Below the pieces are notes generated by a model. The model was given only the letters and a program-made list of their open reading frames with translations, did no database searches and had not been told where the DNA came from. DNA of 64,000 nt from Isoetes taiwanensis (Eukaryota > Streptophyta > Lycopodiopsida > Isoetales > Isoetaceae), in assembly GCA_021234155.1 (NCBI GenBank), contig JAJEKV010000003.1, positions 29,993,166 to 30,057,165 of the forward strand, read 5' to 3'. Of the stretch, positions 1-64,000 are shown one piece after another (within the stretch, counting starts at the first letter, position 1; every line of letters starts with the position of its first letter). Made by a program: the position numbers and the translations under genes.

Positions 1-1057
1 TAAGGTTCAAATGGATTTAGGGCTTCATTTCTTCCGTAGGTCCGCCCGAATGGAGATGGCAGCGGCTTGAAGGCATACAAAATAGCAAAGGCGGATTCTG
101 TTCAGGTTTTTAAGTGACATTATAAGGTAACAAAACACAAGGATTTTGCCTGATAGATTCAAAGCGGTGGATTATGTTCAACGCATTCTTTCTCATAATA
201 AGGCATCTTTGCTTGAATCATTGTTCTAAATGTCAAATGTGCTATAATCTTCTGAGAAGGATGCAACGGGCATATAAAGATCGAGATGCATGATTCTTCC
301 GATTTTTGAAAAGGTTATATTTTCTATTGTTTGATTCTCTTTTCCATATGAGACTTCATGGTAATTAGTGTTCATGACACGTAACCATTTTCCAACGCTT
401 CTACGGTCTTTAGTTGTGGCGGTTGTAGGGAGATAATGCAAGTAGCCCTGTTCTAAGCCCATTTAGATTTACAATACCAAAGACAATCTATACATTCGAC
501 TCTCGGTATCCACATCAGAGAACCTTTGTGGTAAGACCCTTGCTTGTTCTATACATTGTATACTGAAAATTTTATTCCAAAGATTTACATGAATATTTCA
601 CTTGTAACTTAGCCTTCTACTTTCTCGCTTTGGATGTCTTGGATGAGCGAAATTCTGGTTTGCCGAGGTCAGTTTTAAGTTTGGAGTGCTATCTAACTTC
701 TTATTGTCCACATAGTAACGAAGAAAAAGGGGATCTTTCCTTCTTCGCTCCAAGGGATTGTAGCCAAGGTTATCCTGGCCAAAAGAGCAGAAATGAGCTC
801 CCTTTTCTGGTAACTATTAATTTGCAGTCCTTTAGAAAAGAGAACTGCCCAATCCTACTTAATAGAAGCGATTCTTACTTAAATGCACTAGAATGCAGTA
901 ATATATGGATCTAGAATGCAGTAATATATGGGTCTATATGTGATTAGAAACCTGACAATTGTTATAGCTGTGTGGTCTGCAAGAACCAGGGCATTGTATG
1001 GCTAATTTAATTCAGGTTGCTTTATTTATTGAATTAACAAAGTCAATATTGTGGCAG
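1..1057. other. No supported gene; one exon-like minus-strand ORF
   Basis: I see no recognisable gene here. A minus-strand open frame at 226-462 (78 codons, containing TTATTKDRRSVGKWLRV) is richer in ordinary residues than most chance frames and could be an exon, but I do not recognise the family. A plus-strand frame at 630-914 has no recognisable motif. The 5' part of the CPN20-like fragment that starts at 1058 (its transit peptide exon) is not visible here. Confidence 0.4.
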
Positions 1058-1770
1058 GGAAAGTGTTGCTGCACCTCCAAAGGTATGTTCAACCAAGATG
1101 GCATTTTGCATTTGTCAGTGTTGTTGTAATGTAAGTGGAACTTTTCTTTCTGATTTAATGACTGCTAAACTTCATGGATAAGCAGCTTCGATTAACAGTG
1201 CTTGCTTGTAGCTTAGGATGCTTGCTTGTAGCTTAGGATGTAGTTGGAGATTTATGGCCGTTGATGTGCACTTGATGTTCCCTTGCAGTTTAAAACCCTT
1301 AAGCCCCTTGGTGATAGGGTTTTAGTGAAAAGACAAATAGTCGAGGAAAAGACTTCTGGAGGAACCTTGTTACCAACCACAACTCAAAGCGAAGTAGTTG
1401 CCGTTGGTGATGGAAAAACAGTTGGTGACAAAAAGCTTGAGCCTGCTTTAAAGGTGATTGTTCTTTTACATGGTCGTCGATAATTTAAAAGCGCCGCCTT
1501 GCAAAAAAAAAAAATTTAGTTGTTAAAAATGGTTCTAGCCCCGACTTACATTGTTGTCTATAGGTTGGGGATTTGATTGTCTACTCAAAATATGCGGTGC
1601 ACCTTTGAAGTTTAGTTCAATGACAAATGACCATCTTCTACTTAAGGAAGATGACATTGTTGGGCTCCTTGCCACGGATGATATCAAGGATCTTCAGCCT
1701 TTAAATGACAGAGCTTTAGTCTTTCTTAGATTGTCAAGTCGCCATGCAAAGATGAGAATGAAATATTAGT
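1058..1770 (+). pseudogene. Chloroplast co-chaperonin CPN20 fragment, frameshifted
   Basis: CPN20 is the double-domain GroES-like lid of the chloroplast chaperonin. Three exons can be read. Exon A (1058-1082) ends ESVAAPPK, the end of the transit region. Exon B (1289-1453, 55 codons) gives [14 protein letters not shown] and [11 protein letters not shown], the classic start of the first GroES domain. Exon C begins at 1564 with VGDLIVYSKYA. Splice sites are GT-AG and phases agree between A, B and C. One base appears to be missing near 1595, so the frame stops after YA while the next frame continues GAPLKFSS, LLLKEDDIVGLL and DIKDLQPLNDRALV. After about 1730 the similarity fades before the second GroES domain. 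The piece keeps its introns, so it is not a retrocopy. It is a decayed, truncated gene copy; function is unlikely. Confidence 0.85.
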
Positions 1771-2139
1771 TGCATTATTGAGACAGATTTTGAGGCAGTT
1801 GAGTGTCTTTATTTAGGTTTTTTCGGTAACTTTTATATGTTTGCGGCACTTCAACTCTGTTGTATAAGCTTAACTGCGACATCCGAAAATTGACTTCGGT
1901 TAAATGTCGGGTCAAACACATCAAGCTTCTATTCTAGATGCCCAGAATTAGGGAAGCATAAATCCTGTTCTTCATGATATCCTAGAATAACTGGGGTTCA
2001 AATCCATGTTCTTGAGTTCTTGGAATTATTGGGGTTCAAATCCCCTTTCTGGGTTACGCTTGATATGAAGAAAAGGCTTGACAATCGGGCGAGAACCATT
2101 GATATTGGCAAGGGTTATTTTAAAAAATGAAATCATTGC
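1771..2139. other. Non-coding; two T-arm-like motifs
   Basis: No gene seen. Two copies of a GGGGTTCAAATCC motif occur about 42 bases apart near 1992 and 2034. They resemble the pol III B box of tRNA-derived SINEs, but no A box or cloverleaf is visible, so no RNA gene is called. Confidence 0.4.
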
Positions 2140-2626
2140 CATTGATGTGGGCGTTTCATTTGGCGGCGTGCAAAAGCAACGAGATAACAACGTTGGAGCG
2201 GCGTATGAAGGGCGTTATCTGCGGCGCCTTATGCGTTGGAACCGTTGCCAAATCGTCGTAAACAACGTCTACGCTGCGGCGTGTAAGCAACGAGATAAGA
2301 ACGTGTGGAGGGCGTTACACCGACGTCTTGGGCGTTGCAAACATGTTGCATGCACGTCAAAACAACGTTTCATGGGTGGCGTAAAGATAACGAGATTAGA
2401 ACGTCGTAGCGGCGTATTAACAACGCGATGGCGGCGTCGAGGGCGTCCGCGAAACCACGTTTCACTGCGGCGTGGCGGACGCCCCTGCGGCGAATCCTAA
2501 GGCGGCGTCATTTGCAACGTCCGTTGCAACATTTGCAAGGCGTCTTCATCACGGCGTCGGCGTCTCTAATATCGTCGATGTGACGTCACTAACGGCGTCG
2601 CTAATAGCCCGGATTACGTAGTAGTG
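2140..2626. mobile_element. CACTA transposon end (truncated), GGCGT-rich subterminal region
   Basis: A run of densely repeated GGCGT/ACGCC and CGTCG motifs, strikingly GC-rich against its AT-rich surroundings, ends at 2626 in CGTAGTAGTG. Read on the minus strand this end begins CACTACTACGTAATCC and continues into TTAGCGACGCCG. CACTA elements start with this type of terminus followed by short subterminal repeats, and the TTAGCGACG piece also occurs in the ends of the complete element at 36317-45327. No matching left terminus is visible upstream, so this looks like one end of a truncated or rearranged element. The long open frame through it is a by-product of the repeats. Confidence 0.6.
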
Positions 2627-2639
2627 ACAATTTCAAGGA

Positions 2640-3411
2640 TGGATAAGAAGAAAATATGCAAGAACCGGATTCGAGGTTTAGGAAAGGGTCGAGAAAAACT
2701 ATTGGGCTATGGCGATGGCGGTAACTACCGGTTGAAGAAAGGAATAAAAAGCGTCAGGTTCAATGACCCCCATTTTACGCCATAGCCTAGCCATCTTCGC
2801 CGGATCAGAAAAGAAAATAAAAAGATTAGTAAGAAAAGAAGGAAGAATATAAGGTGAAGCAGCCCGGATCCCTTACCCTTTGCGGACGGAACCATGAAGA
2901 AGTATAACTATCGAAAGAAAACCAACAAATTGTACCGCTTAGGTCTTCACCGCCATACCCTAAAGCTTAAAAAATGAAGCACCTAAATAGCTCTTAAAAG
3001 GAAGCACCGAAATGTTTTCCACCATAGCCACCATTCCTGATCCAGAGAAGAAAGTAAAAGCGATAACAAGAAAAAAAGAAAAGAAGGAAGATCGCCCGGA
3101 GCAAGCCGCCATAGCCGGCATTGCAGTGGCTGAAAAAACCTCCAAGAAGAAAAGGACGTAAAAAATTTGAATTTTTTAGTTTTATATTTCAAACGGTGAT
3201 TCCGTGGCATGGAATAACATAGCGGTGATTCCGTCTGGCAGTATTCTACCGTTGTGATTCCGCGGGATGGTATTGAATTTATTGCCGTACTGTCAGGTAC
3301 GGAAAACGGGCCCTCCGGCATGGATCCCGTTGGGGGGAGGGTTTGTGATTCCGCGGTAGGGAATAACCGCGATGGAATCACCAAAACCAGGGTAAGGATA
3401 TTTTCACCCAT
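2640..3411. repeat. Diverged direct duplication, purine-rich
   Basis: Two related stretches, about 2775-2880 and 3005-3115, share the order CCATAGCC, a GATCAGAGAAG-like block and an A/G-rich run ending in GAAGGAAGA. Further right, 3190-3390 carries several copies of GTGATTCCG. No gene is supported; the minus-strand frames over this region have no recognisable motif. Confidence 0.45.
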
Positions 3412-3457
3412 TTTTGACGACTGATTAAATCTTCAGTACGTCGAGCTAGGCCTAGCA
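3412..3457 (+). repeat. Dispersed repeat, copy 1 (second copy at 51834)
   Basis: The segment beginning TTTTGACGACTGATT and running through CAGTACGTCGAGCTAGGCC recurs at about 51834-51883 in the same orientation with only a few changes. Both copies lie in non-coding DNA. Nature unknown; probably the conserved piece of an old mobile element. Confidence 0.6.
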
Positions 3458-3518
3458 TCTGATTTGATTCCACCCCTAGATCTAATTTAGGGTGGAATCA
3501 CACTAGTGATCAACTTGA

Positions 3519-3694
3519 GCGCAGTAAATATCGGACGCTGATATGTTATACCCACGGGCATATTCGTGGTATATCCGTGTGTTTGACATGTTATACCCAC
3601 GCCAAAAAAAAAATTAGACGGCGTTTTTGTGGACATCGGATTTTTTGCCATTTAAGGCTGGGTATAACATGTCAGCGTCCGACATTTACCGCGA
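3519..3694. mobile_element. Small inverted-repeat element (MITE-like)
   Basis: Arms 3520-3553 and 3660-3693 are inverted copies of 34 bp with three mismatches (key piece GTCGGACGCTGACATG in the right arm read on the minus strand). The loop holds a further copy of the ATGTTATACCCACG part at about 3588-3602. No target duplication is obvious. Confidence 0.6.
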
Positions 3695-4985
3695 TGGAAC
3701 TTTCATGGCCTGCCCACCCTTAAATAGGTCTCCTCCCCTGCAAAAGAAGGGAAAAAAAAGGTGGAATTAAAAAAATGCCCTTCCCCTGGAAAGGGCAAAA
3801 AATTGAGCAAGGGCAATGATTTAAAAAAAGCCTTAATATTCTATTAATGTCAATAGTCAATATGTATAATAAATTTAAACAATAGATTATCCATAAATTA
3901 TTGTAAAAAACCAAGAAAGGAAATCAACAAGGTGCTGCGCACGGAGGGTTGCCCTCCATGGCCGGAGGGTGAAGTGGCTTAAATAATACTTTAAAGTCTG
4001 TTATTTTTTCAATCAATCAAAATTGCTACTTCAAAACAATAGAATACTTATACAACGACTTTATCAACAATCTGTCTCCCTCATTTGTCTCAGGCTCTCC
4101 TGAGCATGCCAATGTTGAGCAACAGATGTCTTGTGATAAAAATATTTGTCACGCCAGAGCTCATGGTGAATCTGACAGCAACTCTGACCTCAGTGCACAT
4201 GTTGCTAATGTCTCATCAACAATAGTATAACCCTATTCCTTACTTTTACACCAAATCTAATCCCAATTTACCCTACTCTTAACCCTAATTTTATGTTGAG
4301 TAGATTATTCATGTAACCTACCCTCTACCTTATATTTACCTCCAAGCTAGGAATATTGCATATGCTCCACAAGTTTTGTCAAATGCCAACACTCAAGTCA
4401 TATTAGTTGAACTTGATTTTGGTCTTAAGAATAAAGGTTTATCCAAATTGCACATGACACTCCACTACATCTACTCTACATGCCCATGATTAATGCCCGG
4501 CCTTAAGGTGGGACTCATAAGGCACATAGACTTCCACCTGCCTTTTTTTCATAATACTTGATTTCAAATTGCTAGTTAGTCAGTCCAGTTTTTGTTCCAA
4601 GGTTGTTAAAGGTTTAATGTCGCAAATGTAATGGGTTAAGCTAATTTAACTTCAGAATCTTGTCATGACATAACGGAAGTAGATGTTATTAAATCCCTAC
4701 AATTATAGAAGGTTGTGAGGGTTGTCGGAATGTACAATGTGGGTGGATGTGTGCATCTTATGTGTGCACCTTATGCAAATAACGCATGCCAAATAAACTT
4801 GAATGGACCAGATAATACTGTCTATTACAAATCGAACAATTGCCACTTTGCCACGTGGCGCTTTCATCCCTTTTCCGTCCATTTTCTCCCTGTTTACTCT
4901 GTTTCGATGCATGACGGCCCCTCTGCAGATGAAGCTCCGACAAATCGAATGGCGATGGAGCTCCACAGAATGAGTGGGTGTGGCA
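3695..4985. other. No supported gene
   Basis: AT-rich sequence without a recognisable coding region. A CCACGTGG G-box core lies at 4851-4858, about 130 bases before the possible secreted-protein ORF at 4986. Overlapping short frames on both strands between 4700 and 5100 cannot all be real and show no family motif. Confidence 0.4.
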
Positions 4986-5265
4986 ATGCATCTTCATATT
5001 TTTCCTTATTCCATCTGTGTTGCTTGTATTTTTTGGGCTCTGTCTTCATTTCTAGGAAGCAAGGTACTTGCTGAGCCGAATATGTTGAGCGGATGGCATT
5101 GTACATATTCTGAGATGTTGCAAGGGAAGAAGCCGGCTCAGATTAAGGAAGATAATTCCTGTGAGAGCGATACCTTTTTTTGATGTGAAGTGGATAGGGA
5201 AAACTGTATTTCGTGGCAGTGCTGATAATTCTATAATGGATCTCTGGCTCTTAAGGCAAGTTTGA
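4986..5265 (+). pseudogene. Possible secreted-protein gene fragment, frameshifted
   Basis: I do not recognise this gene. From the ATG at 4986 the frame starts with a hydrophobic stretch (HIFPYSICVACIFWALSSFL) that looks like a signal peptide, followed by KVLAEPN and a polar region ending ESDTFF. The stop lies in a run of seven T at 5175-5181. If the frame is shifted there, it continues DVKWIGKTVFRGSADNSIMD and reaches a stop at 5263. The continuity on both sides of a homopolymer suggests one reading frame broken by an indel. A competing frame from 4951 (MAMELHRMSGCG) overlaps. An AG|GCAAGT sequence at 5254 could be a GC donor. Low confidence that this is a gene at all. Confidence 0.3.
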
Positions 5266-5939
5266 TCATGGACTGTCCCATCTGCAGAAATGATCTGCGA
5301 ATGCATTGCCTAACAAAGCATAAAGACATTATTTGATTTTGCTTCCTAAATACAACAGATTTTAGGCCTGCACAGAAGCAAGAGGCTTGCACTTTGCCTT
5401 CTCCGAGCTCGACCATGCTTATAGCCCAGTAGGTTGTTTACAGGGCCTTGCTCTGCTTTTATTGCCTGCTTGGAGATTGGAAGCCTAAACTTCTGTCGGA
5501 ACTGTTATTTTTCAGCTTGCTCAGTATAAAATTTAGCTTTCCTAAACAGGGTTGCGGAATCTAAAAATGTTGGAAAATTTTGTTTGCTGTGCCGGAACTC
5601 CAGAGCAATCTTCTACCCTTTCTTCAAGCAGCAAATTTCCATCTGATTTTAAAACCAGAGATAGATTCAAGATAACGGGTCTTTTTCTAAAATAATGGAT
5701 ATGCTGATTTGGGGAGCTTATCAATCTACCGCAAGCTTGAATAAACTGTCAATGATGAAAAACATGGGGCCAGTGCAAAACGTAGGCGCCGGATTGCCTT
5801 GCTATTCTACAAAAGAAACCCTATCTATAAGACGCCAGAATGCTGTCTTGCAAGGCTTGCCACAATTGTTTGATGTTCTTGAATACTGGGCACAAGGAGC
5901 ACCGGGTTTTGGGCTTCAAGAGTGCCTCTCCAACTACAG
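5266..5939. other. No recognised gene; unassigned plus-strand ORF
   Basis: A 100-codon plus-strand frame (5695-5997) containing LQGLPQLFDVLEYW runs through this stretch and into the neighbouring repeat. I do not recognise it, and its end lies inside the dispersed repeat at 5940-6076, so it is probably a chance frame. Confidence 0.35.
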
Positions 5940-6076
5940 GGGCAACCGATATTTTACAGCCTATGATAGGTTTGGAGTAGTCATTGGCATATTCTAGGTA
6001 TATACTAGCATATACCTAGAATATGCCACAAACCCACCTCAATGAGGGCTTGCCCCCTTAGGGGCAACCCAAAAAA
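5940..6076 (+). repeat. Double-hairpin dispersed element, copy 1
   Basis: Contains a perfect 18-bp palindrome pair (5986-6003 and 6010-6027, arm GGCATATTCTAGGTATAT, six-base loop), then AAACCCAC, then a second hairpin GGGCTTGCCCC/GGGGCAACCC (6046-6070) and an A run. The same order occurs at 15823-15906 and, inverted, at 52165-52300. The upstream piece GTTTGGAGTAGTCATT is shared with the third copy. No coding capacity. It is a short non-autonomous dispersed element of unknown class. Confidence 0.7.
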
Positions 6077-6535
6077 GCATTGAAAGACTTTCCCGAAACA
6101 AACCAAAACAAGGAATTTGTGATTCCTATACAAAGTAATCAAATTTATAATTTTTGCTTTGGGCTAGTTTTTAACGATTTCTATTTGTCGCATGCTCAAA
6201 CGAAGGCAACCCATCCTCAGACAACACCTTGTTTTATACATCCTTTTTTGCCACTAACGCACCCAATTAGATAAAAAAAAATGGGATAACTCAGGCATGG
6301 CCCTAATTGAGGTTTAATTTAGGACAAATTGCTGGTACAAATGTATTCCCTCATGAATCTCAATGGATATTGATTTAATTTAAATTTACTCTAGTGATTC
6401 CTACATCTCTAGAGACAATAAACTCAAAATTGTCTTTAACGCCACAGAAGTACCATCCTGCAAAAATATATATATCTTTTATGTCAGAACTATAGCTACT
6501 GTGACACATCCAAGAAACCACCTTAGAACTTTCAC
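6077..6535. other. Non-coding; expected last UGT exon not found
   Basis: The UGT80-like fragment on the minus strand has a GT donor at 6535, so a last exon would be expected at lower coordinates. I see no sequence here that could encode the usual end of that family, and no other gene. Confidence 0.4.
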
Positions 6536-7543
6536 CTCACTACGAATTACATTCGCAAAGGAAACTGCACGTGCTCTTAACTCCTTGCTTGAAGCTTCTG
6601 AAATTGCACTCACAATAGTGTTCACTGACTCTGAAAACTGGTGATCAGTATCATCAAGCATCAAATTCTGGAGCTTCAATGGTTGAGGAGCAACTCCAAT
6701 CCATGTCAAACGTTTAGCCCAGTAAAACTGGTCATGCAAGAATGGACAAACAATCTGCAGCGCAATGGAAAGTTATAAACAGATGGAACATATATCTAGT
6801 CTCTGTCATTGCAAGTCTACATCTAGGTTTTATCCTAAAGCTAACACAATAATCTGAAGCTGCCAAAGTGATTCCTCTCATTGACGATCTCTCTCTCATC
6901 CAGTGAACTTGACTTGACTCTCATTGCATGAGTAAAAGGCTTTAACATGCACCCCATGTAGGACTCCACCTCATATAAGAGAATATGTCACCCAACATTC
7001 CAAAAAGATAAGTCTGCTTTGACTAATCATAAAGCTATGTTTCGAGGCAATTATTCTGCATAGCACAATGAGAGTCGTCCATCCTACAGTTACCGCGTGG
7101 TGGTCCTTTAAACAAGGCCAGGTTACCTGTAAATTAGACTAACAAGACTACACCTTCCGACATGCAAGGATGCCAATCTTAATAGTAGGTCACCATGCTA
7201 GCACAAACACCAGCTTAATGCCCACGAAGGTTCTTTTCCTTGATGCTAATGGATAGAACTAAGATTAGTTTCTACTCTCTCATTTTATGTTGTTTATAAA
7301 GTTATGGCTCCACAAAAAGCAAGATATAGAAAACAGTAAATATAATGTAACTTTAAAGAAGGTAATATACCATCAACAATACCTGTGGGATCCCTGCATA
7401 CAAACAAGCAGTTATCGTTCCACTACAAATACGCACTATTTTATTAGACGAAAGGAAAATGCAGTTTAAGACGAGTTATTTACCTTCCTCCATGATGTAG
7501 AACCATTGAACACATAGGGAAGAGCAAAGTATACAGAATGTAT
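6536..7543 (-). pseudogene. UGT80-like (sterol glucosyltransferase-like) gene, three C-terminal exons only
   Basis: Family 1 glycosyltransferases of the UGT80-like group move glucose from UDP-glucose to sterols or related lipids. Three minus-strand exons join in phase. Exon at 7484-7543 reads LYTLLFPMCSMVLHHGG, exon 7383-7422 completes SGTITACLYAGIPQ, and exon 6536-6754 reads IVCPFLHDQFYWAKRLTWIG, then VAPQPLKLQNL, ending ARAVSFANVIRSE at an AG|GTGAAA donor. HHGGSGT is the UDP-sugar binding motif of the family, and PQ-IVCPF-DQFYWA is its usual continuation. Introns are 61 and 628 nt. I could not find the N-terminal exons or the last exon within about 8 kb either side. It may be a gene fragment, or a gene with very long introns. 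Splice sites look intact and there is no stop in the three exons. Confidence 0.75.
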
Positions 7544-7621
7544 CTGTGAAAGTTTTCCTGTTAACCTAACCATCCATTTCGATATATTTTCACAAGATCC
7601 TAAATTACCCAGAATAACAAA

Positions 7622-7903
7622 GGGTCAAATCATGGAGCTGGGGAGCATTTTTACGCCAGCCAAGCACCCCCTAAGCACCTAATGTGGGAAATTTTGCTTA
7701 TTTTTATCTTTTTTTCTATAACTCCGATGAAGCTGAAATTTTGTATTCCAAGGCGTAATATGAATGCGTTTCAGGGAAAAATATCAAAAAAAATAAAAGA
7801 AAAATATTTTTTAAAAATACAAAGAAAATAGCTCCGGAAAGCACCCCCTAAGCACCATGTGTCGCTGACACAAAAAGTGTCCCCCACCTCCATGCTTTGA
7901 CCC
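7622..7903. mobile_element. Inverted-repeat (MITE-like) element
   Basis: The left end GGGTCAAATCATGGAGCTGG and the right end read on the minus strand, GGGTCAAAGCATGGAGGTGG, match over about 40 bases with a few changes. Just inside, AGCACCCCCTAAGCACC occurs at both ends in direct orientation. The interior is AT-rich and non-coding. Flanks share ACAAA next to both ends, a possible short target duplication. Confidence 0.6.
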
Positions 7904-9177
7904 CAAAACAAATGTCCATTATACAGCACACTTCCTTCATGCAGTCCACCAGGGTCTCTTTCTTCTGGCCAATTCTAACTTCTGGGAAAATGTTCATGAG
8001 GTATAGATTATAGTTACAATCAAATTGCTTTTTCTCTGCAACAAATATTGGAATTCTGCGGAATCAGTGATCGAATCTGCATTAACCTTGTTGCATATGG
8101 CATGTATCTATCTGGTAGAAAAACAAGCTCAAAAAATTACCTGAGTTTATTGAAAGGATTAGCAACGACTATATCTCTGAATGTACTGTAAATGCAGATT
8201 TAGGCTTTACAACGTACGTCAATTAACTCTTTCTATAGAAATTTTCCTACTGAAAATTACCTAAGTTTATTGAAAGGATTAGCAACAACTATAGGAAAGA
8301 ACAACCTTGCAAAGAACATGAGCCAGCCAGACAAAGCTCATGTTGCTTCTGTTAATGGAACATTGTCCAGGAATGCCCAACAATGACAAACAGATGTATA
8401 AAACGGATAAGGGAGAGAGTATATGGCAGGGCTACATGTTAGCTATTGGATTTAGAAATACGAAACAAAGTTGAGATGGTATATCGATGATTTGAAGTCC
8501 CCTTAAACGAAATAATAGAAAAAGAAATCGATGGCCAGAACTGAAATAACAGTTAGAATGAATGCACTGATATTATGATTTATGCATTCCTGGGACATAC
8601 CTGATAGGAACATACCAGTTCCTATGAGTTAGAATAAATGCACTGATATTATGAGTGTAATTAAAACCAGAATGGAGATATGGACATGAATTATGTGAAT
8701 GTTTCCTAGTCTATCCAATTTAGTACAGAACTAATCGATCATAGGAGAAGTAATCCATGTAACCACGACTCCATGGGAACATACCTGGGTACTTTTTTAT
8801 TGTTCTGCTCTAGAGCGTCTCCTCCAGTTGTGCGAGCGCCATGGGCCAGAGCAGAGCATTTGCACAATGTAATTGTTAGTCACAACTCTGGCAGGGCCTT
8901 ACTTCTCAAGGAATGAAGTTATGCCTCTATTTTCCACAGAGCAATTCATGTTAAAACCATTTCAAACCGGAAGGATACTTGCAAAAGGATTCAGAAAGCT
9001 GTTTCAGATTTGGAACTTGTTATTGACATTAAGAAAAACAATCTGCAGCTACGAACATGTTGTCAAATGCTTCCAATTAACTGGTATTGAATGAGAACAA
9101 AATAATTTTCTAAATAGTGTTCAAACAAACTTAGAACATTGTAAATGCTAAGGTTGCTCTGAGTTCTATTAAAATAC
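7904..9177. other. No supported gene; short local duplications
   Basis: Holds two duplications: TTTATTGAAAGGATTAGCAA at about 8145 and again 120 bases downstream, and an AATGCACTGATATTATGA block near 8560 and 8637. Nothing coding is recognisable. Confidence 0.45.
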
Positions 9178-9302
9178 CTCTCAAGATATAAATAGCCTTG
9201 CACAAGTTCATCTGAGAGGGCTCTGATTCTTTTGAAAAACTCAGCATTTACATAACGAAGTTTTGTTCTAGGGTCAGTGTATGCAGCTTGCCAATACAAC
9301 CA
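9178..9302 (-). pseudogene. INO80 complex subunit C-like (YL1 C-terminal domain) exon
   Basis: The YL1_C domain is a short motif found in subunits of the INO80 and SWR1 chromatin remodellers. A minus-strand exon bounded by an AG acceptor next to 9302 and a GAG|GTATTT donor at 9177 reads YWQAAYTDPRTKLRYVNAEF then FKRIRALSDELVQGYLYLER. The TDPRTKLRY-F-IRAL-VQGYL order is typical of plant INO80C-like proteins, where the text continues ALRNAAVVL in the next exon. No other exon is evident nearby, and the exon lies in a chain of unrelated minus-strand exon-like pieces. It is probably a stray exon of a fragmented copy. Assignment rests on a single 42-residue match from memory of the family. Confidence 0.5.
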
Positions 9303-9674
9303 CTAAAAGAGATAAAGTAACCTTTACTGATAAACTTAAAGCAAGCAAAGAAATGCTTTGGGCTCATCTCTGGCATGCCATTTGTAACAATTCTTGAGTG
9401 AAAGTGAAGAGATTGTCAGACATAATCTTCTCGTAAATTGTGGATTTCAAAAGCCCGCATGCATAGCTCTCCAAGAGGCTAATTCTTGTTAGATGAAGAT
9501 CATGAGATATGGCCTATTTTCTGGAAGGTTGTCAAAGGATGGTCAAAATTCACGAGTTCTGTTGCTCCAGTGATAGTTGAGGCAAAATCCCTACAACTAT
9601 GTCGAACTTGAATAGTTGTAGGTTAGATGTCTTGGATTGGCAAATCTGAAAGCACAAGGATCTGAGTGTTTGGA
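9303..9674. other. No supported gene
   Basis: Nothing coding or clearly repetitive was seen in this stretch. Confidence 0.4.
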
Positions 9675-9944
9675 TCAGACAATATAATTTTTAAGCTCCC
9701 ATCGGGAACGTTCAAGCATGAAAGGGCCTTGCTTGTAGTCAAAATTTAGGACAGCGGGAAAAACCTTACCTTCTGGCTTTGTGGCAACTAAAATCGCCTC
9801 CATTACCAGAATCGCTTCCATTGCACCTGTAATACATGGGCGACCTTGAAGCCTTGAAATGTACCAGCTTGCTGATTCCATGCAAAATCGGACCCAGCTA
9901 TTAAATCTTTGCTTGCTTCCGTTTGCACCATCTGGCTGCATCAT
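9675..9944 (-). other. Unassigned exon-like ORF with internal 18-bp duplication
   Basis: An 89-codon minus-strand frame contains RFNSWVRFCMESASWYISRL and ATKPEGKVFPAVLNFDY, with balanced composition suggesting real former coding sequence. MEAILV is present twice in a row because of a small tandem duplication near 9790-9825. Possible splice signals exist (PEG|GTAAGG near 9767). I do not recognise the family. Confidence 0.3.
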
Positions 9945-10923
9945 ATTGCTGGCAACAATGATCCTGCAATGGTAGGTATAAGTTGTGAACCTGTAAACTC
10001 GGAAGGTGTCCCTACTTATCTTTCAAGAACTTTTCTTGAACTGCTCTTTTAAGGCTAGATGAGTTTTTGTCTTCTAAGAACTTGTTTTGGACTGTCGTTT
10101 TAAGGCTAGATGCTTTTCAGTTGTCAAAGCTTCTTCAAGATCATTTGTATGCAATAATAGTGCGTAAAAGTCCATAATCGAATGGATGTGCATTGAGGAA
10201 ATCAAGGTAAAGGGAAATTGTTTATTGAGAGGATCATTTATAGTGGCATCAAGGTTTTGATTTTAGTAAATAAAATCCACCTTAGAATCTAATAAAATTC
10301 AATCTAGTTATTATTAACTGCTTACATTGGCGTCTCAATATGTGGTCAAATCTAAGACCACGGTAACTCAAATAGTAAAAACAAATTTGATTGCTTACCT
10401 CAGCCCACTTATTACCATTCATTATCTAACCTTTTCATCAGATTATAGCATCTGCCCCATTCATTGGCATAACAGAATATCCAACTCAAATATCTTAGCC
10501 AAAGTGGACATTATGTAATTAGTATATGATATTTATCAAAACTTAATCTCTTAACCTGCTGACAACATGCTGAACTTCTATCCATTATCTATCAGTATAT
10601 GAATATGTAGCATTATAACAGGGGGTTTTTTTTGTATTTTTGTACACTTTTTGCAATGGTTTTACTATGATTTGGAGTCCGTATTGCATGGAGTGTACTA
10701 ATGCGTACATCTAGAGTGCACACTATATTTTTCTCTTTTAATTCCACTCTGCCATGGTTTGGCCCATGTTCCTATGATTTTTGTGCCATCCAATTTCTCC
10801 CATACCATTCCAATGGCCAAGATCGACCCTCTCACTTTTAATCTAAGGGCTCATAATTATTTTATTGTTATTTTTCCTCACATCTCAAGGTTACATACAT
10901 GCAGATGTCGAGCTGCTAGTTTT
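9945..10923. other. No supported gene
   Basis: AT-rich DNA. A diverged pair of about 55 bp around TTTTAAGGCTAGATG occurs near 10026-10130. No coding region recognised. Confidence 0.4.
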
Positions 10924-11170
10924 AGGGTTTGTCTTATTTTTCTAAGTTTTGACTTTGCCCAAGATTCTGCTTTGCAACAACGGTGGCTAGGGCAGGCCAC
11001 CGGAATGGAAAAATCTTGGCAACAGAGGGTCTGATGCAGTAGGGTTTGTCTTATTTTTCTAAGTTTTGACTTTGCCCAACATTCTGTTTTGCAACAACGG
11101 TGGCTAGGGCAGGCCACCGGAATGGAAAAATCTTGGCAACAGAGGGCGACAAAGGGTCTGATGCAGTGGC
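10924..11170 (+). repeat. Two-copy tandem repeat, 117-bp period
   Basis: The unit beginning AGGGTTTGTCTTATTTTTCT at 10924 is repeated from 11041 with only a few changes. The second copy has a small extra piece near 11148. Open frames on both strands here follow from the duplication. Confidence 0.85.
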
Positions 11171-11764
11171 CAAGTGGTCAAAATGGATTCGATGAGAGGA
11201 GCAGATAGTAGCGAAGGAGGAAGCAGGGCGAGCAAGCATCGCTTTGATGGTCAAACTCCATTCCGACCAAAACTAGCTTGAAATTGCACAGTAAGCCTTT
11301 AACTACGCAATTCATTGTAGATCTCGCAAAGGACTGATGTATTTTAGCTGTAGATCCTTGGGTTCATCTCAGAGTTTAGCAAAGACTCTTTACAGAAACA
11401 CGATTTTTGGAAACATTCAGCCAGAATGTAAACAGAGGAAGAAAGGTGAAGGGGGTCATCCGGACATGTAATCTCGGTGAATCTTTGGAACTTTTCGGTA
11501 GTCTTTTGCATAACCGATAGATTATTGTATTTCATCAAATGGGTCAAGATTATGTGGTGTTTTAGCGAGGTTAAAATGACACATATCTCTCGAAGCACAA
11601 AAAGTCGAATCTATTAAAATCAGGCATATCTCTTTGTAAACCTCTAAGCTCCTTTCCATTTTCTACTTGTTTCAATCTTTGAGGCATACACATTCATCAT
11701 TTGGTAAATCCATAAATATTGTTCTCGTATATTTTACATTTTAGATTGTTTCTCGAGAACCAAA
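11171..11764. other. No supported gene
   Basis: No recognisable gene or repeat. A minus-strand 84-codon frame at 11344-11598 has no family motif. Confidence 0.4.
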
Positions 11765-12021
11765 GTTATTACTATTGGAGCTAAGCGGTGACATATCCGA
11801 GGTTCTATTTCAGCCTTCTATAACCTGGCATGGAGGTTGTAGGCATATAAGAGCCAACATACAAGTCTATCATGCGATTGATGATGTGGATATTAGGGAG
11901 GACTTATCTGGTAATATTGTTCTCAATGGAGGATCTACCATGTTTATAGAATCGCCAATCGGATGAGCAAACAAATTACTGTACTTGCTCCCAGAAGCAT
12001 GAAGATTAAGGCAGTGATTAA
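11765..12021 (+). pseudogene. Actin fragment, broken
   Basis: Actin is the microfilament subunit. The frame at 11765 starts VITIGAKR, as in the conserved actin stretch around residue 250, and then meets a stop. In the next frame EVLFQPS leads to a diverged stretch, then DVDIREDLSGNIVLNGGSTM, the subdomain 3 nucleotide-contact motif. A further shift is needed for RMSKQITVLAPRSMKIK. About 85 codons of actin are therefore recognisable with at least two frameshifts and one stop. No intron is evident inside it, but the piece is too short to tell a retrocopy from a decayed exon. Not functional. Confidence 0.9.
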
Positions 12022-12574
12022 GTGATTAAGGAGGTGATTTAGAAAAGTGAAGTAATGCGAAACGGGTATAAGTGTTCTAGCTTAAATGTTCCTTGATACA
12101 GTAAAACCCTCAAATACCATTTATCGAGGTTTTTGTTTGCACCAGTTTGCAATGCCATGCCAGCATGAAGGATGATTGCGGATGCCTCAAGTGGCATCCG
12201 GTTGCCTAAGGCCCATGTGGTGGTGGTTGAATGTGAAACAGTTCTAGAACCTACACAGCAAATGTGGGATGCCAAGAGCATGATTTGTGTGGATGATGCT
12301 TCTATCTGACAGCATTCTATCTCATTGAATAGATTTCCAACAATGTGAAATGAAGTATTGTTATGAGAAGAGTTTTGGGAGGAATGATTTTTTGCATTGT
12401 CTCTAATTAGGTTGCCACTTTCATGGTTACTTATACACATTCATTTGTTTATATTATTTAAGCAACTTCAACTTGTGACTATATAAGAGGTGGATCAGGC
12501 ATATATCTTGCTCTCTTTATGTTTGCAATGCTATTTTTATGTTTCCTTTTGTTAGGGCCCGAAGGGGTCAAAAA
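12022..12574. other. No recognised gene; long minus-strand frame
   Basis: A 133-codon minus-strand frame spans 12039-12440 (with HNNTSFHIVGNLFNEIECCQ). The composition suggests it could descend from a coding region, possibly a retroelement polyprotein, but I recognise no motif. Confidence 0.25.
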
Positions 12575-13046
12575 TTTTAACATAACAACGAGCATACAAC
12601 TACCATTAATATTAATTAACACAAACCATTGTATCTAACTAACGTTTAAATTAAAATCCCCACAAACCCCCTTTGGTTTGGGTGCATATTCACACGGGGG
12701 TTACGTAGGGCGGCGAGCCCCTAAAATTTACAATACATGTACAAAATTAACACCATTAAGTATATTCTCTTAAACCTTATAGTATTTTATAAACCTTAAT
12801 ATACAGTATACAAAAACTTGTACAGGCATACCCCACAAACGAGGATTGCTATGTACGGTCCAGATGAAGGAATAAATGGCAAATATGCCCATCCGACAGC
12901 TCTCGGTGCCCGGAGTAACCCCCCGTGTGAATATGCACCCAAACCAAAGGGGGTTTCAGGGGGATTTTAATTTAAACGTGTTAGATACAATGGTTTGTGT
13001 TAATTAATATTAATGGTAGTTGTATGCTCGTTGTTATGTTAAAAAA
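12575..13046. mobile_element. Foldback/MITE element with 130-bp inverted arms
   Basis: Arms 12575-12704 and 12916-13046 are inverted copies that differ at only a few positions over about 130 bases. The outer end is TTTTAACATAACAACGAGC, the inner end CACACGGGGGTTAC. The loop of about 210 bases is AT-rich and non-coding. The near identity of the arms suggests recent activity or a selected hairpin. I did not find an unambiguous target duplication at the outer ends. Confidence 0.85.
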
Positions 13047-13314
13047 TAGTGCATTAAATTTACAGAAATTCCCTTTTTCCAAACAATACCAGCTGCACCA
13101 AGTAAACCTTTATGTCTAATTATAATCTGCATCATTCCATTAGATTACCTATGTCCAACCTACACAAATTTGCATGTTCATTGCAGTCCACAATATCTTG
13201 CTATTTCATGATACAGACAATAGAATTTAGCCCATTTAATTCCGAATACCCCTGCCTTGAAGATCTATCATCTGAACCATTTTGATCTTTTTAAACTACC
13301 TTATCAAATAGGCC

Positions 13315-14006
13315 AAAAATACACAGCTTCCGGGTTCTCGATGGCGCTCGGTTTGGACGTGGACATGGAGCTCACTTCCCCCACCGAAGGTTCGGGTGCT
13401 TATGTGGCGTGTGGTGCACCGCCGTGATCGAAGGTGAATGTCCTTGTGAGTCGGTTTAGGCGGGTGTGAGCCCTTTTTTGCCCTTGTTGTGGCCTTCATC
13501 GTGAGACTGTGGAGCATTATGCGGTTTTATGCCCTCATTTGCGGGTTGCACGGGATTGGGTCGGGGCTCGTTTCAGGTGAGATTGAATAGCCAACAATTG
13601 CCGCTTCATGTGTATCACCGGTGTTTGGCCGCCAGATGCAGCAAGCCTTGCATCTGTGCGTGGCTTGGTTGGTGTGGTTGATTTGGAAGCGGCGGCGGTT
13701 GTGGATCTTTCAGGGGATTCAGCAGCCTGTAGCCTCTCTGATTCCTCGACTCAGGTACAAGCTATTTCAAAGCTTTTTGGTGTTCCCGGGATTAGTAGAG
13801 CGGAAGTTTTCCATTTGGCGGGACTTCTTGGGTGTGGTAGATGGTGATGGTCAGTTTGTACAGTAGTAGAGTTGCAGTTGTTGTGGAGTGTCGAGGTATC
13901 ACTGTCTCTTTGGGGCAGTTCTCCTTCCTCCTCACTTGCTTTGTAACATTACCATTCTTTTAATATATTGCTGACACAGTTCTTCAAAAAAAAAAAATAC
14001 ACAGCC
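13315..14006 (+). mobile_element. 5'-truncated LINE insertion with 13-bp target duplication
   Basis: A direct repeat AAAAATACACAGC occurs at 13315-13327 and at 13994-14006. The right copy directly follows an A run (13987-13998 overall), as expected for target-primed reverse transcription. The DNA between holds the end of a LINE ORF2 (zinc-finger part after the reverse transcriptase) and a 3' UTR. The element lost everything upstream of its last ~670 bases, which is typical of non-LTR retrotransposons. Confidence 0.8.
13470..13866 (+). pseudogene. LINE ORF2 C-terminal zinc-finger region (zf-RVT), broken
   Basis: The frame from 13470 reads LFCPCCGLHRETVEHYAVLC then PHLRVARDWVGARF before a stop at about 13578. 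The CPCCG-ETVEH-LCPHLRVARD pattern is the zinc-binding domain that closes plant L1-type ORF2 proteins. A second frame, from 13621, continues with QQALHLCVAWLVWLIWKRRR and LVERKFSIWRDF, the tryptophan-rich tail usual after this domain. At least one frameshift separates the two. Upstream, 13328-13469 reads as ORF2 with several stops. It lies in the short LINE insertion just described and cannot move itself. Confidence 0.75.
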
Positions 14007-14654
14007 TTTCTTGTTTTCAAGAAACTCCCAACGGCATGTTGGCTCATTTGTACATGATCTTGCTTGCTTCCATTCCTTTTGCTGCGTCAAAAACACGTCC
14101 ATATGCACATCCCATATTTGAATTCGACAGTGCATAAGAACAGAAGGTGAGCAGGGTATTGAGCAATTTAAATAACTTGCAAGAAGCATCTGTGATGTCA
14201 CATCTAATAAATATCAAAAGAACACTGCTCACAAAGACATCCAATTCATATCCAAGCTCTTATCCAAGTATAAGAGCACTGCCCACAAAGATATCCATCA
14301 TATCCAAGGTTTAAAACAATTGCATATATATTTTGCTTGTCCTTATTAGCAAGATTGGCACATATGTTTGTTGTTTATTGGAGCTACCAGCAATAACCCT
14401 CGGATTGAGTTCCATCACATGATATCTTATGGAAAAAAGCCATAAAATAATCAATCGGTATCTTCTAAGCACTGCATTTTATATACATGTCAATAAAGGT
14501 ACTTCCAACAAAGCGTCGTTGTAGATCTATTGCACAAACAAAGATCCCATAAGTTATTGTTTCTACATTCCTTTTTCTAATTGAAGGTTGTAACTACATT
14601 CCATTTTTATCTACTGGAAAAGAGTACATGAAAAGTAAAAGCATGAGTTCTAAC
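14007..14654. other. No supported gene
   Basis: No recognisable coding sequence or repeat in this stretch. Overlapping minus-strand frames near 13932-14244 partly cover the LINE tail and have no motif. Confidence 0.4.
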
Positions 14655-14714
14655 CTTGATAACTTGTAAAAGATACATGAGACCGTCATCTTCACCATGA
14701 ATAACCTCCAGCAT
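14655..14714 (-). other. Orphan exon-like segment
   Basis: A 60-nt minus-strand stretch between a TTTGCAG acceptor and an AAG|GTTAG donor is exactly 20 codons, MLEVIHGEDDGLMYLLQVIK. The tight splice borders and sensible peptide suggest a real (or former) internal exon. The parent gene is not recognised. Confidence 0.35.
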
Positions 14715-15195
14715 CTGCAAAATGAGAAACTATTCTAAGTAACTCCTTGAAATGTATTTATAAAAGTTGTCTTATAAGAGATCATCAATTTTTATGTGAT
14801 GTTATTGCACTACAATCATCTGGCACCTGCATGTTAAAAATCAGGCCAGACCTTAATTCCTTCAATGTTGAGAATTCTAAGCCTTGAGATGGCTCATAAT
14901 CATATCCTGCATACCATGGACTATAAAAGGTATCTACTTGTAGCAGATTTGATGATACTTTCATTTATAGACTGGGCATTCTAGCTTGGCATGTCTGCCC
15001 TTATCCTTCCCTGTATGGTCAGCAAGTCTGGTTTTCCCACCTCCCCAGTTTGTTGTTACTGCATCAAATTTATATTTCGATCATGACCACCTAAAGGAAA
15101 ACCACAATGTCTCAAAATAAAACTCGAACATTCTCGAATAATCATGTTCCAAATTCTGGTCCTGGCCACTATACTGAGCTTAGGTAAGTACTTAC

Positions 15196-15329
15196 ATGAA
15201 ATTGCCCATAAAGATGTGGAAATTCAGTGCCCTTCCTAAGTCCAAAGTACCCACAACAATACTTTCTCGGCCGGGTCATTATATCGGTTTGAGACAGGGC
15301 GTAAGTTTGTATAAGTTTGCGGCGAATAA
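15196..15329 (-). other. Orphan exon-like segment
   Basis: A 134-nt minus-strand segment between a CTCTTGCAG acceptor and a strong CAT|GTAAGTACTT donor is open in a frame giving RRKLIQTYALSQTDIMTRPR, then KYCCGYFGLRKGTEFPHLYG and QFH. It could be an upstream exon of the UGT80-like fragment (that family has a PP-LLYGF piece), but the match is too weak to claim. Confidence 0.3.
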
Positions 15330-15822
15330 CTGCAAGAGTCTTAAGTAAGAAATCACAGAGCGGTTGTATAAAAGCCACAAAGAAGCTATTAAAGTTATTT
15401 TCACTCACCGGATTACGTGCCAGAACCTATTCTTTGATCAAACGCCGCATTAAACCCGAACAATCGTGGGCATAAAAGCTCTTCAAATGAAAAAATCTTT
15501 GGATCAGTTCGACCGGTTTTGGCCTTAGGAAAATCCGCCATAGTTAGGCACATGCCGATTTTAGCATCCCAGTTTTTCATTTATATCGGCCCATGCCGCT
15601 TTTGTTATTAATGGCAGCTATATGGCGGAAAGATAGATACATACAATGCTTTCGAGGGATAGGCTCGATAGAAAATACCGTGGAACTGCCGGATCTCCTA
15701 TAGAATGGATGCTTTGGTTTGCGGTTTCAACACAGCGACTGGGGCTGGACCACCAACAGATCTTGACCGAGCATTTACTGAGGAAAGAGCCGTTTTTAGC
15801 GGTATCCACCAAAGATATCTTT
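15330..15822. other. No supported gene
   Basis: Short frames on both strands at 15618-15913 overlap one another and run into the double-hairpin repeat. None has a recognisable motif. Confidence 0.4.
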
Positions 15823-15906
15823 GGGCATATCTTGCGCATATACCTGGATATGCCCACATACCCACATAAACGAGGGTTTGCCCCCTAGGGGCAACCCAAA
15901 AAACAA
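15823..15906 (+). repeat. Double-hairpin dispersed element, copy 2
   Basis: Diverged second copy of the element at 5940. The first hairpin is reduced to GGCATATC/GATATGCC around a 15-base loop. The CCCACAT spacer, the GGGTTTGCCCCCTAGGGGCAACCC palindrome and the A run are kept. Confidence 0.65.
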
Positions 15907-16043
15907 AAAGCAACGTTCATTTTTGGCGGCGGGTGTGCAGGAAATTCCTTGGCTTATTGGGGTCATACCTCCCGGAGGTTATAGATGCACGGACTCAGTT
16001 GTGTCCTCCGGGACAGTATTGAACTGCCCTATACAATTCAGGG

Positions 16044-16630
16044 AATAAATTACTAATCGCATATTTCTTATTGCCAGAATGACTTTAGCTAAACTTGCTC
16101 GATATTAATCCCAAAACTTTCTGTGGTTTAGCTAAACTCTACACATTTTTCCTCTCATGCTTTCTAGCGTTAGCTAAACTAATCCAAACGTCAACCCGAA
16201 AATTTCTATGGTATGACAAACAGAAAATATTAAGCCAAATTACTATACTTTTTCTCAATATATTCCATTTATTTTGGTCATTTTCTTTGTGAAAACATTC
16301 TGAAATAATGCTAACTAGCAAAGTCTAGGACTCAAATTAATTCATAATGCTAGAAACTAAACTACTAATCCTATATTTCATATAAATTAGAATGATGTTA
16401 GCTAAATTGGCCCGAAATTCATTCTAAAAGTTTCTATGGTTTAGCTAAACAATACAAAATTTCACTCTCTTACTTTCTAGCATTTGGCTAAAGAGCTCCA
16501 AAGTTGGTGCAGTCCCGAAAAACGTTAAGCTAAAATTATTATTTTTTTCCCAATTTTTTCCATTTACTTTAGCCAAATTATTTTGAAAATGTGCTAAAAA
16601 ATCGCCAAATAGCTAAGTTTAGCCCTTAAA
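16044..16630 (+). repeat. Two-copy degenerate tandem repeat, about 310-bp period
   Basis: The stretch starting TTACTAATCGCATATTTC is followed about 312 bases later by CTACTAATCCTATATTTC. Both halves then share TTAGCTAAA motifs, TTTCTATGGT-like pieces, TTTCTAGC and a TTTTGAAAA-type block in the same order. AT-rich and non-coding. Confidence 0.6.
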
Positions 16631-17090
16631 TCTTATCTTATCTTATAATGTTTTAGTGCAAGTAATGGACCACGCCCTAAATTCGACGGCCGAGATTTCA
16701 TGATGCAATCTTAGGGCTAAAAAGTGGCGTAAAAAAGGCTAAAAAAGTGACGTCCAAAAAATATTAAAAAAAAAAGGCATGTAAACCTAAGAATACATTC
16801 GCTCCGGCTTCATCCTCGCTTATAGTCCTTCACACGGCACAACATACAGCAAAAAATTTCCCAGGATCGAAGCGCTTCTTACAGAAATGAAGAGGAATCT
16901 ACCTCTGAGTTTTTATGCGCAGAACAGGAGCGTCGTCTTCAGCGTGCAAACCTGATTGGGCCTGCCCTGAAGGAATTTGATTCTGAAGGAATTTTGATTC
17001 GGATTTGATTTCTTTGAAGATGATCATTTTAGGGTTTCGATCCGCAGAGAAAAGAGGGACCATTTTACTTTGGGATTGTCATCTCCACAG
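16631..17090. other. Non-coding upstream region of the F-box fragment
   Basis: No gene seen. The region just before 17091 ends CTCCACAGGTACG, which can be read either as a splice acceptor for the F-box exon or as a donor. Confidence 0.35.
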
Positions 17091-17671
17091 GTACGTTTGA
17101 AAACTTCCTCACATGATGATGCATTAATTCCTGGTCTTCCAGATGATCTAGCCCAGTTATGATGAGGATTTCCTTTATCAAATATGAGCCATCTTACAGA
17201 TTCGTTTCTAGGGCATGGATGAAGACACTTTCATCACAGGTTTTTTATGACAGCAAAAAAGCTCTCAATTTAGGTCAGGCTCATATATGCTCTGTGGTCC
17301 ATGGAAATAGAGTTAAAATTTTTAATCTTGAGACATGTACATGGTGTTGTTTGCCTCCACTTCCTAGAGAAAGAAATATCTCATCTCCAGAAGTGCATGT
17401 TGATCCTTATGATTGGTGGCAGATAGACACTGTGGCTGTGTTAAATGGTACCCTCTTTGTATTGGGCGGTGATCATACAGAGATGCATGTTGTGGAGCCG
17501 CGTACTAGACCTTCAAGCAGAGTTCATTATTATAGTTATTGCAGGAATTGCTGGGTTGAAGTGGCATCCATGGCGGTCTGTCGTTCTCATTCTGCAGCAA
17601 TTCCCTTAGATAAGCAAATATATGTTATAGGTGGTGGCAGAGGATCTACTGATGGTGCTTCTACTGAGCAG
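17091..17671 (+). pseudogene. F-box/kelch protein exon, frameshifted in the F-box
   Basis: F-box/kelch proteins are substrate receptors of SCF ubiquitin ligases. The frame at 17109 gives DALIPGLPDDLAQL, the plant F-box start, then stops. The next frame, from 17159, carries the rest of the F-box (FIKYEPSYRFVSRAWMKTLS) and kelch material: an NLETCTWCCLPPLPRERN blade, TVAVLNGTLFVLGGDH, and CRSHSAAIPLDKQIYVIGGG. A loss of about four bases near 17157 explains the shift. Only about two kelch units are present, where the family usually has four or five. The exon ends GAGCA|GTAAGT, a strong donor that would join in phase to the rhodanese exon at 17789. As written the gene cannot make an intact F-box, though the ATG at 17159 opens 171 codons. 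Confidence 0.75.
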
Positions 17672-17788
17672 TAAGTCCCTTTTCCTTCCCCCTTTTTTTT
17701 AGTTTTCAAAGCATGTTAATTTGCTGTAAGCATGTTAATTTGCTGTATTTGCTTATTTATTTTAATCTTCCCATTTCTGTTATGCAAG

Positions 17789-17893
17789 GTTGCAAGTTCG
17801 GGGTAAGACTACAGAAGCTTCTACAATTTCAAGCGTCCCTGTGCAAGTTGCCCATGAATTGCTAAATGCTGGCCATCACTATCTTGATGTCAG
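17789..17893 (+). pseudogene. Rhodanese-like sulfurtransferase exon
   Basis: Rhodanese domains carry sulfur on a cysteine, and plant single-domain forms are senescence or stress associated. The 105-nt exon, between a TGCAAG acceptor and a CAG|GTATGC donor, reads KTTEASTISSVPVQVAHELL then NAGHHYLDVR. SVPVQVAHELL-AGH-YLDVR is the conserved start of the plant domain (usually followed by TPEEF). The exons with the active-site cysteine are not found in the next kilobase. The exon phase matches the kelch exon donor upstream, so a fused transcript would stay open. It may be a true fusion, or a chance neighbour left by shuffling. Confidence 0.7.
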
Positions 17894-18707
17894 GTATGCC
17901 TGGAAAAGTAGATTCGTCATTTCCATACATAGGCCTTTTGTTATCTGAGACAGATATGCCAGATCCCCTTTTTGACAAGATACTTTATCTGTTTTTCTTC
18001 GTGGCGTCTATAACTGCTTTGATTAACGTCATGTCTTTGAACTCTTTGTGTTTGTTGCTAAAGATCGTTTGAAATTATTGATCGGAAAAAAAGCTTCTTG
18101 ATTTCTTGAAGTTCGGTTTTCAAACTGTTAATGATACTAAGTTTTGGGCAATAAAATACTGTTCTTCTTTGCTTCTTTGCATCTCAAAAAGGGCTCAAGC
18201 ATGCAAGGGCTTGAATATCTCGTGTTCCCAAGCATCGTTGTAAATGGTGCAAAATGGCATTTCTTTGCACAAAATTGTCTCCAAGCCAGAAAGGACGCAT
18301 TTCGCCTGAGCGAGTGGGTTCAAGTTCATCTTTACCATGTTCTTCGAATCAACAAGATGCGTTCCTGTGCCAAAGCCAACAGATAAGATGCAGAACTTAG
18401 GCTAAAATTTCATTGTAAGTAAATGTAAATCTATGAGATTGTTCGTGCAAATTTTTTAACTCTATAGGCTTCAGACTGAGGCATGCTTTTGCAAAGCCCC
18501 AAGCAACCTGTACTACTTAGAAAGTTGAGTTGTAAATCTCACAGCTTGGAAATCAGTCTGTATTCAAATTTGTTGGGCTTTTCCTGTGGAATCTGACTTG
18601 GCTTTTCACGTTGTCTTGCAATTTTTGAAACAAGTAGTAAGATCCTTAACCCTCATATTATTGTTTCTCCAGCTGACTTTTGTAGAGCTAGACAAAGATA
18701 GTTAGCT
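17894..18707. other. No further rhodanese exon; unassigned ORFs
   Basis: A plus-strand frame at 18144-18386 (with GLEYLVFPSIVVNGAKWHFF) is not recognised. I find no continuation of the rhodanese domain. Confidence 0.35.
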
Positions 18708-19497
18708 TTCGAAGCATTTAAGCTTCTCACTGAAGCTGGAGTCTATTCTGATGTCATCACGATAAACTCTCTCTACAATATGAATGGAACTGATAAGGCA
18801 CGTGGTCTATCTTTGTAAATGGTTGAGCAAGGATATGATTTGCATGTTCAATGGATTTTGTAAAGACAATGATCTTGATAAGATTTACTGTGGTGTAGTG
18901 AAATGCAGGGATAGGTTCTGTACGTATGAAATTATTTTTTCAGACGTATAAAGTACAAAAATACGTATTTTTGGGAAAAATACGTATTTTTCGTATTTAA
19001 TACTCGCCGGCCGGAAAAAAAATTTCAAGTAAAGCGAACCTTCCGTTTAAACTACGCTGAAACTTTTCAGCGTAGTTTAAACCTTAGTTTAAACTACGCC
19101 GAAATAATTTTTTTTTTTTTTAAAAAATTTCGGCGTGGCGAAAACCTTCATTCCGCTTTTAAACGCGAAACAAATTTTTTTTTTTTTTTTATGTTTAAAA
19201 ACCTTCGCCGCCACTTACGAAAACAAGATTCAGCGTAAGCAAAAGCGGAAGGTTTAAACTGCGCGAAAAAAAAAAAAAGTTTAAACTTCTGTAATTTAGT
19301 TAGTTTAAATGAAGGTTTCGCTTACGCGAAATTTTTTCGACGCCGGAAATTTTTTTGGACGTATTTTTGACGTATTAAACGTCAAATTTGTGCCGTATCA
19401 AACGAAAAATACGTATTACGTATAAAACGTATACAGTATTGAACCTATCCCTGGTGAAATGGATGCATGCCTGATGTTGTTGCCTATAATATGAAGA
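18708..19497 (+). pseudogene. Pentatricopeptide repeat (PPR) gene fragment, split by a transposon
   Basis: PPR proteins bind organelle RNA through 35-residue helical pairs. From 18708 the frame reads FEAFKLLTEAGVYSDVITIN then SLYNMNGTDKARGLSL, a typical P-type PPR unit, and meets a stop. In other frames MVEQGYDLHV and FCKDNDLDK-like pieces of the next unit follow. The fragment is interrupted at 18906 by a 548-bp element and resumes at 19462 with a PDVVAYNM piece. Frame breaks on both sides show that the gene was decayed, or has decayed since the insertion. Confidence 0.75.
18906..19453. mobile_element. Non-autonomous hAT-type element with perfect 8-bp target duplication
   Basis: The ends are CAGGGATAGGTTC and its exact inverse GAACCTATCCCTG (13-bp terminal inverted repeats). 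The element is flanked on both sides by GTGAAATG (18898-18905 and 19454-19461), the 8-bp duplication expected of hAT transposons. The 548-bp interior has no transposase. It is rich in ACGTAT-type motifs near both ends and contains GTTTAAACTACGCTGAAA followed by its inverse copy (about 19047-19083). Several homopolymer T and A runs follow. Confidence 0.9.
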
Positions 19498-19532
19498 AGT
19501 TTAAAACATGTTCATAACGGGAATACTCTCCT

Positions 19533-19620
19533 GATATACGGTGCAATAAGAGCGAACAATTTCTGTTGGTCAATATGATATATGGTGCAATAAGAGCAAA
19601 CAATTTCTGTTGGGCAATAT
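19533..19620 (+). repeat. Two-copy tandem repeat, 44-bp period
   Basis: GATATACGGTGCAATAAGAG at 19533 recurs at 19577 with few changes. Confidence 0.85.
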
Positions 19621-20716
19621 AACCGAGATCTATGTTTATTAAAAACACAAATACAGTTGGCAGTTCTAATTAGATTATTCTTGAATGAAACTGGAACCTG
19701 TCAGTTACTTATTCAAGGGAAAAAGGTTGTATTTATATAATAACAACCTATTGCACCTTCATTATTCTACTGCCCCTTTTGGCAAGGTAGTAAGTTTGCA
19801 AGGCATTCAAAGTTATTAGGCTAAGGCTGGATTGATTCTTGAAGCATGCTATCCTTTTAGCAAATATGTTAATGCCCCTCAACTAGAAAGCTTGGCAAGC
19901 ACAAACACATGTGTAGGTTAGTGTTTGTAACAATTGGTTATTGTTTTTAAACATCATTTTTTGTTATGTCTTTCTATATGCAATCACACATGGGGAATAT
20001 CATCTTTTGTTTAACATGATCTTTTGTTTTATGTATTTTTAATATTGGCCAACTAAGGCCACAACTAAGGTCATACAATCTTTGATGTGTTGCATTCTAC
20101 AGTTGGAGCCTTCACATGAAACTGAAGAGTATGTTGACTCCGTGTGAAAGGGCCCTTGCAACATGCTAGATAACTATTTTTGTTTGTTAAAAGTGCTAAC
20201 TCAAAGTTTCTTTTGGGTTTTTCTTTAATATACATGATTGTCTTTCAATATAATCAATTTCTGCATAATCAATTGAGTAAAAAACCTAGAGAATTCCTTT
20301 CTATGTGAAATAGAAGGAAGATAGCCAAGATTTATATTTAAGAAGATATAACCTTAAGAAATACATCCCGTTTTTAGAGACAACAAGATGCTAGATATAT
20401 AAACCCCATGTTGGAGGTTGTCATTAAAAAATGCCTTGTGTGGGTGTAAACGCACGTGTGTGCATGTCACGTGCATGTCTTGCACCTGGTTTTATGTTTG
20501 ATTGTTTTATGAGCAACTAAGTATATAAGCCCAAAATCAATAATCTATTACCTCATTAACTTCTCTATGCTCTAAATTCATTTCAAGGCAAACAAACTCA
20601 AGTTAAAATAGGAACCTATTAGTGTGAATTGTGGAATTTAGGCCACATTTACGTAAAACATAGATACGGTTACATGGCAGCAAAGATATTTTTCTCTTTT
20701 ACAGGTTTCCAACTTA
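19621..20716. other. No supported gene
   Basis: AT-rich non-coding DNA with no recognisable gene or repeat. Confidence 0.4.
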
Positions 20717-20751
20717 TGCCCAGCGTTGCTTATGCCCAGCAACGCTGGGCA
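20717..20751. repeat. Perfect 13-bp hairpin
   Basis: TGCCCAGCGTTGC (20717-20729) and its exact inverse complement (20739-20751) around a nine-base loop that itself repeats ATGCCCA. Function unknown. Confidence 0.7.
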
Positions 20752-20996
20752 CCGTTACTAGTTATTCCATGATACAATTGTACACTGTACCAGCATACTT
20801 ATTACTGCAAAGGTTTTTTCCTTGAAATTTTTTTTACAGAAGTTTTTACGCAGCTATTTCTTAAGGAAGTATGGTTTTTTTGAGGCTATTTCTTAAGCAA
20901 AGCACCACTACCTGGAATATTGTTTGTTGCTCAACTTTGGGAATGTATCGTATTATTTTACATTCGTGAAAAATAACTTCAACGGTTAGATCCAAC

Positions 20997-21352
20997 CACT
21001 ACAAGAGAATGAGCCTTTTTTTGTCAGAAAAATCGTCAGACTGTCTAGAGAGATTTTTGCCTGACGTAAAGGCTGACGAACGTACTGACGATTACTATTT
21101 TGATGCTTTTCCTGACTATACCACGTCAGACATATCGTCACATAAATCGTCAGAAGCCTTCGTCAGGTTAAGCGTCACATTAATCGTCAGAATATACGTC
21201 AAATATGTATCGTCAGAAAAAGCGTCAGAATTTGCGTCTAAATATGCGTCAGAATAATCGTCAGAAAATGCGTCAGATATAACGTCAGATATATCATCAG
21301 ATTTTGCGTCAGACTATTTGTCAGATATTGCATCAGACTAATCGTCAGATGG
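20997..21352 (+). mobile_element. CACTA transposon end with CGTCAG subterminal repeats
   Basis: CACTACAAGAGAATGAGCC at 20997 is a standard plant CACTA terminus. It is followed by more than twenty copies of CGTCAG or close variants, spaced roughly 12-16 bases apart up to about 21350. Such arrays are the transposase binding sites in CACTA elements. No opposite terminus (CTTGTAGTG) is evident to the right, so the element is truncated or rearranged. The 82-codon frame through it is a by-product of the repeats. Confidence 0.7.
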
Positions 21353-22429
21353 TGCTTTTCTAGGCGCTATTACAATTTTAGTTATAACATTTTATTGAAC
21401 CGTATATTTTAGATGAAATTTGATGTTTCACAAAGCTCCTCGATCTGTCTAATGATGTATTATTTAATTAAGCTTGATTTAGTTCCGGGAGAGGGGGGGG
21501 GGGATTAATTTCCATCCCTAGCTAGTATTGTAGGTTTGAGCTAATACGGACCCCATATTTAGACGTTTATGGGACACTTAAGAATCTACCCAATAGACTT
21601 ACAAGACTATATTCATACAGTAACTTGACAATTTTATAATCTTGCTAGAGTTCCTCGGGGACAGTCAGGGACAATTTGGCATCTCTAGAGACATAGAATT
21701 TGTTATGTGCATGCAATGTCTTTGTATTTTATAGTTTAGTAAAATACTTGTAGGGCATACTGGAAATAAGTTAGGGCGAATTGCCCTCTAGATTTGCTAG
21801 ATTGCTTGGTTGCATGGTCTAAAGATCGTGGTCTTAATTTAATACTATGGCTTTAAGTTCATATTTAAAGGTTGGTAAGACCTTCAAAATTTTATAATGG
21901 TTGAAAAACCTATCTTTATCTACCTTGAAAAATTGGCCCGATAGTTGACACTGAAAATGGCATATTGCATGTAAAGAATGCAATATATGGAAATTTGATG
22001 CCTTGGACATTTTGCGCATAGCCCTAGAGTTGTTGATGTAGGTTATTATTTAGGCAACGTTACCAGGACTCTAACTTGACTTTAAAAGAGATGTCACGTG
22101 GATGGGGTTAACTTTTACTTTCTATTTCGTGTCTCCATGCATGGACCTGACCGTGCACAAAACTGTGGTTCTCAAACGGGGACCATGACTCATGATGTAG
22201 TTCGGGATCTGCTGGAGGGTTAAACTAGATATTAAGAACTGTAGTAAGAAATTGAATGTTTGTTCTTGAGATCTTAAGGACTTCTATTAACAAAACGTGC
22301 AATTCCTTTGCCAGTCTCTATTTTCACAAGTTTGCCAGTCAACTTTGCCAGTCAAAAGTTGGCCTTGCTTACTTGGCATGGCATGTCATCAATGGCATGC
22401 AACATCATCATGTCACCTAGGCTCGAACA
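21353..22429. other. No supported gene
   Basis: Non-coding. A run of G lies near 21490. From about 22320 the TTTGCCAGTC and TTGGCATGGCATGTCA sequences lead into the minisatellite and recur in similar form near 29735-29770. Confidence 0.4.
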
Positions 22430-22925
22430 TGCCAAGGTGGCTTAAACGTGCCACCTAGGCTCAAACATCGCACATGGGCTCCAACATGCCACCTAGGCTC
22501 TAACATGCCTAGGTGGCCCAGACATGCCATGTGGGCTCCAACATGCCTCCAACATGCCAAAGTGGCTCAAACATGCTACCTAGGCTCCAAAAGCCACGCG
22601 AGCTCCAACATGGGAAGGTGGCTCAAACATGCCAAGGTGGCTCAAACATGCCACGTGGGTTCCAACATGCCATTTAGGTTCCGAAATGCCATGCGGGCTC
22701 CAACATGCCACCTAGACTCCAACATGCCAAGGTGGCGCAAACATGACACGTGGGCTCCACCATGCCACCTAGGCTCCAACATGCCAAGCCCAAGGTGGCT
22801 CAAATATGCCACGTGGGCTCCAACATGCTACTTAGGCTCCAATATACCAAGGTGGCTCAAACATGGCATGTGGGCTCCAACATGCCACCTAGGCTCTAAC
22901 GTGTCAAGGCTCAAACATGTCACCT
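22430..22925 (+). repeat. 19-bp minisatellite, block 1
   Basis: Tandem 19-bp units GCTCCAACATGCCA followed by a five-base variable part (CCTAG, AGGTG or CGTGG). The three variants tend to alternate in 57-bp triplets. Open frames here exist only because 57 is a multiple of three. Confidence 0.9.
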
Positions 22926-22929
22926 AGAC

Positions 22930-23255
22930 TCCTTGGTCAGATTTGACCAGGATCTTGCATAATATCATCACGTAAAGGGAGGGTGTTGATGCCAGAAGAA
23001 GGACCCTTGAAACCTTCCGTAAGTAGCTTCCAACAAAAGTTCTCTCCTGAAGGCACTCCAGAACTATGAATTGGCTCTGCCAACGGACTCAAAATGTCGA
23101 CATTATCATAAAGACCAAGTTTTGTGGCCAGAAGACCACCTCTCTCCAAGAAGCGCCAAAGCAGCTCATGTCCAGCATGTTCATAGGTTCATGGTCTAGG
23201 AGGTGGCTACGGAATACTGCACACTCACCCCGAGTTTTGGTCCACTGTTGAAAAG
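22930..23255 (+). repeat. Fragment of the ~1.1-kb repeat family
   Basis: Contains the same order of segments as the tandem units at 38.5-45.0 kb: GGTGTTGATGCCAGA, TGGCTCTGCCAACGGACTC, GTGGCCAGAAGACCACC and AGGAGGTGGCT. Diverged and lying at the end of minisatellite block 1. Confidence 0.8.
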
Positions 23256-23289
23256 TATAGTTTTCTTAGGTCCACATGTTCTTTATTCA

Positions 23290-23760
23290 GAGATTTCAAA
23301 AAAACCTACATGTAGATCTGTGGAGGTGTGGTTTTACTAACTAACGAGGTTGTTTTTTAAGTGGACAAGGAACATCCACTGTTATTTTTTTAAAGAGCTG
23401 TGGTTTCTGTTTTTTGATGACATGTGGTTTTTTAAGGAGGTATGTTTTTTGTTAAAAGAACAGTGGTTTTTTCTTTTGAGGTAGTGGTGTTTTTAAGGTG
23501 CTGTAGTTTTTGGAGATGTGGTTTATAAGTAAGTGTAGTTTTTTTTTTTAAGGAGTTGTGCTTTTCTTTTAGGGCGTGTGGTTTTTTAAGGAGGTATGTT
23601 TTTTGTTAAAGGAACTGTGGTTTTTTCTTTTGAGGTGGTGATGTTTCTAAGGAGGTGTAGTATTTGGAGGTGCGGTTTATAAGTATAGTTTTTAAGGAGG
23701 TTTTTTCTAAAGGATGTATGGTTCTCTAAAGGGGTATGGTATTTTAAGGTTCTTTATAGC
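23290..23760 (+). repeat. T/G-rich degenerate tandem repeat
   Basis: GTGGTTTTTTAAGGAGGTAT occurs at about 23426 and about 153 bases later, with the following TTTTTTGTTAAA and GTGGTTTTTTCTTTTGAGGT also repeated. On the minus strand it resembles the ACAAC/AAACCAC-rich DNA at 32.7-33.5 and 36.0-36.3 kb. Confidence 0.6.
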
Positions 23761-24122
<362 letters not shown>

Positions 24123-24231
24123 TGTATTTTTACGTCAGAGCACAAGCCAAAGATCCTTTAGGACATACGACGCCCCTCTTCAAGGAGCACCACCCCTACA
24201 AGGATACCAGGGCCCAAGGTCCTAGGGGAGG

Positions 24232-24430
<199 letters not shown>

Positions 24431-24649
24431 AGGGAGGGAGGGAGGGAGTGTTTTGCTCTTTTATGCCTCGAATCCATTTTTTGAGGATATGCACATGATC
24501 TCAGGTCCCATTCAGACTAGCAGGAGTTGAAACCACACAACAAAAACCTTATAGAAATCAGGATTAAAAATTGTTTGTTGTTTCTTTCTTATCTTTCTTA
24601 CAATTCACATGTCCAGTTGGATGCTGCCTAGTGGCGTGACGTTAAAATA

Positions 24650-24673
24650 CTATCTATCTATCTATCTATCTAT
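24650..24673 (+). repeat. (CTAT)6 microsatellite
   Basis: Six perfect CTAT units. Confidence 0.95.
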
Positions 24674-24878
24674 TGAGAGAAAAATATACCCAATTTCTCT
24701 CCATCATCTTACTTCTAAATCAAGCCAAAATTCTTTCCACATGTTCGTACATGTTTTTCCTGATAGGCAATTCAAATATCAGCCAGAAATGTTAAAAAAC
24801 ACTCAAGATATCATCATTTAAGTGTACAAACCTTTTTCTGGCATAGGGATGTGGAATGGCCAAATTTTTTGTCCACTT

Positions 24879-26990
24879 GGCTCAAACATGCCACCTAGGC
24901 TCAAACATGCCAAGGTGGCTCAAACATGCCACCAAGGTGGCTCAAACATCCCAAGGTGGCTCAAACATGCACCAAAGTAGCTCCAACATGCCAAATTAGC
25001 GCAAACATGCCACGTGGGCTCCACCATGCCATCTAGGCTCCAACATGCCAGGTGGCTCACAACATGCCATCTAGGCTCAAACATGCCAAGGTGGCTCAAA
25101 CATGCCACCTAGGCTCCAACATGCCACTTATCCAACATGCCACCATGGCTCTAATATGCTACCTAGGCTCTAACAATCCACCTAAGCTCTAACATGCCAA
25201 GGTGGCTCAAACATGCCACATGGGCTCCAACATGCCACCTAGGCTCCAACATGCCAAGTCTGGCTCAAACATGCCACGTGGGCTCCAACATGCCACCTAG
25301 GCTCCAACATGCCAAGGTGGCTCAAACATACCACGTGGGCTCCAACATGCCAAGGTGGCTCAAACATGCCACCTAGGCTCAAACATGCCAAGGTGGCTCC
25401 AACATGCCACCTAGGCTCCAACATGACAAGGTGGCTCAAACTTGCCACCTAGGCTCCAACATGCTCAAACATGCCATGCGGGCTCCAACATGCCACCTAG
25501 GCTCCAACTTGCCAAGGTGGCTCAAACATGCCACGCGGGCTCCAACATGCCACCTAGGCTCCAACATGCCAAGGTGGCTCAAACATGCCAAGGTGCTCAA
25601 ACATGACACCTAGGATCCAACATGCCACCTAGGCTCAAACATTCAAAGGTGGCTCAAACATGCCACGTGGGCTCACCTAGGCGCCAAGGTGGTTCAAACA
25701 TGCCAAGGTGGCTCACGCATGCCACCTAGGCTCAAATATGCCAAGGTGGCTCAAACATGCCATGCGGGCTCCAACATGCCACCTATGTTCCAACATGCCA
25801 AGGTGGCTCAAACGTCTCACGTGGGCTCAAACATGCCAAGGTGGCTCAAACAGCCACGTGGGCTCCAACATGCCACCTAGGCTCAAACATGCCACGTGGG
25901 CTCCAACATGCCATCTAGGCTCCAACATGCCAAGGTGGCTCCAACATATCACCTAGTCTCCAACATGCTCAAACATGCCAACGTGGCTCAAACATGCCAC
26001 GCTGGGCCCAACATGCCACCTAGGCTCCAATAACATGCCAAGGTGTCTCAAACATGCCACCTAGGCTCCAACATGCCAAGGTGGCTCAAACATGCCACCT
26101 AGGCTCAAACATGCCAAGGTGGCTCAAACATGCCATGTGGGCTCCAACATGCCACCTAGGCTCCAACATGCCAAGGTGGCTCAGGCATGCCACCTGGAGC
26201 TCCAACATGCCACCTAGGCTCTAACATGCCACATAAAATCCAACAAGCCACCTAGACTCCAATATGCCACCTAGCCCCCAACATGCCACCTAGGCTCCAA
26301 CATGCCAAGATGGCTCAAACATGCCACGGGCTCAAACATGCCACCTAGGCTCTTATATGCCAAGGTGGCTCGAACATGCCACATAGGCTCCAATATGCCA
26401 CCTAGGCTCTAACATGCTAAGATGGCTCAAAACATGCCACCTAGACTCCAACATGCCGCATAGGCTCCAACATGCCAAGGTGGCTCAAACATGCCATGTG
26501 GGCTCCAACATGCCAAGGTGGCTAAAACATGACACATAGGCTAAAACATGCCAAGGTGGCTCAAACATGCCACGCGGGCTCCAACATGCCAAGGTGGCTC
26601 CAACATGCCACCTAGGGTCCAACATGCCACCTAGGCTCAAACATGCCAAGGTGGGTCGAACAAGCCAAGGTGGCTCCAACATGCCAAGGTGGCTCAAACA
26701 TGCCACGCGGGCTCCAACATGCCAAGGTGGCTCCAACATGCCACCTAGGGTCCAACATGCCACCTAGGCTCAAACATGCCAAGGTGGGTCGAACATGCCA
26801 AGGTGGCTCCAACATGCCACCTAGGCTCCAACATGCCAACATGGCTCAAACATGCCACTTAGGCTCCAACATGCCTGGCTCAAACATGCCATGCGGGACC
26901 AGGCTCCAACATGCCACATAGGCTCAAGCATGCCAAGGTGGCTCAAACATGCCACCTAGGCTCCAACATGCCAAGGTGGCTCAAACAAGG
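24879..26990 (+). repeat. 19-bp minisatellite, block 2 (about 2.1 kb)
   Basis: More than 100 units of the 19-bp monomer, commonly in the order AAGGTGG, CACGTGG, CACCTAG to make 57-bp triplets. The AAGGTGGC and GCCACCT variants are complementary, so neighbouring units can pair. The CACGTGG variant contains a G-box core. Some segments (about 26560-26780) are duplicated as longer blocks of roughly 133 bp, showing recent local amplification. Not protein-coding. Confidence 0.95.
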
Positions 26991-26994
26991 TATA

Positions 26995-28790
26995 GAATAG
27001 AAGGATCTTGAAGAACTTAAAGCGCTGACACCCTTCCCTAAATCGAACCAGGCCAGGACTTTGCGCGGCTTTCTCACTAGAGGAGAGAGGCCAGACTCCA
27101 GGAGACAGACCTTCAAAAGGTTACCAAGGCAGCCTTTCCTGCCAGCGCTCCTCCGGGAGGGCAAATGCCAATACCCCCGAGGCTCGGTTTCCCTACCTAT
27201 CCGACCATTGAATCCACCGTTCAAGTAACCTGCTTCGAGCAGGTACAAAAAAAATCCAAGATCAATCAAGGAGAACTTATCAAACCACAAGGCGTCCTGT
27301 AGTCGACCGTATAGAAACCCAAGTGTTTTGTTGTTCAGGTAGTAAAGGCTCCGGAATAGAGATTCGACTTCACCATGTCGTCCAAAATGGCGAAATTGCC
27401 CTAGGGACCAAGTTATACGGGCATTTTTGGCAATGAAAGAAACACAAACCCTCTATTCCGCATCCACCTTTCAGACCAATTGACTATGAACATGTTGGAC
27501 ATGACCTACTTTAGCGCTTCTTAGAGAAGGGGTGGTCTTCTGCCCACGAAACTTGGTCCCCAGGGTATTGTCAATATTTTGAGTCCATTGGCAGAGTCAG
27601 TTCACAGTCCCGGAGTGGGAGAGTTGCCCGTCTGTGGCCATGGGCCTTCAGGAGAGGACCTTTGGGGTGAATTGCTTCCAGAATGTTTTAAGGGTCCATC
27701 TTCTGGCATCAACATCCTCTCTCTACATGATGACATTATGCAAGATCCTGGTTGAATCTGACTAGGATATGGCCTCCGAAACGTAAACCCTGTGTGTTGC
27801 TAGGCTATTGAAGAGTTTACATTATGGAGGTCGAGTTTTAATCGGTTGCACTTAGGACATAGTTAAGAAGCTACAATTCAAAACACGAAGCAATAGGAAC
27901 CGACGGAATGGGATTTGGATTTATCCTCCTCCCACTGTAGCAATTAGAAGTCAAGAGCGCCTTTTGCAGTAGCAAAATTGTTTGCGATCATTTGGGATAG
28001 CCAATAGATCCAAACTGTTTCCATGGCTTCATATGCATGTTTAGAAAAGGCGAACCTAGTTATATAAGAAAACAACCATGTTTTGGCCTCTGAAACGTAA
28101 ACCTTGTGTGTTGCTACGTTATTGTAGGGTTTATGTTTCGAAGGCCAAAACATGGTCGTTTTCTTGGATAACTAGGTGCACCTTTTCTAAGCAGGATGAC
28201 TGAAATAACAGAATTTGGATCTATTGTCCATCCCGAATCATCCCAAACAATTTTGTTACTACAAAAGGCGCTCTTGACTTCTAACACTGAGAGGAGGATA
28301 AATCCAAACCCCATTCTGTAAGGTTCTATTGCTTTGCGTTTTTAACTGCAGCTTCTCGACCATGTCCCAAGTGCAACCGACTAAAACTCGACCTCCATAA
28401 CGTAAACCCTTCAATCTAGCAACACACATGGCTTATGTTTCGGAGGCCATATCCTAGTCAGATTTGACCAGGATCTTGCACAATGTTATCACGTAGAAGG
28501 AGGGCATTGATGCCAGAAGAGGGACCCTTAAAACCTTTCGAAAGCAGTTCGCCCCAAAGATCCTCTCCCGAAGAACCCTGGCCATGGACGAGCAACTCTT
28601 CCACTCCGGGAATATGAATTGAGACTCAAAACATCAACATTACCTTGGGAACTAAGTTTCGCGGGCAGAAGACCACCCCTTCTCCAAGAAACACCAAAGT
28701 AACTCATGTCCAACACGTTCGTAGTCAATTGGCCTAAGAGGTGGTTGCGAAATACTGCCATGTAGAAGGTTCGTGTTTCTTTTATTGCAA
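26995..28790. repeat. Two units of the ~1.1-kb repeat family in head-to-head inversion
   Basis: The left copy (26995-28106) is in minus orientation, the right copy (28129-28790) in plus orientation. The arms pair over about 27450-28106 and 28129-28790, with the closest 28 bases of each arm (around GGCCAAAACATGG) separated by about 22 bases. The segments match the units of the 38.5-45.0 kb array (for example GGTGTTGA, CTTGGTCCCCAGGG). Identity between the arms is moderate, about three quarters to four fifths by eye. No gene. Confidence 0.8.
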
Positions 28791-28793
28791 AAG

Positions 28794-29195
28794 CATGTTT
28801 GAGCCACCTTGGCATGCCTGAGCCATCTTGGCATGTTGGAGCCCACATGGCATGTCTGAGCCACCTTGGCATGTTTGAGCCACCTTGGCATGTTGGAGCC
28901 TAGGTGGCATGTTGGAGCCCGTGTGGCATGTTTGAGCCACCGTGGCATGTTTGAGCCTAGGTGGCATGTTTGAGCCACCTTGGCATGTTGGAGCCTTGGT
29001 GGCAGTTGGAGCCCGCGTGGCATGTTTGAGCCACCTTGGCATGTTTGAGCCGAGTGGCATGTTGGAGCCTAGGTGGCATGTTGGGAGCCAATGTGGCATG
29101 TTTGAGCCACCTTGGCATGTTGGAGCCTAGGTGGCATGTTTTGAGCCACCCTGGCATGTTTGAGCCTAGGTGGCACGTTGGTGCTAGGTGGAGAG
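28794..29195 (-). repeat. 19-bp minisatellite, block 3, inverted
   Basis: The same monomer as blocks 1 and 2 in opposite orientation (TTTGAGCCACCTTGGCATG). It directly follows TTGCAAAAG of the large repeat unit, so it is an expansion within that unit. Confidence 0.93.
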
Positions 29196-30149
29196 CAACT
29201 CCCCGGGCTCTATTACAGAATTTGGTTATGCATTGATGTTGTACAATTTGGTAGTTGAAAACCATTGAATTGGTTTTTTGGTACCCATTGGCATGATGGG
29301 GTCAAAACAAGCCATAAGTCTTTTCCATACGAAGCAACAAGTCAAATCCTTGACCTAATGCCCTGGAGGATTACTCCGGGCAAGGGAAGACAATAAGATA
29401 CTACACAAACATAACTATACCCTATCGGGGGACTTACCACCAAATACGAATACCTATTGAGAGTTACCACCAAAAGTTGACATTAAGCAAGGACGAAGGC
29501 CCCTTTTAGTAACAGAAAACTTATTTAATTTCTTAAAGTTCCCTCTATTCTATCCCTTACCAAATTCCTCTACCGAAAACTCCCAAGGTAGTTCTATTCC
29601 TTGCTTTATCATTTTTTTGCCAAAAAACTCCTAGTCATCATGTCTACGTCACTACAATTTGCCAATGTCATCCAATGAAAAATCAAAGATGTACATCTTT
29701 TCATTTTTGGCCTAGTCAGAACTTGACCTTGCTGACTTGGCATGCCATGTCACCAGTCACATGTGGCATGTTATGATAACAAAGAATTTTATACACTTTT
29801 GGTAGTAAATGACCAGGTTAATCTTTGTACAAAGGGGTTTTCTAGGTCAAAAAATAGGAAATGGAACAATTTAGTCGAGCAGATCAAAAGGAGATGACAA
29901 ATGATGGCAGAAATGGGAAGATGAAGCAAAAAAGCATAAATCAATGAATATAATGGAGAACTCAATTAATGGTTTGGTCACACGTGAAAAAGAAAATGAT
30001 AGTTTTATACAACGCATGATAAAGCTGCATTATATAGAACGGTCGAGAAGAATGACCCAAAGTATGTTATGCAGTCTTTCGTTTCAGCCCACGTTCGCAT
30101 ATATTCTGGTCAATCTTAGGGTATGAAGTTTCAGAAGCCACCAACTTAG
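29196..30149. other. No supported gene
   Basis: Non-coding. TTGCTGACTTGGCATGCCAT near 29730 matches the left border of minisatellite block 1. Confidence 0.4.
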
Positions 30150-30560
30150 ATGGTTAGAGCCTTCATATCTCTCCTTGCCATAGGTTTAAGCCAAAATTTA
30201 AGATAAAATTTGGCTTCAGATAGATAATAATGTTACAATAACAAGGCTTGAGTGCCTACAACAACTCAATTGGAAAACATTGATCATGGGCGTTGTCATT
30301 ATTTTGTCAAAGCTAATTTGATTGAAAGAAAGAGAGAAGCAATTAAACCATATGCCGAGGAATAAAACATATGATGAAAAAAATGGTCTTATAGTGTGGT
30401 AAAACGATATACTATCCAACGGCTAGGATTAATAAGATAAATGGCCAAGATTGCGATCCTCGTCCTTTGTTCTTATTGGCTGTAGAATTGACGGCCGAGA
30501 TTAACGGGCAAATCACGATCCCGTTCTTCCCGCCTTGCCGCCTTGCCACCTTTGCTATGG
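30150..30560 (+). repeat. Dispersed repeat, copy A (copy B at 34680-34935)
   Basis: Shares with 34680-34935 the order AGCCAAAATT, AATAATGTT-CAA, then CAACGGCTAGGAT / CAACGGTTGAGAT, then AAATGGCCAAGATTGCGATC and CTTTGTTCTTATTGGC. Both copies precede pyrimidine-rich GCCGCCTTnCC stretches. It may be a duplicated promoter-type region or a retroelement end. Confidence 0.55.
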
Positions 30561-31182
30561 CGCCCCTTGCCGTTCTTCCTTCCTTGCTGACTTGCCGCCT
30601 TCTGTAGCAGCTCTCAGACTTCTGCCATCAGGAACTAGATGTTCCTACTTAGGGTGAAATCACGCCTCTGGCCGGCCAAGGATCAGGTTTTCGAGTATTG
30701 AAGATGTTTAAGAAACCAGTATCAGACTACTTGCCGAAGATCTTGGCCACCGCCAGCTGTAAAAGATCTGTGTGCCACATTGCTTATGAACATGGAAAGT
30801 CTAAAGATTAGGGTTCTTACGACAAAAATAGTTGTTGTGCATGCGATTCAGAATCGTTTGAAGGCTTCAACATTGGATTTGCAAGCAGGAACATCAAAGA
30901 AATCATTGTGATGCATTTCAAGAAGCGAAATCCGAACAGATTTGTGCCAGATTGGCTTTGAAAGATCAAATATTTTTGCTCTGATCAGGATTTTTTTTGT
31001 TTTGAAGAGGGCTTTTTTGGCTAGTATTGCAGACACAAGAGCAAAAATCCGACTGATCAGTAGCGGATTTTCTTCAGATGAAGCACCTAATCATAGTATT
31101 TTTCCCTAGAATAGGGCATCGCCATAGCTCCAACAAGGCAGTATGATTCTGACGTGGAAATTTAGGACGAGGCATTCAAAAA
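30561..31182. other. No supported gene
   Basis: A pyrimidine-rich CCTTGCCG stretch is followed by non-coding sequence. No motif-bearing frame. Confidence 0.35.
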
Positions 31183-31282
31183 ATCCTAATCCAAGTTGCA
31201 TGCCAGAAGTGAATCGGTACAGCTGGTTGCATATCCTAATCCAAGTTGCATGCTAGAAATGAATCGGTACAGCTGGTTGCAT
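31183..31282 (+). repeat. Two-copy tandem repeat, 50-bp period
   Basis: ATCCTAATCCAAGTTGCATG at 31183 and 31233, with the following GAATCGGTACAGCTGGTTGC also repeated. Confidence 0.9.
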
Positions 31283-31303
31283 ATCTGAAGGTAAACAGAA
31301 GCT

Positions 31304-31390
31304 TTCATTCCTGCTTTGCTATGCTGGTTAACTTCATTCCTGCTTTGCTATGCTGGTTAACTTCATTCCTGCTTTGATATGCTAGAGCAA
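31304..31390 (+). repeat. Three-copy tandem repeat, 29-bp period
   Basis: TTCATTCCTGCTTTGCTATG begins at 31304 and 31333, with a third copy, slightly changed, at 31362. Confidence 0.9.
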
Positions 31391-32269
31391 CAGAAGATAA
31401 ACAAGAGAAGGTTCGTAGGCTTTCTGTTTCTCTTTTTGCTTTGATCATATGGTATGTGAAGTTTGTTTCCGAGCTGAATTCAGGCTTTGATTCCCTGTTT
31501 GATATGAAACAAAGAGGGTTTTTTGACTGCATGCATTCAGGGTTGAATGCCCTTTATTGATTCATGCTTGCTTTGTGTGCTGGATTTCGCACCTCCTTTT
31601 TAGATTGTATATTGCATAGATAGCTTGCTTTGTGTGCATTTGGATTTTTACTTATCTTAGCTTTCACATTATTTCTGGCGTTTACATTTTCTTATAAACT
31701 TGAAGCTTACTTGTGCAATGAAAGTTTAATTTGAGATTCAATGAATAGCTCCGAAAAGGAGCTAAGAGAGTTAATAACTGCATGTATCAATGCTTGCAGG
31801 GCTTTCAGGCATCGTAAGTCTCAAAGGCATAACACAACACAACAGCGTATGTTTTGGCTTTGGCTGCTTCGATTTGTGCAAAGACCCTACAAGGACAAAT
31901 CATTTGGACGCTTAAGAACCTTGTTTGAGGTGTTTCAGAAGCTTCGCTTTGGTAATGAGGCCTTTTTCATACACTATTTTATATGTATAAAGATCTGTTG
32001 TTAACTAAAGGATTTGGTGTTTCGAGTTATTTACAAGTTACTAACATGCATTCAAATGTATTCAAATTGATGCTAGGTGAACCCAACAGCATACCTAAAA
32101 GACAAGAAAATTCAAAATCATTCTAATGACGGAAAGGATCATTGGGCTTCGTTCTGCCCGGTCCTCCAATCAAAGCATGCCACATGGCAATTTTTCTTTA
32201 CTTGAAAAGAGACCAAGAACATATGAAGAACATGAGCGACGCCCAGCGACTGCTTCAACGGATCTACGC
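31391..32269. other. Unassigned; one exon-like ORF
   Basis: A plus-strand frame at 31741-31954 (SSEKELRELITACINACRAF, then RHRKSQRHN) ends near a TTTG|GTAATG donor and could be a first exon. I do not recognise it. Confidence 0.25.
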
Positions 32270-32341
32270 TGCATTCAGACATTTTTACCCTTCATTCGGA
32301 GTTTTTTTACCCTACATTCAGAAATTTTTACCCCGCATTCA
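32270..32341 (+). repeat. Three-copy tandem repeat, about 24-bp period
   Basis: GCATTCAGACATTTTTACCC and two diverged copies follow one another. Confidence 0.75.
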
Positions 32342-32380
32342 GCTGCAGAACAAAGCCCAAATGATCCTTTGCGTTATGCC

Positions 32381-32477
32381 AAAGGCCCCTTGGGCTGTTT
32401 TCTGGCCTGTCAAGGGGGCCTCCGCACTTCACGCGTCGGCCCCCTTTCCAGGTTAGAAAACAGCCCAAGGGGCCTTT
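32381..32477. repeat. 40-bp inverted repeat with short loop
   Basis: Arms 32381-32420 and 32438-32477 (outer part AAAGGCCCCTTGGGCTGTTT) pair with a few mismatches around a 17-base loop. Resembles a hairpin MITE or a non-coding RNA foldback. Confidence 0.8.
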
Positions 32478-33479
32478 CCCTTATACTGAAGTGGTATTAA
32501 TGACTAAAGTGGTATGGAAAACGAAATGGAAATAACATTTAACAAAGATCTAATCTTTTGAACATTTACATTAATGTGAGAATTTGGATTTCAATTTAAC
32601 AATATAATGCTTTATGGACTTGTTAATATAATGCTTTATGGACTTGTTTGGGTTCGATTCCCAAAACGCTTTATTAAAATAAACAAATATGCCTTCTTGA
32701 TATTAATTAGTTAATAATAAATACTATTTTATCTTTTTTTTTAATGTGTGCCATGTGTCAATATTTGATTTGTTATTACATTTTAGAAACAATACCTTGT
32801 TTTTCCTACCTGTAATGATAATGCTTTTTAAAGTATGCCACGTGTCCATATTTGATTAGCTAGAATAATATTTTTATTTAAAAGTGTCAATATCTTATTA
32901 GTTAAACAACTACATTAGAAACTCACGTTTTTTCTACATGTTATAATATTATTTTTTACATGTCCTTATTTTAGGAAAACAATAGTTAAATTTCAATAAC
33001 ACATGTAGTATTTCGTAAATAAAAAAAAAGCCATGCATGATTTCTTTTAATTTTGTAAAAACAACACTTGAAACGACGTGTCCATATTGAGAAAAAGAAT
33101 ACTTGAAAACATCATTTTTCTATTTCCTACGTGTTCTTTTCTTTGTAGTCCTTTATTTCTAGTGTTGTAATTTAGTTTTTCAGGTGTAGTAAAATTAAAA
33201 CCTACACGTGCTATTTTAAAGATAAACATCGCATGGTTCCACAAAAAACAACAGTGAAAAAAAAAGTACACGTTGACAAAAATTCACAAAAACTATGTCA
33301 ATTTTTTCTACGCGTAGATTTTTCTGCCAAAAGACCACCGTGGAAATTTCTGCCAAAAAACCACTGTCTCTTTGTGCAAATCCGGATAAACAGGCCGCGT
33401 GGATTTTTGGGGCCATTTTGGTGTTGTTTTTGGCATAAAACAACACTTCCGTACAACTAAAAAACAACTATGGACCAAA
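32478..33479. repeat. AT-rich, ACAAC-rich repetitive DNA
   Basis: Contains a 31-bp duplication (ATAATGCTTTATGGACTTGT at about 32605 and 32630) and, from about 32940, many AAACAACA, CTTGAAAAC and ACACGTG pieces. The same vocabulary occurs at 35980-36316 and 45331-45700. The right border, GGACCAAAAATTGGGGTCAG, resembles the one near 45677 (GGACCCAGTTTTGGGGTGG), so these may be copies of one AT-rich element. Confidence 0.5.
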
Positions 33480-33784
33480 AATTGGGGTCAGTGTGCTGCA
33501 ATGTAGAGTGTTCGTGTTTCTTTCGTTGCAAAAACATATAACTTGGTCTCTAAGGTAATTTTGCCATTCCAGATGATATGGCGAAGTCAATTCTCCATTC
33601 TGGAGCCTTTGTACTCCTCGAATGACAAACCACTTAGGTTTCTACACAGTCGCCTGCAGGACGCTTCACGGTTTGATATGTTCTCTCGGACCGATCTTGG
33701 ATTTTTTTGAACCTATCTGAAGCAGGTTACTTGAACGCCCAATTCGATGGTCAGATAGGGGAACCGAGCTCCGGGAGGGGGGTT
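33480..33784 (+). repeat. Fragment of the ~1.1-kb repeat family
   Basis: Carries the segments TGCAATGTAGAG, AACTTGGTCTCTAAGGTAAT, GATATGGCGAAGTC, TTTGATATGTTCTC and GGTCAGATAGGGGAACCGAG in the same order as the 38.5-45.0 kb units. Confidence 0.85.
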
Positions 33785-34010
33785 GAAACGGGGTTCTAGA
33801 TCTCAAGTTATGATTGAAAACGTGTGACCGACTTTAAGAGCGCCTAGGGTTGATATGTGATTTTGTATATTTTTCTATGGTTAAAATGTTTCAGCTGAAA
33901 CAGAGTTCTCGATCTCCAGTTATGATTGAAAACGTCTGACCAGCTTTCAGAGTGCCTATGGTTGATATGGGATTTTGTATATTTTTTATGGTTGAAATGT
34001 TTTGCTCGTA
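33785..34010 (+). repeat. Two-copy tandem repeat, 112-bp period
   Basis: GTTATGATTGAAAACGT and the flanking sequence occur in both copies, which start at GAAACG (33785) and GAAACA (33897). Confidence 0.85.
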
Positions 34011-34017
34011 TGCTAGA

Positions 34018-34132
34018 ACATGCCACCTTGGCTCAAACATGCCCTTAGACTCAAACATGCCACGTGGCTCAAAGTGGATACGTGGCTCAAACATGGCACA
34101 TCCACTCAAACATGGGACGTGGCTCAGGCATA
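34018..34132 (+). repeat. 19-bp minisatellite remnant
   Basis: About six diverged units related to CTCAAACATGCCACGTGG. Confidence 0.75.
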
Positions 34133-34679
34133 AGAAAACAGTGTGTTAGTTTCCTTAATTTTCAGTTGGAATCTTTATATTTTCGTTTCTATCCGACAAA
34201 GACTCATTAGCTTATATGCAAAATCTAGTGGAGCATGACATATAGTGGCAAATTATCTAGATAAATGCATGTTTTATTCGTTTTAAGGATGAAATCTGAT
34301 CTTGTATGAAATATAATACGAGTCTGAAAGAATCATTGGGGATGCCCTATAGAAAAATGGGGCACTATAGAATGCGGGCATGGGGTGACACGACGATGGC
34401 CAACACATACAACGCTCGGTTTAGAGTGAAAAAACTGTGGAGCTTTGTCATGTGTATCGCATCCAGCGACTGGCCGAGATTGTGATTCAAGTCTTATGAT
34501 CTTATTGGCCTTAATTTAATGGCCAAGATTAACAGCCCAGATTTGATCTCGGATTGTGTTTTTTTTGGGCCGCTTCTATCTCCCTCCTCTCCCGCTTCAT
34601 GTCTATCTCTGTCAACCTCAAATAGAGAGCAGCATCTTTCTCAGTTGAGTGGGCCACTAAATTGAACCTTGGTTGGGGT
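34133..34679. other. No supported gene
   Basis: Non-coding. GGCCGAGATTGTGATTCAAG and GGCCAAGATTAACAG near 34470-34535 echo the dispersed repeat copies at 30.4 and 34.9 kb. Confidence 0.35.
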
Positions 34680-34935
34680 CTTTAAATCTGTCCTTGCTAA
34701 TGACCTATAGGCTTTAGCCAAAATTGAAGATAAATTGACTTTAAATAGATAAGAAAATAATGTTGCAACAACAAAGCATTGCCATTATTTTTGTGCATAT
34801 TGAGTAGGTAAAGAAGAGAAGCAAATAGGTAAAAAATACGGTGAGGAAAAAGTATAGCATCAACGGTTGAGATGAATGGGAAATAAATGGTCGAGATTGC
34901 GATCCTGGTGCTTTGTCGTTATTGGCCACAACGGG
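34680..34935 (+). repeat. Dispersed repeat, copy B
   Basis: Second copy of the region described at 30150-30560, shorter and diverged. Confidence 0.55.
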
Positions 34936-35979
34936 AGATTCAGGAGGCAAAACCCTCTTTTTTTCCTTTTGCCGCCTCCTGTTGCGCGCCTTTTCTCTCC
35001 TTCGATTTCTTTTTTCTCTCTTCCTATTCTTGATCTTCCTGCTGTGGAGATAGCGCAGTGGCTATGGCCTAGTTTTTTCTCGAACAGAGCAAAGGCGATC
35101 ATGGAGAGCCCGGATTTACAGCTAAATGGACGGAGTAACAGGGAATGCCGGATTTACAGCTTGTTCCATTTCGCAAAAGGTACAGTTCTGAAAGGTTGTA
35201 TTCTTATCTGCTTGAAGTACATCCGCTTTCCATTCGGAATCATGGAGCATGGATCATACTCTGCTTTTCCATATCAGGGGCACTCCAGGCTTTCCATTCG
35301 GGTAGCATATAGCTGGATTCACAGCTCGTACCATTTCAGATTAGGAGGTTCTGTAATCCTGCTCTGTATAATCCTTGTTATGCCTACCGAGCTGGTAAGG
35401 TTTTAATTGCCTGAAGTTTTAGATTTGTGCAGGGTTAATTTGCGCAGGCAAGACTAAATCGCTATGGATATAACTACGCCTTTGCTGGGTTCTATGGCCA
35501 ACTGTAGTGCTGATGCAGATTGTGGCTACTATAGCAGCAAAGGCTGCACATTTTATTCTTTTCTTTTTGTTACTTTTGTTGCTTTATTATTTCATTTTCG
35601 TTCATTTGGTTTTAGCTGTAGAAGCCAGTCAGGATCATGGAGCATGGAGTGCCCCTGATATGGAAGAATATTTAGCAGCAGAGTTGCTTGAAAGGTTCTG
35701 AAAGGTTGTATTCTTATAGCTATTACTGGACACCTTACCCACAACTAGCTTAATTTCTTTCTTCTTCTTAGCCTTTCACTCATGTTGTAACAATACATTT
35801 TGAATATCATTGTTTGTTTTTCATCGTTGAAAGTTTCAAGCAATTGTGTTTTAGCAGTAGATCTGGAGTATATCATAAAGTATTCCCTCGTTTAAAGGTT
35901 GTAAAACAAGAATGTAAAAGAAGCTATAAAGCATGCTATAATTTGCATTTTAACAAAATACTTTAACCAAAAGCAAACA
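34936..35979. other. Unassigned region with long frame
   Basis: A 176-codon plus-strand frame (34876-35406) and shorter frames up to 35701 have no recognisable motif. Short duplicated pieces (GAAAGGTTGTATTCTTAT at about 35189 and 35699, CATGGAGCATGGA twice) suggest internal shuffling. Confidence 0.3.
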
Positions 35980-36029
35980 TCATGGCCTAAAACATCTTAG
36001 TGTCATTTCTTGGTTTAGAAAAACAACAC

Positions 36030-36316
36030 CTGAAAACATCTATTTTTATAAAACTACACGTGATTTCTATGTAAAACTATATATCAAAATTTGTTCTCAT
36101 CAGAAAAACAATACTAAAAACAACAGTTGTTTTGAGAAACCACATTTATCTTCAACACTTGAAAACAACATAGTTAAGAGCAAAAATTAGAAAACTACGT
36201 GTAGTTTCTAGCAAAATCGGACGAAATTCTCTACGTGGTTTTTTAGTGTTGTTTTTTTGCGATACAACAGTTAAAAATAACACGTGGACGTTTTAAGTTT
36301 ATTAAAAACCACATAT
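36030..36316. repeat. Left flank of the CACTA insertion: interrupted AT-rich repeat
   Basis: ACAAC-rich DNA ending ATTAAAAACCACATAT at 36316. The same text continues without interruption at 45414-45440, showing what the target looked like before insertion. Confidence 0.7.
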
Positions 36317-36328
36317 CACAACAAGAAA

Positions 36329-36534
36329 AGGGTCATTTAGCGACGTCTATAGTGACGTCTATGCGACGTCTGACGGCGTCGCCGACGCGTCGCCGCGACG
36401 ATCGTCGTTGCGACACGTCGCGATGCGGCGTGCGTCGCCGCATGCGACGCCGGCGGCGTCACTCGGGCGTCAGCGCGAGGCGTGACTCGAGACGTCGCAT
36501 GGGGCGTGGCGTCCGCGTGCGGCGTGGTGTAACG
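36329..36534 (+). repeat. CACTA subterminal block, left
   Basis: Dense GACGTC, GCGACG and GGCGTC motifs in a GC-rich 200-bp block, followed by an A run of about 32 bases. Probably transposase binding sites. Confidence 0.75.
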
Positions 36535-36540
36535 AAAAAA

Positions 36541-36574
<34 letters not shown>

Positions 36575-36582
36575 AAAGAATT

Positions 36583-37147
36583 TTAATAGTTAGTTACAAT
36601 ATCATATACAAGAGGCAAGAGGCGAGTAGTGGCTATCTTTACGTGTTCCCTGTTAGGGGAAAACCCGTATAGCCAATTCTATAATAATACGACCAATATT
36701 AGACAATGACATTGAAAGTTAACGTGAACTAAGAGTTTATAGCACTTACGAATCTATGTAAAAGCCTTTTTTACCGCCGAACCCAAGTGAGATGGAATTG
36801 TTTGTTTGAAGTTGCCTTGGCGAACCGTGAGGCGATGTTTTTCTTGGAATCCTTTGCACGTTCGAAAGTGATCTGATTGCAAGGAATACAACATGACAAG
36901 TTAAATGTCTTATTTCGAATTGAACGAATGGCAACAAATAACAAATACCTTGATATCTTCCTTATGGACAGATTAAGTGGTTTAGGGACCTTTGACCAAT
37001 CGCCTCCCAATTTTTTGGCATTCGACTTCAATTTTGCAATCACTCTTTGCCTTTTCTATAAATCGATAGATTAACACAAAACAAAAGAAAAAATAAGACT
37101 ATGACTAGGTCATGTACCTTCTTTTTCGGGCGAGCTCCCCCCATCAT
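36583..37147 (-). CDS. Predicted four-exon gene for a small basic protein inside the CACTA element
   Basis: I do not recognise this protein. Four minus-strand exons join with GT-AG borders and consistent phases: 37118-37147 (MMGGARPKKK), 36949-37055 (KRQRVIAKLKSNAKKLGGDW then SKVPKPLNLSIRKISR), 36750-36872 (LSNVQRIPRKTSPHGSPRQL and SLGFGGKKGFYIDS) and 36583-36649 (EHVKIATTRLLPLVYDIVTN, then Y and TAA). Total is 327 nt, 108 residues, strongly basic at the N terminus with a KKKKRQR cluster like a nuclear signal. Introns are 62, 76 and 100 nt. CACTA elements often carry a small DNA-binding protein gene besides the transposase, or captured host exons, and either could apply. The prediction rests on splice signals and phase only. 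Alternative frames of exon 3 have a faint resemblance to CACTA-associated proteins, which I do not rely on. Confidence 0.4.
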
Positions 37148-37261
37148 CGAAATGAGCCCCTTCCAAATCTGGATTAGTCGGATTAAAAGCTAGAGTTGGC
37201 TAACATACGCTTTAGGGTTATAGGCTAGATTTGGCCACCTCTACCTAAGAATTACAAGAAA

Positions 37262-37550
37262 AGTTGACTTGGACCCGAACACACAGTCGTCTCCACTGTA
37301 GTGGAGCCTACCGCGTGCCCTTGAACAAGCCACTACAATTTTATTTTAAACCTAAAAATAACAAGTGGTCAGGGACTTGAACCCGGCACGTGGCCCTCTC
37401 CACTCTAGGTGGAGCCGGCCGTGCCCTTGAACAAGCCACTCCTTAACCTAGGAAAAATATATGATCGTAGTGAAGTGGACTTCAACCCGGGGTACATGGT
37501 CCTCCCCACTCTAGGTGGAGCCGACCCGCGTCCTTGAACAAGCCACTCCA
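37262..37550 (-). repeat. Three-copy tandem repeat, 106-bp period, tRNA/SINE-like
   Basis: CCTTGAACAAGCCACT recurs with a 106-base step (37319, 37425, 37531). Read on the minus strand each unit has GGAGTGGCTTGTTCAAGGG followed by GGTTCAAGTCC (or a close variant), the latter matching the pol III B box. The A box is weak. It may be a SINE-derived repeat. Confidence 0.6.
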
Positions 37551-38193
37551 TCAATTTTTTTTAACCTCGCTTAAAATTATAAAAATAAAATGCAAGCGAT
37601 CAACTTACCAAAAGAAGGACGTGTGTAACAAGATCCCGACGGGTCCAAATCGAAATAGAAAGCAACAAAGAGTTAGAAGAATAAGAACAACGGAAATCGA
37701 AGAAGAAACAAAAAAAAAAAAAAAGAAGATGAAAAAATAGTAAAACATGAAAGAAAAAAAATGAATGAATCAAAGAAGAAGAGAAGGGTGGGAGAAAGAA
37801 GAGAAGGGAAAAGAGGAGAAAAAAGAAATTAGGGGAAGAAAGAGAAGAATGGAAGAAATAAGAGAATGAAATGGAAGAAGATAGAAGAATGGAAGAATGG
37901 AAGAGTGAAATAAGGGAAGAATCAAGAAAGAAATGAGGAAAGAAGGAAAAAAGAAGAAGAATGAAGAAACAAGAAGAAGAAAAAAAAAAGGAAAGAGATA
38001 GAAAAAAAATTTGAAATCTACACTAAATCATTCAATCCAAAAACCATTCAATCCAAAACCATGATCTACTAACCTTAAAAAGAGTGCTTGCAAGTCGCTT
38101 CAAGGTCAGATACCCGAAGATCGCCCAAAATAGTCGATAGAAGGAAGCCTAGGAATGGTCCCGGAAAAGACGGCCCGCGGGACTGTAAAAAAC
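37551..38193. other. Purine-rich interior of the CACTA element
   Basis: Strongly A/G-biased strand (many GAAGAA and GAAAGAA words) between about 37600 and 38010. No gene recognised. Confidence 0.5.
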
Positions 38194-38346
38194 ACACGGC
38201 GTCGCATGCGACGTCGCGACGTCGCATGCGACGTAATTTTGAAATCGTATATACGATTTCAAAATCGTATATACGATTTCAAAATCGTATATACGGTTTA
38301 ACGTCGCATGCGACGTGTCCGCGACGTATTTTGTTATAGCGACGTC
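38194..38346 (+). repeat. Internal CGTCGCATGCGACG palindrome block
   Basis: Copies of the palindrome ACGTCGCATGCGACGT surround three copies of AAATCGTATATACGATTT-type palindromes with a 26-bp step. The ends resemble the subterminal blocks, so this may be the relic of an inner element end. Confidence 0.7.
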
Positions 38347-38483
38347 TAACACTTTTTAATTTTTTTGGTGCCTTTTTTTCATCTGATGGTCATGAAAGTT
38401 TGTCCTTATGCTAATTTGGACATTCCCGAGCCATATATGCAGTCAAAATCGCATTCCGGATTTAACCAATCTTCTATTGCTAC

Positions 38484-41400
38484 TACTTACGAATGTTTGA
38501 GCCTGGGGTGGCATGTTTGAGCCTGGGGTGGCGGTTTGATAAGTTCTCCCGGACGGATGTTGGATTTTTTTGGACCTTATCGAGACAGGGCCCTTGAACG
38601 AAGGATTCAACGGTCGGATAGGGGAACCGAGATCCGGAAGTGTGGTCTTTAGCGTCATCCCCCCCGGGAGCGCCGCCAGAAAGGTCGCCTTTGGAAACTT
38701 TTTGAGGCTCGCCTCCCGGTCCCGGACTCTCCCCTCTAATGAGGTGGCCTTGCAAGGTCCCCGGCCTTGTTTGATCCCGGCAAGTGTGCCGGCTCGGCGC
38801 CCAACAACAGCTGCCCTGGACCGTTCTAATGCAAACACTTTGATCTAAATCTTGTCCAGAAATTTTGAAAACTGGCCTCAGATGTTGGCGATAACTTAGG
38901 AAGCCTGCCGACAAAAATCAGAATTTAATTCCGTACTATGCATTAATTATGAATTTATGAATGTCTTGCTACCGCAAAAGTCGCCTTTTACTTCTAACCG
39001 CCACAACGGAGGAGTACAAATCCAAACTCCATTCCGCCGGTTCCCCTTGCTTCAGATTCTCAATCGCATCTTATCGGCCAAGTCCCAAGTGCAAAAGACC
39101 AAAACTCGGCACCCAAAACGCAAAACCATGCTAGAACCCGGCAACTCATAGGGTTTACGCTTTGGAGGCTCTATCCTTGTCGATTCGACTAGGACCTTGC
39201 CCGTGTCTTGACGTAGAGGGGTGGTGTTGATGCCGAACACGGACCCTAAAACCACCGAAGCGGCTTTTGCCCCAAAAGTCCTCTCCGGCCACCGGGCGAC
39301 GGACAGCAACTTCCCCTCTCCGAATCGTGATTCGGCTCGCCAATGGACTCGGAATGTCGACATTGTCCCGGGGACCAAGTTTCGCGGGCCGTAAGACCAC
39401 CTCTTCTCGAGGAAGCGTCAAACTATCTCATGTCCAACACACTTTCGTAGTCAATTGGCCTAGGAGGTGGTCAGAATCTCGCAAACGTGGGGCGTAAGTG
39501 TTTCTTTCTTTTTGCAAAACCGACCGTGCAACTTGGTCTCTAGGGTAATTTCGCCTCCCTGACGATGTGGCGAAGTCGAATCGTCATTCCGAGCCTCCGC
39601 AATGTCCGAACGACAAAACACTTTGGTTTCTACAAGGTCAACCCATGAACGCCATTTGTTTGATAAGTTCTCCCGGACGGATGTTGGATTTTGTTGGCCC
39701 TTATCGAGCCGGGGCCCTTGAAAGGATTCAACGGTCGGATAGGGGAACCGAGATCCGGAGTGTGGTCTTTAGCGTCGACCCCCCGGGAGCCGCCAGAAAG
39801 GCTACCTCGGGAAACTTTTTGGGGCTCGCCTCTTGGGGTTTGGACTCTCCCCTCTAATGAGACGGCCTTGCAAGGTCCTGGCCTTGTTTGACTTGGGCAA
39901 GTGTGCCCATTTCGGCTGCCCAACAACAGTCTGCCCTGACCGTTCTAATGCAAACACTTTGATCTAAACCTTGTCCGGAAATTTTGAAAACTGGCTCAGA
40001 TGTTGGCGATGACTTAGGAAGCCTGCTGACAAAAAAATCAGAATTTAATTCCGTACTATGCATTAATTACGAATTTATGAATGTCTTGCTACTTTGCAAA
40101 AGCTGCCCTTTACTTCTAAGCGCCACAACGGAGGAGTACAGATCCAAACTCCATTCCGTCCGGTTCCCTTGCTTTAGCGTTCTCAATCAGCATCTTATCG
40201 GCCAAGTCCCAAGTGCAAAGGACCAAAACTCGATATCCAAAACGCAAACCCTGCTAGAACCTGGCAACTCATAGGGTTTACGTTTCGGAGGCTCTATCCT
40301 TGTCAGATTCGACTAGGACCTTGCGCCGTGTCTTGACGTAGAGGGGGGGTGTTGACGCCAGAGCACGGACCCTAAAAACCACCTGGAAGCAGCTTGCCCC
40401 AAAAGTCCTCTCCCGAAGGCCCTGGCGACGGACGAGCAACTTCCCCTCTCCGGAATCGTGATTCGGCTCTGCCAATGGACTCGGAACGTCGACATTGCCC
40501 TGGGGACCAAGTTTCATGGCCAAAAGACCACCCCTTCTCGAGGTAGCGTCAAACTATCTCATGTCCAACACACTCGTAGTCAATTGGCCTAGGAGGTGGC
40601 TGTCGAATACTGCAACGTAGGGCGTAAGTGTTTCTTTCTTTTGCAAAACTGACCGTGCAACTTGGTCTCTAGGGTAATTTCGGCCTCCCGGACGATGTGG
40701 CGAAGTCGAATCGCCATTCCGGAGCCTCCGCAATGTCCGAACGACAAAACACTTTGGTTTCTACACGGTCGACCGCAGGACGCTTCGCGGTTTGATAAGT
40801 TCTCACGGACGGATGTTGGATTTTTTTGGACCTTATCGAGACAGGGCCCTTGAACGAAGGATTCAACGGTCGGATAGGGGAACCGAGATCCGGGAGTGTG
40901 GTCTTTAGCGTACGGCCCCCTGGGGGAGCGCTGCCAGGAAAGGCTGCCTCGGGAAACTTTTTGGGGCTCGCCTCCTGGGGTCCGGACTCTCCCCTCTAAT
41001 GAGGTGGCCTTGCAAGGTCCTGGCCTTGTTTGACTTGGGCAAGTGTGCCAGCTCGGCTGCCCAACAACAGGCTGCCCGGACCGTTCTAATGCAAACACTT
41101 TGATCTAAATCTTGTCCAGAAATTTTGAAAACTGGCCTGTATGTTGGCGATGACTTAGGAAGCCTGCTGACAAAAAATCAGAATTTAATTCCGTACTATG
41201 CATTAATTACGAATTTATGAATGTCTTGCTACTGCAAAAGCTGCCCTTTACTTCTAACTGCCACAACGGGAGGAGTACAGATCCAAACTCCATTCCGTCA
41301 GTTCCCCTTGCTTCGCATTCTCAACTGCATCTTATCGGCCAAGTCCCAAGTGCAAAAGACCAAAACTCGGCACCCAAAACGCAAACCCTGCTAGAACCTG

Positions 41401-44400
41401 GCAACTCATAGGGTTTACGTTTCGGAGGCTCTATCCTTGTCAGATTCGACTAGGACCTTGCGCCGTGTCTTGACGTAGAGGGGGGGTGTTGACGCCAGAG
41501 CACGGACCCTAAAAACCACCTGGAAGCAGCTTGCCCCAAAAGTCCTCTCCCGAAGGCCCTGGCGACGGACGAGCAACTTCCCCTCTCCGGAATCGTGATT
41601 CGGCTCTGCCAATGGACTCGGAACGTCGACATTGCCCTGGGGACCAAGTTTCATGGCCAAAAGACCACCCCTTCTCGAGGTAGCGTCAAACTATCTCATG
41701 TCCAACACACTCGTAGTCAATTGGCCTAGGAGGTGGCTGTCGAATACTGCAACGTAGGGCGTAAGTGTTTCTTTCTTTTGCAAAACTGACCGTGCAACTT
41801 GGTCTCTAGGGTAATTTCGGCCTCCCGGACGATGTGGCGAAGTCGAATCGCCATTCCGGAGCCTCCGCAATGTCCGAACGACAAAACACTTTGGTTTCTA
41901 CACGGTCGACCGCAGGACGCTTCGCGGTTTGATAAGTTCTCACGGACGGATGTTGGATTTTTTTGGACCTTATCGAGACAGGGCCCTTGAACGAAGGATT
42001 CAACGGTCGGATAGGGGAACCGAGATCCGGGAGTGTGGTCTTTAGCGTACGGCCCCCCGGGGGAGCGCTGCCAGGAAAGGCTGCCTCGGGAAACTTTTTG
42101 GGGCTCGCCTCCTGGGGTCCGGACTCTCCCCTCTAATGAGGTGGCCTTGCAAGGTCCTGGCCTTGTTTGACTTGGGCAAGTGTGCCAGCTCGGCTGCCCA
42201 ACAACAGGCTGCCCGGACCGTTCTAATGCAAACACTTTGATCTAAATCTTGTCCAGAAATTTTGAAAACTGGCCTGTATGTTGGCGATGACTTAGGAAGC
42301 CTGCTGACAAAAAATCAGAATTTAATTCCGTACTATGCATTAATTACGAATTTATGAATGTCTTGCTACTGCAAAAGCTGCCCTTCACTTCTAACTGCCA
42401 CAACGGGAGGAGTACAGATCCAAACTCCATTCCGTCAGTTCCCCTTGCTTTGCATTCTCAACTGCATCTTATCGGCCAAGTCCCAAGTGCAAAGGACCAA
42501 AACTCGATATCCAAAACGCAAACCCTGCTAGAACCTGGCAACTCATAGGGTTTACTTTTCGGAGGCTCTATCCTTGTCAGATTCGACTAGGACCTTGCGC
42601 CGTGTCTTGACGTAGAGGGGTGGTGTTGACGCCAGAGCACGGACCGTAAAAACCACCTGGAAGCAGCTTGCCCCAAAAGTCCTCTCCCGAAGGCCCTGGC
42701 GACGGAGAAGCAACTTCCCCTCTCCGGAATCGTGATTCGGCTCTGCCAATGGACTCGGAATGTCGACATTGTCCTGGGGACCAAGTTTCGTGGCCAGAAG
42801 ACCACCTCTTCTCGAGGAAGGCTCTGCCAATGGACTCGAAACATCGATATTGCCATGGGGACCAAGTTTCATGGCCAGAAGGCCATCCCTTCTCGAGGAA
42901 GCGTCAAACTATCTCATGTCCAACACACTCGTAGTCAATTGGCCTACGAGGTGGCTGTCGAATACTGCAACGTAGGGCGTAAGTGTTTCTTTCTTTTGCA
43001 AAAATGATCGTGCAACTTGTTCTCTAGGGTAATTTCGGCCTCCCGGACGATGTGGCGAAGTCGAATCGCCATTCCGGAGCCTCTGCAATGTCCGAACGAC
43101 AAAACACTTTGGTTTCTACATGGTCGACCGCAGGACGCTTCACGGTTTGATAAGTTCTCCCGGACGGATGTTGGATTTTGTTGGACCTTATCGAGCCAGG
43201 GCCCTTGAACGAAGGATTCAATGGTCGGATAGGGGAACCGAGATCCGGGAGTGTGGTCTTTAGCGTCACGGCCCCCTGGGCCGCCAGAAAGGCTACCTCG
43301 GGAAACTTTTTGGGGCTCGCCTCTTGGGGTTCAGACTCTCCCCTCTAATGAGACGGCCTTGCAAGGTCCTGGCCTTGTTTGACTTGGGCAAGGGTGCCAG
43401 CTCGGCTGCCCAACAACAGGCTGCCCGGACCGTTCTAATGCAAACACTTTGATCTAAACCTTGTCCGGAAATTTTAAAACTGGCCTCAGATGTTGGCGAT
43501 GACTTAGGAAGCCTCACGACAAAAAATCAGAATTTAATTCCGTACTATGCATTAATTACGAATTTATGAATGTCTTGCTACTTTGCAAAAGCCGCCCTTT
43601 ACTTCTAACCGCCACAACGGGAGGAGTACATCCAAACTCCATTCCGTCGGTTCCCCTTGCTTCGCGTTCTCAACTGCATCTTATCGGCCAAGTCCCAAGT
43701 GCAAAAGACCAAAACTCGGCACCCAAAATGCAAACCCTGCTAGAACCTAGCAACTCATAGGGTTTACGTTTCGGAGGCTCTATCCTTGTCAGATTCGACT
43801 AGGACCTTGCGCCGTGTCTTGACGTAGAGGGGGGGTGTTGACACCGGAAAGGGGACCCTAAAACCATCCTGGCGCAAATTGCCCCAAAAAGTCCTCTCCC
43901 GAAGGCCCTGGCGACGGACGGGCAACTTCCCCTCTCCGGAATCATGATTCGGCTCTGCCAATGGACTCGAAACGTCGATATTGCCATGGGGACCAAGTTT
44001 CATGGCCAGAAGGCCATCCCTTCTCGAGGAAGCGTCAAACTATCTCATGTCCAACACACTCGTAGTCAATTGGCCTACGAGGTGGCTGTCGAATACTGCA
44101 ACGTAGGGCGTAAGTGTTTCTTTCTTTTGCAAAAATGATCGTGCAACTTGTTCTCTAGGGTAATTTCGGCCTCTCGGACGATGTGGCGGTCGGATAGGGG
44201 AACCGAGATCCGGGAGTGTGGTCTTTAGCGTACGGCCCTCCCGGGAGCCGCCAGAAAGGTCGCATCGGAAACTTTTGTGGCTCGCCTCTTGGGGTTAGGA
44301 CTCTCCCCTCTAATGAGGCGGCCTTGCAAGGTCCTGGCCTTGTTTGACTTGGGCAAGTGTGCCCATTTCTACCGCCAACAACAGTCGCCTTGACCGTATT

Positions 44401-45020
44401 TAATGCAAACACTTTGATCTAAACCTTGTCCGGAAATTTTGAAAACTGCATGTACATTGGCGATGACTTAGGAAGCCTCACGACAAAAAATCAGAATTTA
44501 ATTCCTTACTATGCATTAATTACGAATTTATGAATGTCTTGCTACTGCCCAACAACAAGCTGCCTAGACCGTTCCAATGCTACCTATTTGATCAGAACTT
44601 TATCCAGAAATTCTAAAAATTTGCCTGTATGCTGGGGATGACCTAGGAAGCCAACTGACAAAAAATCAGAATTTAATTCCATACCATGCATTAATTACGA
44701 ATTTATGAAGCATGAATGCAAAAGAACGCATAACTAAAAAATTCTGCATCGAAAAAAGGTGGAATTTTGACAAGCGGTGCAACGTGCCGGTGCGGACATG
44801 AGAAAAACATTTCACTAGGATATGCAGTGTTGGTGCACGATGAAATAGCTCCGAGTCTTCCAGAGCTCACATGCTGCCACAAAAGTTCTCTTACGAAGGC
44901 CCTGGCGATGGACGAGCAATTTCCCCTCTCCAAAACCATGATTTGGCTCTTCCAATGGACTCAGAATATTGACATTACCCTGGGGACCAACTTTCGTGGC
45001 CAGAAGACCACCCTTGTTCT
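38484..45020. repeat. Tandem array of about 1.13-kb units (about six copies)
   Basis: The marker TTTGATAAGTTCTC begins units at about 38526, 39658, 40791, 41928 and 43143. A sixth copy with this marker deleted starts near 44185 and fades after 44560. Spacing is 1132-1137 bp, except for the unit enlarged to about 1215 by a 78-bp internal duplication near 42820-42900. Units 3 and 4 differ at only a handful of positions. Long open frames on both strands recur with the unit but have no family motif, so I read them as by-products. Two minisatellite monomers (TTTGAGCCTGGGGTGGC) sit at the left border. Diverged relatives lie at 22.9, 27-28.8 and 33.5 kb. Confidence 0.92.
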
Positions 45021-45037
45021 CCAAAAAGAACAAAGTA

Positions 45038-45312
45038 CACTAGACGTCCAGCAGACGTCCCGCGCGACGTCACGTCGCACGCGACGTCACGTCGCACGCG
45101 ACGTCACGTCGCACAAAAGTGACGCACGCGATGCGACGTGGTCGTAGACGTGGCGCACCTGGCATGACAGACTTGCCACGTCACGGTGTCAGACGTCGCA
45201 CCACACGTCGCATGCGACGTGTCTGCGACGTGACGTCGCATTGACGTCGCATGGTGACGTTATTTGCGACGTCACGTCGCACAGACGTCGCAAGCCCACG
45301 TCGCTAAATGTC
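45038..45312 (-). repeat. CACTA subterminal block, right
   Basis: Dense ACGTCGCACGCGACGT-like palindromes and GACGTC motifs, the counterpart of the left block. Confidence 0.8.
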
Positions 45313-45330
45313 CATTCTCTTGTTGTGTAT

Positions 45331-45720
45331 CTACTTTTTAGGAAAAAAACACTTGAAAACTACACTTGAAAACTACAGCTAACTTAAAAAACAACATGTG
45401 TGGACATTTTAAGTTTATTAAAAACCACATATCTACTTTTTAGGAAAAAAACACTTGAAAACTACAGCTAACTTTAAAAACAACATGTAGAAATACATGT
45501 TAATTTCTACGCGTAGATAACTTTAACAAAATTCGCGTAGACTTTTCACAAAAAAAACTACACGTATAAAAGTTTGACTAAAAACTACACGTTGTTTCTA
45601 GCAAATCCGGACAAAAAACAACACATAGTTTTTTGGTGTTGTTTTTCTAGCAAAAAAGACACTGAAAAACAACATGTGGACCCAGTTTTGGGGTGGTAGT
45701 GTGTCTTCAGAAACCTGCCA
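45331..45720. repeat. Right flank of the CACTA insertion, with intact target copy
   Basis: AT-rich DNA with a tandem duplication: CTACTTTTTAGGAAAAAAAC occurs directly after the element (45331) and again from about 45433. The second copy is preceded by TTTATTAAAAACCACATAT as in the left flank of the element. The block ends near GGTGGTAGTGTG (about 45700). Confidence 0.8.
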
Positions 45721-45795
45721 TATGCAAATGTTAGTATTGTATCACAAATGCCAGTTCCATTAAGCCCCTGCTGTATACTAAACGCACCTGGTTAG

Positions 45796-46459
45796 TGAAA
45801 GTGTTGCCCTCCTCGAATCTTGGTGTTGATACCGACCCTTGAGACATATTTGCCCTCCAAGTCTTTGCAAACTCCACATCCATTCCTCTGGCCCAGGAGA
45901 TTATGTCCTTGTCCACACCTATTTCGACCATTTTTCGAATGATCCTAGCCTCGTCTATGGCATTATCCCCGTCATGCTGAGGTCCAGAATGTGCTGCTGC
46001 ATAATTGACCCAACCTTGTGTGTCCAATCTCATGGAATTCCCAGGGCCAATATCAGTGTGTGGCTGTGACTCACCCTCCCTGTTGACCAAGTCCCAGGTC
46101 TTCAATGGTGACCTGATTGTGCTAATGGAGTTTGGGACAGGTCTGACCAGAGGCAGGAAGCCTTCTATGCTAACATCCTACACACCAGCAATGTCTCCCG
46201 AGCATAAGTGGGTATCTTCCAAGCTGCACATAACATGCACTTCCTCTTCACTGTCATGGGCAATTGCATGATCACTCATAACCGGTGTGGTCAATCCACT
46301 AACCTGCTGACCTTCAGGTTCCATGGTGAATGATGTTTTCACTATTGGATCCCTGATTGGACTCAACCCTTGCCTTATTCTCATTCTGTTTCTAACCTCT
46401 AACCTTTTGCTTCTCACCTCATCACTCATTGGCATCTGGAAGCTAAAGACTGCAGCCAC
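45796..46459 (-). pseudogene. C-terminal extension ORF of the jerky-type element
   Basis: A minus-strand frame of about 220 codons runs from 46459 to a TNQ|GTGCGT donor-like site at about 45788, broken by one in-frame stop at 46178. It contains MPMSDEVRSKRLEVRNRMRI and DEARIIRKMVEIGVDKDIIS. No domain is recognised. It overlaps the end of the transposase frame in another frame, so it could be the true C terminus reached through a frameshift, or a host exon. Being acidic and serine-rich in part, it does not look like a catalytic domain. Confidence 0.4.
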
Positions 46460-48309
46460 TCTGAAATGCCACTGGGGTACATGAGTGCTCTAAGTCTAGC
46501 AGTAGAGGCCTCAAATTCTGCTTCAGCCTTCTTCCTATTTTCCCTTTCTTCCCTATTCTGTTGAGCTCTCTTGGCAGCCTCTTGCCTTTCCAATTTCCTT
46601 CTTGTAGTTTCGAGTTTCCTGGCAGCAACTTGCTCATTCCTTAGTCTTGCAGCCTCAGCCCTTCTAGCCCTCTCAGCAGCCAAGGCCTCACATAAGCCAT
46701 CACTAGAGATGTGCACCCTTCCACTTAGGTCTGGGATTAAACCACGATTCCTTGCCCTCGTGGCCTGAGACTGTTGCATGCAGGCCTGTGATGTCCTCAC
46801 GTCTGTAGGGAGCTGCACACATGCATGTGCTGTTTTCATGTCACCAGATGGTACCACATGCTGCTGTGAGGGTCTTAAGGTTGCATCAATGGCCTCATGG
46901 TCCCCATCTCGTGCGCCTTCATCGTAAGATGGATGCACATCATGGCTTACAATGTCCACATTGTGAGGTACATGTTCATGCCCACCAATAGGCTGCTGGC
47001 CACCTTGCTCACCAGCTGGGCGTGGTGCCTCCCATAACTGTTGCAAGTCAACCATGTTGAATTGCTCCAATTCCTCATCATCCAAGTTGGCTGCATCTTC
47101 TTGGCCTCCACTTTGCATAACCTGCTCTATAAGCACTCTACCAAACCTGTCACTTTCCTGGCCTGGCTTAACCTTGTCTGAGTTGAATGGCCAAATCCCA
47201 GTTGCTCTAAACCCTGCCTTGATGTTGCTAGGTGTCAGCCCTGATTCAATGGCCTGTGAAATGAGCTCTGCAATGTCCTCCCTCTTCGGCTCTGTCCTCC
47301 CTTTGCTAACCATGTAAGAAGATCTCAATCTTTTGAAGGCTACCTTGAATGGTGCAAAACATGCAACATCCAAAGGTTGTAACCTATGTGATGTGTGGGG
47401 TGGGAGTAGGGCAAAATGTATGCCCATTTCCTTAGCTGCCAAAATAACTTCCAGCTCCACATGGCTGCCATGGCCATCCAATATTATCAGGTGTGGCCTT
47501 GATGGAGATACTCCACCAGGAACCCTAGCAACAAAATATGACAACCAAGACTTGAACAATTCTGTTGTCATCCAGGCCGAGGGCTGGATAGCTTGAATTG
47601 CCAACTCCTCACATCTGGCAATGTTATCTTGCCTCATCCGAGTACCCCTGAAGATGTATAAATTAGGTATCTTAAACCCTTCAGCATTTACACATTCCCC
47701 ATTCCCTATTGTTCATGACAACCTCATTTACTCTGTTCTCCCCTTTCCTACCTATGATCTTCATGCCCTTCACCTTCCCAGCTTGGATGCCTGTCTCATC
47801 AGCATTCCAGATCCTAGAGGCCGGGAAATCGAACTCGTCGTAGATTTGTCTCAGACCAACATAGAAGTTATCCAGATTCTCTTGTGTCATAGCGCGAGCC
47901 TGAGCAATATCTAATGTCTCTGCACTTCTTAATGCAACCTCTGGATGCCTTTGTTTGAACAGCTTCCACCATTTACTCCTAGGAACCCCGCGAAAGTATG
48001 AGTTGCCCCCCTCCATAGCCATCTGTGCTGCCCTTTCTTTGACAGCCGAGAGAGTAGCCCCCATTCCCTGCACGGCCCTGGAGAGTGCCCAGTTGACTAA
48101 CTCTTCCTCTTGTAGAGTCGTTAGAATTTGTGGATTACCAGTCTGCTTATGAGTTATGCGGCCATACAGCCAGTCCCTTATTGTTGATTCCGGGATTCCA
48201 GACCTTCTAGATGCCTCTCTAACAGATATACCATACTCACTTACCTCATCCAGATGTCTGCCATTTGATCTTCAGTCCACTGCCGATGTTTGCTTGGCCT
48301 TCTTGGCAT
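46426..48309 (-). pseudogene. Jerky/pogo-type DDE transposase, frameshifted
   Basis: Transposases of the Tc1/mariner superfamily (pogo/jerky branch) have an N-terminal helix-turn-helix DNA-binding part and a DDE_1 catalytic domain. The start at 48309 gives MPRRPSKHRQWTEDQMADIW. After a frame break near 48248 comes the helix-turn-helix (VSEYGISVREASRRSGIPES then TIRDWLYG). Next come KWWKLFKQRHPEVALR and RIWNADETGIQ (first Asp), and the frame breaks near 47700, where several codons are missing. The second large frame (403 codons) has LIILDGHGSHVE (second Asp) and HRLQPLDVACFAPFK (third Asp), then GFRATGIWPFN and a coiled, Arg/Glu/Ala-rich tail. All three catalytic aspartates survive, but at least two frameshifts make it inactive. 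Confidence 0.88.
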
Positions 48310-48895
48310 TGTGGGAGATGCAGCACTAATTTGTGGAAACCATGTCTGTTATCGTGCTTCTCACAGCCTAATATCGATAAGCTTGAAATTTGGAAGTTGA
48401 AGTTGCCTTTTATTCTGTTGGGAGCCATAGCGGGAGCTTGGTATTCAAATTGGGCTTCGATAATCGAGTGCTCTGGAATGGGCGCGAATTCAAGCAAGGG
48501 GCATTGAATTCTACTTTCGAATCGATATGATCAGTATTCTTAATACAGCCACGAGTGTGAACATCTGTTCCACAATTGTGGACACCAATTACACGATGGC
48601 GGGAAGCAGGGCTTCACGCAATGAGAACAGATGCACGACAACTGGCAACTGGACTAACGCATCGCGTAGCTCTGTCGCAGTTGCAGGCACCAGTTGCACG
48701 ACAGCGGGGCACAGGGCTAACGCATAACGACCAGGCCATAACGGCCACAGGACGTCCACATAATGTCAACGGGTCACACATGTGGTGAAGCCGAGCTTTG
48801 GGCCAGTCGGCATGACACATGGCGATGTCGCGTGGGTGCGACGGGGGGGTGAATCGTGCTCCGAGGGACAGTCACGATAGGAGGCAACCATACCC
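48310..48895. other. No supported gene; small GC-richer repeats
   Basis: Between 48580 and 48740 diverged repeats around CACCAGTTGCACGACAGCGG and GGGCTAACGCAT appear. Frames on both strands reflect these. A minus-strand frame at 48246-48497 overlaps the transposase start and is not recognised. Confidence 0.35.
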
Positions 48896-49103
48896 TAAAA
48901 TAATGAGCGTTTTTTTGAAAATTTTACAGAAATACGCCAAGTTTTCAGGACAACCTAAGCCTTTCGTATCATATTGTACTACAAAATTGGAAATATGAGC
49001 ACATTACCATAAGATCATCTTACTTAGAATCAAACTTTACAAAATATAGCTTCTCAGGATTTCCATCACCAAAGTTAACTCTTTTGCTTGTAACTTGGGC
49101 AGT
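48896..49103 (-). pseudogene. Partial copy of the HSPA12-like gene 3' end
   Basis: The segment repeats the 3' end of the HSP70-like gene 0.8 kb away. Its last codons, on the minus strand before 49020, read RVNFGDGNPEKLYFVKFDS, against RVNFGNGKPERLYFVKFDS in the intact gene. The 3' flank (GCCAAGTTTTCAGGACAAC and following) is shared as well. Similarity stops upstream at about 49103, so only the last ~25 codons and the 3' flank are duplicated. A tandem duplication truncated by later change is the simplest explanation. Confidence 0.85.
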
Positions 49104-49799
49104 TTGTTAAGCCCAATTGGGGCACAAGGGCTCCTCCACCTTGTTTTCTTCGCAGCTTGCCCTGTTTTTTGCAGGCCATGGTTGGAGGCCATCTTTCTTG
49201 GTGGGGATGTCTGCCACAAGTTGAAGCCCTGTTTTTCCTTTTGCATCAACCGTGTGGGTCTAGGACGGGGGATTTGTTGGAGGTGCCTTAAGTTGGCAGC
49301 CGATTGTGCTCTGGCCCATTCAATCCCGGAAGGTGTTAGGTTTCATGGCCATAGCTCAGAGAGCAACCTTGTCAAGCTTTCTGCCTCTCCAACAATGGCA
49401 TACAGACCTGATACGCCAACCATGTAAAAGAAGCGTGGTTCTAACTTATCAAATAATTTGGTGTTGTTAAAACTTTAGTTCTGCATGGTGTAATCTTGCT
49501 GCACCATTGATTTGTGCAAGAGATTCTGACCTTTGATGTAAAAGATTTGGTGGAATCTCCAATAATCTAAAGGTCCAGAATTACCAATGCAAAAATGAAC
49601 CATAAAAAACCACAAATGAACCGTACGAAAACACGTGACATCTTCAAAGACCCAATAAATCGTACAACATACCAACGGTAATATAATGAGGATTTTCTTG
49701 AAAATTTTACCAACTAAAAGCCAAGTTTTCAGGACAACGTAAGCCTTTCGTATCATATTGTGCTACAAAATTGGAATATGAGCACAGGATCGTAAGATC
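49104..49799. other. Spacer between HSPA12-like gene and its partial copy
   Basis: No independent gene recognised. Plus-strand frame 49095-49427 has no motif. The part from about 49676 is the 3' flank of the intact gene and matches 48896 onward. Confidence 0.4.
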
Positions 49800-51617
49800 T
49801 TAATTAGAATCAAATTTTACAAAATATAGCCTCTCAGGCTTTCCATTACCAAAGTTAACTCTTCTGCCTGTAACTTCAATGGTACTCTTTCCAAAATACA
49901 TCTTCACTTCAATCTTCCGCTTCTTGTCTAGATGCAAATCCTGAGAAATATCCATGGCATAGCTATTTTCCTTAACGCACCCTTTGTCTGTTGTATAAGC
50001 TGGACACTGTTCTCTATGGGAAGAAAACATACTAAATATTAGTTCCGTTTGCTGATGATCAGAAGGATGAAAGGTATGCTTATGGGAATAATCAACCGGA
50101 ATAGACTGATCTTTTTCCACATATGTGCGGAAGACGTTAAGACATTTCAGTTTCCCATCATCACTTATCCGCATGTGGCTTGGAGGATCGCCATGTTGAA
50201 AACCTCTCCAGATTCTTATCCCATAGTATTTCTTTGATCTTCTAGCCATGACAAGGTCTGATTGGAAACCAAATTTAACTGCACCATGTAAAATCGCACT
50301 TGCTGGGCTAACCGGAACAATAATCCTGTCCACGTTCCCTCCAAACTCCTCCTTTATTTCGTTTACCATGTAACTATTTTCTGACAAGCCTCCAACTATC
50401 AGTAAACACTTGCATTTATCTTTTCCTTGTAAGGATCCCAACTGTTTGTGGATCAGATCAAGTGTCTTCTCTACTTCTGTATCAAAAAATTCCCGCATTG
50501 CTTCTGGAGATAGATCCAGTTCATCATATTTATCATCTGGTTTATAAATCCGCTTTGATCGATCCGATTTCTTCCAAGCAGATGCAAGCTTTGATGGTAA
50601 CTCCCAACCAATTCCATCCGGCGAGCTAGAACCTGTAAAGCAGCATTTTTTATCAAGCCACCACTTTAAAACATTGAGAAAATATTTGGGGTTCTGCAAT
50701 ATAAAATCCTTGAAACAGTCAATTTCCTGGTGCAGATAATTAAAAAAATTCTCGTCCACAAATGTACCACCGCCCATTTCACCACAGCTTATTGCAGCTT
50801 CTTGAACTTGACAAAGCTTGGAATTTACTACTTGGTGCAGAACTAAATCAATGGTGCCGCCGCCTATATCCACAACCATGAACTTATCACCAGATTTTAG
50901 AGGAACCTCGTGCAATTTTTCCTGGCAATACATAGAAGCAGCTTCTGGTTCAAGGACTATGCGTAGAGGATGTGGGCTGGAGCCATTGTCGTTGCAGTAT
51001 TTCCCTTGGATCATTCCCGCCATTTCACAGCATATTTTCATTCTCTGCTTTGCATTTTCATCCCATATTGCAGGCACTGTTACACACCACTGAACATTAG
51101 ATTTCTTAAAATGATTGCCATACTTTTCCTTGAGATGTTCCAAAGCAAATTCAGACATGCCCCTCAGATAGTCGGAAATCAGTTTCTCTGCCGACAAACC
51201 ATAAGGAAGATTTTCAGCAACATAATCAGGCGCTAGCATAAGCTTGAACTTGGTAATAAAATAGCCGACATTATTTTGCTTCCCGGGTATCTGCACAGTC
51301 TGGATAAAACCATCTTGCTTCGTATTCGGGCCACAGATTTCGTAGGTTTTAGTTTGGCCCGGTTTAAGGTGCTGCAGAGCTTTGGTATACTGAACCAGAG
51401 CAGGCCATCCCCATGCTTGGAGCTCTAAGGAGATCCCAGATCCGGCAGGGGCATAGAAAAGGCTTGACTGTGTCTTGCAGTATAACCTTCCTCCTGCTTC
51501 ATCCCAAGAGGGCCAATTCTCAATACATTGAACCTCTGTAGGATTAGCACAATGGGCAAAGGAGAAACCGGAGTAAGTAGTTCCAAAATCTACACCAACA
51601 ACTACTGCCGGATCCAT
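49800..51617 (-). CDS. HSP70-superfamily protein of the HSPA12 type, intact, intronless
   Basis: An uninterrupted 605-codon frame. HSPA12 proteins are atypical HSP70s: they keep the actin-like ATPase fold and lack the canonical substrate-binding domain. Visible motifs are VGVDFGTTYSGF (residues 8-18, phosphate loop 1), VTVPAIWDENAKQRM (about 179-193), LRIVLEPEAASMYC (218-231), VVDIGGGTIDLVL (248-260, phosphate loop 2), GEMGGGTFVDENF (279-291) and LLIVGGLSENSYM (405-417, adenosine motif), then PVSPASAILHGAVKFG (435-450). The last 150 residues are a beta-rich tail without the HSP70 lid. The Met at 51617 directly precedes the VVVGVDFG strand, as in the family, so the start is convincing. A partial copy of its 3' end lies 0.7 kb downstream. 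The lack of introns could be ancestral or indicate a retrocopy. The client and role in plants are not known to me. Confidence 0.93.
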   Translation of the reverse strand: MDPAVVVGVDFGTTYSGFSFAHCANPTEVQCIENWPSWDEAGGRLYCKTQSSLFYAPAGSGISLELQAWGWPALVQYTKALQHLKPGQTKTYEICGPNTKQDGFIQTVQIPGKQNNVGYFITKFKLMLAPDYVAENLPYGLSAEKLISDYLRGMSEFALEHLKEKYGNHFKKSNVQWCVTVPAIWDENAKQRMKICCEMAGMIQGKYCNDNGSSPHPLRIVLEPEAASMYCQEKLHEVPLKSGDKFMVVDIGGGTIDLVLHQVVNSKLCQVQEAAISCGEMGGGTFVDENFFNYLHQEIDCFKDFILQNPKYFLNVLKWWLDKKCCFTGSSSPDGIGWELPSKLASAWKKSDRSKRIYKPDDKYDELDLSPEAMREFFDTEVEKTLDLIHKQLGSLQGKDKCKCLLIVGGLSENSYMVNEIKEEFGGNVDRIIVPVSPASAILHGAVKFGFQSDLVMARRSKKYYGIRIWRGFQHGDPPSHMRISDDGKLKCLNVFRTYVEKDQSIPVDYSHKHTFHPSDHQQTELIFSMFSSHREQCPAYTTDKGCVKENSYAMDISQDLHLDKKRKIEVKMYFGKSTIEVTGRRVNFGNGKPERLYFVKFDSN

Positions 51618-52164
51618 CTTATATCTGAACCTGTGAAAGACCAGCGAAATCGAAGAAATTGAGCCAAACCAAAGCCCAGCGAGATCAAAGAAGGCTAGAA
51701 TGCCGCCTGTAAGCTTAACTTAGTAAGCTTTGGCGCGTCAAGGAAAATCGTAGAGGTTTGATTTTCTGACACCTATCTTTCCCGCAAAAACTAGTTCTGT
51801 ACGTACTATCACTTCCTCCGCCCAATTGATTAATTTTTGACGACTGATTGAATGAATCTTCAGTACGTCGAGCTAGGCCTAGCAGATTAGAGTGAAAGCC
51901 TATGGCCGCCCGTCCGTTTAAAGTTTTTTTTTACCCAATCACAGGTCTTCATTTTACCCGTCCGTTTAAAAAATTATTGCACAATCCACAGGTCTCCATT
52001 TTACGATTCCGGGCAGTGTGCAACACAGGCTTCACTAATCCGATTAAGTAAAAAGTTCCGGTCCAAATGAAATACTCTATCATATACCGCGGGTAAAAAA
52101 AATGGCGTATAAGAATTTGTGCCGGTTGAAACCATAGGTCATACGATTTTTTCCTATTATTTTT
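51618..52164. other. Upstream region of the HSPA12-like gene; repeats
   Basis: Contains the second copy of the dispersed repeat of 3412 (51834-51883: TTTTTGACGACTGATT through GTCGAGCTAGGCC). Also holds a two-copy direct repeat with about 51-bp step around CCCGTCCGTTTAAA and CACAGGTCTCCATTTTAC (51909-52003). No gene. Confidence 0.5.
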
Positions 52165-52300
52165 TGCACATGTAGGATTTTTTGGGTTGCCCTAAGAGGG
52201 CAAGCCCTTGTGAATGTGGGTTTATGGCATGTTCCAAGTATATGTTAGCATATGTCAGGAATATGCCAATGACTGCTCCAAACTTGCTGTAGGGTGTAAA
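52165..52300 (-). repeat. Double-hairpin dispersed element, copy 3 (inverted)
   Basis: On the minus strand it reads GTTTGGAGCAGTCATT, GGCATATTCCTGACATATGC and its imperfect inverse, the AAACCCACA spacer, GGGCTTGCCCTCTTAGGGCA and an A run, matching copy 1 in order. It sits just before the sHSP fragment and may have replaced its 5' part. Confidence 0.7.
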
Positions 52301-52378
52301 CTGGCGGTCATTGCCGTTCTTGGGCATCCATTTCGAAACCGACTAACAAGTGCAAATGAGAGCTCCCACATCCTACCT

Positions 52379-53007
52379 CATCCTACCGCTCAAAAATATG
52401 TCCAAGATTCTATTGCCATGCTAGAACTCCAGTAGATGTCAAGGAAAATGCTACTTCATATGTCTTTATAGCTGATATGCCCGGCCTTACAAGTTCTGAT
52501 ATCCAGGTATAGCGCATTTTTCGCCTTTATTTTTCCCCTTTTTCCTTCGCTTTCTATTCCTCTGTGAAGAAGATTCTGGGTAGTCTTCTATTCCTGTTGA
52601 AAACCTTGTTTCTTATGCATATGTTATATTTAGTTCCTAGTTCTAATAATGCCGAAACGTTTTTGTGCACCTTTAATGATTTTATCGTGTTGTCTACTTT
52701 CTTCATATTTTATGCTTAATTTTTGATGCTGATTGTTTGAATGGGTTTGTAGGTTCAGGTGGAAAATGAGAAAACATTGTCAATCAGTGGCAAGAGAAAG
52801 CGGGAAGAGAAATCAGAAGATGAAGATGGCAAGTATATTAGGATGGAAAGGCAACCTGCTAAGTTTATGCGCAAGTTTACTCTGCCAAGAGATGCTAATA
52901 CTGACAAGATTAGTGCTAGTTGTAAAGATGGGATCCTTACAATTACAGTTCAAAAGGTCGCTCCTGAACCAGAAAAACCCAAGGTTATTGAAATTCCTGT
53001 TAGCTAA
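52379..53007 (+). pseudogene. Cytosolic class II small heat-shock protein, 5'-truncated and frameshifted
   Basis: Class II sHSPs are cytosolic holdases with an alpha-crystallin domain. The first part reads [12 protein letters not shown], then a one-base shift near 52431, then [20 protein letters not shown] and LTSSDIQ at the donor (intron 52507-52752). The second exon, 52753-53007, continues [40 protein letters not shown] and [20 protein letters not shown] to a stop. The DGILT motif is the class II form of the crystallin GVLT motif. The usual N-terminal ~40 residues are not found upstream, where the double-hairpin repeat lies. The crystallin domain itself is intact in sequence. It could be a recently broken gene, or the shift could be a sequencing error. 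Confidence 0.82.
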
Positions 53008-53112
53008 AGAGCATTAGGAGAAGTCCACCTTCAGCCATAGATTTGATATTTAGTTTCTCAGCACTTTGAGCACTAGTTTGATGTATAGCAGAGGTTTTCT
53101 TGATATAATGTT

Positions 53113-53418
53113 TTGGAGCATTGGAAAGAATATCAGCACGAACAAGTGCACGCATTTTCCAGCAATGAAACCATCTTAGAGCAGCAATTGCATGAAGTTT
53201 CCAGCAAAGAAACCATAATAGGACTGCAAATGCATGAATTTTCCAGCAATGAAACCTTTGTAGAACAGGAGCAACTGCACGAACATGAAGCACCTATGCT
53301 AGAGCATGAGCAAGAACACTCCAGCACGGACTCTGTAGTGCCTCTTACAGAGCCACACTTGCAACTTATTCCAGCCTTGGAAACTATTTCGCCATTGCAT
53401 GTAATTCCAGTGCTATAA
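53113..53418 (+). other. ORF with three 14-residue repeats, downstream of the sHSP
   Basis: A frame of about 100 codons without a good ATG contains HAFSSNETILEQQL and two variants, each encoded by a 42-bp unit (53149, 53191, 53233), then a His/Glu-rich stretch. I do not recognise it. It lies 100 bases after the sHSP stop and could be part of its 3' region with a minisatellite. Confidence 0.3.
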
Positions 53419-53886
53419 ACAAGGGCCACTTAGGACAGATTTAATCATGTATACCAACTCTTACTGGTTCTTTCTCTTCATCAGATAGCAGAACTTCAGT
53501 AGCGAAATCCATGTAAGTGTGCAAAGCATTACATGCATAACTTTGCTATAAAAAATCCCTTTGCTGACAATTTCATTGATATATATTTGCAGCTTTCTTT
53601 TTCCACTATGTGAGATACTCTCGACAACTTTACAATATGTTTTCTTCATATACCTCATCACAAAATGTCATTCGCCCAAGAGCCCAGCATGCACTGCCCT
53701 GCACATAACATTCTCAGTGATGTTTTTCAATTAAATCCGCCCAGCCTTTCTGCAAGCACCAAGCCTTTCTGCAAAACCACACAATTTGTACCACGGAGCA
53801 AAAACGGAAGCTAAGAAACAACTCTTTTTCCAGCTGAAGTTAATCAAAGTTCTTCATTCTATTTAACATCTACTGATATCATTCTG
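53419..53886. other. No supported gene
   Basis: Non-coding; nothing recognisable. Confidence 0.4.
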
Positions 53887-54068
53887 GTCATGGGAACATA
53901 TGGCTGTTGTGCATCAGAGTATGCAATGACTGGCCAATTGATTTTGAGATCTGATGTATACAGTTTTGGGGTTGTATTACTTGAAATGATCACTGGCAGA
54001 AAAGCAATTGATAATGCTCGTCTAGCGGGGGAACACAATTTAGTTGCTTGAGTATGGTTCCCTTCTTC
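53887..54068 (+). pseudogene. PBS1-like receptor-like cytoplasmic kinase fragment
   Basis: RLCK-VII kinases relay signals from immune receptors. The frame reads [40 protein letters not shown] and [14 protein letters not shown], then a stop. [13 protein letters not shown] and [19 protein letters not shown] are the activation-loop end and subdomains VIII-IX of this family. The APE motif is changed to ASE, and the usual Trp after VA is a stop codon. About 55 codons are recognisable without neighbouring kinase exons. A relic. Confidence 0.9.
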
Positions 54069-55138
54069 AAATGCATTTTAAGTTTCATTCTTAAGATAGT
54101 TCCTCGGATGTTTCAGCTGTAATATAGTTATAGTGGCGCAGAACAACATGGCCCATTTTCCTGGATATTAGTGGGCTTCATCACGAACACCTTAAGGTGG
54201 GGTGGCCATCAATGGCGACGGTCAAAATCGTGATGATAAAATGACTTTTTTTTAGACGGGTGGCATGTTATTATTGGACCATATTGTCTCCTCAATGGCG
54301 CAGTCCTGGTGCTGATGTGGGGATGGTCAAAGGACAGGTAGGTGCATACATCGTCTCCTTGTGACGAATGAATTTTCCAGAGTGGCAATCCCCTGTTTCT
54401 CGCTCTGCGAGACCCTAATCTTGGCTATGGCAGGAACAAATTCTTTATTGGTGATATTGTTGAATCCGTTGGCGTTCATGGCGCCATTGATGGCGCTTGC
54501 CATTTTGCTGCTACGATACCAATGGTTTGGAGTGTTTTTCCATGAGATTTTTCATCTCAGACCTTTGGTTTTCCTGATCTTCATGGTTTTGGCGCCTCTT
54601 TCCACGATTCCTTCCAAGCTTTCATGGATTTCCTACTCTTGGCATGTTTCCCTCCAATCTTTCATGCCTCTTTGGCAAGATCTGAGCTTCAAATCGAATG
54701 GATCAATGACATAACAACCTTTTGGGCCTTAGATTCTTTGTTTCCTTTGTTTCCCTCTTTCCATGTTTGAATTGAAGCATTCTGATCCTGTTTTTTCGTG
54801 CAAGCAGGTATATAAAAAGGTAGAACATGGGCTTGAAAATTCGTGGATCCTCTTCTTCCATCCATGCTTGCATCAACCACCTCAGTTGTCACTGAAGCAT
54901 TTGCATCAACAACCTCTGTTGTCACTGAAGCATTCAGAAAAGAGGTGAGGCTTTTGAACTTGGCTTTTTCCAGTTTTGGTTCTTGCTTGTAATGCTTCTA
55001 TGGAATAGTTCTAATACATTTCATTTGTTGCATGCAGGTTTAAGGTGTTATATTGCATGCACTCTCCATTCAGCTTTGTAAGAAGTTTGCATTTTGACAT
55101 TCCTTGTATTTTCCATTCCTTCCATATTGTTTATTAAG
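54069..55138. other. Unassigned; small tandem repeat
   Basis: A 117-codon hydrophobic frame at 54361-54714 is not recognised. A 33-bp unit (CATCAACCACCTCAGTTGTC) is repeated at 54871 and 54904. The last part precedes the transposase start. Confidence 0.35.
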
Positions 55139-56033
55139 ATGAATCTCAGAAATAATAGGACCATTGCATTTGCCCCTGATTCTAACCCTGAACTTGAAGC
55201 AGCAAATGGCCTTCCTCATCCTCCTAGAAAAAGTAGGTCCAGACCACTCATCTCTGCCCAGAAGTCCATGAATGTTGGTAAGAAAATTGTTAGAGCTCCT
55301 GCTAGAGGTGCGTGGACCAAGGAAGCTTTAGAATCTGCGATTGATGCCATTGAGGATGGCGTATTTTCCATAAAAAAAGCTGCCCTGCATTTTGGTATCC
55401 CCCAGACTACACTTAGAAACCATTTGTATGGAAAATCCAAAATTAAATTTGGAAGCATTCCAAAGGGATTGAGTATGGAGGAAGAAAAAATACTTCTTGA
55501 GTGGGTGTTTGAATTAGCTGATGAAGGTCGTGCTGTGAATCTAGACATTATGAAGCAGAAAGTTGATGCCATGACCATTACCAGACCAACTTGCTTTAAG
55601 GATGGATTACCTAGTAAGAAGTGGTGGAAGTGCTTTAGGGGAAGGCAAAGAGTGAAAGCAATGTCCTCTTCTAACCTTCAAAATTTCTACTCCACACTAA
55701 GACAAGTCTATGATGAACATGGATTTGATGCATCACGAGTCTGGAATTGTGATGAAACAGGGGTACAAGCATGTTGCAGAACTGGAACGAGGGTGATTGC
55801 AAGGAGGGGCCAAAAGAATGTCACTGAACATGTGTCTAAGAGCCGAGAATGGATGACAGTCTTGGTTTGCATCAATGCATCAGGTAACAAAATTCCATGT
55901 CTGTATGTTTTTAAAGGAAAAAGAATGAGGGATCAGAATCTCATAGCAGGTTGTGAGCCAGGAGCAGTCATGTCTTTCCAAAAGAAAGCATGGATACCTG
56001 ACGCTTTGTTTGAGTCTTGGTTAGATCATTTTA
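55139..56033 (+). pseudogene. Jerky-type DDE transposase, N-terminal part, interrupted
   Basis: From ATG 55139 (MNLRNNRTIAF) the frame has an Arg-rich start, then a helix-turn-helix (WTKEALESAIDAIEDGVFSI, KKAALHFGIPQTTLRNHLYG), the second DNA-binding helix region (LSMEEEKILLEWVFELADEG), KWWKCFRGR, and the start of DDE_1 with RVWNCDETGVQ (first catalytic Asp). It continues TVLVCINASGNKIPCLYVFK to WLDHF, where foreign DNA begins at about 56034. It is a different family from the transposase at 46-48 kb, which shares only the general layout. The parts with the second and third catalytic residues are missing. The C-terminal tail resumes at 58247. Confidence 0.9.
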
Positions 56034-58246
56034 ACCACTTTGGCCCCTTGACCGGTGGTGGGATATTCTAGCTAGTCGTGTACAAGATGATATTCTAGTG
56101 ACAAGACTAGTCTAGCTTGGACCATAAACAAAAAAATACAAAAATACCTGTGACATCCTAAGGCTTACAAGCTGGTTCGCCTGCTGCTGCTGTCAGTTTT
56201 GGATTAGAGGTCATTATTTCCATCCATTTATCCCTTTTTTGAATAAATGTAACATGGGTTTGCTCTGTTTCTATGGGCACAAAATTGGTCCCTTTTAGTT
56301 TAAATATTGGACCTCTTAGGCAAGTCATATAGTTTTTCCTTTCTGCTCTGTTTGCATTTGTGTAATCTTCTCATTAGCAGCCAGTTGAAAATAAGTTCTT
56401 CTGTGATCCAGCTAACATTAGAAGAATTTAAATTATGTGCAATGCGCAGAACTTGTGGTAGGATATCTAAGTCCATATTCTCATCTCTCTAACATTTACT
56501 TAGGGATGGAATCATACTAAATGGGCTTAGTGTTATGGACAAGCAACAATTATTTCTGAACTTCCTGTCTATGTTGCATGCTAACGTTTTTGCAAAGGAT
56601 AGGAGAACACATCATGCTTTGAGTTTTTGTTTTAGTATGGTACCTTCCTGTGCAGGCTATTATAGCAACTGGCATTTGGTATGCAAAGAATCTGTGGAGC
56701 TAATTCACCCGGTTTCCAGTAATCTGAAACCTCTCCTATCTGTTAAATATTTTGTAAAGACCATATGATGCCAGATACATCGTCAATTTGCTAAATGATA
56801 CTTCCACCTGGCCTTAAACGTTCTTCCCGTGTATATCTTAGGTTCTTAGACCATTTCGACCACATTGATTATATAGTTGATTATATAGGTAAATTTAAGT
56901 CTACATTCGGCCATGATTTTGCTTTGATTTAGATATATTTTGACTGGTTTGGTTTCGACCATAGATATATTTTGTTTCTAATTTTGATCACATTTTCTAC
57001 CATTTGGATGCTTAGCTTATTTCCAATGGCTTTGAACTGAATTATAAGGTAAGAATTCGTAACCTACATGGAAGGTGCGGTAGGAATATTTTCTTCTTTA
57101 ATTGCACGTTTTTTGAACCAAGCAATTTTATGCTTGGTTTGTGAGATTAACATTCATATTATTTGTTTCGTAGTTCGAAGATTGGGGGTCAATGCCCACA
57201 GAAGATATGCTACAAGAAATATTGGAGAAAGGTGGATATGAAGTCTTCAAAAAGAAAATGATAGCAAAGGGATTTACACCAAAAAAGGTAGGTCTAATTT
57301 ACTATATTGTGCGTAAAATATGTGTTGCCCTAATTTTCGGTTTTCTATTATAGCACAAGGCATTGGATTGTGTTAAGGGAACAGGTCGAGGTATTATTTT
57401 CAAGGCAAAATCAAGGAAGGGCAAGGAGGTTGAGACTGTGTAGAACTTAAAAGCCTATACATGTCCTCCACTTTGGCCCCTTGACCGGTGGTGGGATATT
57501 CTAGCTAGTCGTGTACAAGATGATATTCTAGTGACAAGACTAGTCTAGCTTGGACCATAAACAAAAAAATACAAAAATACCTGTGACATCTTAAGGCTAG
57601 GAGGTATCCTGCCTACAAAGTGTGCATGTATGGCTAAAGTTTTGCCCAACGGATGTGTGGTGAGTTGGTATAGGCCTAGTAATGCCAAAATAAATGTGCA
57701 TTTGGTCAGGGGTTCAAACCTGGCCAGTGTATGTTTAGCTTTGGGAGTTGGTTACTGGGGTTATACGATGATAATCCCCGACGTGGTAGAACTTAAAAGC
57801 CTATACATGTCCTCCACTTTGGCCCCTTGACCGGTGGTGGGGTATTCTAGCTAGTCGTGTAAAGATGATATTATAGTGACAAGACTAGTCTAGCTTGGAC
57901 CATAAACAAAAAAATACAAAAATACTTGTGACATCCTAAGGCTAGGAGTATCCTGCCTACAAAGTATGCATGTATGGCTAAAGTTTTGCCCAACGGATGT
58001 GTGGTGAGTTGGTATAGGCCTAGTAATGCCAAAATAAATGTGCATTTGGTCAGGGGTTCAAACCTGGCCAGTGTATGTTTAGCTTTGGGAGTTGGTTACT
58101 GGGGTTATACGATGATGATCCCCGACGTGGTAGAACTTAAAAGCCTATACATGTCCTCCACTTTGGCCCCTTGACCGGTGGTGGGATATTCTAGCTAGTC
58201 GTGTACAAGATGATATTCTAGTGACAAGACTAGTCTAGCTTGGACC
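56034..58246. mobile_element. 2.2-kb insertion in the transposase gene with SINE-like tandem units and gene exons
   Basis: Starts CCACTTTGGCCCCTTGACCG at 56034; the same segment returns at about 57471, 57813 and 58158. The last copy ends ACCATAAACAAAA at 58246, after which transposase-like coding sequence resumes. The insertion replaced the central part of the transposase gene (about 250 codons by comparison with the copy at 46-48 kb), so a deletion accompanied it. The interior includes two exons of an unrelated gene and 1 kb of unrecognised DNA. Confidence 0.65.
57174..57443 (+). pseudogene. Two terminal exons of an unrecognised gene
   Basis: I do not recognise the family. Exon 57174-57287 (38 codons) reads FEDWGSMPTEDMLQEILEKG and KKKMIAKGFTPKK. 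The intron is 57288-57353, and exon 57354-57443 reads HKALDCVKGTGRGIIFKAKS to the stop TAG. Acceptor TTTCGTAG, donor AAG|GTAGGT and acceptor ATTATAG are good, and both exons are whole codons. The stop codon TAG at 57441 is also the first base triplet of the repeated 344-bp unit (TAGAACTTAAAAGCC), so the gene end and the repeat unit start coincide, suggesting that the repeat captured or abuts this 3' end. Upstream exons are not found. Confidence 0.5.
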
Positions 58247-58254
58247 ATAAACAA
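57441..58254 (+). repeat. 344-bp tandem units with SINE-like pol III boxes
   Basis: Two full units and a partial third, nearly identical. Each has TGGTGAGTTGGTA (57658, A-box-like) and GGTTCAAACC (57711, B-box-like) 53 bases apart, as in tRNA-derived SINEs. The CCACTTTGG to ACCATAAAC segment follows or precedes. A lone copy of that segment is at 56034-56160. Confidence 0.75.
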
Positions 58255-58748
58255 AAGTGGTTGAGGGAGGAGAGGAAGGCAATGCTTGAGAGGGAAGCTT
58301 TAGAAAAAGCTGCACGACAGAATCAGGATCAGCAAACAAGTGTGGCAAGACCAAAAAGGGTAAGGAAGAAGACTTTAAGAATGATTAAGTCACAGATGCA
58401 GGAGGATACAGAAGAATGTGGTATCATAATTCCACAAGATCAGGTGCAGGATGATGCAATTGTTGATGTTCAACAACCTGTAGAAATGCATGATGATCCA
58501 TTATCAGATTGCATGTAGTCAGGGATTAGATTTGTTTGTCAACATACCAATACCTGAATTTCAGAATAGCCAAGGCATTGAAGATGGTGATGAGACATCT
58601 CTTCGTAGCCTAGAAGATCGTAGAAAAAAAAAGAAAAGTGCTTGAAAATGAATCTGATTCCAGTGATGAAGCTGAAGAGAGGCTAAAAGCTTTGGATGAC
58701 CTATACAGGGCTGAAGCAGATGAGCATCTAAAAAAGCTAGGACTTTGA
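58247..58748 (+). pseudogene. Jerky-type transposase, C-terminal tail
   Basis: Resumes with KWLREERKAMLEREALEKAA and RPKRVRKKTLRMIKSQMQED, a charged tail like the one following DDE_1 in these transposases. A stop at 58516 and later shifts separate NIPIPEFQNSQGIEDGDETS and the final ERLKALDDLYRAEADEHLKK ending at 58748. One of the shifts lies in a run of nine A at about 58622. It belongs to the N-terminal part at 55139-56033. Confidence 0.7.
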
Positions 58749-60204
58749 AGATATTCTTGGCTAAATTTTGTAATCTATCTTGCCATTGCTAAAGGTGAGA
58801 AATTGAAATATTCTTGACTCTTCCATGTATTGAAATTTTAAATAATCTTGTCTTTCTTTATACTGTCTCGCAGCATACAGTTGAATTGGAGTTCTATATT
58901 CTCATTATCATGGTATTTTTCATAAGTTTGATGAGGGATTCTAATCTGTGGTCATGTTCCATGGATAGGATCCCTCTCGCAAGTATGTTCTAGTCTCCAT
59001 AGTTACCTTTCTTATTCTTTATTTTGTATTCATTAACTAACCAGAGTCTTCTGTCTTGCATGTAAGTTTAATGGAAATTGGCATAGCCAAGAGGGGTTCA
59101 ATTCATCTTAAACTTGTTGTGTATTTTGTTTCTGGATTATTGTTTCTTAGATTGTAGCATTGAGGTTCTGCCTATGGTCAAGCAGGAATTCACACTCACC
59201 ATTAAGGTGGCTGCATTGTTCACATGTGAGATTCAGAACTCACCATACTGTTGGAGCCACCACACCATTCTGAAACCTGCCCACACCATAGCAGTAATGC
59301 AGCCTCACTATTGAAGACACCTTCCTCACACTACTGTAATGCACCATTGATGCCAAAAGCTCACCATTAAGGGGTCTTAACCTCCATACTTTGAGCAATA
59401 ATTCTGAGCTAGAGATGTTGAATTTGAGTGTGAAACAAATAAATTCTGAATCAGCATGTCCTAGAGCATATGTTCATGTAAAAACTTTATGACCTGGCCT
59501 TCTGATATGAATTGGCAGGATGTTTTTCCCTTAAGTGCACCATTGGTGGGCACCCCACCTTAGGTATTTAGTCTTATTGTTTAAGTGCAGTCTTCCATGG
59601 AACAGTTTAGGCTAGCAGAAAAGGAAGGCTTTATGCCACACAGTGGTTGGTATGCAACTAAAGCATGCTTTGGTTTTTTGCCCTATTACAGTTGATGTCG
59701 GAAGAGCTGACTATAAAGAAATAAAAAGGCCTTTTAGAGAGGATATGCTAATCCTGCTGTACAACATAGGTTTTGGAAGAAAGTTTTGGCAATAAATTCT
59801 GTATGCCCAATCATTGTGCTCAAACTGAAGATATGCTCAAAGTATGGGCCAGACTCCGCACTTAGAGGTCTTTGATATCTCCTGGAGGGTAATGAAGGAA
59901 GATGCTTTCCTCAATCAAGGGCAGGCTCGTAGACATACTTGGATGTAGAACTTTCGGGCCCACTCTTCAGATTGGAGAGCACACACAAGCCAGGATTGCT
60001 AAGACTATGCTTCGCTTGCTCATATAGAAAGGGAATGCTATCAAATGCATTTTCAGGATGCTCACACGAAAATCCTTTTATTTGTCTAAAGTTGTTCTTT
60101 TTTTGTTTGTGTGAGCGAGTGTATTGCTTGCGACCCAGTGGATAGCTTGTTTGTCTTGAGAGTTATCTATTTCTTTTCTTCAAGCATGTAAGGCTCACAA
60201 TTGT
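58749..60204. other. No clear gene; upstream of the TOR fragment
   Basis: No convincing exon. It may include introns or lost exons of the TOR copy. A frame at 59114-59314 and one at 59939-60145 have no motif. Confidence 0.35.
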
Positions 60205-60966
60205 TGGAATCGGGTCTTCTGGTTGAAAAGCAAGACTTTGGGGGTTTGGCTTGATCATAGAACGAATTATACCCGTAGCTTGGCTGTAATGAGCATGGTA
60301 AATACTCAGCACTAGTTAAAGTACATGGAGTAGAATAATGTATTCTTGTGATTGGTTCAACTAAGTGGTTGACATTTTTCCAGGTGGGTTATCTACTTGG
60401 GCTGGGGGACCGACAGCCAAGCAATTTGATGTTAGATCGACACAGGTAGTTTATATATCATTGTGGTGAGAGGCCTGCTTCTTTAAGGTCTGATTGAAAA
60501 TACTGCACATTGACTTTGGGGATTGCTTTGAAGCATCAATGAATCGCGAAAAATTTCCAGAGAAGGTAATCAAGCATAAAGTGCATTCATACTATACAAG
60601 AGGCATTCTCTGCGAGGAATTCTAATATCATCATGGTAGCATAAAGAGAAGAGTAGGTAATTGTGTTTTGATCAGTTGTGGCTTGATGTATCTAGGTGTC
60701 GTTTAGGCTGACACGAATGCTGGTAAAAGCAATGGAAGTTAGTGGCATTGAAGGAAACTTCCAATCCACATGTGAAAACATGATGCAAGTTTTAAGATCC
60801 AACAAGGACAGCGTGACGACAATAATGAAGGGAGATTTGGTTTCACTTGTTGCTTCTATTTTTCTGCGACTGTATTAAGAGTCACACTTGTAGGCATTTG
60901 TCCATGACCCTTTGATAAACTGGAGACTCTTCAACCTCAATGATGCCCCTCATATGGCTGGCCTTG
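60205..60966 (+). pseudogene. TOR kinase fragment, kinase-domain exons, cut by a LINE
   Basis: TOR is the PI3K-like Ser/Thr kinase controlling growth. Successive exon pieces read [20 protein letters not shown] then SLAVMSM (to 60297), [20 protein letters not shown] (60384-60445), [20 protein letters not shown] then PEK (60488-60565), [20 protein letters not shown] then [20 protein letters not shown] (60696 to about 60830) and AFVHDPLINWRLFNLNDAPH (from 60894). These are the catalytic loop (GLGDRHPSN, with His changed to Gln here), the DFG segment and the following helices. Intron 2 to exon junction at 60488 is out of frame, and the donor after NKDSV is lost. The reading ends at 60966 where the poly(A) end of a LINE was inserted in the exon. 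The FATC end is absent. A nonfunctional genomic copy that kept its introns. Confidence 0.92.
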
Positions 60967-61214
60967 TTTTTTTTTTTTTTTTTTTTTTTTTTGGAGAAAC
61001 GGCAGTGATTATATTATATTACATGCAAAAAGGTACATAGTAATACAAAGTACAGAGAATAAACTCTGTTATAAGGCCATATTTAGACAAAAACGGCCTA
61101 TCGCTCCCAAGGAGGCTATTTTTAATAAACTAGAACACTGTTTGGATATGCAAGCCAAAGAAAGAAAGGAAATACTTTTAGCAGACCATCAAGATAAGTG
61201 TATCAGTGGCAAAA

Positions 61215-61733
61215 TCAGTCATCCATAACTCCATCCAGAGTTATAATCGCATAGGCTTGATCCGTGTACTTATTGAGCAGGTAATCCAGCTCCACAGCCC
61301 CATATGCAGATGCATCCAAAATATGAAGAATCCAGGACTCCCGCGCTCCCTCACAAATACCAAGCTTATCTTGGAAATAAGGCTTGAGTTCTTGTTTGAA
61401 TTGCCATATATCCTCATCCGCCAGAATACGCTTTAGAGCTCGGATCATAATAGTTTCTGTTTTGACCCAAAGTAGGGCTTCCAGTACCTCTTGGTGTGAC
61501 ATTGGGTTGGTGTTATCCGGAACTATTCTGGCATGTCCTCCCTCGTGATGTTTCTTAACCAGATAATCTGTTATCAACATCAGATAAACTGTTAAAGTAG
61601 GAAGTGAAAAACGAGTAAAATCCCTGAAAGGAACCCAGCTTATCCCAATTTTTATCATAATTGGATCCTTTAGACAATCTATGCGCCATAGCTGCATCAG
61701 CCAGTTCAAGTTGAAGGATTGTTTTAAGAGCAT
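61215..61733 (-). pseudogene. LINE ORF2 3' end, alternative frame
   Basis: A 172-codon frame overlapping the end of the reverse transcriptase frame, with YLVKKHHEGGHARIV and PMSHQEVLEALLWVKTETIM. It may be the original C-terminal continuation after a frameshift near 61600, or a downstream remnant. Not recognised as a domain. Confidence 0.3.
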
Positions 61734-63678
61734 TTATATCAGGTGGAGAGTGGTTTATGGCCACATTGTTTCTATGCTTCCATATCGACCACATGCAGAT
61801 AGTTCTGACTGTATCCAGAAATGGGGAACTATTTGCTAAGAAGACAAAAAGATCAGCCTCTGTACTCGGGGTGACTCCGATATAGGCCCCAATCCAATTC
61901 CAGAAAGGAGTGAGCCATGGGCAAATAAAAATATGGCTTGAGGATTCAACTTGGCCACAGCCTAAAGGGCAGCTATCTATTGCGTGGTCATTGTATTTGG
62001 AACGGTAGGCATTGGACTTTAGGCTCTTATTCAGTACTAACCATCTGAAAAAGGTAATCTTTCTGGCACATTGTAATTTCCAGCCTTTCCTGATAACAGC
62101 TATAGCTTCTGAGTCTGAGCAGCCCCATTGGTGGGCAACTTTAGTTCCATTAGAATTCAAGAGCATTAAGTAGATCTTGGAAACTATGTAGCCTTTGCCA
62201 TCCATAGTCCAATTGAGCTCTTTTTTCTCCCCACTCCTTGGATGCCGAGTTAACACATTGTATATATTTCTATTACATACTGTGTCTTGCACAAGGCCAG
62301 AGATTTCTTCCCATGATCTCCAATCATCCCCTCTGACCATATTGCCCACAGTACAGAGATCTTTGAATTTCCACTCTTTGTATTTTCTGGGGTGTTTGAG
62401 GGCCAAACACCCATCATCCTCATCTGTAAGTCCCTGGTGCCAAAAGAAACCAAAGTCATCTGAAACATTTTCAACTGGGCAGGCTTTGAAGCATACAGAC
62501 ACTTTGTTCCAAGCTTGGATAACTCTCCTCATTATAGCAGATGTGCCCATTGCTGGATTTAGTTGATAGAAAGCAGAATCAGGCAGATGATGTGGAGTAG
62601 ATGGGCTTCCCACTAAAGACGTCCTCCCAATCCAATATTTCATTAAGTAAAGAGCAGGGGACTTTGAGGAGGAAGTCAGAGATCTCCACACTAGTTTAGC
62701 TGCTAAGACTTGTGCCTGCAAGAACAAATCCTTACACCCCAAACCTCCCCTTTTTCTGGGAAGAGTTAGGTACTGCCACCCCACCATATGAGCACCTTGC
62801 CAAATAAATTCTTTCATAATGACCTCTATTTCCTGATAGGACTTTTTGTCTGCTATTATTGCTGATGAGAAAAAAACATGAGAACTGGCAATAACACTGT
62901 TAACTATCCCCACTCTACCAGCCAATGAAAGAGTCTTAGGGTACATCTTTAGCTTCTTTTTAATTTTGGTGACTATTGGCTCCCATAAGCCATGTAGACT
63001 CATGTTGAGGGCCAAAGGTAAACCTAATAGTTTGGTGGCTGATTGGTAACCACAAACTTTGATCCCTTCAATATAATCCTCTGGGCTAGAGGATATAATT
63101 GCACATTTATCCTTGTTTAGAACAACTCCCGAGGCTTTTCCAAACCTGTTCATAGCAGCAAGAAAGTTTTGAATGCTGGCCCCCTGATTTTTAAGAAACA
63201 CGAACGTATCGTCCGCATACTGCATAACAGACAGGGTATCATTTGTTTCAGGAAGCTTTAAGCAATTAATCTTATTGTTCTGCTGCAGTTTCAGAATAAC
63301 CCTGGTTACCATTTCTGCAACTATCAAGAAAAGATAGGGGGCCAGAGGACAGCCCTGTCTCACTCCTCTTTTGCATTCAAAAAAGGGGGAGGGGGAGCCA
63401 TTAACCAAAACTGCAGAGCAGCCTGCAACATTAAACCCAGCTATCTTCTTTATAACTGCCTCTGAAAAGCCCATTTGAGACATGGCTTTGTACAGGAAGC
63501 CCCAGTCTATTGTGTCATAAGCCCTTTTAAAGTCTAGCTTAAGTAACACACATTCTTGGCTAGAAATTCTGTTCCAATGCAGCCCTTCATATGCACCAAC
63601 AAAATTATCAAGGATGCTTCTCCCTGGTAGAAAGCCTGATTGGACTTGATTGATCTTTGACATTAAAATTTTCTTCAA
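61555..63678 (-). pseudogene. LINE ORF2 reverse transcriptase plus zinc-finger domain
   Basis: A 707-codon frame with QVQSGFLPGRSILDNF at residues 11-26, KLDFKRAYDTIDWGF (47-61, first catalytic Asp), RGVRQGCPLAPYLF (104-117) and MQYADDTFVFL (152-162, the YADD catalytic pair). Later come PRKRGGLGCKDLFLQAQVLA (thumb-connection) and the zf-RVT domain (CARKITFFRWLVLNKSLKSN, CPLGCGQVESSSHIFICPW). It copies the element's RNA at the nicked target. The part upstream is in another frame (63768-63998). Shifts near 63740 and 63780 break the protein, and the endonuclease lies outside the window. Confidence 0.92.
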
Positions 63679-63767
63679 TCTGTTGGCAAAAATCTTGGCT
63701 ATGATTTTGTATGTGACATTGGTCGAAAAATCGCCTCGGTCAAAAAAATGTAGTAGGCTTATCTACC

Positions 63768-63998
63768 TTAGGGACTAAGGCAATGAGTCCAAAGATTAAT
63801 AGCGGGATGCAATCTCTCAGCTTGCCAAGCTCCCTGTACAAAGGTTGTAAGATCTTTGGACATTAGTCCCCAGAAATGCTCATAGAATTCTGGAGGTAGA
63901 CCATCCGGCCCTGGGCTTTTCCCATGGGCCATGCTCCTTATGACTCCCAGAATTTCTGCTTCAAGAGGAACTGCCAGGAGCTGGTTATCTTCAATCAT
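63768..63998 (-). pseudogene. LINE ORF2 reverse transcriptase, finger region, separated by frameshifts
   Basis: Reads MAHGKSPGPDGLPPEFYEHF, the conserved SPGPDG start of plant L1 reverse transcriptase. Continuation (LVPKVDKPT, then TNVTYKIIAKIFANRL) is found in two other frames between 63679 and 63785. This shows two small indels, including one at a run of seven T, and loss of the usual RPISLC piece. Confidence 0.88.
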
Positions 63999-64000
63999 CA

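What the first reader, a model, noticed from the sequence alone, without database searches (positions are those of the whole stretch)
36317..45327. Nine-kilobase CACTA-like element that carries a 6.5-kb satellite array, with its empty target copy next door
Seen: terminal inverted repeats matching at 26 of 29 positions, TAT on both sides, and a paralogous uninterrupted target (CCACATATCTACTTTTTAGG at about 45424-45443) within 120 bp of the right end. Most of the interior is a tandem array of about 1.13-kb units. Known: CACTA elements make 3-bp duplications, and their ends bind transposase through short subterminal repeats. Inference: the element moves, or moved, a satellite, which would seed new arrays elsewhere. 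The termini start CACAA, not CACTA, so they may form a separate subfamily.
Basis: partly seen in the sequence, partly recalled or inferred. Interest (0 to 1): 0.75.

Follow-up and report, generated by a model that had tools for sequence, protein, structure and literature searches.

The report
Transposon family that carries a satellite
A jumping-gene family in what looks like a quillwort genome carries a built-in array of 1.1-kb repeats and has taken that array to many places, in transposase-bearing and stripped-down versions alike; a few similar cases are known, so it is a clear example more than a new kind of system.

Summary
Window 36317-45327 is a 9,011-bp element: inverted ends match at 26 of 29, TAT lies on both sides, and an uninterrupted paralogous target is at 45425. 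About 6.5 kb inside is a tandem array of 1.13-kb units.

It is one copy of a mobile family. Of 21 array loci in the rows shown by the unit search, 19 have both ends, and 16 of those 19 have identical 3-bp flanks. Exact 29-bp ends occur 191 (left) and 257 (right) times, against 0 for reversed controls.

The right end is shared with longer, transposase-bearing relatives. The one complete copy, C977:1027757-1050847 (23.1 kb, flanks GTC/GTC), has a tnp2 domain, and the same satellite between that domain and the other end. Arrays of two more transposase loci have a unit consensus 82.9% identical to ours. A 1,705-bp copy without any full unit also has matching flanks.

Best reading: a non-autonomous EnSpm/CACTA-type element with CACAA ends and an inherited, apparently noncoding satellite interior. 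CACTA elements with satellites are known in quinoa. Seeding of free arrays was not shown.

The parts
36317..45327 (.). whole element, 9,011 bp
   Evidence: TIRs, TSD and local uninterrupted paralogue
36314..36316 (.). left copy of the target-site duplication, TAT
45328..45330 (.). right copy of the target-site duplication, TAT
36317..36345 (+). left terminal inverted repeat (29 bp); 191 exact copies in the genome
45299..45327 (-). right terminal inverted repeat (29 bp); 257 exact copies in the genome; shared with transposase-bearing relatives, where the transposase domain reads away from this end
36340..36500 (+). left subterminal GACGTC/GCGACG repeats
45043..45290 (-). right subterminal GACGTC/GCGACG repeats
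36567..38456 (+). left interior module of about 1.9 kb; 90-94% identical in the 10 other full copies fetched; in C932 and C1025 only short patches match it
38208..38346 (.). internal cluster of the same GACGTC repeats just left of the array
38493..38532 (+). two copies of a 20-bp motif (TGTTTGAGCC...) at the left edge of the array; TTTGAGCC is at this place in 11 of 11 full array-type copies
38531..45013 (+). satellite array of about 1.13-kb units
38534..39643 (+). array unit 1 (8.1% from the unit consensus)
39658..40787 (+). array unit 2 (3.6% from the unit consensus), used as genome query
40790..41924 (+). array unit 3 (0.9% from the unit consensus)
41927..44188 (+). truncated units: 41927-42820, 42820-43141, 43145-44188
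44187..45013 (+). degenerate right-hand unit pieces; the same order recurs in the 10 other full copies
45425..45444 (+). uninterrupted paralogous target site

Best explanation
The element is a non-autonomous copy of an EnSpm/CACTA-type DNA transposon family with CACAA ends, in a genome that is almost certainly Isoetes taiwanensis. A tnp2-type transposase made by longer relatives with the same right end (one complete one, 23.1 kb) very probably acts on its ends and moves it, leaving 3-bp duplications. The 1.13-kb satellite is an inherited interior module: in the relatives it sits between the transposase region and the opposite end. It travels with the element, so transposition has placed ready-made arrays at 34 or more loci (21, 13 others). 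The number of units per copy changes (1 to 7 full units in 11 copies), most likely by unequal exchange or slippage during repair. Shown: ends, flanks, pairing, shared right end, shared satellite, a mobile derivative without full units. Inferred: that these relatives supply the enzyme, how unit number changes, and any role of the array.
For: Same architecture in 10 of 10 further full array loci: left end, about 2.2 kb, units, fixed right-hand pieces, right end (C1078 has an extra copy of the left module inside, C1057 mostly broken units). Identical 3-bp flanks in 16 of 19 copies with both ends, with varied flank sequences. Exact ends 191 and 257 against 0 and 0 for reversed controls; 25 inward pairs against 4 and 1 controls. 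Of 20 right-end copies sampled, 13 run into the array-type interior, 6 into the interior type of C1025/C932, 1 into something else. C977:1027757-1050847 is complete at 23,091 bp with GTC/GTC, has a PF02992 match at 1043436 and array units from about 350 bp inside its left end. C932 pieces match PF02992 (2e-68) and DUF4218 (4e-11), and DUF4216 below its cut-off (2e-4). The unit consensus of the C932/C1025 arrays is 922 of 1,112 identical to ours. The 1,705-bp copy C1026:12872900-12874604 has no full unit, keeps a unit remnant of about 140 bp, and has GAA/GAA.
Against: Of 19 copies with both ends, 3 lack identical flanks (C1075, C1028 at 14.78 Mb, C941 at 4.05 Mb). Of 81 left ends on C1-C1025, 56 have no exact right end facing them within 30 kb (mismatched, lost or unassembled partners are not counted). 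C778 (21.8 kb) has flanks TAA and TAG. No intact transposase gene was shown: the frames of C932 and C1025 are broken up, by decay or by nanopore errors, and that of C977 was not read. The left end of C932 and C1025 was not found in the 20 kb fetched. The left interior module is not explained by the transposase-bearing copies read. Best-hit searches favour close relatives.
Confidence: 0.9

Rival explanations
1. The satellite was free in the genome first and was captured into a CACTA-type element, perhaps more than once; the element is a vehicle and the array has no old tie to the family.
For: Diverged unit pieces (70-81%) lie outside this element in the window, including one that spans a unit-to-unit junction (22930-23221 plus 33496-33783) and others inside a second CACTA-like element. 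A second array at C1025:15198286-15207916 has no ends located. Capture is the authors' reading of the quinoa case (PMC8978399, section 15).
Against: The array sits between transposase domain and left end in C977 and beyond the transposase region in C932 and C1025, with the same unit in the same orientation relative to the right end. 19 of the 21 array loci listed for the best unit matches are inside paired ends. This argues for an old association; it does not exclude a capture before the two classes split.
Confidence: 0.3
2. The array is an ordinary satellite, and the element ends are chance or unrelated sequence at its edges.
For: Only the general point that satellites often contain short inverted repeats.
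Against: Chance expectation about 1.5e-5 for ends plus duplication; the same ends bound the array at 19 of 21 loci.
Confidence: 0.01
3. Collapse or misjoining in a nanopore assembly created similar-looking arrays at many loci; unit number and much of the unit divergence are technical.
For: The matching published assembly used nanopore reads polished with racon and pilon (PMC8566536, passages). Units of one element differ as much from each other as from units of other elements: 92.4% against 92.3% identity.
Against: Different flanking sequence with 3-bp duplications at 16 loci. Shared derived variants are commoner within an element than between elements, 0.092 against 0.065, 0 of 2000 permutations. 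In the same array some units differ from the consensus by 0.9-1.4% and others by 6-8.5%.
Confidence: 0.1

Closest known systems
CACTA-like element (Jozin group) of Chenopodium quinoa with an internal satDNA array (PMC8978399; abstract and sections 6, 10, 15 read)
   Same: CACTA-type element of plants; subterminal repeats; satellite array of several kb inside the element, on the 3' side of the coding part; Transposase_21, DUF4218 and DUF4216 in the group's ORF 1.
   Different: There: monomer 171 bp, 32.5 copies in the described element, array also inside elements in three further scaffolds, TIRs given begin CACTA, transposase-bearing copies. Here: monomer 1.13 kb, 1-7 full units in 11 full array-type copies, ends CACAA, exact ends in the hundreds, array present in transposase-bearing and stripped copies.
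CficCl-61-40 satellite of Chenopodium, derived from the tnp2 region of a CACTA-like element (PMC7320549; abstract and outline read)
   Same: Satellite and CACTA element linked in one lineage.
   Different: There the start monomer (about 40 bp) comes from transposase coding sequence; here the unit shows no codon signal and the 3 unit frames scanned have no Pfam match.
ATENSPM / ENSAT1 of Arabidopsis (one table row in PMC9659126, passages seen)
   Same: En/Spm-like element as source of a satellite.
   Different: Listed there as derived from the 5' UTR; not compared by sequence here.
Tetris and TIR-220 of Drosophila virilis (PMC4079207; abstract and outline read)
   Same: Non-autonomous DNA transposon that carries internal tandem repeats and is thought to be moved by an autonomous relative.
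   Different: Foldback-like element; repeats of about 220 bp lie in the TIRs, and longer satellite-like arrays of them were reported there.

Membership tests
EnSpm/CACTA superfamily | 3-bp target-site duplication | tested here: met
   16 of 19 array-bearing copies with both ends; also C977 GTC, C1028 (10.5 Mb) AGG, C1026 (12.87 Mb) GAA; not C778
EnSpm/CACTA superfamily | TIRs that begin exactly CACTA | tested here: not met
   Both ends begin CACAA. PMC8978399 section 6 asks for an intact CACTA motif, so by that rule it is not a CACTA in the strict sense. I call it CACTA-type with CACAA ends; the class rests on the transposase of its relatives.
EnSpm/CACTA superfamily | tnp2-type transposase (PF02992) with DUF4218 and DUF4216 in copies that share the ends | tested here: met
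   C932 (shares the right end; left end not found): PF02992 2e-68, DUF4218 4e-11, DUF4216 2e-4 below its curated cut-off. C977 (both ends) and C1025: PF02992, other domains not scanned. In the window element 8 of the 43 open frames listed were scanned, without a match above a curated cut-off.
EnSpm/CACTA superfamily | Subterminal short repeats in direct and inverted order | tested here: met
   GACGTC/GCGACG clusters at both ends; inverted self-match at the right end
EnSpm/CACTA superfamily | Cut-and-paste movement by the transposase | not testable with these tools
   Needs an excision assay or population insertion data
Satellite-carrying transposon | Array wholly inside the ends, recurring in independent insertions | tested here: met
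   19 of 21 array loci with both ends; flanks differ between loci
Satellite-carrying transposon | Free arrays outside the element seeded by it | tested here: inconclusive
   Diverged unit pieces and one array without located ends exist; direction of descent not tested; a wider unit survey did not complete

The most novel reading that the evidence does not exclude
The satellite is a working part of this transposon lineage and not baggage: it has been kept, apparently noncoding but 83% alike at consensus level, beyond the transposase region and again in the stripped-down copies, and related unit pieces sit in a second CACTA-like element with different ends in the same window. It could set chromatin state or transcription of the element, and it would make the family a standing source of satellite monomers for the genome.
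Probability: 0.2. Interest if true: 0.75.

Novelty: new variant of a known kind. Interest (0 to 1): 0.5.

Why it matters
How satellites get from one place to many is an old question. Here the vehicle, its transposase-bearing relatives, array-bearing insertions with varied flanks and one derivative without full units can all be read in one assembled genome, so dispersal by transposition can be separated from later change in unit number. The 1,705-bp copy suggests that the array is not needed in cis for transposition, which sharpens the question why it is kept.

Tried and rejected
Coding unit: rejected. No Pfam match in the 3 unit frames scanned; no clear codon-position pattern among 47 units or between the two consensus units.

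RNA genes: no tRNA in the window. The 16 Rfam matches in 36000-45600 (E up to 0.5) were all below gathering scores.

Position-specific descent of units: not seen. First-first identity 92.8%, last-last 91.7%, first-last 92.2%.

Prior art: CACTA with satellite DNA and tandem repeats, 69 papers, 25 listed; narrower searches 3 papers and 17 papers. CACAA ends: searches for 'CMCWR' (a motif I recalled) and for CACTA with CACAA and 'terminal inverted repeats' found 0 papers. Isoetes or lycophyte with CACTA: 38 papers held at least 3 of the 4 terms, 20 listed, none by its title about such elements; of these I saw only passages of PMC8566536. PMC7004042 was seen as a listing only.

Not answered: a survey with a divergent unit (window:38534-39643) and a search with the left end of the second element (window:23220-23339) met only 'busy' replies.

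Full report
WHAT WAS CLAIMED AND WHAT IS THERE. The left end starts at 36317 and the right end stops at 45327. The two ends match at 26 of 29 positions, both beginning CACAACAAGA, with TAT on each side. The expected number of such inverted pairs within 20 kb in a sequence of this composition is about 0.0009, or about 1.5e-5 with matching 3-bp flanks. Joined without the element and one TAT, the flanks align to 45388-45488 with 4 mismatches and 2 gaps. The target was one member of a local duplicated stretch, so the uninterrupted copy is a paralogue and not an allele. Between the ends lie an interior module of about 1.9 kb, a short cluster of GACGTC repeats, two copies of a 20-bp motif, and the array (38531 to about 45013) of roughly 1.13-kb units, of which 3 are full.

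GENOME. The window lies in an assembly of 1,658,258,908 bases in 1,110 contigs. The Isoetes taiwanensis paper gives 1658.30 Mb, 204 scaffolds plus 909 contigs (PMC8566536, passages). I infer that species; no call names it.

THE ENDS DEFINE A FAMILY. A search with the first 104 bp gave 40 scored matches out of 484 candidates, all starting at position 1. A search with the last 120 bp gave 40 full-length matches at 98-100% out of 720 candidates; only the best are scored, so this shows the most similar part of the family. Among the 11 full array-type copies the last 120 bp are on average 88.4% identical, lowest 74.3%. Exact 29-bp left ends number 191 and right ends 257; the same letters read backwards give 0. 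The listings show only the first 100 of each, so pairing was done on contigs C1 to C1025, where both lists are complete; 19 listed left ends and 4 listed right ends on later contigs were dropped. Of 81 left ends, 25 have one of the 96 right ends facing them within 30 kb, at sizes from 4,545 to 23,091 bp; same-strand pairs number 4 and outward-facing pairs 1. The other 56 left ends have no exact partner in that range.

THE ARRAY IS A STANDING PART OF IT. The unit search returned rows from 21 loci, the window included (22 candidates scored of 6,758, row listing cut). I fetched 10 of these in full: with the window, 11 of 11 have both ends and the same order of parts. Sizes run from 5,724 to 11,358 bp and full units from 1 to 7. 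For the other 10 I fetched short stretches only: 8 have both ends, C1056 only a right end and C1100 only a left end in what was fetched; about 2 kb beside the first unit of C1056 was not fetched. Identical 3-bp flanks: 10 of 11 and 6 of 8, so 16 of 19; the three without are C1075, C1028 (14.78 Mb) and C941 (4.05 Mb). In C1078 the left module recurs inside the array, and C1057 has mostly broken units.

TRANSPOSASE-BEARING RELATIVES. PF02992 (tnp2) matches 167 times (150 scored of 2,311 candidates, row listing cut). Comparing by eye the listed right ends (40, the first 100 of 257) with the listed transposase matches, 7 right ends have one 6.5-7.4 kb inward, reading away from the end: C932, C1025, C977, C723, C908, C996 and C1026 (3.7 Mb). 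I read C932 and C1025. Their right ends are 98.3% and 100% identical to ours over 120 bp. Beyond about 142 and 175 bp they leave our sequence, and from about 10.8 kb inward they hold an array of the same unit in the same orientation relative to that end. Separate open-frame pieces of C932 match Transposase_21 (2e-68), DUF4218 (4e-11), DUF4216 (2e-4, below cut-off), a B3 domain (5e-10) and weakly SET (0.001, below cut-off); 4 of the 10 pieces had no match, and one had only a chance-level one. The frames are broken up, so no working gene is claimed. Their left ends were not found in 20 kb. C977:1027757-1050847, in contrast, has both ends exact, GTC on both sides, 23,091 bp, the tnp2 domain (model positions 1-102 of 213), and units from about 350 bp inside its left end, over about 2.7 kb; its middle was not fetched. 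C1028:10511576-10528169 (16.6 kb) has AGG/AGG; C778:631455-653292 (21.8 kb) has TAA and TAG; no listed transposase match falls inside these two. A 286-bp segment that follows the array in C1025 has 40 scored matches of 913 candidates at 96-100%; by eye, seven listed right ends have one in the same orientation 2.9-22.5 kb inward: C1028, C920, C963, C1056 (7.39 Mb), C1027, C908 (22.1 Mb) and C1025. Of 20 right-end copies sampled over 1 kb (20 of the 40), 13 continue into our array-type interior, 6 into the interior of C1025/C932 type, and 1 (C1035) into neither for long.

IS THE ARRAY NEEDED? C1026:12872900-12874604 is 1,705 bp long, made of our positions 1-1068 and 8363-9011. It has no full unit, only a unit remnant of about 140 bp near the right end, and has GAA/GAA. 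A copy without the array proper has therefore inserted; it is one case.

UNIT EVOLUTION. 47 full units from 11 elements: 92.4% identity within elements, 92.3% between. In 9 of 11 elements at least one full unit lies within 2.1% of the consensus, while others differ by up to 10.3%. Shared derived variants are somewhat commoner within an element (0.092 against 0.065; 0 of 2000 permutations reach it), so some local homogenisation occurs. No clear codon pattern is seen. The consensus of 9 units from C932 and C1025 is 922 of 1,112 identical to ours, 82.9%. The assembly is from polished nanopore reads, so part of the divergence may be technical.

UNITS OUTSIDE THE ELEMENT. In the window, a stretch matching a unit pair across its junction (22930-23221 and 33496-33783, 70-81%) is interrupted by 23220-33495, a 10,276-bp insertion with ends CACACT[C/G]ACCCC (21 of 24) and CTG on both sides; with the insertion left out the flanks align through the unit consensus. 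Inside that insertion lie further unit pieces, the two longest in inverted order, next to 19-bp minisatellites. The same TTTGAGCC motif stands at the left edge of the array in 11 of 11 full array-type copies and about 150 bp from the array on the coding side in C1025, C932 and C977. The satellite is thus older and wider than this one element, and I cannot say in which direction it moved.

MECHANISM. Shown: discrete ends, duplications, paired ends, shared right end and shared satellite with transposase-bearing relatives, and a mobile derivative without full units. Inferred from established knowledge of En/Spm elements (recalled): transposase binding to the subterminal repeats, cut-and-paste movement, and gap repair that makes internal deletions and changes array length.

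COMPARISON. The closest published case I saw is C. quinoa, where a CACTA-like element holds 32.5 copies of a 171-bp satellite on the 3' side of its coding part (PMC8978399, sections 6, 10 and 15). This family differs in end motif, monomer length, presence of the array in both transposase-bearing and stripped copies, and copy number. The ends are not CACTA, so by the strict rule of that paper it is not a CACTA; by the transposase of its relatives it is EnSpm/CACTA-type.

VERDICT. Observation confirmed, reading supported; the seeding of free arrays is open.

Noticed in passing
window 23220-33495: A second, 10,276-bp CACTA-like insertion: ends CACACT[C/G]ACCCC matching 21 of 24, CTG on both sides, inserted into a degenerate pair of the same satellite units. 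Its end could not be searched in the genome.
   Followed up: partly
window 24879-26987, 28793-29179, 22409-22923, 34017-34126: Arrays of a 19-bp minisatellite (GGCTCAAACATGCCACGTG and its complement) beside pieces of the 1.13-kb unit, with a foldback-like arrangement around 27024-28792.
   Followed up: partly
L063 (C932:901100-911099), with L065 and L067: The transposase-bearing relative also holds a piece of a B3 DNA-binding domain and a weak SET match, perhaps captured host gene parts.
   Followed up: no
G000 C1025:15198286-15207916: A second array of the transposase-type unit lies about 12 kb from the first one at the same locus, with no ends located.
   Followed up: no
L027-L028 (C1078:112500-126500): One array-type copy contains a second copy of the 1.9-kb left module in the middle of its array, suggesting recombination between copies.
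   Followed up: no
window 46426-47712 (-) and 55082-56071 (+): Two open frames with DDE_1 domains (6e-22, 3e-6), the second with a Psq-type helix-turn-helix: pogo-like transposase remains, the class name by recall.
   Followed up: no
window 49800-51719 (-): A 639-codon open frame with an Hsp70-like domain (PF00012, 2.8e-8), looking like an HSPA12-type gene by recall.
   Followed up: no
window 61555-63762 (-): Reverse transcriptase open frame (RVT_1, 2.9e-31) with a weak zf-RVT match, probably a LINE.
   Followed up: no
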